A stretch of 48,302 nucleotides of DNA from Acidovorax sp. GW101-3H11. Lineage in GTDB: Bacteria; Pseudomonadota; Gammaproteobacteria; Burkholderiales; Burkholderiaceae_C. Positions 1 to 48,302 of this stretch are shown here, piece after piece. Below the pieces are notes generated by a model that was not told the DNA's origin, did not search any database, and saw nothing but the letters and a program-made list of their open reading frames with translations. Position 1 is the stretch's first letter. Each line of letters opens with the position of its first letter. The stretch covers positions 1 to 48,302 of the forward strand of contig NZ_LUKZ01000009.1 of assembly GCF_001633105.1 (NCBI RefSeq), read 5' to 3'. The position numbers and the translations under genes are program-made.

Positions 1-148
1 GTTCAACCATCACAGGCTGCTCGAACCCATCGGGTACATCCCGCCCGTAGAAGCTGAGGCAAACTACTACCGGCAACTCGCCAGTCAGACTGCCATGATG
101 GTGGCCTGACTTAAACCAACTGGCCTCCACGAAAGCCGGGGCGATTCA
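1..148 (+). mobile_element. 3' end of an IS3-family insertion sequence
   Basis: The segment holds the last codons of an IS3-type transposase followed by about 40 bp of non-coding end. Its outermost bases (about 131-148, GAAAGCCGGGGCGATTCA) read in reverse as TGAATCGCCCCGGC, which resembles the terminal inverted repeat of IS3-family elements common in beta-proteobacteria. Only four bases separate this end from the first CRISPR repeat, so the element appears to have inserted inside the array or at its trailer edge. The left part of the element lies outside the window. Confidence 0.75.
2..109 (+). CDS. IS3-family transposase OrfB, C-terminal fragment (partial at window edge)
   Basis: The reading frame from base 2 gives 35 residues and a TGA stop. 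It contains FNHHRLLEPIGYIPPVEAE and YYRQLA, the conserved tail of the rve (DDE) integrase domain of IS3-family OrfB proteins. The catalytic DDE residues lie upstream, outside the window. The frame is intact to the stop, so there is no sign of decay in the visible part. Family identification is from recognising the motif. Confidence 0.85.
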   Translation, partial: FNHHRLLEPIGYIPPVEAEANYYRQLASQTAMMVA

Positions 149-3100
149 GTTTTTTCTGAGCTGCCTATGCGGCAGTAAACGCCCACAAGTTCCTGAAACC
201 GGACGGGCTGCTTTTCTGAGCTGCCTATGCGGCAGTGAACGCTGGCAGGGGCTTTTGCTGAATGCCTGGGAATTTCTGAGCTGCCTGTGCGGCAGTGAAC
301 GCGGAGCTGGCGGCCAAAGGCCCTGCCAACAATTTCTGAGCTGCCTATGCGGCAGTGAACACAGGCAGGCCATGGTCCCGATGGTGGTTTTTTTTCTGAG
401 CTGCCTATGCGGCAGTGAACTCGTCCACCAGCTCAGCCACGACCTTCACGGCATTTCTGAGCTGCCTATGCGGCAGTGAACGCGAGCGTCAAGGCACTGG
501 CGATCAGCAGACATTTCTGAGCTGCCTATGCGGCAGTGAACGTCAACGCGCTCATCCCGCCGCTGGACGGCACTTTCTGAGCTGCCTATGCGGCAGTGAA
601 CCTGATCGCTGCAGCGCAGGCTATCGCGGTCATTTCTGAGCTGCCTATGCGGCAGTGAACAATGGCCACCGATGCATCGCGCGGGGCGAGCATTTCTGAG
701 CTGCCTATGCGGCAGTGAACGTTACCGTCGCATAGTTGTTCAACGGGCTATATTTCTGAGCTGCCTATGCGGCAGTGAACCCATCACCGGCGCGGGGGTG
801 GGTGGCTCCATCTTTCTGAGCTGCCTATGCGGCAGTGAACGAGGCCGATTTCCCTCTGATCCTGGCCGCCATTTTCTGAGCTGCCTATGCGGCAGTGAAC
901 TTCCCGGGGCGCATCACGGTGGTGGCCTGCGTTTTCTGAGCTGCCTATGCGGCAGTGAACGCCGTGCGGCCGGATTCCTGCGTCAGCGTGCTTTTCTGAG
1001 CTGCCTATGCGGCAGTGAACTGGCGGCCGATTACTTCTATGCCTACTGTGACTTTCTGAGCTGCCTATGCGGCAGTGAACCCAGCACTTGCCCGCCGTTA
1101 CGCAATGCAACGTTTCTGAGCTGCCTATGCGGCAGTGAACTGGTGCAGCACAGCGTCTGGGCCTGCGTTGATTTTCTGAGCTGCCTATGCGGCAGTGAAC
1201 CTGCTCGCCGGAACAAAGGTGAAGGTCGTGGCTTTCTGAGCTGCCTATGCGGCAGTGAACGAGCTGGGCCAGGAATACACGCTGGCGGAGCTTTTCTGAG
1301 CTGCCTATGCGGCAGTGAACGGGCCGTACGCGGTGGCGCGGCCAGTCCGGGCTTTCTGAGCTGCCTATGCGGCAGTGAACATCAAATGCCGGTGTAGCGC
1401 TTTGCGGCGTATTTCTGAGCTGCCTATGCGGCAGTGAACTGGCCCACAGGCTTGAATGGTGGGATTTTCCGTTTCTGAGCTGCCTATGCGGCAGTGAACC
1501 CTGGTGCTGCAACACAACGGCGGGCTCTTCATTTTCTGAGCTGCCTATGCGGCAGTGAACGCAATGGCTGCGGCCGCACCTGCAGGTTGGCTTTTCTGAG
1601 CTGCCTATGCGGCAGTGAACATTGACCGTGGGCCTTACAGCCACTGCGAGCTTTTCTGAGCTGCCTATGCGGCAGTGAACTGTCAGCGCTGTTTCCTTTC
1701 GGGCGGCTCACGTTTCTGAGCTGCCTATGCGGCAGTGAACACCTGCTGGAACTGCCGGATGCCCCATGTGCTTTTCTGAGCTGCCTATGCGGCAGTGAAC
1801 GCACTGGGCAAACTGCCGCGCGATACCCAAGTTTTCTGAGCTGCCTATGCGGCAGTGAACAAACACTACCGAACGAAGCCCCAGACGCTGCGTTTCTGAG
1901 CTGCCTATGCGGCAGTGAACCTGCGCGACTGCATGGACATTGCCTCTGCAACTTTCTGAGCTGCCTATGCGGCAGTGAACACGCGCCTACCGTGGCCAGC
2001 GGCCGATGTGAAGTTTCTGAGCTGCCTATGCGGCAGTGAACACACAAGTGAAGGCCTACGTCGTGCACGAAGACTTTCTGAGCTGCCTATGCGGCAGTGA
2101 ACGCGGCCATCTTCATCGAACCGGCATTGGCAGTTTTCTGAGCTGCCTATGCGGCAGTGAACCCTGACGGCAGCCTCTACATGGGACGCTGGTGTTTCTG
2201 AGCTGCCTATGCGGCAGTGAACGGGTAAGGACTACGCCCGGGCGATTGAGCAATTTTCTGAGCTGCCTATGCGGCAGTGAACTGACATGGTGATCCTGAA
2301 CGAGTCGCCAGACTTTTCTGAGCTGCCTATGCGGCAGTGAACAGGTGCGGTGCTCTGGGTTCTGAGTCTTTTCATTTCTGAGCTGCCTATGCGGCAGTGA
2401 ACACGCTGCGGCTTGTTCAGGTCGAAGGCTGCCCTTTCTGAGCTGCCTATGCGGCAGTGAACCCTGACAGAACCACAACGCCCGCGCCGTTGCTTTTCTG
2501 AGCTGCCTATGCGGCAGTGAACACCGGTGCATCAGCGGCTGGCGGTGGTGGTCTGTTTCTGAGCTGCCTATGCGGCAGTGAACGTTCAGGCGCAGTTTTG
2601 CGGGGGGGGGTAATTTCTGAGCTGCCTATGCGGCAGTGAACCAAGAGAGGCCTTCATAGCGTGTTGGCCTGCCTTTCTGAGCTGCCTATGCGGCAGTGAA
2701 CGGTGCGCGCCGGCTCAAGTGCCAGACATGCCGTTTCTGAGCTGCCTATGCGGCAGTGAACGGCAGGAACACGGCGGTCTTCGTCTTTCCACTTTTCTGA
2801 GCTGCCTATGCGGCAGTGAACTGCGCGGCATGGATGCGGCCCGCGCTACCCCTTTTCTGAGCTGCCTATGCGGCAGTGAACCGTCGTCCTGCGCAGCCGC
2901 CCGGCCACCGAATTTTCTGAGCTGCCTATGCGGCAGTGAACGCTGATTGGGCGTAGCAGGCGCTGGAGTTGCTTTTCTGAGCTGCCTATGCGGCAGTGAA
3001 CATAGTCGGCATCACCTGCACATGCGCTACAGCTTTCTGAGCTGCCTATGCGGCAGTGAACAGGATGCGGTTTCGGGTGTCTTTGATGATGTTTTTCTGA

Positions 3101-5283
3101 GCTGCCTATGCGGCAGTGAACCTGTCCGCTACGATACCGGCGCCGGTATTCCTTTTCTGAGCTGCCTATGCGGCAGTGAACCCCGATATGTGAATATCGT
3201 GTCTGGCGTTGGTTTTCTGAGCTGCCTATGCGGCAGTGAACTCGCCGCCCCCGGTAACACTGGCTTTGCCTGCTTTCTGAGCTGCCTATGCGGCAGTGAA
3301 CCAGGCCCTGCCCCTTCGCTATGCCCTCCATGTTTTCTGAGCTGCCTATGCGGCAGTGAACTTTGACCCCCGGCTACTGCGTGTTGGCGTTGATTTCTGA
3401 GCTGCCTATGCGGCAGTGAACTCTGGCGGTGTCAGCCATTCGTCGTGCTTCATTTTCTGAGCTGCCTATGCGGCAGTGAACAGTACCAAAGACAACGCAT
3501 TCGGGTGCTTTCTTTTCTGAGCTGCCTATGCGGCAGTGAACCGAGACGCTGACGGCCGGGGCGCTCATCACCGTTTTCTGAGCTGCCTATGCGGCAGTGA
3601 ACGCTGCCATCGTGCAGGTACGTGCCTCTGCGACTTTCTGAGCTGCCTATGCGGCAGTGAACTGCAAATTTGTTCCATGGGCTTGTTTCGGTAATTTCTG
3701 AGCTGCCTATGCGGCAGTGAACCCGTCGCGGGTGGCGCGGTAGTTCGTGCGACCTTTCTGAGCTGCCTATGCGGCAGTGAACTTCACCATGAACCCGGCC
3801 CAGGCCCGGGAAATTTTCTGAGCTGCCTATGCGGCAGTGAACCTGCGCAGCCGACCGGCCACAGAATGGGGCGCTTTCTGAGCTGCCTATGCGGCAGTGA
3901 ACTCTGGCGGTGTCAGCCATTCGTCGTGCTTCATTTTCTGAGCTGCCTATGCGGCAGTGAACCCGTAATTGACGGTGCCCAGGCCGCCGATGAATTTCTG
4001 AGCTGCCTATGCGGCAGTGAACCCGCGTGTCTGCTGCGTGGGATGGAGTGGCCTTTTCTGAGCTGCCTATGCGGCAGTGAACCGCAGGTGCCCGGCCTGC
4101 TCAATGCCTATGGATTTCTGAGCTGCCTATGCGGCAGTGAACGCAAGGCACTGGGCCAGCAGCGCGCGTGCTTCTTTCTGAGCTGCCTATGCGGCAGTGA
4201 ACTTCACCTGCCGGTTATCGGTGTACGTGTTATTTTTCTGAGCTGCCTATGCGGCAGTGAACCCGGTTGTCGGTGTACGTGTTGTTTGTCGTCTTTTCTG
4301 AGCTGCCTATGCGGCAGTGAACCCGCCAGCCATCCGGCCACCTGTGCGCCGTCATTTTCTGAGCTGCCTATGCGGCAGTGAACCTGCCACCGGCTCCCAC
4401 ATCAGCCGAGGGGGTTTTCTGAGCTGCCTATGCGGCAGTGAACGGGGTGAACTGCTGCACCAACGGAACGCGGAATTTCTGAGCTGCCTATGCGGCAGTG
4501 AACCACATCAAAACCCGCGCCTGCTTTGAGCGTCTTTTCTGAGCTGCCTATGCGGCAGTGAACGGCGGGCGAGTACCAGCCCCAAAGGTCGAAATTTTCT
4601 GAGCTGCCTATGCGGCAGTGAACTGGCGGAGGGCGTTCTTCACCGTGTTCTGGTCTTTCTGAGCTGCCTATGCGGCAGTGAACGGCTTCACCCACCCCTC
4701 TCCCCCAGAGGGAATTTTCTGAGCTGCCTATGCGGCAGTGAACCTGTACCGCGTGCAGATGGAGCAGCAGTGCATTTTCTGAGCTGCCTATGCGGCAGTG
4801 AACGTGGCGCTGGCGGGGCGGGCGGCTCTGCATAGTTTCTGAGCTGCCTATGCGGCAGTGAACCTCTGAATCGGCCACGTCCTTCCGCGTTCCGTTTTCT
4901 GAGCTGCCTATGCGGCAGTGAACGCATCAACCAGAAGCCAGCGCTCCTGGTCATGTTTCTGAGCTGCCTATGCGGCAGTGAACCTGCCACCGGCTCCCAC
5001 ATCAGCCGAGGGGGTTTTCTGAGCTGCCTATGCGGCAGTGAACATCTCCTTCGGTTCAAACAATTCGCCTTCGGTTTTCTGAGCTGCCTATGCGGCAGTG
5101 AACGACGGCACCTACATCGATGCGGAGGGGCGCAATTTCTGAGCTGCCTATGCGGCAGTGAACAGCACCCAGGCCTCGCCCGTAAAGTTGGGCCATTTCT
5201 GAGCTGCCTATGCGGCAGTGAACTACCAGCCCCAAAGGTCAAAATGGTGCAGAGTTTTCTGAGCTGCCTATGCGGCAGTGAAC

Positions 5284-5306
5284 AAAAAGCCCGCGTGGTG
5301 CGGGCT
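5284..5306 (-). terminator. Spacer-encoded intrinsic terminator-like hairpin
   Basis: Read in the direction of array transcription, this spacer contains AGCCCGC-ACCAC-GCGGGCT followed by TTTT: a 7-bp perfect GC-rich stem, 5-nt loop and short U-tract. It lies about 87 spacers from the leader. It was probably captured from a phage terminator. It could reduce transcription into the older half of the array. Confidence 0.55.
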
Positions 5307-8300
5307 GTTGGGTTATTTCTGAGCTGCCTATGCGGCAGTGAACGAATTTAGTTTCTCCGCCCGGGTCGTTCGGGTTTTCTGAGCTGCCTATGCGGCAGTG
5401 AACCCTGTCTTGCCAGCCCAGTCGCCGATGAACTTTTTCTGAGCTGCCTATGCGGCAGTGAACGGTCGAACTGGCCAAGCGGTCGCAGGATCTCTTTTCT
5501 GAGCTGCCTATGCGGCAGTGAACCAGGCTCGGGTGGACGAGTGGCTGAAGGGGAGTTTCTGAGCTGCCTATGCGGCAGTGAACGTGGAAGCGCCGCGCAT
5601 TGCACGCAGAACAGCATTTCTGAGCTGCCTATGCGGCAGTGAACGTACGGCGCGTTGCTGGGTCACGTTGAGTTCTTTTCTGAGCTGCCTATGCGGCAGT
5701 GAACACTGTTGAACGCGGCCCGCTCGCCCGATGGGTTTTCTGAGCTGCCTATGCGGCAGTGAACGTGATGCGGATGAAGTCGCCCAGGTCGGCAAATTTC
5801 TGAGCTGCCTATGCGGCAGTGAACATCGTGTCGCGCGTGCATGTGCAATCGTGGCTTTTCTGAGCTGCCTATGCGGCAGTGAACTTCTTGGGCGATTTGA
5901 TCTCCTGGGGAGACACTTTCTGAGCTGCCTATGCGGCAGTGAACGCAAGCGGGGGTGCCTAGCGATTCGCAAGTTTTTTCTGAGCTGCCTATGCGGCAGT
6001 GAACCAGCACCATCCAACCAGGGGCGGATTCGTTCATTTCTGAGCTGCCTATGCGGCAGTGAACTTGTCAGCATCATCGGTCGCCGCGCAGACGACTTTC
6101 TGAGCTGCCTATGCGGCAGTGAACATCGGCGCTTTCAACCGCTCCGTGTCTCCAGATTTCTGAGCTGCCTATGCGGCAGTGAACGTTATTGACCGCTGGG
6201 AAACACCACTCTGGAATTTCTGAGCTGCCTATGCGGCAGTGAACGCGCGCATGGTTGGCGAGTCTCCTGCTGCTGTTTTCTGAGCTGCCTATGCGGCAGT
6301 GAACGCATGGAACTGCCGAGAACACCCGGCCACTTCTTTCTGAGCTGCCTATGCGGCAGTGAACGTTGGCTTGTGTTGCCGCATCAAGAGCGGGTCTTTC
6401 TGAGCTGCCTATGCGGCAGTGAACCGGCTGTGCCACCGCGCGAGTGGCGTACATCATTTCTGAGCTGCCTATGCGGCAGTGAACTTGTACGACTGCATGA
6501 CAGCACCAGGCAGCAATTTCTGAGCTGCCTATGCGGCAGTGAACTGCGTGAAGGCTTCTTCTAGCGTGCCGGTTGTTTTCTGAGCTGCCTATGCGGCAGT
6601 GAACCCAATGAGAACGGTTATCTCGGCCCAGTCTATTTTCTGAGCTGCCTATGCGGCAGTGAACCTGGACCGCGACCGCATCCGTGAAATCTTCATTTTC
6701 TGAGCTGCCTATGCGGCAGTGAACTCCCTCAACACCTGGTCGGCCTGGGTGTAGACTTTCTGAGCTGCCTATGCGGCAGTGAACTCATGGTGTTCCTCTC
6801 AAATCTGCATGGGCTTTTTCTGAGCTGCCTATGCGGCAGTGAACTTGGCCCGGAGGAATTCGGCGTAGTCAGTCATATTTCTGAGCTGCCTATGCGGCAG
6901 TGAACGGTGCTGGCCGCGATCAACGACTGATCGCCATTTTCTGAGCTGCCTATGCGGCAGTGAACCAATCGACCGCCCCGGATGGTTGGCCCCACTTTTT
7001 CTGAGCTGCCTATGCGGCAGTGAACTCACACCCCGAACCCCTGACGTGCTGTTTTTCTTTCTGAGCTGCCTATGCGGCAGTGAACGGAGTGTTGACTATG
7101 CCGATTGATCCACGCATTTTCTGAGCTGCCTATGCGGCAGTGAACAACGCCGGGGCCTTATTCAATCCGGCATCAAATTTCTGAGCTGCCTATGCGGCAG
7201 TGAACACTTCCGCATTCGCGCCACGGCATGGACCTCTGTTTCTGAGCTGCCTATGCGGCAGTGAACACGGCATCGGCTGCCAGCGCAGCCGCGTCCGATT
7301 TCTGAGCTGCCTATGCGGCAGTGAACTGCTCGCCTGCTCGACGCCGACCCGTACCAGTTTTCTGAGCTGCCTATGCGGCAGTGAACAATTACGTGGCGCG
7401 CAGCTACGACCGCACGGTTTTCTGAGCTGCCTATGCGGCAGTGAACGCGGTAGCCGTCGATGTTCTTGGCGACGTATTTTTTCTGAGCTGCCTATGCGGC
7501 AGTGAACAAGTGGCCTTCGCGCACCATCTGCTGCACGGTTTTCTGAGCTGCCTATGCGGCAGTGAACTGGGCATCATGCCCATCGCAGGGGTATTGATTT
7601 TTCTGAGCTGCCTATGCGGCAGTGAACGCAAGGCACTGGGCCAGCAGCGCGCGTGCTTTTTTCTGAGCTGCCTATGCGGCAGTGAACCGGGTATGTCAGC
7701 GTTATCCATGGGGATCATCTTTCTGAGCTGCCTATGCGGCAGTGAACGAATACCGACACACACAGCAGCACGACAGCAATTTCTGAGCTGCCTATGCGGC
7801 AGTGAACGTACTGCCGTCGGTTCATTTCTCGCCCCCTTTTTTCTGAGCTGCCTATGCGGCAGTGAACGCGATTTCTCGGGCGCTGGGGTGGCCCAGGTCT
7901 TTCTGAGCTGCCTATGCGGCAGTGAACACCACGGTCGATGAACCACTGGGCCTCTTGCATTTTCTGAGCTGCCTATGCGGCAGTGAACTTCGTGCTGATC
8001 CACAACGTCAGCAGGTGCTTTTTCTGAGCTGCCTATGCGGCAGTGAACGCAGGCGATCAAAACGCTGCAGGCCGAGCAGGTTTCTGAGCTGCCTATGCGG
8101 CAGTGAACACCGCGAGCACCAGCAAACCCGCACTTACTTTTTTCTGAGCTGCCTATGCGGCAGTGAACGCAGCAATCACCGGAGGCGAGGTGCCGCACTT
8201 TTTCTGAGCTGCCTATGCGGCAGTGAACGGCGAGGAACTTCTCGTAGTCCGGGTTGATGATTTCTGAGCTGCCTATGCGGCAGTGAACATTGAGGCCGAC

Positions 8301-10213
8301 CACCTCAACATCACGGTGAATTTCTGAGCTGCCTATGCGGCAGTGAACGAGCCAGGCGCGAACGTGTGCGCGAGACAGCATTTCTGAGCTGCCTATGCGG
8401 CAGTGAACCTTGTGGTCTTCGTTCGGCGGCTTCTTGATGTTTTCTGAGCTGCCTATGCGGCAGTGAACGCCGTCTTGCCAAGCAGCTCCAGCTCGTTCGT
8501 TTTCTGAGCTGCCTATGCGGCAGTGAACGATGCGACCGAGGCGCAAGCGCAGCAGGTTCTTTTCTGAGCTGCCTATGCGGCAGTGAACAGACGCTGTTGC
8601 GATCTACGAGCGCGACTTCTTTTCTGAGCTGCCTATGCGGCAGTGAACTACAGCAATGGCGGCCAATTCAGCCGCCAGAATTTCTGAGCTGCCTATGCGG
8701 CAGTGAACGTCGAAGCCGCCCACGGCATCAAAGGAAAGGATTTCTGAGCTGCCTATGCGGCAGTGAACTTGTATTGGCGCTCAAGATCAGCGCGGGCGAA
8801 TTTCTGAGCTGCCTATGCGGCAGTGAACGTTCCCAGTTCGGTCCTGCATGCGCCGCACCATTTCTGAGCTGCCTATGCGGCAGTGAACGACGAGTTGAAG
8901 GCGACGATGATGTCGCTTCATTTCTGAGCTGCCTATGCGGCAGTGAACATCATCTTCGACGTGAACAGCTACGGGGGTGATTTCTGAGCTGCCTATGCGG
9001 CAGTGAACTCGCGTGCGGTGCGAACATCGTTGGCGTAGTTTTTCTGAGCTGCCTATGCGGCAGTGAACGGCCAGGTGAAGGAGGCTGGGGAGAAGGCGCT
9101 TTTCTGAGCTGCCTATGCGGCAGTGAACGATACGGCCGCCAGGCTGAGGCCGGAGGTGGATTTCTGAGCTGCCTATGCGGCAGTGAACCCCAGCTCCCGC
9201 GCGGTGGCGGGCATGAACTGGTTTCTGAGCTGCCTATGCGGCAGTGAACATCCCAGGTCCTACCCTCCGCCAGCGCGCGCTTTTCTGAGCTGCCTATGCG
9301 GCAGTGAACTCAATGAACTACGCATGCACCCTGATCGCCGTTTTCTGAGCTGCCTATGCGGCAGTGAACGCACCACACGCGGCCATGCCATGGATGGCTC
9401 ATTTCTGAGCTGCCTATGCGGCAGTGAACACCTTCTGGTGTTGACATGTATATCACCGAATTTTCTGAGCTGCCTATGCGGCAGTGAACGAGGAAAAACC
9501 CATGCTGTTCTCCGGGAGGATTTTCTGAGCTGCCTATGCGGCAGTGAACTCCGACCAGCCATCAGGCGCCCAGGATGGCTTTTTCTGAGCTGCCTATGCG
9601 GCAGTGAACCGGGTTCCAGTCGCCGAACGACAATGGGTGCGTTTTCTGAGCTGCCTATGCGGCAGTGAACGGCCAGGTGGTGCAGGCGGCAGATGGATCG
9701 ATTTTCTGAGCTGCCTATGCGGCAGTGAACCTCGCGAATTGTCGATAGAACTGGCGCTCGACTTTCTGAGCTGCCTATGCGGCAGTGAACGATTCAGGAC
9801 ACGTTTGATGGCCTGAAGACCAATTTCTGAGCTGCCTATGCGGCAGTGAACACTCGCTACGGCGAACAGGCCGGGCCGCGCCCTTTCTGAGCTGCCTATG
9901 CGGCAGTGAACGCAGCAAGAAGCTGCGCGGCCTTGCCTGGATCTTTCTGAGCTGCCTATGCGGCAGTGAACGCCATCAGCCCGACCGGCCAGTATTACCT
10001 CAACTTTCTGAGCTGCCTATGCGGCAGTGAACAGGGTAGGCGCCCGCCTGGGTGATGAAGCGATTTTTCTGAGCTGCCTATGCGGCAGTGAACAGAGCGC
10101 GCACGCCCTGAAATCACCCACACATTTTCTGAGCTGCCTATGCGGCAGTGAACGGCTGACACCGCCAGAGATCCTGCGACCGCTTTTTCTGAGCTGCCTA
10201 TGCGGCAGTGAAC

Positions 10214-10235
10214 GAAAAAAGCCCCGCGATGCGGG
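10214..10235 (-). terminator. Spacer-encoded intrinsic terminator-like hairpin, fifth spacer from leader
   Basis: On the minus strand the spacer reads CCCGC-ATC-GCGGG, then GC and TTTTTT. The 5-bp GC stem with a six-U tract resembles a Rho-independent terminator in the direction of pre-crRNA synthesis, less than 300 nt from the leader. The stem is short, so its efficiency is uncertain. Confidence 0.45.
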
Positions 10236-10530
10236 TGCAGGTGCTTTTCTGAGCTGCCTATGCGGCAGTGAACGCGTGGTCATGGCCTATGCCATGCGCG
10301 TGGCTTTTCTGAGCTGCCTATGCGGCAGTGAACTTCGATGACCGCCGTCACGGTGTCTGCCGCGCTTTTCTGAGCTGCCTATGCGGCAGTGAACGTGCCG
10401 GTGGCGCAGGCTTGGCCGCTGGCGCTTTTCTGAGCTGCCTATGCGGCAGTGAACATGGCCGCCGCGCCCCAGACAAAACCGTTCATTTTCTGAGCTGCCT
10501 ATGCGGCAGTGAACTAGAACTCTAGCCTCC

Positions 10531-10543
10531 CAACTACTTGATT
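10531..10543 (-). promoter_or_regulatory. Leader-proximal IHF site
   Basis: The minus strand reads AATCAAGTAGTTG, matching the IHF consensus WATCAANNNNTTR at every defined position. It lies 17 bp from the leader-repeat junction. IHF bending of the leader is known to be needed for site-specific spacer integration in type I-E and I-F systems. Confidence 0.7.
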
Positions 10544-10554
10544 TTTAAGGAGCA
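10542..10554 (-). promoter_or_regulatory. boxA-like antitermination motif in leader
   Basis: The minus strand reads TGCTCCTTAAAAA, 11 of 13 positions matching TGCTCTTTAACAA-type boxA sequences of rRNA operons. boxA elements in CRISPR leaders are known to recruit Nus factors and protect long arrays from premature Rho termination. That would suit a 10-kb untranslated transcript. It overlaps the proximal IHF site by two bases. Confidence 0.5.
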
Positions 10555-10570
10555 TTCCCCATTCAAGCCA

Positions 10571-10595
10571 GAACACCCCAATTCCTGGGGTGTTC
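10571..10595. repeat. Leader inverted repeat between the two IHF sites
   Basis: A perfect 9-bp inverted repeat, GAACACCCC (10571-10579) and GGGGTGTTC (10587-10595), with a 7-nt loop. It has no following T-tract on the minus strand, so it is not an obvious terminator. Its place between the IHF sites is where I-F leaders carry an upstream motif contacted by Cas1 during integration. Confidence 0.6.
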
Positions 10596-10597
10596 CG

Positions 10598-10610
10598 TAA
10601 GTGCTTGATT
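10598..10610 (-). promoter_or_regulatory. Leader-distal IHF site
   Basis: The minus strand reads AATCAAGCACTTA, a perfect match to WATCAANNNNTTR. It lies 67 bp from the proximal site on the same strand, an arrangement expected for a folded leader during spacer acquisition. Confidence 0.65.
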
Positions 10611-10654
10611 TCAAAGGGCCCTGCGCAGGTCCCCAAAAAAAGGGTCAAACCGAC

Positions 10655-11230
10655 TTAAAACCAGGGCACGGTCGCTTCGTGCCCCAGACCATAGGCGTTG
10701 AAGGCTCCCGCCACCGCCTGCTGCTGCAGCGGGCCGTGCTCCACGCACAGGCAAAACGGCTGGCCCGTGCTGCTGCTGCGCAGTTGCACAAACGGCAGGT
10801 CGGGGCGGCGCTCCACCGTGTCAGGGATGGCGGCTGCGGCCTGCTCGGTGGTTTCGCCCTTGCGCTGTATGCGGCGGCGGCGCAGCCGGTCTACGTTGGT
10901 CTTGAACTGGCGGCGGCGCACGGTGCGATGCTGTGCGTTGGCGGGCACTGGCAGCAGCTCGCCCGCCTGCGTGTGGTCGCGCATGCCTTTGAGCCAGTCT
11001 TGCCCCGTCAGGCGTTGCAGTGCTTCGGGTGTGCCGTGCAGGCGCAGCACCGCGCCCAAGGTGCGCTTTGTCAGCGGCTGGCTAACGTGCTGCGGGTAGC
11101 TCACGCCAATGTCGGTGATCTGCCCCAGCACCAGCGCGCGGTGCAGCTTGGCCACCAGCGCGCCCAGCAGGTGCGCGTGGCTGAACTCCGGATCGGGCAG
11201 CAGGGTGATGTCGATGTAGTGCGTGGTCAT
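10655..11230 (-). CDS. cas6f: Cas6f (Csy4), pre-crRNA endoribonuclease
   Basis: Cas6f cuts the repeat at the 3' base of its stem-loop and stays bound to the crRNA 3' hairpin as the head of the Csy complex. The ATG at 11230 gives 191 residues, starting MTTHYIDITLLPDPEF as in the Csy4 family; an upstream extension to 11272 has no family support. His30 in AKLHRALV corresponds to the catalytic His29 of the Pseudomonas enzyme. The Arg-rich helix RRRQFKTNVDRLRRRRIQRK is the RNA-groove-binding element, and the C-terminus VPWF is family-typical. It is the last gene of the csy operon, 13 bp after the csy3 stop, and the array leader follows directly. Confidence 0.95.
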   Translation of the reverse strand: MTTHYIDITLLPDPEFSHAHLLGALVAKLHRALVLGQITDIGVSYPQHVSQPLTKRTLGAVLRLHGTPEALQRLTGQDWLKGMRDHTQAGELLPVPANAQHRTVRRRQFKTNVDRLRRRRIQRKGETTEQAAAAIPDTVERRPDLPFVQLRSSSTGQPFCLCVEHGPLQQQAVAGAFNAYGLGHEATVPWF

Positions 11231-11243
11231 GGGGCCTCGCGCA

Positions 11244-12269
11244 TCAGCTGGCGTCGCCAAACACGCCGCCACGGATCAGCACCGCCATCACAAAGTGCTG
11301 CTGCTCCAAGGGCGGCACCTGGTCTTTCAGCAGCCAGTTGTCCAGCAGGGTATAAAAGTCCAGCTTTTGCTTGGGCTGGCGGTAGGCCTTGCCTTGGGTG
11401 GTGACAGAGCCGTAGGGCTCCACCGCGATGGGGCCCAGTTCGTCGGCGCCTTCGTACCAGGTGTCGATGGTGCGGATGGCGTTGCCGATCTTTTGCGAGT
11501 GGATGGCGGCCACGCCGTCCACGTGGTACAGCGTTTTGCTTTTGCCTGCGCTGCCTTTGTCCAGGATCAGCTCTTGCGATGGAAACACCTCTTGCCCCGC
11601 ACCCTGGCGCACAAAGGCCGTCACGCGCAGCAGCACATGCTGTGACCCGGCCAACCCGGCGGCAATGGCCTGGCCCAGCTCGTTCAAGCCTTTTGTTTCT
11701 GTATTGATAGCGCCTACCGCCCGTGTATTGAGCGCCAGGGCATCAAAAGACCATGTATTTGCGGCCTGCCCGTTTTGCATCTGCTCCACAGTTACCGCTA
11801 CTTGCTCGGCCCCTGCGCGGTTGCGCCACAAGAAGCGGCCATTGGCCAGGTTGGCCGCGTAGCGCCGGGCCAGTTCGCCAAAGCCGTGCTGCTGCACATA
11901 GCCTTGCACCGTCGCCAGCAGCTTGGCTTGGTAGGCCGCGCTGTTGCAGGCCGATGGTGTGCCCGCGCCGCCCAGCACGCGCAGCGTGAACTGCACTTTG
12001 AGTGTGTCGGCTTCTGCGGGCAGGGCGGACACGTCCACCGTTTGCAGGTTGGGGTTCTCGATGGCGGCGTCCAGCTTGGCGGGGTCTTGGTCTTTGGCCT
12101 TGAGGCGATTGCTGATGGTGCCGCGCACAGATTTTTCGCGGACAGTGACGGGCTGCCAAGCGTGTGATTGAGCGCGGTCGTCCCAGCGGCCGGCGTGGAA
12201 CACGGCGTCGGATGGGTCCAGCTTGCGTTCAAAGGCCAGGACGGAGGCGGTGGTGAGTTTTTCGGTCAC
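11244..12269 (-). CDS. csy3: Cas7f (Csy3), Cascade backbone subunit
   Basis: Csy3 polymerises along the crRNA spacer, normally six copies per 32-nt guide, and flips out every sixth base. The protein has 341 residues, the usual Csy3 length, and begins [20 protein letters not shown]. The start is GTG, preceded by GAGAG about 10 bp upstream. It sits between csy2 and cas6f with short gaps, in one operon. Residues coded by 11691-11750 fall in a copy of the dispersed palindromic repeat seen elsewhere in the window, an in-frame insertion or co-opted segment. No catalytic residues are expected. Confidence 0.95.
11691..11750 (+). repeat. Dispersed palindromic repeat copy inside csy3
   Basis: GTATTGATAGCGCCTACCGC followed by a GAGCGCCAGGGCATCAAAAG segment resembles the other copies in this window (see rbsA, cas2-3, cca). 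It is read through in frame by csy3. Confidence 0.4.
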
Positions 12270-12325
12270 GGTGTCAATCTCTCAAAAATAGGTGTGTTGA
12301 ATGCGAAGGGGCAGGCGCGTGGGGC

Positions 12326-13414
12326 TCAGGTGTATGCATAGGCCTCGTCGTCGTCCCATTCGTCCAGCGTGTCGATGGTGGGGTGGCCGTCTGCGCCAGC
12401 GTCTTCCGCCTTGGCGGGTTGGTAGCCATTGCGGCAGCGGTACAGGCCCCGCTCTGCGTTGGCTTCGGCATGCCACAGCAACTGGCCCAGGTGCGTCAGG
12501 CGGTGCGGGCTGATCCACTCGCCCAGCGCATAGACCGATTCCACAAACCGCATGGGCACCGTGGCATCGCGTGCATTGCGCACGGTGCCTGGGGCGTGCG
12601 TGGGCGTGAGCGCGGCATAGCCCACCGGAATGGGCACCACCCAGCCGCTGCCTTTGGGCCGCCGTGGGTCGGCCCATGGCACCTGTCCGTCCGGCGCAGG
12701 CACGCCACTGTCGGGCAACACAGGCGCGTAGTTGAAGCGGGCTGCGTGCAGCAAAGCGTCCAGCAGCGTGGCGTCGGGCTGCGTGGTACGCAGGTCCTGC
12801 AGGCGTTGGGCCAGAAGGTCTTCACGCCCCACCAGGGCAAAGCCCGGCAGCCACTGCCGCCGCCATTGGCGAAACTCCTTCTCTGCCGCCACAGGGTCTT
12901 CGGGCACGACGGCCATCCAGGGCCGCACGCGCTTGCCCGGCACCGGGCGCGATGGCAGCAGGCTGCCGCCCGCCACGCGCATGCCCGCCAGGATGTGGCC
13001 TGCTTTCGCAGCCCATTCGTCCAGCTGTGCCTGGTTGCCTTGCACCAGCGCCGCCGGGGTGCCGGGCGTGCGCCTTTCTGACACGGCCAGCACCAGCGTG
13101 ATCTGCAGGTGCATGCGGCCTTCTTCGACGATGGCGGCGGTGCTGCCGTCTTTGTCCACCGGGTTGCGCGTGAGGTTGAAGTTGCGCACATAGCCCTGCG
13201 TGACCTGCTCTTGATGGTGGTGACACACCACACCCACACCGTGTAGTTGCAGCGGTACGCCCGCCTGGGCGAGTTTGCGCTCTAGTGCCCACATCACACC
13301 CGTAAAGGCCGTGATGGACGGGAAGCCGTGCGTGAGTGGGCTGGCAATCGCGTTGGCGTTCTGAATGCGCAGGTGGGGCAGTACGAGGATGGCTTGGGGT
13401 TGCTCCGGGCTCAT
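12326..13414 (-). CDS. csy2: Cas5f (Csy2), crRNA 5'-handle binding subunit
   Basis: Csy2 pairs with Csy1 at the Cascade tail and holds the 8-nt crRNA 5' handle. The 362-residue protein starts MSPEQPQAILVLPHLRIQNA and continues with the NAIASPLTHGFPS motif typical of Csy2 (RAMP-like fold). Its ATG overlaps the csy1 stop as ATGA at 13411-13414, indicating translational coupling. The end near 12326 leaves a 57-bp gap to csy3 that carries the csy3 ribosome-binding site. The length is slightly above the family average; no frameshift is seen. Confidence 0.95.
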   Translation of the reverse strand: MSPEQPQAILVLPHLRIQNANAIASPLTHGFPSITAFTGVMWALERKLAQAGVPLQLHGVGVVCHHHQEQVTQGYVRNFNLTRNPVDKDGSTAAIVEEGRMHLQITLVLAVSERRTPGTPAALVQGNQAQLDEWAAKAGHILAGMRVAGGSLLPSRPVPGKRVRPWMAVVPEDPVAAEKEFRQWRRQWLPGFALVGREDLLAQRLQDLRTTQPDATLLDALLHAARFNYAPVLPDSGVPAPDGQVPWADPRRPKGSGWVVPIPVGYAALTPTHAPGTVRNARDATVPMRFVESVYALGEWISPHRLTHLGQLLWHAEANAERGLYRCRNGYQPAKAEDAGADGHPTIDTLDEWDDDEAYAYT

Positions 13415-14817
13415 GGGTTCTCCTCCCGCAGTGCCAACGGTTCCGCATGTGTTTTGCGAATGGGGATGTAGTGCGGCGTACCCAGCTTGTCGCGCAATTC
13501 GCGCAACTGCTGCTTGAATCCATCGTCGTCAGTCAGAAACACCTTCTTCCACTCGCGTGCTTCGGCATCACCCATTGGCAGCTTGCCGCGCAGTTGCGCG
13601 TTGAGCCAGTTGCCGAACGCTTTGCCGATGGCTGCCGGCCAATCCGTGTACTGCCAGTCATGTGCAAACTGTGCCTCTTCGGGTATCTCTGCGCGCAGAG
13701 GGTCCAGCCAAAGCGCCTCTTCGTAGATCAGCTCTTTAAAGCGCTCGTCATCCCGGCTCCAGCCTGGTGGCAGGATCTGTTGCAACTCGGCAGCCAGCGA
13801 TACCAGCTCGTCCACCAGCGCGTCGAGCAGTTCCTCGCGCCGCTCACGGGTGGCCAGTTTGGCATCGGGGTCGGACTCCAAAAACACCCGCAGCGCCCGC
13901 ACGGTACGGCGCACCTCGGGCCGGGCAATGAACAGTCGGTCAAACACCGAAGTGGCATGCACCGGCAGCCGCACCGCACTGGCCTTCCACTGCGGTGGCA
14001 GCGATGACAGCAGGTAGTTCACGCCCCGGCGCTCGCTGTTGAGCTGGCTGATGTTCTGCGGCTTGGTGCCGCCCATGTTCTGCACGGCCAGGCCGGGGTA
14101 GTCGTGGAACACGCCGTCATGCATCTTGCGCTCGCGCCGCGCTTGGCGGGCGGCCTTGTTGGTCTCGCCAAAGCGGTCTTCCTGCAGCTGGGCATGCACC
14201 GCATGCGCCAGTGATGTGGCGTACAGCGGGGCCAGCAGGGTGTAGTGTGCGTCGTCGCAGGCATCACTTCCCGTGAGCCAGTAGAGCTGCTTGGCCAGCG
14301 TGTGACTGCTGGGGCCTTCAGCGCGGGGCTGGGTGAGGGACACAAAGGCATCGCGCAGCGCCTGCGCTTGTGCCTGGTCTGCATGCAGGGCAGCCAGCGC
14401 GTCCGCATCGTGCGCCAGCAGGGCAGCGAGCAAGCTGCGGCCGCTCACTTCGAGCTTGAGCAGCTTGTACACATCCAGCGCAGCAGCGTTCCCCACTACG
14501 TCGCCCACAAAGCGCTCACCCAATGCGTGGCTGCCCAGCTCGGCCAGCGAGGGCAGGGTGCGGGGCTCCACATAAAAATTGGTGCCCCGCGCATCGGGGT
14601 GAATGGGTTTGAGGGAGTGGGTGACGGCCTGGATTTGTTCCACGCGCTTGGCAGCGTTGGCTAGCCATACATCATGGGCGAACGAGGCAATAACCTCGTC
14701 GCGTTGAGGATCGTCAGGCTTGAGCTTGTCGAGTTTGGCTTGCAGCCGCTCTTGCAAGAAGGCGCTGATAGCCGCTCGGTAGCCCGCCTTGCCACCTGTT
14801 GCAGGGGCTTCAGACAT
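13411..14817 (-). CDS. csy1: Cas8f (Csy1), Cascade large subunit
   Basis: Csy1 is the I-F large subunit that recognises the CC PAM and helps hold the 5' handle. The protein has 468 residues (MSEAPATGGKAGYRAAISAF...), a little longer than typical Csy1. It contains the family segments FLQERLQAKLDKL near the N-terminus and NISQLNSERRGVNYLLSSLP in the middle. The ATG at 14817 has AAAGG about 8 bp upstream. It is the first gene of the csy1-csy2-csy3-cas6f block. The 369 bp upstream hold the mini-CRISPR and small-ORF module, so its transcription probably depends on that region. Confidence 0.95.
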   Translation of the reverse strand: MSEAPATGGKAGYRAAISAFLQERLQAKLDKLKPDDPQRDEVIASFAHDVWLANAAKRVEQIQAVTHSLKPIHPDARGTNFYVEPRTLPSLAELGSHALGERFVGDVVGNAAALDVYKLLKLEVSGRSLLAALLAHDADALAALHADQAQAQALRDAFVSLTQPRAEGPSSHTLAKQLYWLTGSDACDDAHYTLLAPLYATSLAHAVHAQLQEDRFGETNKAARQARRERKMHDGVFHDYPGLAVQNMGGTKPQNISQLNSERRGVNYLLSSLPPQWKASAVRLPVHATSVFDRLFIARPEVRRTVRALRVFLESDPDAKLATRERREELLDALVDELVSLAAELQQILPPGWSRDDERFKELIYEEALWLDPLRAEIPEEAQFAHDWQYTDWPAAIGKAFGNWLNAQLRGKLPMGDAEAREWKKVFLTDDDGFKQQLRELRDKLGTPHYIPIRKTHAEPLALREENP

Positions 14818-14847
14818 GGGAATACCTTTCCGAAAGGGTTGGAAGCT

Positions 14848-14883
14848 AAAATTCCCCGGTCAGCACAGAACCAACCGGGGAAT
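14848..14883 (-). terminator. Hairpin with T-tract between the small ORF and csy1
   Basis: On the minus strand ATTCCCCGGT and ACCGGGGAAT form a perfect 10-bp stem around a 13-nt loop, followed by TTT. It lies 30 bp before the csy1 ATG. It could end the short creT-like transcript or act as an attenuator controlling read-through into csy1. The T-tract is short and the loop large, so partial termination is likelier than full. Confidence 0.55.
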
Positions 14884-14902
14884 GGGTGTGGACGGCAAAC
14901 CG

Positions 14903-14938
14903 TCACAGGACTAATAAGATCATGTGGTTGTAATGCAC
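14903..14938 (-). CDS. CreT-like micro-ORF (11 codons, tandem TTA), candidate RNA toxin
   Basis: A GTG-started frame encodes MHYNHMILLVL and stops with TGA. Upstream lies an unusually strong doubled Shine-Dalgarno: AAGGAGG (14949-14943) four bases before the GTG, and AGGAG a few bases further. Codons 8 and 9 are TTA-TTA, expected to be among the rarest codons in such a GC-rich genome. CreT toxins of CreTA modules are tiny ORFs with strong SD sites that trap rare tRNAs through tandem rare codons, so this is a candidate working by sequestering tRNA-Leu(UAA). It is followed by GACGG-TTTG-CCGTC and a terminator-like hairpin. A TTG-started frame two bases upstream is an alternative. Function is inferred from architecture only. 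Confidence 0.5.
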   Translation of the reverse strand: MHYNHMILLVL

Positions 14939-14982
14939 AACGCCTCCTTTCTCCTGGTGCCTGCCCGGCACGTTGCTGAATC

Positions 14983-15020
14983 AACCGTGGTGCAAGTACC
15001 AGTTGCACCACGGTTTTTTT
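14983..15020. other. Perfect 13-bp stem-loop upstream of the micro-ORF
   Basis: AACCGTGGTGCAA (14983-14995) pairs with TTGCACCACGGTT (15003-15015) around a 7-nt loop. On the plus strand it is followed by a T-run to 15020 and would be a textbook terminator. On the minus strand it falls near the predicted start of the transcript from the -35 at 15045-15040 and would form a protective 5' hairpin on the creT-like RNA. Both roles are possible. Confidence 0.7.
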
Positions 15021-15037
15021 CGTTGCTTGAAATTGAA

Positions 15038-15064
15038 CCAGTCAACTTGAAAATTTTGACGTAG
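15038..15064 (+). promoter_or_regulatory. Target site of the mini-CRISPR RNA over a promoter -35
   Basis: The PAM CC (15038-15039) is followed by AGTCAACTTGAAAATTTTG. Against the mini-CRISPR spacer (from 15141: AGTCAGCTAGACAATTTGG) positions 1-5, 7-8, 10-11, 13-17 and 19 match; 6, 9, 12 and 18 do not. Positions 22, 23 and 25 also match; 24 does not. On the minus strand the site contains TTGACT (15045-15040), a near-consensus -35 pointing to the micro-ORF and csy1. The matching -10 is weak (CGAAAA, spacing 17), so the promoter itself is less certain than the target match. Confidence 0.8.
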
Positions 15065-15101
15065 TAAAAGGGGGCGATGTTGGCCAATGATAAGAGCAGC
15101 G

Positions 15102-15110
15102 TGCTATCTT
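15102..15110 (+). promoter_or_regulatory. Extended -10 promoter of the mini-CRISPR RNA
   Basis: TG-C-TATCTT is an extended -10 element (TGn plus a 4/6 match to TATAAT). TTGGCC at 15080-15085 is a poor -35 at 19-bp spacing. The predicted start, about seven bases downstream, falls at or just inside the first degenerate repeat, as needed for a short crRNA-like transcript. Confidence 0.55.
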
Positions 15111-15112
15111 TG

Positions 15113-15193
15113 CAACACCTGCTGAAAAGCAGCTCAGAAAAGTCAGCTAGACAATTTGGCTGTCGATCCACTGCCGCATAGGCAGCTCAGGCT
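15113..15193 (+). ncRNA. creA: Degenerate mini-CRISPR (CreA/CreR-like crRNA-like RNA)
   Basis: Two I-F repeat relatives flank one short spacer, in crRNA orientation on the plus strand. Repeat 1 (15113-15140) is degenerate but keeps GCAGCTCAGAAA at its 3' end, so the 8-nt handle CTCAGAAA is exact. Its stem is CTGCT-GAAA-AGCAG. Repeat 2 keeps 22 bases identical to the array repeat (15169-15190), including CTGCC-GCATA-GGCAG and the Cas6f cut site. The spacer is about 25 nt (15141-15165), shorter than the array's 32. Repeat 2 overlaps the cas2-3 stop codon on the other strand (15187-15189). The module is separate from the main array. A role in guiding the Csy complex to the promoter at 15038-15064 is inferred. 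Confidence 0.8.
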
Positions 15194-18100
15194 TTCTTGC
15201 TAAAGCCCAAGCGCTCATCCCACCGCCAGCCCGCCTGCGATTCAGGCAGGCTGGCGGTGGCATAGCGTTCTGCGCAGTGCTCCAGCGACAAACCCTGCGC
15301 TTGCGCCAGTGCAGTCAGTTCTTCCATCAAGCCCACCTGCGGCCAGGGCGATACGCTGGGTGATGCCAGTTGCGCTGCGGGCACGGGGTGGCACAGGCTT
15401 TGGTGGATGGGTACATAGAGCTTTTCGTAGCGCCGTTCTCCGTCTTGTACGCGGTGCAGCAACAGCGTTTCTGCCTCTTCGTCCGGCAGCAGGGCCACGT
15501 CGTCGCGTTTCTGATCGTCCTGGCGAAAGCGCTGGAACTGCGGCAGCAGGCCGGTCAGCCACAGCTGACTGTGGTGTGCCCAATGCAGGAAGGCAGCGCG
15601 CTCTGGGGCGGTGGTGTATTTGCTGGCTGCAGAGCGTTGCAACATGGCATCTCGCATGCGCTCGTGCTCCAGGTCGGCCCAATGGCGGCGGGGGTGGTAT
15701 TGCGCGGTGGCTACCTCAATGCGCGGTTGGGCATCCACCGCCCACGGCTCGGCGTCCTTGACCAATCGAGCTATCAGCTGGCGCAGGCTATGGCTGTGCA
15801 GGTAGAAGTTCTGTGAAGCGTCGCTCGACCCCGGCGGTTGCGGGTCCATTTCAAAGCCGGGTTTGCAAAACGCCGCTTTGCTCTTGTCTTTGAAGTGCCG
15901 CAGATTGCTGTCCAGCACCACCATGTTCACCCCACCCACAGCCCCAGGCCGGTGCCGGCGCACGCGCCCGGCCAGTTGGATGAGCGAGCGCATGGACGAG
16001 GGCTCGACTACGGCCCAGTCGTAGTCGTGGTCGCGGCCCACTTCGGTCACGGGACTGCCCAGCACGATGAACAGGTGGTGGGGCTCGGGGTGGGCGTCGA
16101 TCAGGGAGCGCAGGGCGGGGCGTTGTAGCGCTGGGTCGTGATCGTCTTTGGCTCCCCGGCGGTTGAGCAGGGTGTCCAGTTGCTGTTCGATGGCCGAGCG
16201 CAGCAGCAGGGGGAACTGCGAGTGGTACACGCACAGGTGGATGCGGACCTGGCCTTGCAGTTCTGGCGGCAGTGCGTCTGGCGCGTACATGGCCAGGGCC
16301 ACGTCGTACAGCGGGGCAATGTTGGCCATGCGGATGAGGCCCAGGCTCACGCGTTTGTCACTTTTGTCGGTGCTGTGGTTGTGGGGCTGCCGGTGAAGCT
16401 GCCACGCTTGCGCCAGTACCAAGCGGGCAAAGTCTTTGCGGCGCTCTGCTTCTTGCATGCCCTGCCAGGTGTCGGGCAGGGGCGCAATCTGCGCCAGCCG
16501 CCGCACCTCGGCCTGCTTCAGCTTGGCGACTCGCTTGTGTACGTACTGGCTGTGCGCTTCGCGGAAGGCGGCTGGGTCCGCACAGTCTTGCGTGGTCTGG
16601 TGGAATTCGTCGATCCACAGGCAGCAGATGTTCACAGGCTCGCTGGGCCGTTCGCTGCGGTGGCGCTGGTACACGGTTCGCCCGGCGCGGTAGGCCAGAA
16701 AGAGCCCTTCCACCAGCGCGGGCGGCAGCGTGGCCGATGACAACAGCACGCGGCTGCCCAGCAGGCCCGCCCAGTGCACCAGGCGGGTGAGGGCGGGCAG
16801 GTCGGCCATGTCAAAGTCGTCGGGCTCGTCCAGCACCAAGTCGCTGGTCAGAAGGCGCAGCATGGGCGCGATCTGGCGGCCACCGCGCAGGCTTTCGGTG
16901 GCGGGAGTGAGGTGGTCTACGGTGCACACCAGCAGGGGCGCGGCGATCAACGCGCGGGCCTTGACGTCATCGGTCAGGCGCTGCAGCAGCGGATGCTGGT
17001 CGTTGCCTTCGTAGAGCACGGTGCCCGCTTCATCCAGCAGCGACTGGCTGGATGCGGAGCCGGTGGCTTCGGCCTGTTGTTCCCAGTATTCAAACAACGC
17101 TCGGCTGGCCGCGCCACCGACCTGAATGGCCAGTTGCTCGTCATTCAACTGCAGGTCGTTCTGGAAGACGCGCCCAGTCTGCAACGTGAGCGTGCGCAGC
17201 CCCATGGCAAAGGCGCAGCGCATGCCGGTGGCAGGGTCAGCCAGTGCATTCATCACCCGGGCGTTACCCAATGTTTTGCCGCAGCCTGTGGAGGCCATGT
17301 TGACGATGAACGCGCCTTGCTGCGCTGTGCGGGTGCGCACGCTGGTGGCCAGGTCTGCAGCCTTGTCTTGCCAGGCAAAGCGTGGGTCAGCACTGCGTTT
17401 TTTGAGGGGCTTGTGGTTCTTGAGTGCGGGCAGGCTGTGCGTGAGGCTGGGCAGGGAGCGTGCGACCAGCGTGGCATGGGCCTGTACGCCCAGCAGGTGT
17501 TCATCCAGGGTTTGGATGAAAAGTGGGCTCTGGTGCTTGTCTATCAAGCGCGGGTAGCTATCGTTTTGATAGTGATTGCTGCGCGTGTTGGCGTACAGGG
17601 GGTAGTCTTCATTGAGATACTGCGCCCGCGCGGCTTTGTCTGTGACGCTGGAGTAGTGGTGATCGGCCAGCATGAGGCACAGGCGCGCGACGTGCATGGC
17701 AAACGGGTCGTGCAACACCGGTCCTTGGCCAGGGGCTTTCAATAGTTCCTGTAGCTTGCGTGCGTAGCGGGCGGCCTGTTTGCGCCAGGCGAGGGTGGTA
17801 ACAGGGAGCCCATGCGGGAAGCACCAGTGGGCTTGTTTGGTCTCTGTGTTGGCCTGCTCGCGCGGCTCGTTCCAGTCGGCGTTGATGCGCTGAAGCACAT
17901 CGTCCAGGGCGTTGGTGTTGACAAAGCTTGGGCGGGCGCCAAAGCGGCGGTAGGTGCGCCTGCTTTCCTCCATGTCCTCTGCATCAACGCCTTGTGCTTG
18001 TTCAACCGGCAGGCATGGCAGGCGGTGGTGGGTGAATACCAGCCATGCAACCGCTTGAGCCAGCGGCGGTAAGCGGGCGAACGGCAAGCGTTGCGAGGCT

Positions 18101-18720
18101 TGGGGCTCATCGATCCCATCGCGCAGCAGCCGACCACCGGCGTGGTCAAGCCACAACGCCTCAAACGTCTGCGCATCCGCATCCGCGTCTGCACAGGCCG
18201 CAAGCCGTTGCAGCCAGCCGGCATCGTCTTCCTGCTCCACAAACGCCTGAAACAGCCGCACTGACACCCATTCGTGTCGGTAGTGGTTGCGCTCGCGCAG
18301 GCCAGGGTTCTTGAGCTTGTCTTGAAATGCCTGTGTGGCTTTGCCCAGGTCGTGCAGCAGGGCCGCCAGCGCGGCCAGGGCGGTCATCAGTGGCAGGTGG
18401 TGCCAGGCGTTTTCATCGCCCGCGCGCAACACGTTGCTGGCCGTGGTGTTGGTGGGCACGGCCCCCTGGTCGTTGAATTGGTTGGCGTCACCTACCACCC
18501 ACAGCAGTTCGCTGTGGTCACGCCCGCGAATCCAGTGGCAGGCCACGGCGGTGTTCTTGCGCGCCGTCTGGCGCAGCAGCCTGCGCACGGTGTCCAGGCC
18601 TGCCTGGGTGATGGGCGTTTGCCAGGTGCGCTCGCCGCGCCGCTCAGCAAACTGGTCGAGGATGCGGCGGGTCTCCACCAGCGCTCGCTTGTTGCACTGG
18701 GCAATGAAGAGCACGTTCAT
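15187..18720 (-). CDS. cas3: Cas2-3 fusion (Cas3f), nuclease-helicase and acquisition subunit
   Basis: The 1177-residue protein joins a Cas2 domain (about residues 1-95, MNVLFIAQCNKRALVETRRI) to an HD nuclease and a superfamily 2 helicase, the fusion that defines type I-F. HD motif: LLHDLGKATQAF. Helicase: Walker A STGCGKT, DEPDDFD as the Walker B-like motif, SSATLP as motif III, and QLAGRVRRHRPG as motif VI. It degrades DNA marked by Cascade and acts with Cas1 in spacer integration. The ATG at 18720 overlaps the cas1 stop (ATGA). The stop codon lies inside repeat 2 of the mini-CRISPR. Part of the region between the HD and helicase motifs is coded by a dispersed-repeat copy (17505-17576). Confidence 0.96.
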   Translation of the reverse strand: MNVLFIAQCNKRALVETRRILDQFAERRGERTWQTPITQAGLDTVRRLLRQTARKNTAVACHWIRGRDHSELLWVVGDANQFNDQGAVPTNTTASNVLRAGDENAWHHLPLMTALAALAALLHDLGKATQAFQDKLKNPGLRERNHYRHEWVSVRLFQAFVEQEDDAGWLQRLAACADADADAQTFEALWLDHAGGRLLRDGIDEPQASQRLPFARLPPLAQAVAWLVFTHHRLPCLPVEQAQGVDAEDMEESRRTYRRFGARPSFVNTNALDDVLQRINADWNEPREQANTETKQAHWCFPHGLPVTTLAWRKQAARYARKLQELLKAPGQGPVLHDPFAMHVARLCLMLADHHYSSVTDKAARAQYLNEDYPLYANTRSNHYQNDSYPRLIDKHQSPLFIQTLDEHLLGVQAHATLVARSLPSLTHSLPALKNHKPLKKRSADPRFAWQDKAADLATSVRTRTAQQGAFIVNMASTGCGKTLGNARVMNALADPATGMRCAFAMGLRTLTLQTGRVFQNDLQLNDEQLAIQVGGAASRALFEYWEQQAEATGSASSQSLLDEAGTVLYEGNDQHPLLQRLTDDVKARALIAAPLLVCTVDHLTPATESLRGGRQIAPMLRLLTSDLVLDEPDDFDMADLPALTRLVHWAGLLGSRVLLSSATLPPALVEGLFLAYRAGRTVYQRHRSERPSEPVNICCLWIDEFHQTTQDCADPAAFREAHSQYVHKRVAKLKQAEVRRLAQIAPLPDTWQGMQEAERRKDFARLVLAQAWQLHRQPHNHSTDKSDKRVSLGLIRMANIAPLYDVALAMYAPDALPPELQGQVRIHLCVYHSQFPLLLRSAIEQQLDTLLNRRGAKDDHDPALQRPALRSLIDAHPEPHHLFIVLGSPVTEVGRDHDYDWAVVEPSSMRSLIQLAGRVRRHRPGAVGGVNMVVLDSNLRHFKDKSKAAFCKPGFEMDPQPPGSSDASQNFYLHSHSLRQLIARLVKDAEPWAVDAQPRIEVATAQYHPRRHWADLEHERMRDAMLQRSAASKYTTAPERAAFLHWAHHSQLWLTGLLPQFQRFRQDDQKRDDVALLPDEEAETLLLHRVQDGERRYEKLYVPIHQSLCHPVPAAQLASPSVSPWPQVGLMEELTALAQAQGLSLEHCAERYATASLPESQAGWRWDERLGFSKKA
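17505..17576 (-). repeat. Dispersed palindromic repeat copy inside cas2-3
   Basis: The minus strand reads ACTATCAAAACGATAGCT, then CGCGCTTGATAGACAAGC and a TTTTCATCCAAACCCTGG tail. This parallels the rbsA copy (GCTAT...ATAGCTGCTTGCGCTTG...TTCAAATTCTGG). The reading frame is kept. Confidence 0.55.
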
Positions 18721-19706
18721 GGTGCGGGGCGGGCCGTGGCGTGTTGCGCGGTGGTGATGGCGATGAGCTTGAGGGTATCGATCATGAAATCCAGCGAGTC
18801 GCTTTGCGTCAATGTGTCGATGCAACGCCGACGAAACTGTTGTTCATCGTCGCCTTGCATGGCCGACAGAAATGCCTGGGGCAAGATCGCTGCGTCCTTC
18901 ACCAGATCCGCCGCATCAAACACCAGGCCACCCCTTCGTGTTTTGCCATGCAGCACAGCCAAGCCGTGCGGCAAGCCCAATACCCAGGTGGCTGTGGCGC
19001 CGAGGCCGTAGGCCAGGTAATTGCCGTGGTCCAAAAAGCGGTTGGCGGCGTCCGTGCCGCTGCCACGCTTGGCCCGCGTGAATTCACCGTACTGAGTGGC
19101 ATCGACCGCTAGCTTGAAAAGTGCTTTGGTGAGCTGTGCTTCGTCCGTGAGCAGGGCAGTCACATCGGGAGCCGTAGCAATGCGTTGTGTGAATTGCCCT
19201 ATCAGCGCCTCCAGGCGCGGTGCGTCAACCGCAAAGCCTGCCTCCCGCAGGGGGCGCTGTAGCCATTGTTCCCGCAAGCGTTGCAAGCGCGCGGTCTGTA
19301 AGGCCTTGGCTGCCATCAGGCGCAGATCGTCGTCAAACCAAAACTTGACCCAGGCCTGCAGATACTCTGTGGGTCGATATTCCGATTGGGGTGCGAACCA
19401 CGCGACCTCGATATCCACCTCGTTGGCGCTGAAAAGTGGCGTACCGCCACCACCCGCGAAACCCACCAGCACGCCAGCCTTGGCCAGCTCGCGCATGGCC
19501 GCCTGGGTGATAGATGTGCCCGTGCCCAGCAGGATGCTGGTGGTGTTGGCGATGGGGATGTTCCAGTAAAGGCTGCGCTTACCCGTGTCGGTGACATACT
19601 CTACGCGGCCACCGTTGACCAAGACCCGGCAATGCTCCAGGTAGTAAAGGTTGGCCCGCTTGGAGTGCAGGATGGTTTTTAGGTCGGAGGATGCAATGGA
19701 TTCCAT
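18717..19706 (-). CDS. cas1: Cas1 (type I-F), spacer integrase
   Basis: Cas1 integrates new spacers at the leader-repeat junction as a complex with Cas2-3. The family-typical start region SSDLKTILHSKRANLYYLEH is near the N-terminus. Metal-binding residues are visible in context: Glu in DATQYGEFTRAK, His in GLPHGLAVLHGKT and Asp in VFDAADLVKDA. The ATG at 19706 gives 329 residues; a GTG at 19736 would add ten without an obvious SD for either. It is the first gene of the cas block, 85 bp beyond the stop of the aldolase-like gene upstream on the same strand. A small palindrome, CTGAG-CGTA-CTCAG (19770-19783), lies in that gap. Confidence 0.95.
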   Translation of the reverse strand: MESIASSDLKTILHSKRANLYYLEHCRVLVNGGRVEYVTDTGKRSLYWNIPIANTTSILLGTGTSITQAAMRELAKAGVLVGFAGGGGTPLFSANEVDIEVAWFAPQSEYRPTEYLQAWVKFWFDDDLRLMAAKALQTARLQRLREQWLQRPLREAGFAVDAPRLEALIGQFTQRIATAPDVTALLTDEAQLTKALFKLAVDATQYGEFTRAKRGSGTDAANRFLDHGNYLAYGLGATATWVLGLPHGLAVLHGKTRRGGLVFDAADLVKDAAILPQAFLSAMQGDDEQQFRRRCIDTLTQSDSLDFMIDTLKLIAITTAQHATARPAP

Positions 19707-19790
19707 GGCATCAGTTTTGACCAAAACAATGTGCACATCACGGAATATTTGGCCGAACCGTGCCCAGTCTGAGCGTACTCAGTCGATCAC

Positions 19791-20960
19791 TCAGGTCAGC
19801 GCCCCTCTGGCATCCACCCGGATGATGCGCTCCACCACGCCCTGCACGAGGCCACCGCGCACCCCGATCAGGAAGTCGTGCAGGTTCACCGTCGGGTCGC
19901 AGTGGCCGGGGATGAGCCACAGCATGCGGCCCAGCGTGGGCAGGCGGGCTTCGGGACCGTCGGCGTAGAGCAGGCCATGTTCGTCGCCGCCGTTGCCATA
20001 GCGCAGCGCGTGCCCGGGGGGCAGCAGGGCCACGGTGGGCAGGCCGGAGTCAATGGCGTGGCTCTTGTGGCCCGCGTCGCACACCGCGTGGGTGTCGCGC
20101 ACCGACACCACCTGGGTCTTGACGAACAGCGCGTGTTCAAACGCGGGCTGCGCGGGCTCGCGCTCGTTGCGCGCGTAGTCGGCGTCCATGAACATGAAGG
20201 AGCCCGCCTGCAGCTCGCCAAACACACCGCTGGCGGCCTCGTGCACCAGGGTGCCGGTGCCCGAGCCAGTGATCAGCGGCACGGTCAGGCCCTCGGCCTC
20301 GATGAGCTGGCGCGTGTGGTGGGCGGCGCGCACCACCTGGGCAATCGCCTCGCGGCGGCCCACGCTGCTGCCCAGGTGCTGGGCGCGGCCATGGTAGGCC
20401 TGCAGGCCCGCAAACCGCAGGCGCGGGCTGCGCGAGACAGCCAGCGCCAGCGGCACGGCGGCCTCGCCGGGCGGCACACCGCAGCGGCCCTGGCCCACGT
20501 CGATCTCCACCAGCACGTCGATGCCCGCATCGCTGCCATGCTGCGCCATGGCTTCGGCCAGGCGGGTGATGCCTTCGGGGTGGTCCACCGCCACGCCCAG
20601 GCGCCCGCCGCGCGCCGCCAGCTGGGCGGCCAGCCGTGCCACGCGGTGCAGTTTGGGCATGGCAACCACCTGGTTGGTGATGGTGATGTCGTGCACGCCC
20701 CCGGCGGCCAGTGCCTCGGCCTCGGCCACTTTTTGCACACACACGCCCTGGGCGCCCGCCTGCTGCTGCAACAGGGCCAGCTCGGCGCTTTTGTGCATCT
20801 TGGCGTGGGGGCGCCAGCGCACCTGGTGCTTGCGCGCAAAGTCGGCCATGCGCTGGATGTTGCGGTCCATGGCGTCCAGGTCCACCACCAGGGCGGGGGT
20901 GTCGATCAGGTCCACGCGTTGGCCGATGGTGGACTGCAGGGCGTCAGGAATGGGTTTCAT
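19791..20960 (-). CDS. D-threonine aldolase-like PLP enzyme (alanine racemase fold type III)
   Basis: The 389-residue protein has the N-terminal alanine-racemase-type barrel: DTPALVVDLDAMDRNI, then RWRPHAKMHKS, where the lysine of HAKMHK is the expected PLP-binding residue. The C-terminal domain carries IPGHCDPTVNLHD, the His/Asp metal site of D-threonine aldolase and D-3-hydroxyaspartate aldolase. It would cleave a D-3-hydroxy amino acid to glycine and an aldehyde. The exact substrate cannot be read from sequence. Its start overlaps the 3' end of the histidine phosphatase gene by 17 bp, so the two are probably cotranscribed. Confidence 0.85.
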   Translation of the reverse strand: MKPIPDALQSTIGQRVDLIDTPALVVDLDAMDRNIQRMADFARKHQVRWRPHAKMHKSAELALLQQQAGAQGVCVQKVAEAEALAAGGVHDITITNQVVAMPKLHRVARLAAQLAARGGRLGVAVDHPEGITRLAEAMAQHGSDAGIDVLVEIDVGQGRCGVPPGEAAVPLALAVSRSPRLRFAGLQAYHGRAQHLGSSVGRREAIAQVVRAAHHTRQLIEAEGLTVPLITGSGTGTLVHEAASGVFGELQAGSFMFMDADYARNEREPAQPAFEHALFVKTQVVSVRDTHAVCDAGHKSHAIDSGLPTVALLPPGHALRYGNGGDEHGLLYADGPEARLPTLGRMLWLIPGHCDPTVNLHDFLIGVRGGLVQGVVERIIRVDARGALT

Positions 20961-21585
20961 CGCGGAGGGCGTTGTTGTCCAGGTGCTGCGTGTCGGCCCA
21001 GCCCACCAGGCTCAGGCCGTCGGGTGTCCACAGCAGGCGGTTGATGGCCGCGTTGGAGAGTTGCCAGGTGCGGGGCGCCTGGATGTCCTGGCGCGTGGCC
21101 AGGCGGTACAGCACATCGAGCACGCCGCCGTGCGCCACCATCACCACCTGCTCGTCCAGGTGCTGCTGCGCCAGTTGGGCCACGGTGCGTTCGATGCGTT
21201 CTCTCAATGTGACCAGCGACTCGCCGCCCTCGGGGGCATAGTGCGGGTCGCGCTTGCGCCAGCGGTAGGCGTCCTCGGGCAGCTCGGCCTCGATTTCGGC
21301 AAAGGTGCGGCCCTGGAAATGGCCGAAGCTGCGCTCGCGCAGGCCGGTGTGGGTGGTGAGCGGTGCGCCCGTGCTGCGCGCCACGGCCTGGGCGGTGGCG
21401 TGGGCGCGCTTCAGGTCGCTGGTGTAGATGGCGGTGATGGGCTCGTCGGCAAGTGCACGGGCCACCTGATCGGCCTGCCACAGGCCGGTGGTGTTGAGCG
21501 GAATATCCAGGTGGCCCTGGATGCGGGTGTCCACGTTCCAGGCGGTTTCGCCGTGGCGGATGGCAACGATGCGGGTGGCTTGCAT
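20944..21585 (-). CDS. Histidine phosphatase family protein (phosphoglycerate mutase-like)
   Basis: The 213-residue protein starts MQATRIVAIRHGETAWN. RHGE holds the phospho-accepting histidine of the branch-1 histidine phosphatases, and HGGVLDVLYR near residue 153 supplies the second catalytic His. The proton-donor region ERSFGHFQG fits GpmB/CobC-type phosphatases more than glycolytic mutases. The ATG at 21585 is chosen because the conserved first strand begins directly after it. The substrate is unknown. It overlaps the aldolase-like gene downstream. Confidence 0.85.
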   Translation of the reverse strand: MQATRIVAIRHGETAWNVDTRIQGHLDIPLNTTGLWQADQVARALADEPITAIYTSDLKRAHATAQAVARSTGAPLTTHTGLRERSFGHFQGRTFAEIEAELPEDAYRWRKRDPHYAPEGGESLVTLRERIERTVAQLAQQHLDEQVVMVAHGGVLDVLYRLATRQDIQAPRTWQLSNAAINRLLWTPDGLSLVGWADTQHLDNNALRDETHS

Positions 21586-21613
21586 GCAGTGGGGTGGTGG
21601 GGGCTGCAGGGTG

Positions 21614-22228
21614 TCAGGGAGCTGGCGGCGCCAGGGGCAGGCGCACCTGGCGGGGCCCTTGGGGCGGCTTCGGAAAACCGTTGAGCGCGGCGTCGAACAG
21701 CACGCCATACACGGCCGGGTCGCTCACCCACACGTCCTCGTGCACGGCCGATGTTTCGTACACCACGGCCTGGGTGGCGGCGTCGCGCATCACGATGCTG
21801 ACAGCGCGGCGGTGCAGCGGCGTGGGGTCGCCAAAACGCCACATGCCATGCACGCCCCAGCCCCGGCCATACCAGCCGCCCATGCCCCAGGGGCCGGGGC
21901 TGTAGGGTCCATAAGGCCGGAACGGGTCATAGCGCGGCACGGCGTCGGCCTGCACGCCCAGTTGCACCAGCAGGCGGGGCGCGGTTTCGTCGCGCTGCAG
22001 GCCTGCGCGGGCCAGGGATTGCTCGGCCAGCGTGGCGATGGCGTCAAACGATGGGGCCTGCTGCGAAGGCAGGCGGTCGATGCGGTAGGTGGCGGGCGTG
22101 GGCACGGCCGCCAGGGTCGAGAAGCTTTGCACCTGGCCTTCGACCACGCGCGTGGTGCTGCAGCCTGCGAGCAGGGCGGTGGCCAGGCCGAGTGCAAGAA
22201 GGGGAATCCAGCGGCGTCGGGCTGTCAT
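21614..22228 (-). CDS. DUF4136 lipoprotein
   Basis: The ATG at 22228 gives a 204-residue protein with an N-terminal signal: ARRRW, then a hydrophobic stretch ending in the lipobox LLAGC, so it should be a lipid-anchored envelope protein. The body resembles the DUF4136 family. A Gly/Pro/Tyr/Trp-rich stretch (YGPYSPGPWGMGGWYGRGWG) lies mid-protein. The function of the family is unknown. It follows ttcA by 56 bp on the same strand. Confidence 0.75.
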   Translation of the reverse strand: MTARRRWIPLLALGLATALLAGCSTTRVVEGQVQSFSTLAAVPTPATYRIDRLPSQQAPSFDAIATLAEQSLARAGLQRDETAPRLLVQLGVQADAVPRYDPFRPYGPYSPGPWGMGGWYGRGWGVHGMWRFGDPTPLHRRAVSIVMRDAATQAVVYETSAVHEDVWVSDPAVYGVLFDAALNGFPKPPQGPRQVRLPLAPPAP

Positions 22229-22283
22229 GCTCAGAGGCTCCAGAAAAAGAGATCTCTGTGAGAGTGCCGCAGCCCGCCGGGGT

Positions 22284-23225
22284 TCACGACAGCTGCACCA
22301 CCTGCACGCCCGGCAGCGATGGCGAGGGCGCCGCAAACTCTTCCTTGTCAAACGCCTTGTCGCCGTCTTCGCTGGCGATGCCCGTGGCCCGGGCGTTCTT
22401 GAAGTCGTACAGATCGCCGTCCAGCAGGTGCGAGGGCACCACGTTCTGCAGCGCGGTGAACATGTTCTCCACGCGGCCGGGGAATTTTTTCTCCCACTCG
22501 CGCAGCATCTCGCCCACCTGCTTGCGCTGCAGGTTCTCCTGGCTGCCGCACAGGTTGCAGGGGATGATGGGGAAGTCGCGGTGCGCGGACCAGCGGGCCG
22601 TGTCCTTCTCGGCCACGTAGGCCAGCGGGCGGATCACCACATGCTTGCCATCGTCGCTGACCAGCTTGGGCGGCATGCTCTTCATCTTGCCGCCAAAGAA
22701 CATGTTGAGCAGCAGGGTCTGCAGGATGTCGTCGCGGTGGTGGCCCAGCGCGATCTTGGTGCAGCCCAGCTCGTCGGCCACGCGGTACAGGATGCCCCGG
22801 CGCAGGCGGCTGCACAGGCTGCAGGTGGTCTTGCCCTCGGGCACCAGCTTCTTGACGATGCTGTAGGTGTCTTCGTTCTCGATGTGGAACGGCACTCCGG
22901 TGCTGGCCAGGTATTCGGGCAGGATGTGCTCTGGGAACCCGGGCTGTTTCTGGTCCAGGTTCACGGCCACCAGGTCAAAGTGAATGGGCGCGCGCGCCTT
23001 CATCTTGATGAGGATGTCCAGCAGGGTGTAGCTGTCCTTGCCGCCGGACATGCACACCATCACCTTGTCGCCTTCTTCGATCATGTTGAAGTCCACAATC
23101 GCCTTGCCGACCTCGCGGCACAGGCGCTTTTCCAGCTTGTGGGTTTCGCGCTCGATCTTCAAGTCGTTGCGCGGCGCGGTGGCGGCAACGGAGGGGGCTT
23201 CGACTTCTGTCCAGACGGTACTCAT
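22284..23225 (-). CDS. ttcA: TtcA, tRNA 2-thiocytidine(32) synthetase
   Basis: TtcA adds sulfur to cytidine 32 of some tRNAs using ATP and an iron-sulfur cluster. The 313-residue protein has the PP-loop [12 protein letters not shown] that binds ATP and the paired cysteines of [12 protein letters not shown] that hold the cluster. Later, [11 protein letters not shown] supplies a further conserved cysteine. Length and motif order match the family. The C-terminal tail after GDLYDFKN is low in conservation and Pro/Ser-rich. Confidence 0.95.
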
Positions 23226-23273
23226 GCCGCCGATTGTCTCATTTGTGCCTTTTTGCGGGCCCGGGCACTGCGT

Positions 23274-23648
23274 TCACCACTGCCCGGTTTCCACACGAAT
23301 CGCCACTTCGCAGTCGTCAAAAATCTCCAGCTTGGCGATCTTCACCCGCACGCCCAGCACGCCGGGCAGCTGCATCAGGCGGTTGGACAGCTTGCCGATC
23401 AGGCTTTCCAGCAGGTTCACATGCTCGGCGCGGCACTCGTCGATGATGATCTGGCGCACCTTGCGGTAGTCCAGCACATGCTGGATGTCGTCGTCGCGCG
23501 GCGCGAGCGGCTGCACGCCCAGGCTCAGCTCGGCATCGACCTGGATGGGCTGGGGGGCGGTCTTCTCGTGCGAGAGGATGCCCAGGTTGGCGTCGAAGCG
23601 CAGGCCGGTGAGCGTGAGGATCTGGGTGCCGACGGCTTTGTGGTCCAT
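23274..23648 (-). CDS. folB: Dihydroneopterin aldolase FolB
   Basis: FolB converts 7,8-dihydroneopterin to 6-hydroxymethyl-dihydropterin and glycolaldehyde in folate synthesis. The protein has 124 residues from the ATG at 23648; a GTG at 23681 overlapping the upstream stop as GTGA would add 11. Family features: LTGLRFDANLGILSHEK at the N-terminus, VLDYRKVRQIIIDEC, and the active-site stretch LLESLIGKLSNRL. It lies directly after the short-chain reductase, suggesting a small pterin/folate unit. Confidence 0.88.
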   Translation of the reverse strand: MDHKAVGTQILTLTGLRFDANLGILSHEKTAPQPIQVDAELSLGVQPLAPRDDDIQHVLDYRKVRQIIIDECRAEHVNLLESLIGKLSNRLMQLPGVLGVRVKIAKLEIFDDCEVAIRVETGQW

Positions 23649-23677
23649 GGGAGATGGCTTTCTGCGTGAGCTTGCGC

Positions 23678-24463
23678 TCACATCATTGAAAAATCGCGGT
23701 CAAACTTCATCAGGTGCTGGCCACCGTCCACCAGCAGCGTGGTGCCGGTGATCGACCGGTTCTCCAGCGCAAATTTGACGGTGGCGGCCACATCCTCTGC
23801 GGTGGACGAGCGGCCCAGCGGGGAGAGCGCATGCAGCTGTGCAAACTTGTCGTCGCTGAGCATGTGGCTGGTGAGCGTGAGGCCCGGCGCCACGCCCACC
23901 ACCCGCACGCGCGGCGCCAGCGCCAGCGCCAGCATGGTGCCTGCGGCCTCCAGCGCGGCCTTGGAGAGCGTGTAGCTCACGAAGTCGGGGTTCTGGTTCC
24001 AGAGCTTCTGGTCCAGCAGGTTGACCACAGCGCCCTGGGCATCGGCCTCGCCTGCCACCACGCGGTCGGCCACATGCTGGTGCAGCGCCTGGGCCAGCAG
24101 CACGGGGGCGGCGGTGTTGCTGCGCAGGTGTTTTTCGAGCGCGGCAAAGCCAAAGGTGGCGGCGTTGTCGTGCTCGAACAGCGAGGCACTGTTGACCACC
24201 GCATCCACGCGGCCAAAGTGCGCCACCACGCGGGGCAGCAGGCCGCGCACGGCGGCCTCGTCTTCGAAATTTGCATCAAAAAGGGCACTACCGCGCGTCA
24301 GCTGTGCGCAAGCAGCTACGGTATCCATAGCATCCTGCTGCGACGAGCGGTAGTGCACCGCCACCTGCCAGCCGCCCTCTGCCAGCGCCAGCGCAATGCT
24401 GCGGCCCAGGCGCTTGGCGGCGCCTGTGACCAGAACGGTGCGCGGGTGGGAGGGAGTAGGCAT
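23678..24463 (-). CDS. SDR-family oxidoreductase, possible pteridine reductase (FolM-like)
   Basis: A 261-residue short-chain dehydrogenase. It has the glycine motif TGAAKRLGRS near residue 15, suited to NADP(H), NSAS in the NNAG position, and the catalytic YTLSK (Tyr-x3-Lys). The C-terminal GTTLLVDGGQHL is typical of the family. The neighbouring folB and the pteridine-reductase-like motif layout suggest reduction of dihydropterins, but other substrates are possible. It is divergent from the methyltransferase gene with 15 bp between starts. Codons around 24266-24331 derive from a dispersed-repeat copy. Confidence 0.8.
   Translation of the reverse strand: MPTPSHPRTVLVTGAAKRLGRSIALALAEGGWQVAVHYRSSQQDAMDTVAACAQLTRGSALFDANFEDEAAVRGLLPRVVAHFGRVDAVVNSASLFEHDNAATFGFAALEKHLRSNTAAPVLLAQALHQHVADRVVAGEADAQGAVVNLLDQKLWNQNPDFVSYTLSKAALEAAGTMLALALAPRVRVVGVAPGLTLTSHMLSDDKFAQLHALSPLGRSSTAEDVAATVKFALENRSITGTTLLVDGGQHLMKFDRDFSMM
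24266..24331 (-). repeat. Dispersed palindromic repeat copy inside the SDR gene
   Basis: The minus strand reads GCTATGGATACCGTAGCTGC, then TTGCGC, CGCGCGGTAGTGCCC and TTTTTGATGCAAATT. It lines up along its length with the rbsA copy at 42195-42264. Confidence 0.6.
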
Positions 24464-24478
24464 GTGGGCTGGGAGACA

Positions 24479-25597
24479 ATGCGGGCCGTGACCCAAAGAC
24501 CCGACAGTTTAACGACCGCCCTGCACCAGCACATCACCCAGGCCATTGCCGCCGAAGGGGGCTGGCTGGGGTTTGACCGCTTCATGGCACTGGCCCTCTA
24601 CACCCCCGGCCTGGGCTATTACGCCAACGATTCCACCAAGTTCGGCGCCATGCCCGAGTCCGGCAGCGACTTTGTGACCGCGCCCGAGATGACCCCCCTG
24701 TTCGGCCAGACGCTGGCCGTGCAGGTGGGCGAAGCCCTGGCGCACACCGGGACCGACGAGGTGTGGGAGTTTGGCGCGGGCTCCGGCGCGCTGCCGCTGC
24801 AGTTGCTGGATGCGTTGGGCGACCAGGTGCAGCGCTACACCATCGTTGATCTGTCGGGCAGCCTGCGCGCGCGCCAGCAGGCCAGGCTGGTGGCGCATGC
24901 CCACAAGCTGCGCTGGGTGGATGCCTTGCCTGAGAAATTCAGCGGCGTGGTGGTGGGCAACGAGGTGCTCGATGCCATGCCCGTGCAACTGCTCGCGCGC
25001 CATGGCGGCCAGCAGGGCGGCGTGTGGCACGAACGCGGCGTGGTGGTGGACGCAGACGGCCGCTTTGCCTGGGCCGACCGCCCCACCGACCTGCGCCCGC
25101 CCGTGGACATCGAAGGCCCGCAGGACTACCTGACCGAGATCCACGCGCAGGGCGAAGGCTTCATGCGCATGCTGGCCGACCGGCTCACGCGCGGCGCGGC
25201 CTTCCTGCTGGACTACGGCTTTGGCGAAAGCGAGTACTACCACCCCCAGCGCCACATGGGCACCGTGATGTGCCACCAGGGCCACCTGGCCGACGGCGAC
25301 CCGCTGGTGGCGGTGGGCCGCAAGGACATCACCGCCCACGTTAACTTCACCGCCATGGCGCTGGCCGCGCAGGAGGCGGGCCTGAACGTGCTGGGCTACA
25401 CCACGCAGGCGCATTTCCTCATCAACTGTGGGTTGCTATTAAAAATGGAGCAACTGCCGCAAGAGGGGCGCGCGACAGCGGCCAAATTGATCATGGAGCA
25501 TGAAATGGGCGAGCTGTTCAAGGTGCTGGCCGTGGGCGCGGGCGAGGCGTGGGAGCCCGTGGGGTTTGCGCACGGCGACCGCTCGCACCGGCTGTGA
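24479..25597 (+). CDS. SAM-dependent methyltransferase, MidA/NDUFAF7-like
   Basis: The 372-residue protein belongs to the Methyltransf_28 / COG1565 family related to mitochondrial NDUFAF7, which methylates a complex I arginine; the bacterial substrate is not established. Family features: GFDRFMALALYTPGLGYY near the N-terminus, SDFVTAPEMTPLFGQ, the SAM motif EFGAGSGALPLQLL, and VVGNEVLDAMPVQL. The ATG at 24479 has GGGAG just upstream. Open frame further upstream is antisense to the reductase and is not used. The segment LLLKMEQLPQEGRA near the C-terminus is coded by a dispersed-repeat copy. Confidence 0.85.
   Translation: MRAVTQRPDSLTTALHQHITQAIAAEGGWLGFDRFMALALYTPGLGYYANDSTKFGAMPESGSDFVTAPEMTPLFGQTLAVQVGEALAHTGTDEVWEFGAGSGALPLQLLDALGDQVQRYTIVDLSGSLRARQQARLVAHAHKLRWVDALPEKFSGVVVGNEVLDAMPVQLLARHGGQQGGVWHERGVVVDADGRFAWADRPTDLRPPVDIEGPQDYLTEIHAQGEGFMRMLADRLTRGAAFLLDYGFGESEYYHPQRHMGTVMCHQGHLADGDPLVAVGRKDITAHVNFTAMALAAQEAGLNVLGYTTQAHFLINCGLLLKMEQLPQEGRATAAKLIMEHEMGELFKVLAVGAGEAWEPVGFAHGDRSHRL
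25432..25490 (+). repeat. Dispersed palindromic repeat copy inside the methyltransferase gene
   Basis: TTGCTATTAAAAATGGAGCA followed by ACTGCCGCAAGAGG matches the core pattern of the other copies but with a decayed right arm. It introduces CTA-TTA codons that are otherwise unusual here. Confidence 0.4.
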
Positions 25598-25610
25598 GGC
25601 TGCAGGCCCC

Positions 25611-25805
25611 ATGTTCCGCTGGCTCCTCGTCATCGTCCTGGCCCTAATGCTCATCAGCTGGCTGTCGCCGCTGCTGCGCCGCATGGGCTTTGGGCGCCTG
25701 CCGGGGGACTTCCGGTTTCGCTGGCTGGGGCGCGACTGGGATGTGCCGCTCGCGTCCACGCTGCTGCTGAGTTTTGTGGTGAGCCTGCTGACCAAGCTGC
25801 TGTAG
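25611..25805 (+). CDS. DUF2905 small membrane protein
   Basis: A 64-residue protein starting MFRWLLVIVLALMLISWLSP. It has two predicted membrane helices (about residues 3-20 and 46-62) around a short polar loop RRMGFGRLPGDFRF, the DUF2905 pattern. Function is unknown. It begins 13 bp after the methyltransferase stop, so it is probably cotranscribed. Confidence 0.8.
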   Translation: MFRWLLVIVLALMLISWLSPLLRRMGFGRLPGDFRFRWLGRDWDVPLASTLLLSFVVSLLTKLL

Positions 25806-25868
25806 TTCGCCCTTGAAACGCCACGCTGTGGTCGCCATGTGGTTTGTCAGAAAACCCCTGACCTGCCC

Positions 25869-26306
25869 ATGACCGAAGCCCTGCACATCGTCTGCCCCCA
25901 TTGCCACACCACCAACCGCGTGCAGGCCGCCCAGCTGGGCAGCGCGCCCGACTGCGGCAGCTGCCACCGCCCCCTGTTTATGGGCGCCCCGCTGGAGCTG
26001 GATGCCACCAGCTTCGACAAGCAGGTGGTGCGCAACCACATCCCCGTGCTGGTGGACTTCTGGGCGCCCTGGTGCGGGCCCTGTCGCCAGATGGCGCCCG
26101 CCTTTGCGCAGGCTGCGCGCGAGCTGGAGCCGCGTGTGCGCCTGGCCAAGCTCAACACCGAAGACCAGCAGGCCATCGCTGCGCGTTATGCCATTCGCAG
26201 CATCCCGACCATGGTCCTGTTCCAGCAGGGGCGCGAGGTGGCGCGCATTTCCGGCGCGCTGGGCGCGGCGGACATCGTGCGCTGGGTGCGCACGGCGGCA
26301 GCATAA
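25869..26306 (+). CDS. trxC: Thioredoxin 2 (TrxC)
   Basis: TrxC is a cytoplasmic disulfide reductase with an extra N-terminal zinc domain. The 145-residue protein shows CPHC and CGSC (zinc ligands, within residues 9-38), then a thioredoxin fold with the active site FWAPWCGPCRQMAP and the cis-proline region RSIPTMVLF. The ATG at 25869 is chosen because the zinc module starts immediately after. Length matches the family. Confidence 0.93.
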   Translation: MTEALHIVCPHCHTTNRVQAAQLGSAPDCGSCHRPLFMGAPLELDATSFDKQVVRNHIPVLVDFWAPWCGPCRQMAPAFAQAARELEPRVRLAKLNTEDQQAIAARYAIRSIPTMVLFQQGREVARISGALGAADIVRWVRTAAA

Positions 26307-26318
26307 AAAGCCAAATCG

Positions 26319-26792
26319 TCAGCGAATCCCCAGCGCCCGGTCCAGCGAGACATTGCCCGCACCACGCCCCGCCAGGTACAGCATCAGCCCCGCCCACGAC
26401 AGGTGCGTGGGCCAGGCGTCGGGGTACACAAACACCTGGATCACCAGCGTCATGCCCAGCAGGGCCAGGGCCGACAGGCGCGTGAACAGGCCCAGCACCA
26501 GCAGCACCGGGAACAGGTGCTCGGCCACTGTGGCCATCTGCGCCGCCAGTTCGGGCGGCAGCAAGGGCAGCTTGTACTCGTCGCGGAACAGCGCGTAGGC
26601 GCTGTCGGAGATGGTGAACCAGCCATCGACCTTGGTGCGTGCCGACAGCCAGAAGATGCCCGCGATGGCCACGCGGTTCACCAGGGCCAGCAGGCTGTGG
26701 GGCGTGAGCCAGGTGGCGGCATCGGCCAGGCGGGCCAGCAGCACGCGCGGGCCTTTGGCGGGGGCGGTGGGGAAGTGGGTGGTGGTGTGCAT
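26319..26792 (-). CDS. DoxX-family membrane protein of the bufferin operon
   Basis: A 157-residue integral membrane protein with about four hydrophobic helices. It has the DoxX-type motifs [19 protein letters not shown] and [17 protein letters not shown]. The ATG at 26792 has AGGAG a few bases upstream. It is the last gene of the DUF2282-DUF692-DUF2063 block, and DoxX proteins are regular partners of such operons. The biochemical role is unclear. Symbol left empty because naming of this component varies. Confidence 0.8.
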
Positions 26793-26815
26793 GGGGGGCT
26801 CCTTTGAACAGGTTC

Positions 26816-27577
26816 TCAGCCTGCGCGTGAATCGGTGAGGGTCAGGGCGCCTGCGTCCAGCAGGCTGCCCATCAGGGCGGCAAAGTCGGTGCCGGGCTCG
26901 GTCTCCAGGGCGCGGGTGGCTGCGGCCTCCAGCGGGAGGCCTTGGGCGCAGGCGTCCAGAAACGCTACCCCTGCGCGGGGCAAGGGGCGCCATGTCACTT
27001 CCGTGTGGGGCCGGGTGAGCAGGGCCCCATCGCCAAACCAGTCCAACGCGTCGGGCAGCGCCAGGCCCGCGCGGTGGTGCTGCCACAGTGCATAGGCGGG
27101 ATGCGCATCGCACCAGGCCCAGCGCGCGGCAGGGTGGGGGCGCAGTGGCACCTGGGGCAAGGTGTGTGGGGCCTGCTGTGCCAGCCAGTCGCGGCCCACA
27201 GCGGGGGCATCCGCCGCCAGGTGGCATTCGGTCCAGCAGCGGTCCAGGCGCGCCACGGCGCCCAGGTAAGGCAGGTCGGCAGCGGGCGCGAACTGGTTCA
27301 GAAAGTGGACGAAGCCGTCGCCATAGTCCATCAGCAAGCCATCACGGGGCGGCTGGGCGCGCGCGTACATGGCGGCCGCTGCACGGAACCAGTCGGTGCC
27401 CACCAGCTGGCACACGGTGGGGTAGCTGGCCTGCAGCGCGTCGATGCAGCCCTTGAGCACGGTATTGCGGTACACGGCAAAACCCGGCTGGGCCTCCAAT
27501 GCGGACAGCCACGGCGCATGCACGGCCTGGCCGTGCAGCGCAGCAGAAAAGCCGTCCTGGAATGTGCTCAGCTGCAT
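26816..27577 (-). CDS. bufC: DUF2063 protein, BufC-like partner of the MNIO enzyme
   Basis: A 253-residue protein beginning [16 protein letters not shown], with [20 protein letters not shown] and YPTVCQLVG, hallmarks of the DUF2063 N-terminal domain (the HvfC/BufC family). These proteins bind the precursor leader or assist the DUF692 oxidase. The ATG at 27577 overlaps the end of the DUF692 gene by 10 bp, supporting tight coupling of a two-protein modification complex. Confidence 0.85.
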
Positions 27578-28428
27578 GCGGCCTCCTCGGGCTGCGCTGC
27601 GTGCGCGGCCGAGAGCGCCCGGTGGGCCCGGTCGCGCTCGTCCATCAGTTCGCCAAACGCGGGCAGGTGCTCGTCGCGCTCGATCAGGGTGGGTACGGGG
27701 CCGGTGCGTGCGATCACCTGCTCGTACAGTGCCCACACGGCGGGCGCCACGGGCGCATCGTGGCTGTCGATGAGCAAGGCATCGCCATGTACCGGGTCGG
27801 CATGGTGGCCTGCGAGGTGGATCTCGGCCACGGCATGCAGGGGAAACGCGTCGAGGTACGTCTGCGCGCAAAAACCCAGGTTGTGGGCGCTGACGTGCAC
27901 GTTGTTCACGTCCAGCAGCAGGGCGCAGCCGGTGCGCTGCACCAGCGCGGCCAGAAATTCAGTCTCGGCCCAGTCGTGGCCGTCGATGTGCAGGTAGTGC
28001 GTGGGGTTCTCGATCGCGATGGGGCGTTGCAGCACATCCTGCGTGCGGGCGATGTTGTCGGCAATGCGCTGCAACGCGGCGTGGGTGCGCGGAAACGGCA
28101 GCAGGTCGGGGAGGTACTGCCCGCGCCAGGTGGACCAGGCCAGGTGCTCTGAAACGATGGCGGGCTCCACGCGCCTTGTGAGGGCGGCCAGGCGCGCCAG
28201 GTGGGCCGCATCGGGCGGCGCGTCGGCCGCGAGCGACAGCGACACGCCATGCAGCGCCACGGGGTGGCGTGCGCGGATGGCCTCCAGCCAGGCCAGGCGC
28301 GGGCCGCCGTCGGCCAGGTAGTTTTCGGGGTGCACCTCCCACCACAGGCCGGGGGCGCTGCAATGCAGCGCCTCGCCATAGTGCTGGGGCTTGAGGCCCA
28401 GGCCAGCGGTGAGCGGGTGCGGGGCCAT
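27568..28428 (-). CDS. bufB: DUF692 multinuclear non-heme iron oxidase, BufB-like
   Basis: A 286-residue TIM-barrel protein of the MNIO (DUF692) family, which installs heterocycles on cysteines of RiPP precursors. Family motifs: WWEVHPENYL near residue 29, LHGVSLSLA, SEHLAWSTW, IENPTHYL, LLLDVNNVHVSAHN, EIHLAGHH and LIERDEHLP. The conserved His/Glu/Asp/Asn in these blocks are the expected iron ligands. It lies 3 bp after the DUF2282 precursor gene, the usual order of bufferin clusters. Confidence 0.9.
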   Translation of the reverse strand: MAPHPLTAGLGLKPQHYGEALHCSAPGLWWEVHPENYLADGGPRLAWLEAIRARHPVALHGVSLSLAADAPPDAAHLARLAALTRRVEPAIVSEHLAWSTWRGQYLPDLLPFPRTHAALQRIADNIARTQDVLQRPIAIENPTHYLHIDGHDWAETEFLAALVQRTGCALLLDVNNVHVSAHNLGFCAQTYLDAFPLHAVAEIHLAGHHADPVHGDALLIDSHDAPVAPAVWALYEQVIARTGPVPTLIERDEHLPAFGELMDERDRAHRALSAAHAAQPEEAACS

Positions 28429-28431
28429 GGG

Positions 28432-28725
28432 TCAGGCCTTGGCGGGTGTCAGCGAGCCCATGCCCTTGGGCGTCTTGATCGTGGCGCAGGTGCCTGCGGG
28501 TACAAACTTCCAGGCGTTGCCCTGGTAGTCCATCTTGGACGAGCCTGCGCAGGTGGTGCCGGGGCCTGCGGCGCAGTCGTTCTTGCCGGCCATCGACACG
28601 CCATAGCACTTCTCCATGGCGGGCTTGGCGCCATCCATGGGCGCGGAGCTGGTCTGGGCCATGGCGGCACCAGAAGTGAGGGCAACAAGGGCGAGGGCGC
28701 CAAGGCTGAGGGGGCGGGTGGTCAT
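28432..28725 (-). CDS. bufA1: DUF2282 bufferin-type RiPP precursor (BufA1-like)
   Basis: A 97-residue exported small protein. It starts [20 protein letters not shown] with a signal peptide likely cut after AMA. Four cysteines follow in the DUF2282 pattern: [21 protein letters not shown] and GTCATI. In bufferins these cysteines are modified by the DUF692/DUF2063 pair and the product binds copper in the periplasm. The ATG at 28725 is preceded by GGAGAACC. An ECF-type promoter lies about 90 bp upstream. Metal specificity is inferred from the family. Confidence 0.88.
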
Positions 28726-28811
28726 GGTACGGTTCTCCGAAGGTTGGGTAAGGGTTGAATCCGACCGGGGTGCTGCGCGAAAGCGGCTTTCAGCGGCCCG
28801 ATCTGCGTTGT

Positions 28812-28839
28812 AATTCGCGCTGTGCAGCGGGCGGGTTAC
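28812..28839 (-). promoter_or_regulatory. ECF promoter of the bufferin operon
   Basis: On the minus strand GTAACC (28839-28834), 16 bp, CGAATT (28817-28812). The -35, spacing and -10 core are the same as in the oppositely oriented promoter for the sigma factor gene, so both are probably read by that ECF sigma factor. Confidence 0.75.
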
Positions 28840-28895
28840 AGCGCTGCGCAAAAAAAAGATCGCGGCGGTTGTGCAAAGAATTTTTTGCGCTGCCT

Positions 28896-28923
28896 GTAAC
28901 CCGTGGGCCTCTGGAGACGAATA
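28896..28923 (+). promoter_or_regulatory. ECF promoter of the sigma factor gene (autoregulation)
   Basis: GTAACC (28896-28901), 16 bp, CGAATA (28918-28923), ending 17 bp before the sigma factor ATG. It mirrors the bufferin promoter 56 bp away on the other strand. Confidence 0.75.
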
Positions 28924-28940
28924 CCTTGCAGGGAGACACC

Positions 28941-29570
28941 ATGGAGACTGTGGAAGAGCGCTTGCGGGCCTTGCTGCTGCAGGGGCTGGATGCGGACGCT
29001 GCCGCCTACCAGCGCTTTCTGAAGGAGCTGAGCGCCCACCTGCGTGCGTTTTTGCGCCGCCGCCTGGCGCAGCGGCCCGACGAGGTCGAGGATCTGGTGC
29101 AGGAGACGCTGCTGGCCGTGCACAACCAGCGCCACACCTACCGGCCCGAGATGCCGGTGACGGCCTGGGCGCATGCGATTGCGCGCTACAAGCTCATCGA
29201 CTGGCTGCGCTCGCATGCCGCCAAAGAGGCGCGCAACGACCCGCTGGACGATGCGGACGAACTGTTTGCCAGCAGCGACAGCGAGGCTGCCGAGGCGCGG
29301 CGCGACCTGGGGCAGCTGCTGCAGACCCTGCCGGACAAGCAGCGCCTGCCGATTGAGTATGTGAAGCTGGAAGGGTTGTCTGTGGTCGAGACGGCGCGCC
29401 TGACGGGGCTGTCGGAGTCGGCCGTCAAAGTCGGCGTGCACCGGGGGCTCAAGGCCCTGGCCGCCAGGATCAGGGACATGGCTTACGCCCAGAAGGGGGC
29501 GGGCAAACCACCGGACACCGCAGGCCGGTCGGTGCTGCCCCCGGATGCGCGCAAAGCCCAGGAGAAATAG
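28941..29570 (+). CDS. sigF: ECF RNA polymerase sigma factor, SigF-like
   Basis: A 209-residue sigma-70 family protein. Region 2 contains [18 protein letters not shown] and [17 protein letters not shown]; region 4 contains [20 protein letters not shown] and [11 protein letters not shown] for -35 recognition. The ATG at 28941 follows GGGAGACACC. It is paired with an NrsF-like gene one base downstream and is divergent from the bufferin operon, the arrangement known from SigF-NrsF copper/oxidative-stress systems. The tail after RIRDMA is low-complexity and likely disordered. Confidence 0.85.
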
Positions 29571-29571
29571 C

Positions 29572-30213
29572 ATGAAAACCGATGAATTGATCCACCTGCT
29601 GGCTGCGGACGAGCGGCCTGTGCAGCGCGCCGCCATCGAGCAGCGGTTTGCCGTGGCCACCGCAGCGGGCATTGCCGGTGCCGGGGTGCTGATGCTGGCG
29701 CTGTTTGGCCTGCGCCCCGACCTGCTGGCGACCATGGCGCTGCCCATGTTCTGGGGCAAGCTGGTGTTTGCGGCGGCCCTGGCTGCGGCCGGGGTGGGGC
29801 TGTTGCGCCGCATGGCCCGCCCGGGCATGCAGGTCGGCCATGCCGCCCTGTGGCTGGCCGTGCCGCCGCTGGTGCTCTGGGCCCTGGCCCTGGGGGCACT
29901 GGCGCAGGTGCCTGCGGCAGAGCGTGCGCCGCTCATCCTGGGCAGCACCTGGCGCACCTGCCCATTCAACATCGCCGCGCTGTCGGTGCCCGCGTTCGTG
30001 GCCGGGTTCTGGGCGCTCAAGGGCGCAGCACCCACCCGCCTGGCCTGGGCGGGCGCGGGCGCGGGCCTGCTGGCCGGTGCGCTGGGCGCCTTGGTCTATG
30101 CCTTGCACTGCCCAGAGATGGCCACGCCCTTCCTGGCCGTGTGGTACCTGGCGGGCATCGCCATCCCCACGGCGCTGGGCGCCATGCTGGGGCCGCGCCT
30201 GCTGCGCTGGTAA
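29572..30213 (+). CDS. nrsF: NrsF (DUF1109) anti-sigma factor
   Basis: A 213-residue membrane protein with about six hydrophobic helices and a short cytoplasmic N-terminus MKTDELIHLLAADERPV, the DUF1109/NrsF layout. Two cysteines, in STWRTCPFNI and YALHCPEM, match the conserved pair thought to sense metal or redox stress and release the sigma factor. It starts one base after the sigma factor stop. Signal specificity (copper or other metal) is inferred. Confidence 0.83.
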   Translation: MKTDELIHLLAADERPVQRAAIEQRFAVATAAGIAGAGVLMLALFGLRPDLLATMALPMFWGKLVFAAALAAAGVGLLRRMARPGMQVGHAALWLAVPPLVLWALALGALAQVPAAERAPLILGSTWRTCPFNIAALSVPAFVAGFWALKGAAPTRLAWAGAGAGLLAGALGALVYALHCPEMATPFLAVWYLAGIAIPTALGAMLGPRLLRW

Positions 30214-30241
30214 GGGCCGCTCTCAGCGTGCGTTGATCGGT

Positions 30242-31492
30242 TCAGAGCGCAGTGGGTGCTTTGAGCCACTGCGCCACCGCTGCCACCCGCGCCTGGTGGA
30301 TCAGCCCGCCCACCTGCGGGCCGCTCAGCCCCTTGGCCGCTGCCTGCGCCGCAATCTCGCGCGTGACCACCGACTGCACGGCGCCCAGCACGGCCAGCAG
30401 GCGCGGGCGCTGCGGATAGGCAGACTCTTCAAACCCCAGCCGCCCGCGTGCGTCGCACTCGCAGGCCAGCAGGATCTCGGCAAACCGCCCGGGCTTGCGG
30501 ATCGCGTCGCAGCGCTCCAGCAGGCGCACCAGTGCGGCGGCAGACAAATCGGTGCTGCGGTGGATGTGGCCATGTTCACGCGCCACCACATCGGCCGTCT
30601 CGCGGCAGTCCACGGGCACGCGCAGGCGCTCGGCCACGTCTTTCAGCAGCTCCGCGCTGCGGGTTTCGTGGTCGATGTGGCGCGGCAGCACATCGGCGGG
30701 CGTGGTGCCCTTGCCCAGGTCGTGCGCCAGGCAGGCAAACCGCACCGTGAGCGGCGCCGAGAGCCGCGCCGCCATGTCCAGCACCATCATCAGGTGCACG
30801 CCGGTGTCCACCTCGGGGTGGTATTCGGCCCGCTGGGGCACGCCCCACAGGCGCGCCACCTCGGGCAGCAGCACGGCCAGTGCGCCACAGTCGCGCAGCA
30901 CCTCGAACATGCGCGAGGGTTGTTCTTCCATCAGCCCGCGCGCCAGCTCCTGCCACACGCGCTCGGGCACCAGGTGGTCCACCTCGCCGTGTTCCACCAT
31001 CTCGCGCATCAGCTGCATGGTTTCGGGCGCCACGCTGAAGTCGGTGAAGCGCGCCGCAAACCGCGCCACGCGCAGGATGCGCACCGGGTCTTCGCGGAAC
31101 GCGTCGGTCACATGGCGCAGCACGCGCGCTTCAATGTCCTGGGCACCAGAATAGGGGTCAAAAATGCCCTCTGCGCTCGTCCCATCTGTGTTTTCAGCTA
31201 TCGCATTGATAGTAAGGTCGCGGCGCGAGAGGTCTTCTTCCAGCGTCACATCGGGTGCGCTGTGCACCACAAAGCCCCGGTAGCCGCGCCCGCTCTTGCG
31301 CTCGGTGCGGGCCAGGGCGTATTCCTCGCGCGTCTCGGGGTGCAAAAAGACGGGGAAATCGCGCCCCACGGGCAGGTAGCCCAGCGCCAGCATCTGCTCG
31401 GGCGTCGCGCCCACCACCACCCAGTCGCGGTCATTCACCGGCCGGCCCAGCAGCTTGTCGCGGACCGCGCCGCCCACCATGTAGATTTGCAT
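30242..31492 (-). CDS. cca: Multifunctional CCA tRNA nucleotidyltransferase
   Basis: The enzyme adds and repairs the 3' CCA of tRNAs. The 416-residue protein begins [20 protein letters not shown] with the GG and RD motifs of class II nucleotidyltransferases, then DRDWVVVG for the catalytic aspartates and [26 protein letters not shown] in the C-terminal half is the HD phosphohydrolase domain of the multifunctional type. Codons for [17 protein letters not shown] lie in a dispersed-repeat copy (31147-31213). It is convergent with nrsF. Confidence 0.94.
31147..31213 (-). repeat. Dispersed palindromic repeat copy inside cca
   Basis: The minus strand reads ACTATCAATGCGATAGCTG, then CAGATGGGACGAGCGCAG and AGGGCATTTTTGACC. 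It shares the two arms and the right-hand tail with other copies and is read in frame. Confidence 0.5.
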
Positions 31493-31536
31493 CGGGCTAG
31501 TTTAGGACCTGCGCCGCGCCGTATATTCAACCCATC

Positions 31537-31992
31537 ATGTCCCTCTCGTCTGACCTCACCATCGCCCAGCTCAACCCCGACGGCAGCGTGCCCGTGCCCA
31601 CCGCGCCCGATGCCGCTGCCAACGCGGCCGCCGAAGCCTTGCAGCGCGAGGCGCAGTTCGAGGCCCTGAAGGCGAAGGTGGAGGGGCTGCAGGAGATCCT
31701 GGCCAAGCCGCTCAACGACATCCTGGCCGAACACGACAAGTTCAAGGAGGTGGCGGCCGCGTGGGATTCCTTCGGCGCGATGTGGATGCTGTCGCAGCGC
31801 GCCATGCGCCGCGTGGCGATGGACCTGGCAGCCCCGCAGGGCGTGAGCGAAGAAGAGGTGGTGGCCCGCGCCATGGCTTATGCCAACCAGGTGCTCAACA
31901 CCGAGGACGAAGACCTGGGCGGCTCCATCGCCCCCGCACAGCTGGCGCACATCGCGCGGCACAAGGCGTTTTTGCGCAAGCAGTTCCGGTAG
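31537..31992 (+). CDS. Conserved hypothetical protein, coiled-coil rich
   Basis: A 151-residue soluble protein not recognised. It starts MSLSSDLTIAQLNPDGSVPV with an Ala/Pro-rich N-terminus. A helical stretch (AAEALQREAQFEALKAKVEG and LQEILAKPLNDILAEHDKF) probably forms a coiled coil. A second half holds AAAWDSFGAMWMLSQRAMRR. No signal peptide or membrane helix is evident. It is divergent from cca with 44 bp between starts. Confidence 0.75.
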   Translation: MSLSSDLTIAQLNPDGSVPVPTAPDAAANAAAEALQREAQFEALKAKVEGLQEILAKPLNDILAEHDKFKEVAAAWDSFGAMWMLSQRAMRRVAMDLAAPQGVSEEEVVARAMAYANQVLNTEDEDLGGSIAPAQLAHIARHKAFLRKQFR

Positions 31993-32053
31993 ACCTTCAT
32001 CCACCCGCACAGGCGTGTATCACGGTGCGATCAAAAAACAAAAAAACGATCAC

Positions 32054-32095
32054 GCTGAGCTTGTCGAAGCGCCGCGCGAGGCTTCGACAAGCTCA
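32054..32095. repeat. REP-like inverted repeat between convergent genes
   Basis: CTGAGCTTGTCGAAGC (32054-32069) and GCTTCGACAAGCTCAG (32080-32095) form a perfect 16-bp inverted repeat with a 10-nt loop. A related element with nested arms lies at 43268-43337. It sits between two convergent genes and may act as a bidirectional terminator. Confidence 0.8.
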
Positions 32096-32131
32096 GCCCG
32101 AACGGTGCTGAGGATTCAACGCGGATTCGCG

Positions 32132-32440
32132 TCAGCCAAACACCGGCCTGAAAAAGCTCCGCTCGTAACTCACGATGCACCCTGTCTCCTCGGCATAGCG
32201 GAACGCCGCCTGGCATTCCGCGTCCTGCATCGACGCCTCGCGGTAGCGTTCGTAGGCCGCGAGGCTTTCAAACGTGAACAGCGCCAGCGCGATGTTGTTG
32301 GCCCCTTCGCTGGGTAGGAAGTAACCGTGGTGCTGACCGCCGAACTTCTCGACCAGTGGGATCCACAGTTTTCCGTAGTGCTCAAACTCCTTGAGCTTGC
32401 TCGTGTTGAGCACGTAGCGCAGGTAGATGGTGACGGCCAT
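32132..32440 (-). CDS. NIPSNAP-family protein
   Basis: A 102-residue dimeric alpha-beta barrel protein, MAVTIYLRYVLNTSKLKEFE, with KLWIPLVEKFGGQHHGYFLP and ALFTFESLAAYERYR, typical of NIPSNAP proteins. No enzymatic role is established for the bacterial family. It ends a two-gene minus-strand unit with the glutathione transferase gene 8 bp upstream. Confidence 0.8.
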   Translation of the reverse strand: MAVTIYLRYVLNTSKLKEFEHYGKLWIPLVEKFGGQHHGYFLPSEGANNIALALFTFESLAAYERYREASMQDAECQAAFRYAEETGCIVSYERSFFRPVFG

Positions 32441-32448
32441 GGTGTGCT

Positions 32449-33141
32449 TCAGTCTTGCGTGGGTTGCAGGCGGTAGGGCTCTTCAAAGTCGAGAAAGTCT
32501 TTCTCGGCCAGGGCGTCGTCTATCCATGCCTTGACACCCGGCAGTGCGCGCACCCGGTCCACATAGGCGGCGATCTGGGGGGGCACAGGCAGGGCATAGG
32601 TGTGCAGGCGTGTGCACACGGGGGCAAAGTAGGCATCGGCCACCGAGAACTGACCAAACAGCATCGGCCCGCCGTGTTCTTGCAGCAGCGCGCTCCACAT
32701 CTCCACCAAGCGGGCCACATCGGCGCGCACGCCAGGCTTGTCGCGCCAGATCAGCGCGCCGGTGTCGGCCAGGTCGGCCTCGATGTTCATGATGCAGTGG
32801 CTGCGCAGGGCGGTGAAGCCGCTGTGCATTTCGGCGCAGACGCTGCGGGCGCGCGCGCGGGCTTTGGGGTCGGCGGGCCACAGTTGCTTGTCGGCCCAGG
32901 TTTCGGCCACGTATTCCGCGATGGCCAGGGTGTCCCACACCACCAGGTCGCCATCGACCAGCACTGGCACCTTGCCGGTGGGGCTCACGGGGCCGATGAC
33001 GCGCTTGAATTCCGAGTCGGTCTCGAAGCTGTCGAAGCGCACGCGCACTTCCTCGAACGGGATGCCGGCCTGCTTGAGCAGCACCCAGGGGCGCATGGAC
33101 CAGGACGAATAGTTCTTGTTGCCGATGTAGAGCTTGGGCAT
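32449..33141 (-). CDS. Glutathione S-transferase family protein
   Basis: A 230-residue cytosolic GST. The N-terminal thioredoxin-like domain reads MPKLYIGNKNYSSWSMRPWV, where the serines after NKN fit the catalytic/GSH-activating position, and SPTGKVPVLVDGDLVVWDTL holds the cis-Pro and GSH-binding region. The C-terminal helical domain includes FGQFSVADAYFAPV. The ATG at 33141 is preferred over a GTG three codons upstream; AGGTG lies just before. The substrate is unknown. Confidence 0.85.
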   Translation of the reverse strand: MPKLYIGNKNYSSWSMRPWVLLKQAGIPFEEVRVRFDSFETDSEFKRVIGPVSPTGKVPVLVDGDLVVWDTLAIAEYVAETWADKQLWPADPKARARARSVCAEMHSGFTALRSHCIMNIEADLADTGALIWRDKPGVRADVARLVEMWSALLQEHGGPMLFGQFSVADAYFAPVCTRLHTYALPVPPQIAAYVDRVRALPGVKAWIDDALAEKDFLDFEEPYRLQPTQD

Positions 33142-33260
33142 GGTGGGCACCTGAAAAATAAAGGTCAGCCCGCCATGCTAGCGGCTGCGCGGCGCGCCAG
33201 CGATGCCAAAACGCGGTCTGAATGATGCGCGGCGCGCATCACCGGCCACCCCGCCGCCGA

Positions 33261-33833
33261 TCAGATCGGCCAGACCACGCCGTTGTCGTTCAGGATGGCA
33301 TCGAGCGGCAGGTCGAATTCTTCGGGCTCGAAGTCGTCCAGGAAGCCGTGGGTGAACCCCAGTCCCACGGTGAACGGCTTGGGCTGCAGCGTGGCCAGCG
33401 TGCGGTCATAGAACCCGCCGCCATAGCCCAGGCGGTAGCCCCCGGCCGCGTAGCCCACGCAGGGCACAAACAGCAGCGTGGGCACGATGACCTCGGTGTC
33501 CTTGGGCTTGGGGATGCCGTAGGCGTCTTCCTCCATGGGGCAGCCGGGGTACCAGGCGTGGAAGGTGAGCGTTTTGTGCTGCTTGTTGACCACCGGCAGG
33601 CCGATGCGGCGCAGCTGGGGCTCGTCCAGCAGTTCGCCGTCTTCCTTCCAGCGATGCAGGGCAGGCAGGGGGTCGAACTCGCCCTTGATGGGCCAATAGG
33701 CGCCGATCACGGTGTCGGGCCGGTTCACAAGCCAGATGCGCATCACCTGCTGTAACAGGTCGGACCGCTGTAGGCGGTCGGGCAGATTGAGACGTTCTTC
33801 TATCAATGCGCGCCGAAGGGCTGCTTTGTCCAT
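33261..33833 (-). CDS. 5-formyltetrahydrofolate cyclo-ligase
   Basis: It converts 5-formyl-THF to 5,10-methenyl-THF with ATP. The 190-residue protein starts MDKAALRRALIEERLNL; the active-site motifs are YWPIKGEFDPLPAL and PCVGYAAGGYRLGYGGGFYDR, the latter being the family signature. The ATG at 33833 is divergent from the slt ATG at 33848, with 14 bp between starts. Confidence 0.92.
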   Translation of the reverse strand: MDKAALRRALIEERLNLPDRLQRSDLLQQVMRIWLVNRPDTVIGAYWPIKGEFDPLPALHRWKEDGELLDEPQLRRIGLPVVNKQHKTLTFHAWYPGCPMEEDAYGIPKPKDTEVIVPTLLFVPCVGYAAGGYRLGYGGGFYDRTLATLQPKPFTVGLGFTHGFLDDFEPEEFDLPLDAILNDNGVVWPI

Positions 33834-33847
33834 CACATAATTCCCCC

Positions 33848-35833
33848 ATGCAATTGTTTCGAATTCTGACACCGCTTGTCGCCAGTGCCCTGCTTGCCAC
33901 GGCTGCCCCCCTTGTCCAGGCGCAAAACAGCAAGGGCGACGACACCCTGCTGGAGATGCAGCAGGCCTTCCGCAAGGGCGACCGCAAGCGGCTGGAGCAA
34001 CTGCTGCCCTCCGCCCGTGGCCATGCGCTGGAGCCCTGGGCCGCCTACTGGGAGCTGCGCGTGCGCCTGGCCGAGGCCCAGCCCGCTGAAATCCAGTCCT
34101 TCATGCAGCGCTACGCGGGCAGCTACCAGGAGGACCGCCTGCGCAACGACTGGCTGCTGCTGCTGGGCCAGCGGCGCAACTGGGCGCAGTTTGCCGAGCA
34201 GCACCCCGCCTACCGCATGTCGGACGACCGCGAAGTGCGCTGCTATGCGCTGCTGATCGACACCCTCAAAGGCACCGCCCCCGCCACCGTGGCGGACGAT
34301 GTGCGCAGCAACTGGTATGCGATCCGCGACGCCGACGATGGCTGCACCCATGCCGCTGGCGAGCTGTACAGCTACAAGAAACTCAGCGCGCTCGACATCT
34401 GGCGCAAGGCGCGTCTGGGCGTGGAGGCCAACCGCCCGCGCGTGGTGCGCAACGCGGTCGAGATCGTCTCGCCCGACGCGCTGCCGCAGCTCAAGGAGGT
34501 GCTGGACGCGCCCACCAAATTCCTGCTCTCGCGCGCCACGGCACGCGGCAACGCCCGGCAAGAGCTGGTGCTGCTGGCCCTGATCAAGCTCGGAGGCAGC
34601 GACCCGGACGGCGCCGCGCAGCAGCTGGACAACAAATGGGGCGTGCACCTCTCGGCCGAAGAGCGCAACTGGGCCTGGGGCGTGATCGGCAAGGCCGCTG
34701 CGCAAAAGCTCTCGTCCAACGCGGCGGGCTACTTTGCCAACGTGACCAAGGACACCGACCTGAACGACGACCTGCTGGGCTGGAAGGTGCGCGCCGCGCT
34801 GCGTGCCGGGCAGTGGAAGACAGTGGGCAAGGCCGTGGACGCCATGGGCCCCGAAGGGCGCCAGGACAGCACCTGGGTGTACTGGAAGGCGCGCGCACTG
34901 CTCGCAGGCCGCGTGACCGATGCCGAACGCGCCGAAGCGCGCCAGCTGCTCGAAGGCATTGCCAGCACCCGAGGCTTCTACGAAATGCTGGCGCTGGAAG
35001 AACTGGGCCAGCGCATCACCACGCCCCAGGCCCCCGCGCCCCTCACCGCCGAAGAAAAAGCGGGTGCCCGCGCCAACCCGGGCCTGAACCGTGCCCTTTA
35101 CGCCATCCTGCTGGGCCTGCGCACCGAGGGCGTGCGCGAATGGAACTACACCACCAACCTGCACCAGAGCGGCGGCATGCCCGACCGCGAACTGCTGGCC
35201 GCCGCCGACTTCGCCTGCCAGCGCGAGGTGTGGGACCGCTGCATCAACACCAGTGAACGCACCAAGAGCGTGGTGGACGTCACCCAGCGTTTCCCCACCC
35301 CCTTCCGCAGCGCGGTGGTGGAGCGCGCCAACGGCATTGGGCTGGACCCGGCCTATGTCTACGGCCTGATCCGCCAGGAAAGCCGCTTCATCATGGACGC
35401 GCGCTCCCATGTGGGCGCCTCGGGCCTGATGCAGGTCATGCCCGCCACCGCGCGCTGGACGGCCAAGAAGATCGGTATGACCAACTTCACCGCCGACCAG
35501 ATCAACGATCGCGACACCAACATCACCATCGGCACGGCGTACCTCAAGCTCGCGCTGGACGACTTCGCGGGCTCCATGCCCATGGCCGCGGCGGCCTACA
35601 ACGCCGGCCCCGGACGCCCGCGCAGCTGGCGCAACGGCCCCGTGCTGGACGCCGCCATCTGGGCCGAGAACGTGCCTTTTGCCGAAACGCGCGACTACGT
35701 GAAGAAGGTGCTGGCCAACACCACCAACTACGCCGCCATGCTCACCGGCCAGTCCCAGTCGCTCAAGAGCCGCCTGGGCACCATCGGCCCGCGCGATGCG
35801 GCAGCGCCCGAGGTGAACAAAGACCTGCCCTGA
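33848..35833 (+). CDS. slt: Soluble lytic murein transglycosylase (Slt70-like)
   Basis: The enzyme cleaves peptidoglycan to 1,6-anhydro-muropeptides in the periplasm. The 661-residue protein has a signal peptide (MQLFRILTPLVASALLATAA, cut near VQAQ). A long alpha-superhelical U-domain follows, then a C-terminal SLT domain with GLIRQESRFIMDARS (catalytic Glu in RQES), GASGLMQVMPATA and AAAYNAGPGRP. Length and domain order are those of Slt70. Confidence 0.93.
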   Translation: MQLFRILTPLVASALLATAAPLVQAQNSKGDDTLLEMQQAFRKGDRKRLEQLLPSARGHALEPWAAYWELRVRLAEAQPAEIQSFMQRYAGSYQEDRLRNDWLLLLGQRRNWAQFAEQHPAYRMSDDREVRCYALLIDTLKGTAPATVADDVRSNWYAIRDADDGCTHAAGELYSYKKLSALDIWRKARLGVEANRPRVVRNAVEIVSPDALPQLKEVLDAPTKFLLSRATARGNARQELVLLALIKLGGSDPDGAAQQLDNKWGVHLSAEERNWAWGVIGKAAAQKLSSNAAGYFANVTKDTDLNDDLLGWKVRAALRAGQWKTVGKAVDAMGPEGRQDSTWVYWKARALLAGRVTDAERAEARQLLEGIASTRGFYEMLALEELGQRITTPQAPAPLTAEEKAGARANPGLNRALYAILLGLRTEGVREWNYTTNLHQSGGMPDRELLAAADFACQREVWDRCINTSERTKSVVDVTQRFPTPFRSAVVERANGIGLDPAYVYGLIRQESRFIMDARSHVGASGLMQVMPATARWTAKKIGMTNFTADQINDRDTNITIGTAYLKLALDDFAGSMPMAAAAYNAGPGRPRSWRNGPVLDAAIWAENVPFAETRDYVKKVLANTTNYAAMLTGQSQSLKSRLGTIGPRDAAAPEVNKDLP

Positions 35834-35858
35834 GTGGCACGGGGCCGAGTGAGCCTGG

Positions 35859-35930
35859 GTTTGCTATAAAAATAATAGCTGTTGCCGCTTGTGCATCAAT
35901 CGGTGAACGGCTTTTTTGATCGTCAATGAA
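35859..35930 (+). repeat. Dispersed palindromic repeat copy, intergenic
   Basis: TTTGCTATAAAAATAATAGC, then TGTTGCCGCTTGTGCATC and CTTTTTTGATCGTCAA. This is the only copy in the window outside a gene, between slt and the DUF4124 gene. Confidence 0.6.
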
Positions 35931-35947
35931 CGAGAGGGATGGAGAGG

Positions 35948-36529
35948 ATGAACAAGACACTGTCATGGCTGGCAATGGCGGCCCTGGTGTGCGGCCTTGC
36001 GGCCGGCGCGCAGGCGCAGCCCGTCTACAAGTGGGTGGACGCCCAGGGCAAGACGCACTACGGCTCCCAGCCGCCGCCGTCCCATGCGGATGCCGAGCCG
36101 CTCAAGCTGCAGAGCAACAACGGCTCCACCCGAAGCGTTTCTTCATCTTCATCGGGCAAACCGGGCCAGCAGTACAACGCGGACGGCACCAAGAAAATCC
36201 CGAAAGACGTTGAAGAGTTCGGGGAGGGCTTGAAGAAGTCCCTGCAGACCGTGGATAGCAAGCAGGTGCCCCTCAACTGCACCGCCGCCGTGGGCAACAT
36301 CCACGATCAGGCCGACACCATGCTGGAAGTGGGCCAGAAGAACGTGCGCGATGGCTACATGAGCAAGGCCGACTTCGACAAGAACGCCCCCAAGATCCGC
36401 GAGGCCCGGGGCAGGTACAGCGTGTCGGACTGCCAGTCCTCGTCGGGCAACAAGAAGCTGTTCTACCAATGCATGTCGAGCAGCAACAACCATGTGATGG
36501 GGTGCGACAAGCAGTACAAGCATGAGTAG
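35948..36529 (+). CDS. DUF4124-domain periplasmic protein
   Basis: A 193-residue secreted protein. It has a signal peptide (MNKTLSWLAMAALVCGLAAG...AQA), then PVYKWVDAQGKTHYGSQPPP, the DUF4124 motif. A Ser-rich linker (SVSSSSSGK) leads to a helical C-terminal part with three cysteines (LNCTAAV, SDCQSS, YQCMSS) and a fourth in MGCDKQ. The function is unknown. GGAGAGG lies directly upstream of the ATG. Confidence 0.8.
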   Translation: MNKTLSWLAMAALVCGLAAGAQAQPVYKWVDAQGKTHYGSQPPPSHADAEPLKLQSNNGSTRSVSSSSSGKPGQQYNADGTKKIPKDVEEFGEGLKKSLQTVDSKQVPLNCTAAVGNIHDQADTMLEVGQKNVRDGYMSKADFDKNAPKIREARGRYSVSDCQSSSGNKKLFYQCMSSSNNHVMGCDKQYKHE

Positions 36530-36556
36530 CAAGCACTCTGTGCCCCGCTGACCCCC

Positions 36557-37102
36557 ATGCATCCACTCGGCAACCCCTTCCACCAGAAGCCGAAATCGGC
36601 CGACGAGTTCATCCGCTGCATCATCTGGGCGGACTGGGATCCGTCAGCTGCATTTGATTCCGGCTCGAAGAATCTCGTGGGCATCAAACCGCAGCTGATA
36701 CGGGATTCGCTCCGCATGCTGCGGGAGCGGCCGGACCTCTCCCGCTACACCCATGCGCTGACCCGCATCGTCGAGCTTTCCGACGACGACGATGCCCTGC
36801 GCGAGTCCTGGAAGCGCAATCTGTCCCACCTTCGCGCATTGCTGTCCGCCTCTCCCGTCGGAACGGAACGCCAGCGCTCCCGGTTGTTGGAGGTGGCGCA
36901 GAACCCGCAGGTGGTCAGCGCCATGCGGTATGCCCTGGGGCAAGAGGCTGAACCGATACCGCGACGCATCGAGCCGACCTGGATTGCGGTGCTGTATGCA
37001 GAGGGCTCCGACGCCTCCGTGCGGGAAGCCGACCGATTCAATGCTCTCCTGGAGCCGGGCCTCGGCGCGCGATTGCGTGGCTACCAGGCCAAGCTTGCGT
37101 AG
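36557..37102 (+). CDS. Hypothetical protein
   Basis: A 181-residue soluble protein, not recognised. It starts MHPLGNPFHQKPKSADEFIR. Helical segments with many Arg/Asp follow (DSLRMLRERPDLSRYTHALT, DDDDALRESWKRNLSHL). No membrane segment or signal peptide is visible. It starts 27 bp after the DUF4124 gene and may be cotranscribed. Its codon use is less GC3-biased than its neighbours, which hints at acquisition but is not tested. Confidence 0.65.
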   Translation: MHPLGNPFHQKPKSADEFIRCIIWADWDPSAAFDSGSKNLVGIKPQLIRDSLRMLRERPDLSRYTHALTRIVELSDDDDALRESWKRNLSHLRALLSASPVGTERQRSRLLEVAQNPQVVSAMRYALGQEAEPIPRRIEPTWIAVLYAEGSDASVREADRFNALLEPGLGARLRGYQAKLA

Positions 37103-37138
37103 CTTCGGCGGCCATGGGAGTGGCGGCCTTGCAAGGGC

Positions 37139-38071
37139 TCACACGTTGTGCAGCACGTCTCCCTGCCGCACGGCCGCCCCCGACCGCACCAGGTCATCCG
37201 CCAGGCTCTGCAGCCACACACCCTCATCCTGGTCGCCGAAGTGTGTCTCGTGCAGCATGCCGAAGTACGGCGTGCCCTGCGCCCAGGCCGTGAGGTCGGC
37301 CATGCCGATCTGCTGCCATTCGAGCAGCTTGTATTTCAGCAGCACCTTGGCCGCGTAGAGCGCATGTTTTGACGGGTTGCGCACGAAGCCGTCCAGCCTG
37401 CGGCGCGCGCCTTCGATGGCGCGGGGGGCGTCGGTGAACACCGGGCCATGGCCGGGGATCACCACGCGCGGGGCCAGGGCTTCGATCACATCGAGCGTGG
37501 CGGACACCTCGGCGAACGCGCTGTCGCCTTCCAGCTCCGGGAAGACGACGCCGAAGCCGTTTTCCCACAGCGCATCGGCAGAGATCAGCACCCGGTCCTG
37601 CGGGTTGAACAGCACCACCGAGTGCGGGTCGTGGCCCGGGGCAGCATGCACCTGCCAGGGCTTGTCGCCCAGCAGCACGCACGAATCCGGCATCAGCAAG
37701 GTGTCGGCCCGAAACGGCGGGCATTCCTGCCCCGTGGGGGTGTAGCTGAGCGCATAGGCGTCCCACTGGCGCACATGGTCGGCCTGGCCGGGCGGGATGG
37801 CGGTGAGCACACCGGGCCAGGCTTTTTGCAGCGCGGCGTTGCCGCCGCAGTGGTCGCTGTGCAGGTGGGTGTTGAGCACGCGGTCCAGCGCGCGGCCTGC
37901 CAGTGCGCCCCGCACCAGCTCTACGGTCTGTTCGGCATGGCTGCAGTAGCCGGTGTCCACGATGGCCGTGTCGTGGTGGCCGATGAAGAGGATGTTGTTG
38001 GCCGACAGCCAGCCGCGCTCCAGCACGGTGATTTCGGGGGGGAGCAGGTCGTGGGGGGCAGAACTGGGCAT
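37139..38071 (-). CDS. Metallo-beta-lactamase-fold hydrolase
   Basis: A 310-residue protein with the MBL metal motif NTHLHSDHCGG (HxHxDH) near residue 70, HAAPGHDPHS for the third His, and SADALWENGF and VIPGHGPVF for the bridging Asp and last His. The layout fits the glyoxalase II-like group, so it probably hydrolyses a thioester or related ester; the substrate is unknown. The ATG at 38071 is chosen over a TTG at 38083. Confidence 0.82.
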   Translation of the reverse strand: MPSSAPHDLLPPEITVLERGWLSANNILFIGHHDTAIVDTGYCSHAEQTVELVRGALAGRALDRVLNTHLHSDHCGGNAALQKAWPGVLTAIPPGQADHVRQWDAYALSYTPTGQECPPFRADTLLMPDSCVLLGDKPWQVHAAPGHDPHSVVLFNPQDRVLISADALWENGFGVVFPELEGDSAFAEVSATLDVIEALAPRVVIPGHGPVFTDAPRAIEGARRRLDGFVRNPSKHALYAAKVLLKYKLLEWQQIGMADLTAWAQGTPYFGMLHETHFGDQDEGVWLQSLADDLVRSGAAVRQGDVLHNV

Positions 38072-38171
38072 GGGGGCGGGCAAACGGTGACGGCCCAGCG
38101 TACCGCAGGAGCGCCCCTTCAGACCTTCTCCAAAACCCGCAAGCCATCGCCCCTGGCGGGGGCGAGTGGTG

Positions 38172-38561
38172 TCAGAACGTGACGCCCGCCACCAGGATCA
38201 CGTTGGCATACGGCGTGCACTCGCCGGTGCGCACCATCACGCGGGCTTGCTGGGTCAGGCGCTTGAAGTCGTCGTGCGAAACCGCCTGGGGCGTGACCGG
38301 CAACTGGCACCAGGCGGGCAACTGGCCGCCGTTGCGCTCCACGGCTTCGGTGGCGATCACGGCCTTCTCGACCTGCATTTCCGCCAGCACCACGCGCAGC
38401 ACGTCCACCACGGCCGGGATGCCGGGGGTCAGGGCCAGGTCGATGCGGCGCGGGCCGTCGGGGATGGGCAGGCCCACGTCGCCGATGACCAGCATGTCGC
38501 CATGGCCCAGGCTGGCGATGGCGTGGGAGAGTTCGGCGTGCAGCAGGGTGGTGCGTTTCAC
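38172..38561 (-). CDS. rbsD: D-ribose pyranase RbsD
   Basis: RbsD interconverts the beta-pyranose and furanose forms of D-ribose before phosphorylation. The 129-residue protein starts with GTG (read as Met) KRTTLLHAELSHAIASLGHG, where the His of AIASLGHGD is the catalytic residue. DVGLPIPDGPRRIDLAL and the C-terminal TGECTPYANVILVAGV motif complete the family pattern. The GTG overlaps the rbsK stop (GTGA at 38558-38561). It is the last gene of the ribose operon. Confidence 0.92.
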   Translation of the reverse strand: MKRTTLLHAELSHAIASLGHGDMLVIGDVGLPIPDGPRRIDLALTPGIPAVVDVLRVVLAEMQVEKAVIATEAVERNGGQLPAWCQLPVTPQAVSHDDFKRLTQQARVMVRTGECTPYANVILVAGVTF

Positions 38562-39502
38562 AGGGCGATCCAGTCGGGCGGTTGGGGGCTGTGCGCCACG
38601 GCGGCGCGGGTGGGGATGGAGGGCTGCGCGCCGTGCTGCGTCACGCACAGCGCGGCGGCGCGGATGCCCTCGCGCACGCCGGCATCGAGCGGCTCGCCGC
38701 GTGCCAGAGCAACGGCCAGCGCACCCAGGAACGTGTCGCCTGCGGCCGTGGTGTCCACAGCCCTCACGACCAGGCCAGGGTGGTAGCGGTTGCCTGCGGC
38801 ATCGGCGGCCACGGCGCCCGCAGCGCCCAGGGTCACCACCACCTGGGCGGGCCCCTTGGCGCGCAAGGCTTGTGCGGCCTGCGCAGCATCGGCGGGGGTG
38901 GTCACGTTCTGGCCTGCCAGCGCGGCGGCTTCCACCTCGTTCACGACCAGCGTGTGCACCAGCGGCCACAGGGCTTCGGGCAGGGGCTGGATGGGGGAGG
39001 GGTTGAGCACCACGGGGCAGCCAGCGGCATGCGCCATCTCGGCGGCGGCCAGCACCTGGCGGAGGGGAGTTTCAAACTGCAGCACCAGGCCACCTGCGCC
39101 TTGCAGCGCTGCACCCAGCGCGGTGGCATCCAGCACAAAGCGGCCGTTGGCGCCGGGCACGACCACGATGCGGTTTTGCCCGGTGGCTTCCACGGTGATG
39201 GCAGCCACGCCGGTGGTGGTTGCGGTGTCGGTCTGCACGCCGCTGTGGTCGATGCCGTCGGCGTCCAGCCCCGCGCGCAGCGTGTGGCCGTAGCCATCGT
39301 CGCCCACGCGGCCGAACAAGGCCACCTGGGCGCCCTGGCGCGCGCAGGCCACGGCCTGGTTGCCGCCTTTGCCACCGGGCACCAGGTGCAGGGCGTCGGC
39401 CAGCACGGTTTCGCCGGGGCCGGGTGCGTGCTGCACCTGCAGCACCAGGTCCATGTTCAGGCTGCCGACGACGGCGATGCGGGGCGCGTTGTTTGCGCTC
39501 AT
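38558..39502 (-). CDS. rbsK: Ribokinase RbsK
   Basis: RbsK phosphorylates D-ribose to ribose 5-phosphate. The 314-residue PfkB-family protein shows VVGSLNMDLVLQVQHAPGPG at the N-terminus, VPGGKGGNQAVACARQGA for substrate binding, and the C-terminal signature DTTAAGDTFLGAL, where the Asp of AGD is the catalytic base. Its ATG overlaps the rbsR stop (ATGA at 39499-39502), showing coupling through the rbsR-rbsK-rbsD tail. Confidence 0.94.
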   Translation of the reverse strand: MSANNAPRIAVVGSLNMDLVLQVQHAPGPGETVLADALHLVPGGKGGNQAVACARQGAQVALFGRVGDDGYGHTLRAGLDADGIDHSGVQTDTATTTGVAAITVEATGQNRIVVVPGANGRFVLDATALGAALQGAGGLVLQFETPLRQVLAAAEMAHAAGCPVVLNPSPIQPLPEALWPLVHTLVVNEVEAAALAGQNVTTPADAAQAAQALRAKGPAQVVVTLGAAGAVAADAAGNRYHPGLVVRAVDTTAAGDTFLGALAVALARGEPLDAGVREGIRAAALCVTQHGAQPSIPTRAAVAHSPQPPDWIAL

Positions 39503-40521
39503 GCCGCACCTCCGGGCGCATGGGCGGTGGAGGCGCGCACGCGCAGCTCGGGCTGCAGCATCACCTTGCGCGCGTCCTGGCGCTTGCCGTCGATGCGCTC
39601 CAGCAGCATGTCCACGGCCAGCGCCCCGATGCGCTGCTTGGGCTGGGCCACGGTGGTCAGCGGCGGGCTGGTGAAGGCGGTGAGTTCGATGTCGTCAAAG
39701 CCGACGATAGACAGTGCCTCGGGCACGCGCAGGTCACGCTCGTGCGCGGCGCACAGCGCGCCCATGGCCATGAGGTCGTTACAGACGAAGACGGCAGTGG
39801 GCGGCTCGGGTGCGCGCAGCACGGCGTGCATGGCTTCGTAGCCGCCCTGGCTCGTGAAGTTGCCGTGCCACAGCAGGCCCTCGCCGGTGCCGCAGCCTGC
39901 GTCGGCCAGCGCGGTGCGCCAGCCGGCAATGCGCTGCTCGCTGGGGGCAATGCCTTCGGGGCCGCCAATGCAGGCAATGCGGCGGTGGCCCAGCGACAGC
40001 AGGTGGCGCGTGGCCAGCAGGCCGCCCTGCATGTGGGCGGTTTCCACCAGGTCGCAAGGCTGCTGTTCGGCGATGTCGATTTCGCGGTCCACCAGCACGG
40101 TGGGGATGGACAGGCCCGCCAACTGCGTGGCCAGCGTGGCGTCATGCCCGGTAGAGACCACGATCAGCCCGTCGATGCGCCGCTCGGCCAGCACCTGCAG
40201 GTAGGTGCCCTGGCGGTGTGCCTCGTCGTTGGTGTTGCACAGGATGACGTTGTAGCCCGCGCCAAAGCAGCGGTCTTCCACGCTGTGCACGATCTCGGCA
40301 AAGTAGGGGTTGGAGCTGTTGGGGATCAGCATGCCCAGCGTGCGCGTGTTGTTGCTCTTGAGGCTGCGCGCAATGGCGCTGGGCACATAGCCCAGGGCGC
40401 GGATGGCGGCCTCGACCCGCTCGCGCCCCTCGGGGCTCACGCGGCGTGTGCCGTTGACCACGTGCGACACCGTGGTGACCGACACCTCGGCGTGGCGCGC
40501 AACGTCCTTGATAGTAGCCAT
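39499..40521 (-). CDS. rbsR: LacI-family repressor of the ribose operon (RbsR)
   Basis: A 340-residue LacI/GalR regulator. The N-terminal HTH reads MATIKDVARHAEVSVTTVSH, then VVNGTRRVSPEGRERV with the hinge helix near AIARSLKSN. The rest is a periplasmic-binding-protein-like sugar domain (LGMLIPNSSNPYFAEIVHSV). Being inside the ribose operon, it is expected to release DNA when ribose binds and to act on the paired palindromes upstream of rbsB. It starts 57 bp after rbsC. Confidence 0.9.
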   Translation of the reverse strand: MATIKDVARHAEVSVTTVSHVVNGTRRVSPEGRERVEAAIRALGYVPSAIARSLKSNNTRTLGMLIPNSSNPYFAEIVHSVEDRCFGAGYNVILCNTNDEAHRQGTYLQVLAERRIDGLIVVSTGHDATLATQLAGLSIPTVLVDREIDIAEQQPCDLVETAHMQGGLLATRHLLSLGHRRIACIGGPEGIAPSEQRIAGWRTALADAGCGTGEGLLWHGNFTSQGGYEAMHAVLRAPEPPTAVFVCNDLMAMGALCAAHERDLRVPEALSIVGFDDIELTAFTSPPLTTVAQPKQRIGALAVDMLLERIDGKRQDARKVMLQPELRVRASTAHAPGGAA

Positions 40522-40577
40522 GCAAAAAGAAGAATGAGGTCGTGGGTGGTGGGGCGGCTGGATGCGGGGTCAGTCTC

Positions 40578-41570
40578 TCAGACCTTGGCGCGGCGCTGGC
40601 GCAGTGTGTCCACGATCACAGCCGCCACGATCACAAAACCCGTGATGATGCGCTTGCTGGGCTCGCTGGCGCCCACCTGGGCCAGGCCTGCTTCGAGCAC
40701 CGCGATGATGAGCACGCCAAACGCGGTGTTCACCACCGAGCCGCGCCCGCCCATGAGGCTGGTGCCGCCAATCACCACGGCCGCAATCACCTGCAGCTCC
40801 ATGCCCGTGCCCGCGTTGGGGTCGGCGGCTTCCAGCCGGGCCGACTGCATCAGGCCCGCCAGGCCGGCGAGCAGGCCGGTCATGGCAAACACGATGACGC
40901 GGATGGGGCGCGGGTCCACACCGGCCAGGCGCATGGCTTCTTCATTGGTGCCAATGCCGACCACGCAGCGGCCAAACACGGTGCGCGACAGCACCAGCTG
41001 TGCCACCACCACCAGCACCACGGCCAGCAAGAACGCGAACGAGATGCCGCCAAAGAACGGCGCCGACAGCCACGAGATCGCATCGCCCACGTACTGTGTG
41101 CGCGAGTCGGTCACCACATACGCGCTGCCGCGCACGGCTTCGAGCATGCCCAGCGACACGATGAACGAGGGCAGCCGCCACGCGACCGAAATGGCGCCCG
41201 TGATGGTGCCGCACACCAGGCCGGTGGCCAGTGCCAGCGCGGCGGCGGCGGGCACCGTCCAGCCCCACTGCAGGATGGCGGCGGCCGAGGTGGCGGCGGC
41301 CAGCGCCATCACCGAGCCCACCGACAGGTCGATGCCCGCAATGATGAGCACAAAGGTCATGCCCACGGCCATCACGGCCAGGGCCGGGATTTCGTTGGCG
41401 ATGGTGATGAAGGTCTCGGCGCTCCAGAAGTATTCGGACAGCGACGAGAACAGCGCCACCATGCCCGCCAAAACGGCCAGCAGGCCCAGGTAGGTGCCCA
41501 GCTGGCTGCGCCAGACCGAGGCGGAGGAGGGCGTCGCAGCGGGCGCGGCAGGTGCGGTGGGGGCGTTCAT
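40578..41570 (-). CDS. rbsC: Ribose ABC transporter permease RbsC
   Basis: A 330-residue inner-membrane permease, MNAPTAPAAPAATPSSASVW, followed by about eight to ten hydrophobic helices. It contains AGIDLSVGSVMALAAATSAA, a conserved block of the BPD_transp_2 family, and GTNEEAMRLAGVDPRPIR as the EAA-like loop for contact with RbsA. The ATG overlaps the rbsA stop (ATGA at 41567-41570). Because of the rbsA frameshift, the upstream frame now reads straight into this gene. Confidence 0.92.
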   Translation of the reverse strand: MNAPTAPAAPAATPSSASVWRSQLGTYLGLLAVLAGMVALFSSLSEYFWSAETFITIANEIPALAVMAVGMTFVLIIAGIDLSVGSVMALAAATSAAAILQWGWTVPAAAALALATGLVCGTITGAISVAWRLPSFIVSLGMLEAVRGSAYVVTDSRTQYVGDAISWLSAPFFGGISFAFLLAVVLVVVAQLVLSRTVFGRCVVGIGTNEEAMRLAGVDPRPIRVIVFAMTGLLAGLAGLMQSARLEAADPNAGTGMELQVIAAVVIGGTSLMGGRGSVVNTAFGVLIIAVLEAGLAQVGASEPSKRIITGFVIVAAVIVDTLRQRRAKV

Positions 41571-43229
41571 GCGGTCACAGGAGAAGAAGTTGAAGGTGTG
41601 GTGCTGGTGCGCCCGCCGGGCTCGGAGAACGCAGCCGCCAGCAGCGATTGCTCGGACCACTCGCCGCGCTCGAACACGGCCACCAGGCGGCCCGCACTCA
41701 TCACGCCGATGCGGTCGGCCATGGCCATGAGTTCGCGCAGGTCGGACGACACCATGAGCAGCGCGCGGCCTTCCAGGGCCATGCGGTCCAGCTCGCCATA
41801 CAGCTCGGCGCGGGCGCCCACGTCCACGCCGCGCGTGGGTTCGTCGAGCAGCAGCACGCGGCCTTCGCGGTGCAGCCAGCGGGCGAACACCACCTTTTTG
41901 CTGGTTGCCGCCCGAGAGCTGGCCCACGGGCTGCTCGGGGCTGCGGCAGCGGATGCCCAGCGTGCGCACAAAGCCTTGCACCAGCCGGTTTTCGAACCCG
42001 CGCTGCAGCCAGCCACCGCGCGACACGGCCGACAGGTCGGACAGCGTGGCGTTGATGCGGATGGGCTGCGACAGCAGCAGGCCCTGCGATTTGCGGTCTT
42101 CGGTGACGAGGCCCACGCCAGCGGCGATGGCCTGCAGGGGCGATGCAAAGCCCCGTTGCCAGGTGCGGGGCGCAGCCGTGGCGGGGTTTGGTGTATTTGC
42201 TATCTTTTGTATAGCTGCTTGCGCTTGTCCATCGCGCGGTAGGGCCTGTTTTTGTTCAAATTCTGGGTGCAGGGTGACGCTGCCCCGGTCCGCACGGTCC
42301 GCGCCGAACAGCAGGCGGACCAGCTCGGTGCGGCCCGATCCGACCAGCCCGGCAATGCCAAAGATCTCACCCGCGCGCAGCTCCAGGCTCACGCCCTGCA
42401 CGGCGGTGCCCCGGCCCAGGCCTTCGGCGCTCATCACCACCGGGCCCACAGGGCGGCGTGGGCGGTGGTCCAGGTCGCTCACCACGCGGCCCACCATGCG
42501 CTGCACCAGGTCGTCTTCGCTCATGCCCGCCATGGGGCGCACGTCCACCAGGCGGCCATCGCGCAGCACGGCCACGCGGTCGGCGATGCGGCGCAATTCT
42601 TCCAGCCGGTGCGACACGTAGATGATGGCCACGCCGCGTGCGGTGAGGTGGGCAATCTGCTCGAACAGGTAGTTGGTCTCGCGCGGCGTGAGCATGGCCG
42701 TGGGCTCGTCGAGCACCAGGATGCGCGTGTCGTCCTGCAGATTGCGCGCGATCTCGACCATCTGCTGCTGGCCGATGCCCAGCTGCGAGACGGGGGTGGC
42801 GGGGTCGATGCTGTCGAGCCCGATCTTGGCCAGCTGCGCGCGGGCGGCGGCGTGCAGCACATCGCGCTGCAGCCAGCCCAGCCGGTGCGGCAGGCGGCCC
42901 ATCAACAAATTCTCGGCCACGGTGAGGGTGGGCACCAGGCCCAGCTCCTGCATGACCATGCGCACGCCGTGGCGCTCGGCATCGCGGCGCGAGGTGGGGG
43001 CGTAGGCCTGCCCCGCCAGCAACATGCCGCCGCGCGTGGGCTGCTCCAGCCCGCAGAGGATCTTGGACAGCGTGCTCTTGCCCGCGCCGTTCTCCCCGGT
43101 CAGCGCCAGCACCTCGCCCGCAAACAGCTCCACGTTCACGCCATCGAGCACGGTGGCGGTGTAGTCCTTGCCAATGGCCTGGATGGCGAGCAGGGGTGGC
43201 GAAGTGTTCGTAGGGGGCTTTGGAGTCAT
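41567..43229 (-). CDS. rbsA: Ribose ABC transporter ATPase RbsA, interrupted by a one-base frameshift
   Basis: RbsA has two ATPase domains. The first is complete: Walker A LTGENGAGKSTLSK, signature SQLGIGQQQMVEIARNL, and Walker B RILVLDEPTAML. The second starts normally to QLSGGNQQK, then the frame is lost at a run of five T/A (41895-41899). One base fewer would restore KVVFARWLHREGRVLLLDEP and the proper end, which is intact in the other frame to the stop at 41567. It is either a real mutation or an assembly/sequencing error. A dispersed-repeat copy (42195-42264) codes residues between the two domains. The start is uncertain: ATG at 43229 or 43256. Confidence 0.85.
42195..42264 (+). repeat. 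Dispersed palindromic repeat copy inside rbsA
   Basis: ATTTGCTATCTTTTGTATAG, then CTGCTTGCGCTTGTCCATC, GCGCGGTAGGGCCTG and TTTTTGTTCAAATT. This is the clearest copy. It codes ALPRDGQAQAAIQKIANTPN on the minus strand, a stretch not expected in RbsA proteins. Confidence 0.7.
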
Positions 43230-43267
43230 GGGCTGCTCACGTGCATCAGAAGGCATCTTCCCCAACC

Positions 43268-43337
43268 CGTTCGGGCTGAGCCTGTCGAAGCCAAGGCGCT
43301 ACGGTAGCGCAGCCCTTCGACAGGCTCAGGGTGAACG
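43268..43337. repeat. Nested inverted repeat (REP-like) between rbsB and rbsA
   Basis: Outer arms CTGAGCCTGTCGAAG (43276-43290) and CTTCGACAGGCTCAG (43315-43329), flanked by CCGTTC and GAACGG, with an inner hairpin GCGCTA-CGG-TAGCGC (43296-43310). It is related to the element at 32054-32095. Within an operon such structures often stabilise the upstream mRNA, here favouring the binding-protein gene rbsB. Confidence 0.8.
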
Positions 43338-43373
43338 GCTAGGAGGTTGGATGCGTTCTCAGGTGCCAGAGGT

Positions 43374-44327
<954 letters not shown>

Positions 44328-44445
44328 GGGTTTTGTCTCCAGGTTGGAATGTGGACGAAGGCGACCGACAGCGTGGAGGGAAATTCGCAGCTGATACAGC
44401 AAAAAAGAAACGGCTGCGGGTGCCCGGTGCCTTGTCGCGATCGGG

Positions 44446-44481
44446 ATGATAACGAAAGCAAACGTTTGCGCAAACGTTTGC
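44446..44481 (-). promoter_or_regulatory. rbs promoter with two tandem LacI-type operators
   Basis: GCAAACGTTTGC occurs twice back to back (44458-44469 and 44470-44481); each is a perfect 12-bp palindrome of the LacI/GalR type. On the minus strand TTGCGC (44473-44468), 16 bp, TATCAT (44451-44446) forms a good sigma-70 promoter. One operator fills the spacer and the other overlaps the -35, so repressor binding would block RNA polymerase directly. Confidence 0.85.
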
Positions 44482-44554
44482 TAGTCGGTAAAAACCCGGA
44501 GATGCAGACATCGGGGGACCCAATGCACGCGGGCGACTTGCAGGGTTTGCGCCC

Positions 44555-44578
44555 AAGAAAAAGGGCGCCGAAGCGCCC
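44555..44578 (-). terminator. Rho-independent terminator of fadD
   Basis: The minus strand reads GGGCGC-TTCG-GCGCCC followed by TTTTTC. The stem is 6 bp of pure GC with a UUCG tetraloop, 52 bp after the fadD stop. Confidence 0.85.
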
Positions 44579-44629
44579 TGGGGGAGGTGGCAGAAGGCGG
44601 CGTTTGGCGCGCTGCCCCTGTGGACGGTG

Positions 44630-46312
44630 TCAGGCCTTGCGCAGTTCCCTGCGCAAGATCTTGCCCACATTGCTCTTGGGCAGCTCGTCGCGGAACTCGA
44701 TGTACTTGGGGCGCTTGTAGCCCGTGAGGTTCTGGTGGCAGTAGTTGGCTACCTCGTCCTCGGTCAGGGCCGGGTCGTTCTTGATGATGAACACCTTGAT
44801 GGCCTCGCCCTGTTTCTCGTCGGGCACGCCAATCGCCGCGCATTCGACCACGCCGGGGCACAGGCTGATGACCTGCTCCAGCTCGTTGGGGAACACGTTG
44901 AAGCCGCTCACCAAAATCATGTCCTTCTTGCGGTCGATGATGCGGGTGTAGCCCTGCGGGTCCATGATGCCGATGTCGCCCGTGCGCATGAATCCATCGG
45001 GCGTGAAGGCCTTGGCGTTCTCTTCGGGCTGGTTGTAGTAGCCCACCATCACGTTGGGGCCGCGGATGCAGATCTCGCCCGACTCGCCCTGGGGCAGGCT
45101 GTTGCCGTCGTCGTCCTTGATGGCGATGTCGATGCCCGGCAGCGGCAGGCCGATGTTGCCGCTGAAGGTGGTGCTGATCACCGGGTTGTTGGTGCCGATG
45201 GCACAGGTCTCGCTCATGCCCCAGCCTTCGATCATGGTGCTGCCGGTCACCTTTTGCCACTGCTTGGCCGTGCCCTCGCTGGCCGCCATGCCCCCGGCCT
45301 GCGACACGCACAGGTGAGAGAAATCCAGCGTCTTGAACTGCGGGTTTTGCAGCAGCGCGTTGAACAGCGTGTTCACCGCAGGCAGCATGTGGAAGGGGCG
45401 CTTCTTGAGTTCGGCCACGAACTTGGGAATGTCGCGCGGGTTGGGGATCAGCGTGAGGCTGGAGCCCTGGCGGATGGCCAGCAGGCACAGCGTGAGCGCG
45501 AAGATGTGGTACAGCGGCAGCGCGGCAATGCTGTTGGCCTTGGAGAGGTCGCCCACCTTGGACAGCGCGGGCGTGAACCACGCCTCGGCCTGCAGCGTGG
45601 CGGCCACGATGTTGCGGTGGGTCAGCACGGCGCCCTTCGACAGGCCCGTGGTGCCGCCCGTGTATTGCAAAAACGCAATCGAATCCAGCGTGGCCTGGCT
45701 GGGCGCGAGCGACTTGTGTTCGCCCACCGACAGCGCCTTCTTGAACGTGACCACCTTGCGGCCGCCCGTCAGCGGCAGGTCATACGCAGGCACCATCTTG
45801 GCGAGGTGGCGCACAGCAAAGGTGATCCATTGGCCAAACCAGAAGCCCAGCAGGTCGCCCATGGAGGCCATCACCACATGCTTGACGGCCGTGTGGTCAA
45901 TGACATCGGCCAGCGTGTGGGCAAAGTTCTCCAGGATCACGATGGCCGTGGCACCCGAGTCCTTGAGCTGGTGCTCCAGCTCGCGCGCGGTGTACAGCGG
46001 GTTCACGTTCACGCAGGTGTAGCCTGCGCGCAGCACGGCGGCCATGGTCACGCCGAACTGCGGGATGTTGGGCAGCATGATGGCCACGCGCGCACCGGGC
46101 TCCAGGCCCAGGCTTTGCAGATAGGCGCCCAAAGCGGCCGAGCGGCGTTCCAGCTCGCCATAGGTCATCCACTGGTCCATGCAGACCGAGAACGGGCTCT
46201 TTGCGTGTTTGCGGAACGACTCTTCCAGCAGGTGGGCCACAGAGCGGTATTGTTCGGGCTTCACGTCATGCGGGACGCCCGGGGGGTAGCTCTTGAGCCA
46301 GATCTTTTCCAT
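44630..46312 (-). CDS. fadD: Long-chain fatty acid-CoA ligase FadD
   Basis: The enzyme activates fatty acids to acyl-CoA with ATP at the inner membrane. The 560-residue protein starts MEKIWLKSYPPGVPHDVKPE. The AMP-binding signature is FLQYTGGTTGLSKGAVLTH; further motifs are EGWGMSETCAIGTNNPV (A5), WIHAHGRHR-equivalent FMRTGDIGIMDPQGYTRI (A7-A8) and IDRKKDMILVSGFNVFP (A8), with KSNVGKILRREL holding the adenylating lysine. The ATG at 46312 has AAGGA about 10 bp upstream. It stands alone with its own terminator. Confidence 0.94.
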   Translation of the reverse strand: MEKIWLKSYPPGVPHDVKPEQYRSVAHLLEESFRKHAKSPFSVCMDQWMTYGELERRSAALGAYLQSLGLEPGARVAIMLPNIPQFGVTMAAVLRAGYTCVNVNPLYTARELEHQLKDSGATAIVILENFAHTLADVIDHTAVKHVVMASMGDLLGFWFGQWITFAVRHLAKMVPAYDLPLTGGRKVVTFKKALSVGEHKSLAPSQATLDSIAFLQYTGGTTGLSKGAVLTHRNIVAATLQAEAWFTPALSKVGDLSKANSIAALPLYHIFALTLCLLAIRQGSSLTLIPNPRDIPKFVAELKKRPFHMLPAVNTLFNALLQNPQFKTLDFSHLCVSQAGGMAASEGTAKQWQKVTGSTMIEGWGMSETCAIGTNNPVISTTFSGNIGLPLPGIDIAIKDDDGNSLPQGESGEICIRGPNVMVGYYNQPEENAKAFTPDGFMRTGDIGIMDPQGYTRIIDRKKDMILVSGFNVFPNELEQVISLCPGVVECAAIGVPDEKQGEAIKVFIIKNDPALTEDEVANYCHQNLTGYKRPKYIEFRDELPKSNVGKILRRELRKA

Positions 46313-46394
46313 GCGCGTGTTTCCTTCGGTGCCAAATGCCACTAAATGCCATTGATAGGTGGGCACAGATTGTGGAAGGCGGGGGCGCAACGGG

Positions 46395-47141
46395 CTATCG
46401 GGCTTGTCCTAGTGTGTGGTTAAGCTGGGTCTCGCAGGTGACAGGGTCGGCATCGAAGAGCAAATCCATCAGCGCCCGCTCGCGCTGCTCGATGGTGGCC
46501 AGAAACTGCTCCACCCCACCGCGCTGGCGCGCAAGCTGGCCGAAGGTGTCGAACCCGGCCTCCAGAAACTTCTGCAGCGCGCCCATGCCCGCTGCGTTGG
46601 CCGGGCCGCGCATCATGCGCAGCATCATCCGCAGACCGGGTGTGCGGGTGAGGCGCGCCAGGTCGGTGCCCATGGCCAGCACGCGCTGCAGTTGCTGCTG
46701 GCGCGCGTGGCGCTGGCCCACAGCGCGCCACGCGGCGGTGTAGAGGGCGGCGTCGTTGGCCGCGTCGGCCCCTTCATGCGCAAGCCAAGCGCGGCCCATG
46801 TCCTGGTCCAGTTCTTCGGTCTGCGCATGCAGCACGGCCAGGGCCACGGCGGTGTTCACGACCGGCTGGGGAAATATGGTCTGCAGTGTGCCCGCGATGC
46901 GGCCAAACTGCTGGTCGCGGTCGGTGTAGTCGGTATCGCTGTAGAGCTCTTCCAGAAAGAACCGTGCTGCGGGTCCGAACGCGGGCGATGCCATCAGGTC
47001 GGCATAGGTGCCGCGAAAGCGCTGTGCCTGGAATGTCTTGACGCTGCCCACCGCCGCCCCCAGCGCCGGGTCGCCCGTGCGGTGCAGGCGCAGGGCGGTC
47101 ACGTCGGCAATGGCATCGCGGATGGTCTGGGCGGCATCCAT
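46395..47141 (-). CDS. FFLEELY-motif protein of unknown function
   Basis: A 248-residue, mostly helical soluble protein starting MDAAQTIRDAIADVTALRLH. It contains ARFFLEELYSDTDYTDRDQQ, the motif that names the family. The middle is Ala/Arg-rich helices, and MMLRMMRGPANAAGMGALQK follows further on. No enzymatic motif is apparent. The ATG at 47141 has AAAGGA upstream. It is divergent from the hydrolase gene. Confidence 0.75.
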   Translation of the reverse strand: MDAAQTIRDAIADVTALRLHRTGDPALGAAVGSVKTFQAQRFRGTYADLMASPAFGPAARFFLEELYSDTDYTDRDQQFGRIAGTLQTIFPQPVVNTAVALAVLHAQTEELDQDMGRAWLAHEGADAANDAALYTAAWRAVGQRHARQQQLQRVLAMGTDLARLTRTPGLRMMLRMMRGPANAAGMGALQKFLEAGFDTFGQLARQRGGVEQFLATIEQRERALMDLLFDADPVTCETQLNHTLGQAR

Positions 47142-47248
47142 GGGGCGGGGTCCTTTCAGCGTTCTGCGGGGTGCGGTGGCGGTGCTGTGGCCAGACCGCA
47201 CAATGTGCTGGTCGATTACAACATTGGCCCATCGTCACCACCACCATC

Positions 47249-48145
47249 ATGATCGCGCGCTGGCAACGAATCCTTCTCCTGTGCATCCTGCTGGCCATGG
47301 CCGCCTGGCTGGTGTGGCAATGGCCCCATTCACCCTGGCGTGCCGTGCTGGGGGCCTTGGTACCGCTGTGTCTGTACCTGGTGGTGATGGCGGTGGAGTT
47401 TGTGCTGATGCACATCACCAACCGCACTGAAGCGGCGCCGCGCGCCCGCCTGTCGCAGGTGGTGGGTGCCTGGTGGGCCGAGGTGTGGGTGGCGTTGATG
47501 GTCTTCTGCTGGCGCCAGCCGTTTCGCCACCAGTCCGTGCCCGACTGGCTGCCTGCCCAGCCGACGGGAAAGCGTGGCGTGGTGCTGGTGCACGGCTTCA
47601 TGTGCAACCGGGGCTTGTGGTTGCCGTGGTTTGCGCCCTTGCAGGCGCGGGGGCATGCCTATGTGGCGGTGAATCTGGAGCCGGTGATGGGCTCGATTGA
47701 CGCGTATGCGGACAGCATCGAAGACGCTGTGCGCAAGGTGACGGCGGCCACGGGGCAGGCACCTGTGTTGTTGTGCCACAGCATGGGGGGCTTGGCGGTG
47801 CGGGCATGGCTGCGGGCGCACCAGGCGGATGGGCGGGTGCACCGGGTGTTGACGCTGGGCACGCCGCATGGGGGCACGTGGCTGGGGCGTTTCAGTCGTG
47901 CGGTGAATGGGCGGCAGATGAGCTTGGCGGGGGATTGGGTGGTGGCGTTGCAGCGGGCGGAGCCTGCGGGGCGGGCTGCGTTGTTTACCTGCTGGTATTC
48001 GAACTGCGACAACATCGTGTTCCCGGCGACCACGGCGGCGTTGGCGGGGGCTGAGCTCCGGTTAGTGGAAGGGGTGGCGCATGTGCAGATGGCGTTTGAT
48101 CCTGCGGTGGTGCGAGAGTGTCTGGATGAGATTGGACGAGGGTAA
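47249..48145 (+). CDS. Membrane-anchored alpha/beta hydrolase, lipase-like
   Basis: A 298-residue protein with two N-terminal hydrophobic helices (about residues 7-22 and 31-50), then an alpha/beta hydrolase domain. VVLVHGFMCNRGLW supplies the oxyanion HG motif, LLCHSMGGLAVRAW the nucleophile Ser in the C/G-HSMGG elbow, and VEGVAHVQMAF the likely catalytic His. The layout fits triacylglycerol-lipase/EstA-type esterases. The substrate is unknown. The ATG at 47249 is preferred because the anchor helix starts there. Confidence 0.8.
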   Translation: MIARWQRILLLCILLAMAAWLVWQWPHSPWRAVLGALVPLCLYLVVMAVEFVLMHITNRTEAAPRARLSQVVGAWWAEVWVALMVFCWRQPFRHQSVPDWLPAQPTGKRGVVLVHGFMCNRGLWLPWFAPLQARGHAYVAVNLEPVMGSIDAYADSIEDAVRKVTAATGQAPVLLCHSMGGLAVRAWLRAHQADGRVHRVLTLGTPHGGTWLGRFSRAVNGRQMSLAGDWVVALQRAEPAGRAALFTCWYSNCDNIVFPATTAALAGAELRLVEGVAHVQMAFDPAVVRECLDEIGRG

Positions 48146-48249
48146 TTTGGGTCGGCGGTTTAAACAACGAAGTGCACGCAGCCCAAAGGTAGGCCCAGAC
48201 AAGTAAGTGAAGATGACTTGTGTGACCTGCCAGTCAACCCAAGTGCACC

Positions 48250-48302
48250 ATGAACTACACCCATCTGAGCCAAAGCGAACGTTACCAAATCCAATGCCTG
48301 CG
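48250..48302 (+). CDS. IS30-family transposase, N-terminal fragment (runs off the window)
   Basis: The frame encodes MNYTHLSQSERYQIQCLR, the usual N-terminus of IS30-family transposases (start of the helix-turn-helix domain). The catalytic DDE part is outside the window. The 104 bp before it, after the hydrolase stop, probably contain the left inverted repeat of the element, but its boundary cannot be fixed from one end. Confidence 0.85.
   Translation, partial: MNYTHLSQSERYQIQCL

Follow-up and report, generated by a model that had tools for sequence, protein, structure and literature searches.

A predicted CreTA module, in which a toxin-like micro-ORF (creT) would be guarded by a CRISPR-derived guide RNA (creA), lies between cas2/3 and csy1 of a type I-F CRISPR-Cas locus in Acidovorax sp. 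GW101-3H11—within a 48,302-nucleotide stretch of DNA, analysed as a whole, that we call the window. Judging from the sequence, we are confident that the module belongs to the CreTA class. We also regard as probable the fuller reading, according to which creT would be silenced by the Csy complex, guided by the mini-CRISPR spacer psiS to positions 15040-15064, and the toxin would likely act via the scarce tRNA-Leu(UAA). The gene order of the locus is cas1, cas2/3, csy1, csy2, csy3 and csy4/cas6f, followed by the array, with all genes on the minus strand:

18717..19736, minus strand, cas1 (Pfam PF01867)
15187..18825, minus strand, cas2/3 of type I-F (Pfam PF21384, PF22590, PF21802 and PF18019)
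13411..14817, minus strand, csy1 (cas8f; Pfam PF09611)
12326..13414, minus strand, csy2 (Pfam PF09614)
11244..12269, minus strand, csy3 (cas7f; Pfam PF09615)
10655..11272, minus strand, csy4 (cas6f; Pfam PF09618)
213..10514 (ends approximate), minus strand, main CRISPR array of 171 repeats (22-base core of the repeat)

The cas2/3-csy1 gap measures 369 bp, in line with the gap of about 400 bp that characterizes type I-F CreTA loci, and Rfam returned CRISPR repeats alone for the window among the 150 of 173 matches listed. This intergenic region is present in 2 of the 47 genus genomes searched, own genome counted, with the second copy at 86% identity; among named Csy1 proteins, the one from Acidovorax benzenivorans comes closest (92%). 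Read from cas2/3 towards csy1, the gap contains the following elements:

15166..15193, plus strand, psiR2, a repeat with stem CTGCC/GGCAG that overlaps the end of cas2/3
15141..15165, plus strand, psiS (creA), a 25-nt guide, AGTCAGCTAGACAATTTGGCTGTCG
15113..15140, plus strand, psiR1, a degenerate repeat with the Cas6f-type stem CTGCT/AGCAG intact and 5' handle CTCAGAAA
15102..15110, plus strand, predicted extended -10 of creA, TGCTATCTT, touching the creT -35 (putative role)
15087..15115, minus strand, predicted promoter-like site of creT, TTGCAA-17-TATCAT (consensus match)
15040..15064, plus strand, protospacer of psiS, pairing at 18 of its 25 positions
15038..15039, plus strand, PAM CC
14983..15015, minus strand, leader hairpin of 13 bp
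14957..14971, minus strand, small leader hairpin GTGCC/GGCAC
14943..14950, minus strand, Shine-Dalgarno sequence AAAGGAGG
14903..14938, minus strand, creT micro-ORF, GTG CAT TAC AAC CAC ATG ATC TTA TTA GTC CTG TGA
14912..14917, minus strand, tandem TTA TTA, codons 8-9
14891..14904, minus strand, hairpin immediately 3' of the stop codon, GACGG-TTTG-CCGTC
14851..14883, minus strand, terminator-like 14-bp hairpin with a short T run, ahead of csy1

This anatomy is that of a type I-F CreTA: two degenerate repeats that preserve the Csy4-type hairpin, a guide with a partial match to a neighbouring CC-flanked site and, downstream of that target, a mini-ORF of 11 codons plus stop that is divergent from creA and preceded by a Shine-Dalgarno sequence, with its start 101 nt from the PAM. 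Direct alignment of psiS with the protospacer gives pairs at positions 1-5, 7, 8, 10, 11, 13-17, 19, 22, 23 and 25 and mismatches at 6, 9, 12, 18, 20, 21 and 24—to the base, the list of paired and unpaired positions that an earlier note on this DNA had given together with the PAM CC. When multiples of six are left out, 18 of 21 positions match, and the runner-up among 8,476 CC-anchored sites in the window reaches 14 of 21. Equally good matches under the CC constraint, the occurrence of which in shuffled sequence would have counted against the note, were absent: no dinucleotide-shuffled version of psiS reached 18 within the intergenic region (0/5000) or across the whole window (0/400; best 16). 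Against the other CC sites in 302 kb of its own genome (57,089 sites), psiS attained a maximum of 14, as did the first 25 nt of the 170 array spacers against the intergenic region.

The pairing was then compared across Csy1 relatives—34 loci from public genome contigs, with matches in 43 of 399 genomes at the family level and in 20 of 399 at the order level (own genome included in both), as well as 16 plasmid records, 4 of them taken in. Of the 99 loci L001-L099, 41 had a guide according to the guide finder, duplicates counted, and 34 of these guides are distinct by psiS; the finder missed at least L005, L007, L021, L044 and L047, which are readable by eye and stand outside the position counts. 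The 34 guides are not all independent, as near relatives such as L012/L013 are among them, and one (L024) has its target on the opposite strand. In the Csy complex, Csy3 turns one crRNA base in six out of the duplex. Bases under no constraint would match in one quarter of cases. Across the 34 distinct guides, positions 6, 12 and 18 were matched in 22 of 102 cases, approximately the chance level (8/34, 9/34 and 5/34, respectively), and the remaining positions up to 17 in 471 of 510. Positions 1-5 were matched in all 34 guides, positions 7-11 and 13-16 in 29 to 33 of them and position 17 in 23. Since the first choice of targets had required CC and disregarded multiples of six, the comparison was repeated without PAM rule or weighting; CC still preceded 33 of the 34 best sites, and positions 6 and 12 were matched in 8/34 and 9/34. 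Cognate guides scored 11-15 of 15, with 31 of 34 at 13 or above, a level attained by 12 of 1122 guides exchanged between loci and by none of 1020 shuffled guides.

A later class-level search, with matches in 32 of 369 genomes (own included), yielded 29 new loci that served as a fresh test. The best site followed CC for all 8 guides reported, with position 6 matched in 1/8, position 12 in 1/8 and the remaining positions up to 17 (15 per guide) in 112 of 120 cases; the finder missed L195, which carries a variant handle, and the match of L217 was weak (12/17, runner-up 11). The full Cas6f-type stem of psiR1 was found in 31 of the 34 guides, allowing a loop of 3-6 nt, with 8 different 5' arms among these 31. 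Taken together, the 34 distinct relative pairs lend strong support to the proposals that the guide directs binding to 15040-15064 and that its every-sixth mismatches reflect flipped bases, both made in the earlier note. The same comparison bears on the alternative of an ordinary mini-array, acquired in the usual way, with a spacer that is similar to the promoter region only by coincidence. The closeness of psiR2 to the array repeat (22 identical bases) would speak for such an origin, but none of 5000 shuffles equalled the match, and the same layout recurs with different guide and target sequences in the 34 distinct guides; the shuffles and the cross-locus comparison rule out a chance match, leaving this alternative vanishingly improbable. 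Every-sixth-base neutrality would be the trace that crRNA base flipping has left in evolution, and it offers a simple search rule for such guides: CC, positions 1-17 paired, 6 and 12 free.

Two further observations concern the guides themselves. Guide lengths (L001-L099 and L189-L217) fall mostly around 18-21, 25-27 or 30-33 nt, which is what 6-nt Cas7f steps predict; a strict rule of L = 6N-4 (classes 18-21, 25-27 and 30-32) was clean in the 34 guides and broken by L201 (24 nt) and L206 (29 nt), and with 2 of 8 later guides breaking it, we treat the regularity as a tendency only. In the cas3-csy1 gaps of L012 and L013, one guide faces two similar targets (18 and 17 of 22 positions in L012; 17 and 16 in L013). 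The available text of PMC7296934 describes how Cas7f1 binds the spacer in 6-nt increments in type I-F1.

All promoters discussed here are consensus matches. The predicted creT site (TTGCAA-17-TATCAT) has counterparts in L032 (TTGCAA-17-TATGAT), L036 (TTGCAA-17-TACCAT) and L005 (TTGCAA-17-TAACAT). Five loci were checked for the 14-mer TGCTATCTTTGCAA (window 15102-15115, at the psiR1 edge), which is common to the window, L032, L005 and L036. This 14-mer would combine the extended -10 of creA with the -35 of creT, so the two promoters may be mutually exclusive. The hexamer TTGACT (15040-15045, minus strand), proposed in the earlier note as the -35 directed to the micro-ORF and csy1, does lie inside the target; as a working -35 of the window it is not supported, because the hexamers 16-18 nt on (ACGAAA, CGAAAA and GAAAAA) provide no -10, and a better minus-strand site lies upstream at 15115-15087. 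A matching -10 accompanies TTGACT in three relatives only (L034, L035 and L045). A plus-strand promoter-like sequence, TTGAAA-16-GAAAAT (window 15027-15054), also overlaps the target and would be directed towards creA.

According to the CreTA reading, the two-repeat mini-CRISPR beside cas2/3 would yield an RNA with a 25-nt guide that likely recruits the Csy complex of type I-F to the partial match next to CC at 15040-15064, where the bound complex would likely block transcription of creT. The every-sixth guide bases are taken as non-contributing to binding; with these bases neutral and pairing across relatives strong only to about position 17, the complex would be expected to stay bound and Cas2/3 not to be called in. 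Binding without cleavage, as predicted here, fits by analogy the truncation results for type I-F1—where, in the accessible portion of PMC7296934, a spacer 6 nt shorter entails the loss of plasmid interference, complexes shortened by up to 18 nt can still be purified and in-cell binding drops stepwise as the spacer shortens. In the window, psiS has 25 nt versus 32 nt for most of the array (148 of 170 spacers). Were the csy genes broken or blocked, creT would be transcribed, and its strong Shine-Dalgarno sequence, leader hairpin and UUA-UUA codons would then be expected to sequester tRNA-Leu(UAA), which is in short supply; if the toxin reading is true, a cell without its CRISPR system would likely stop growing. 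The earlier note had placed the micro-ORF and csy1 together behind the repressed promoter, and its interpretation is supported in part. An ORF with the type I-F CreT layout comes first below the target; repression aimed simply at csy1 is probably not the case. Nothing but a terminator-like hairpin that ends in few Ts separates creT from csy1, the next gene, so the csy operon may be held down by the same repression.

The codon content of creT points to the likely nature of the toxin. TTA is the rarest sense codon in a sample of 177 ORFs (85,694 codons) from the own genome, at 0.55 per 1000 and 0.55% of leucine codons; TTA, AGA, AGG and ATA combined amount to 0.8% of the same codons. A scan of the own-genome tRNA loci (47 matches) gave one tRNA-Leu(UAA) and one tRNA-Arg(UCU) gene. 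Consecutive minor codons (TTA TTA) behind a strong Shine-Dalgarno sequence (AAAGGAGG) and a GTG start are features of a tRNA-sequestering CreT, as are stem-loops 3' of the mini-ORF (here GACGG-TTTG-CCGTC and the 14-bp hairpin). Twenty-two loci, Acinetobacter LoGeW2-3 included, gave 20 distinct creT-like ORFs, counted where they lie about 95-160 nt before csy1. An adjacent pair from the set TTA/AGA/AGG/ATA occurs in 19 of these 20, at codons 8-9 in 17 of the 19. TTA TTA is carried by the window, L032, L035, L012/L013 and L069 (codons 7-8), and the other versions are AGA AGA, AGA AGG, AGG AGA, AGA TTA (L017) and ATA AGA (L023). The ORF of L032, a close relative of the window's locus from the environmental strain Acidovorax benzenivorans D2M1, shares GTG, CAC and TTA TTA with the window and is changed at codons 2, 3, 6, 7 and 11. 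L020 (AGA AGT) and L189 (TCA ATA) are without a pair from the four-codon set. Several choices define these counts: for L017, L023 and L070, each with two in-frame starts, the 9-14 codon version was chosen with the rare codons partly known beforehand; the 20-33 codon ORFs above the target in L006, L007, L042 and L046 (AGG AGA at codons 4-5) were left uncounted; and the later ORFs of L195 (AGA AGA, codons 6-7) and L189 (codons 8-9) stand outside the 20. In the later set, the mechanically found ORFs of L196 and L197 were without a rare pair. Of the earlier loci, L014 and L024 have guide and gap but no creT-type ORF.

A change from AGA to TTA requires two base changes per codon; that rarity persists through such swaps while identity does not suggests selection for codons that are rare. 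In a Csy1 tree built by a quick method from 56 loci, with states labelled by hand, the TTA/AGA/mixed codon state changed at least 6 times and the toxin versus guide-only state at least 10 times. In L035/L066, the creT ORF and post-stop hairpin of the gap are identical to those of the window, but the promoter is different, the guide has 18 nt and the Csy1 belongs to another part of the tree, which suggests that the creT module has been exchanged between loci. Because L035 lies outside the window's clade, such exchange may add to the change counts on the tree.

Structure in the predicted CreT RNA is likewise conserved. The leader hairpin recurs in many relatives with stems of different sequence, and in nine aligned sequences 10 of its 13 pairs are changed on both sides. 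With the structure derived from the window sequence, 91.6% of cells in three helices are paired, a share that falls to 28 to 46% when the structure is slid, and the predicted CreT RNA stretch has a folding z of -4.6. The leader hairpin beats all 40 shuffles in 19 of 22 loci (exceptions L035, L069 and L070), and the post-stop hairpin is found in 15 of 22, being absent under the rule used from L003, L005, L036, L012, L013, L015 and L017.

The closest known counterparts are the type I-F CreTA systems of Acinetobacter (WCHA45, LoGeW2-3 and ANC3789), which, in the available text of PMC10097628, share with the window the cas3-csy1 gap, two degenerate repeats, a CC-flanked partial target and, below it, a divergent mini-ORF led by a Shine-Dalgarno sequence; in WCHA45, a 20-nt psiS with 17 pairs represses creT. 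Beyond host—betaproteobacterial here, Acinetobacter there—the systems differ in the length of psiS, with 25 nt in the window versus 20 nt in WCHA45 (same portion of PMC10097628) and, by the rule used here, 31 nt in LoGeW2-3. The LoGeW2-3 ORF (ATG TTT AGC ACA CAT TTA GTT AGA AGG GTC TAG; 10 codons) has AGA AGG at codons 8-9 where the window has TTA TTA. In the accessible part of that paper, synonymous changes at codons 2, 3 and 5 abolish the toxicity of WCHA45 CreT; the explanation given for that toxicity is a hairpin at the start codon together with a loop that can pair with 23S rRNA, and not rare codons. With AGA AGG present in LoGeW2-3 as well, rare-codon conservation by itself is no proof of mechanism.

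A CreTA whose toxin is of the WCHA45 type, targeting ribosomal RNA through its start-codon hairpin and loop, with the rare codons incidental, has to be weighed. In 15 of the 20 distinct ORFs, pairing between codon 5 and the start codon is feasible with G-U allowed (GUG-CAC in the window), and codon 3 is AGC, as in LoGeW2-3, in 9 of the 20. The window itself departs from this pattern, judged against the LoGeW2-3 loop: in place of a 5-bp start-codon stem with loop nt 5-9 pairing to 23S rRNA, it has a stem of 4 bp (U-1/A16, G1/C15, U2/A14, G3/C13) with positions 4/12 unpaired as C/C, and its nt 5-9 read AUUAC and not the UUAGC loop read in the LoGeW2-3 ORF, the full loop being absent from the portion of PMC10097628 at hand. 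The rare pair is also somewhat more conserved (19/20 versus 15/20), and we consider a WCHA45-type toxin unlikely. Codon usage gives a mixed picture. TTA is the rarer codon in several AGA-using hosts (small codon samples), and L035 has AGA at 0.92 versus TTA at 3.06 per 1000 in a sample of 3,270 codons, though its ORF reads TTA TTA; the usage of G163, with few codons of odd composition, was left out. In view of the WCHA45 results, the start-codon pairing, these codon-usage exceptions and L020/L189, we favour action through tRNA-Leu(UAA) by a slight degree, at a level of confidence well below that placed in the CreTA assignment. Precedents for the tRNA reading come from archaea, where CreT toxins tie up tRNA through AGA-AGA in H. 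hispanica and AUA-AUA in H. hubeiense (available portion of PMC8501985). The haloarchaeal CreT described there resembles the window's in that its ORF is short, starts translation strongly, has two minor codons in succession and is followed by a stem-loop; it differs in that the window module is type I-F, bacterial and built on the leucine codon UUA; no sequence homology is claimed.

A different view would make the guide a CreR-type regulator through which Csy restrains its own csy1-csy4 operon, with the micro-ORF as a leader peptide or mere mRNA leader. CreR regulators of this sort are reported for type I and V-A systems (available text of PMC12737573), and a scan gave no minus-strand promoter-like site from the target to csy1. 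Guide-only relatives share with CreR a crRNA-like guide in the cas locus aimed at the nearby cas promoter region; in 13 of 14 such loci the PAM lies 17-67 nt ahead of csy1 with no creT-type ORF below, these distances resting on approximate csy1 starts, so that the exception, L008, may reflect start assignment. The 14 leave out L014 (138 nt, gap without ORF), L024, L057, L061 and L065 (256-375 nt, longer small ORF) and the toxin-locus copies L001, L033 and L066. The window differs from CreR, which targets the cas promoter and generally has no toxin gene, in that a toxin-like ORF separates target and csy1. Moreover, 22 toxin-class loci have the micro-ORF together with its Shine-Dalgarno sequence and leader hairpin, the rare pair occurring in other versions as well, and a terminator-like 14-bp hairpin stands between micro-ORF and csy1. 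Pure autorepression therefore appears distinctly unlikely for the window, although autorepression and toxin guarding may be united in one module, because csy1 follows creT. The guide-only loci are arranged as would be expected of CreR, so that among close relatives some guides guard a toxin and others merely face csy1—a mixture that makes addiction (CreTA) versus autorepression (CreR) testable in close relatives.

The CreTA reading carries I-F CreTA, studied in Acinetobacter, to varied betaproteobacterial and other loci and predicts a CreT built on a leucine codon. Work by Shmakov et al. in 2023 reportedly covers CRISPR-derived mini-arrays with partial matches to cas-locus promoters, I-F1 included, and may already mention parts of this picture. 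Searches of the open literature, at the level of main texts, brought up no CreT based on UUA or leucine, and a search of the literature on minigenes gave nothing; a type I-E CreT is described in the accessible text of PMC12055562 for Citrobacter rodentium. A broader model, which we hold to be evenly balanced, would treat the rare codons as an exchangeable warhead: the toxin scaffold would have been retargeted several times among tRNA-Arg(UCU), tRNA-Leu(UAA) and tRNA-Ile, toxin-plus-guide would have been repeatedly traded for guide-only autorepression, and the every-sixth neutral positions would record flipped crRNA bases. The relatives provide a natural codon-swap series for direct tests of tRNA sequestration.

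Other gene content also occurs in the cas3-csy1 gap. In L042, a reverse-oriented HTH_3/HigB-like protein toxin-antitoxin pair (Pfam; 6161-6496 and 6527-6808, minus strand) sits beside a guide-only mini-CRISPR. DNA similar to this pair was seen by eye in L006, L007, L008, L018, L044, L046, L047 and L050, and a partial likeness beside the creT ORF in L034 and L045. In the Enterobacterales loci L052, L057, L060, L061, L064 and L065, an ORF of ~45-60 codons replaces the 10-codon ORF (by eye); the L052 peptide had no match in Pfam, and this small ORF may encode a protein toxin controlled by a similar guide. Finally, L184 (Vitreoscilla filiformis pVF1) has a VapC-family toxin and an XRE regulator annotated upstream of csy1, and L025, with the same csy1 coordinates as L184, has an AGA AGA micro-ORF upstream of csy1.
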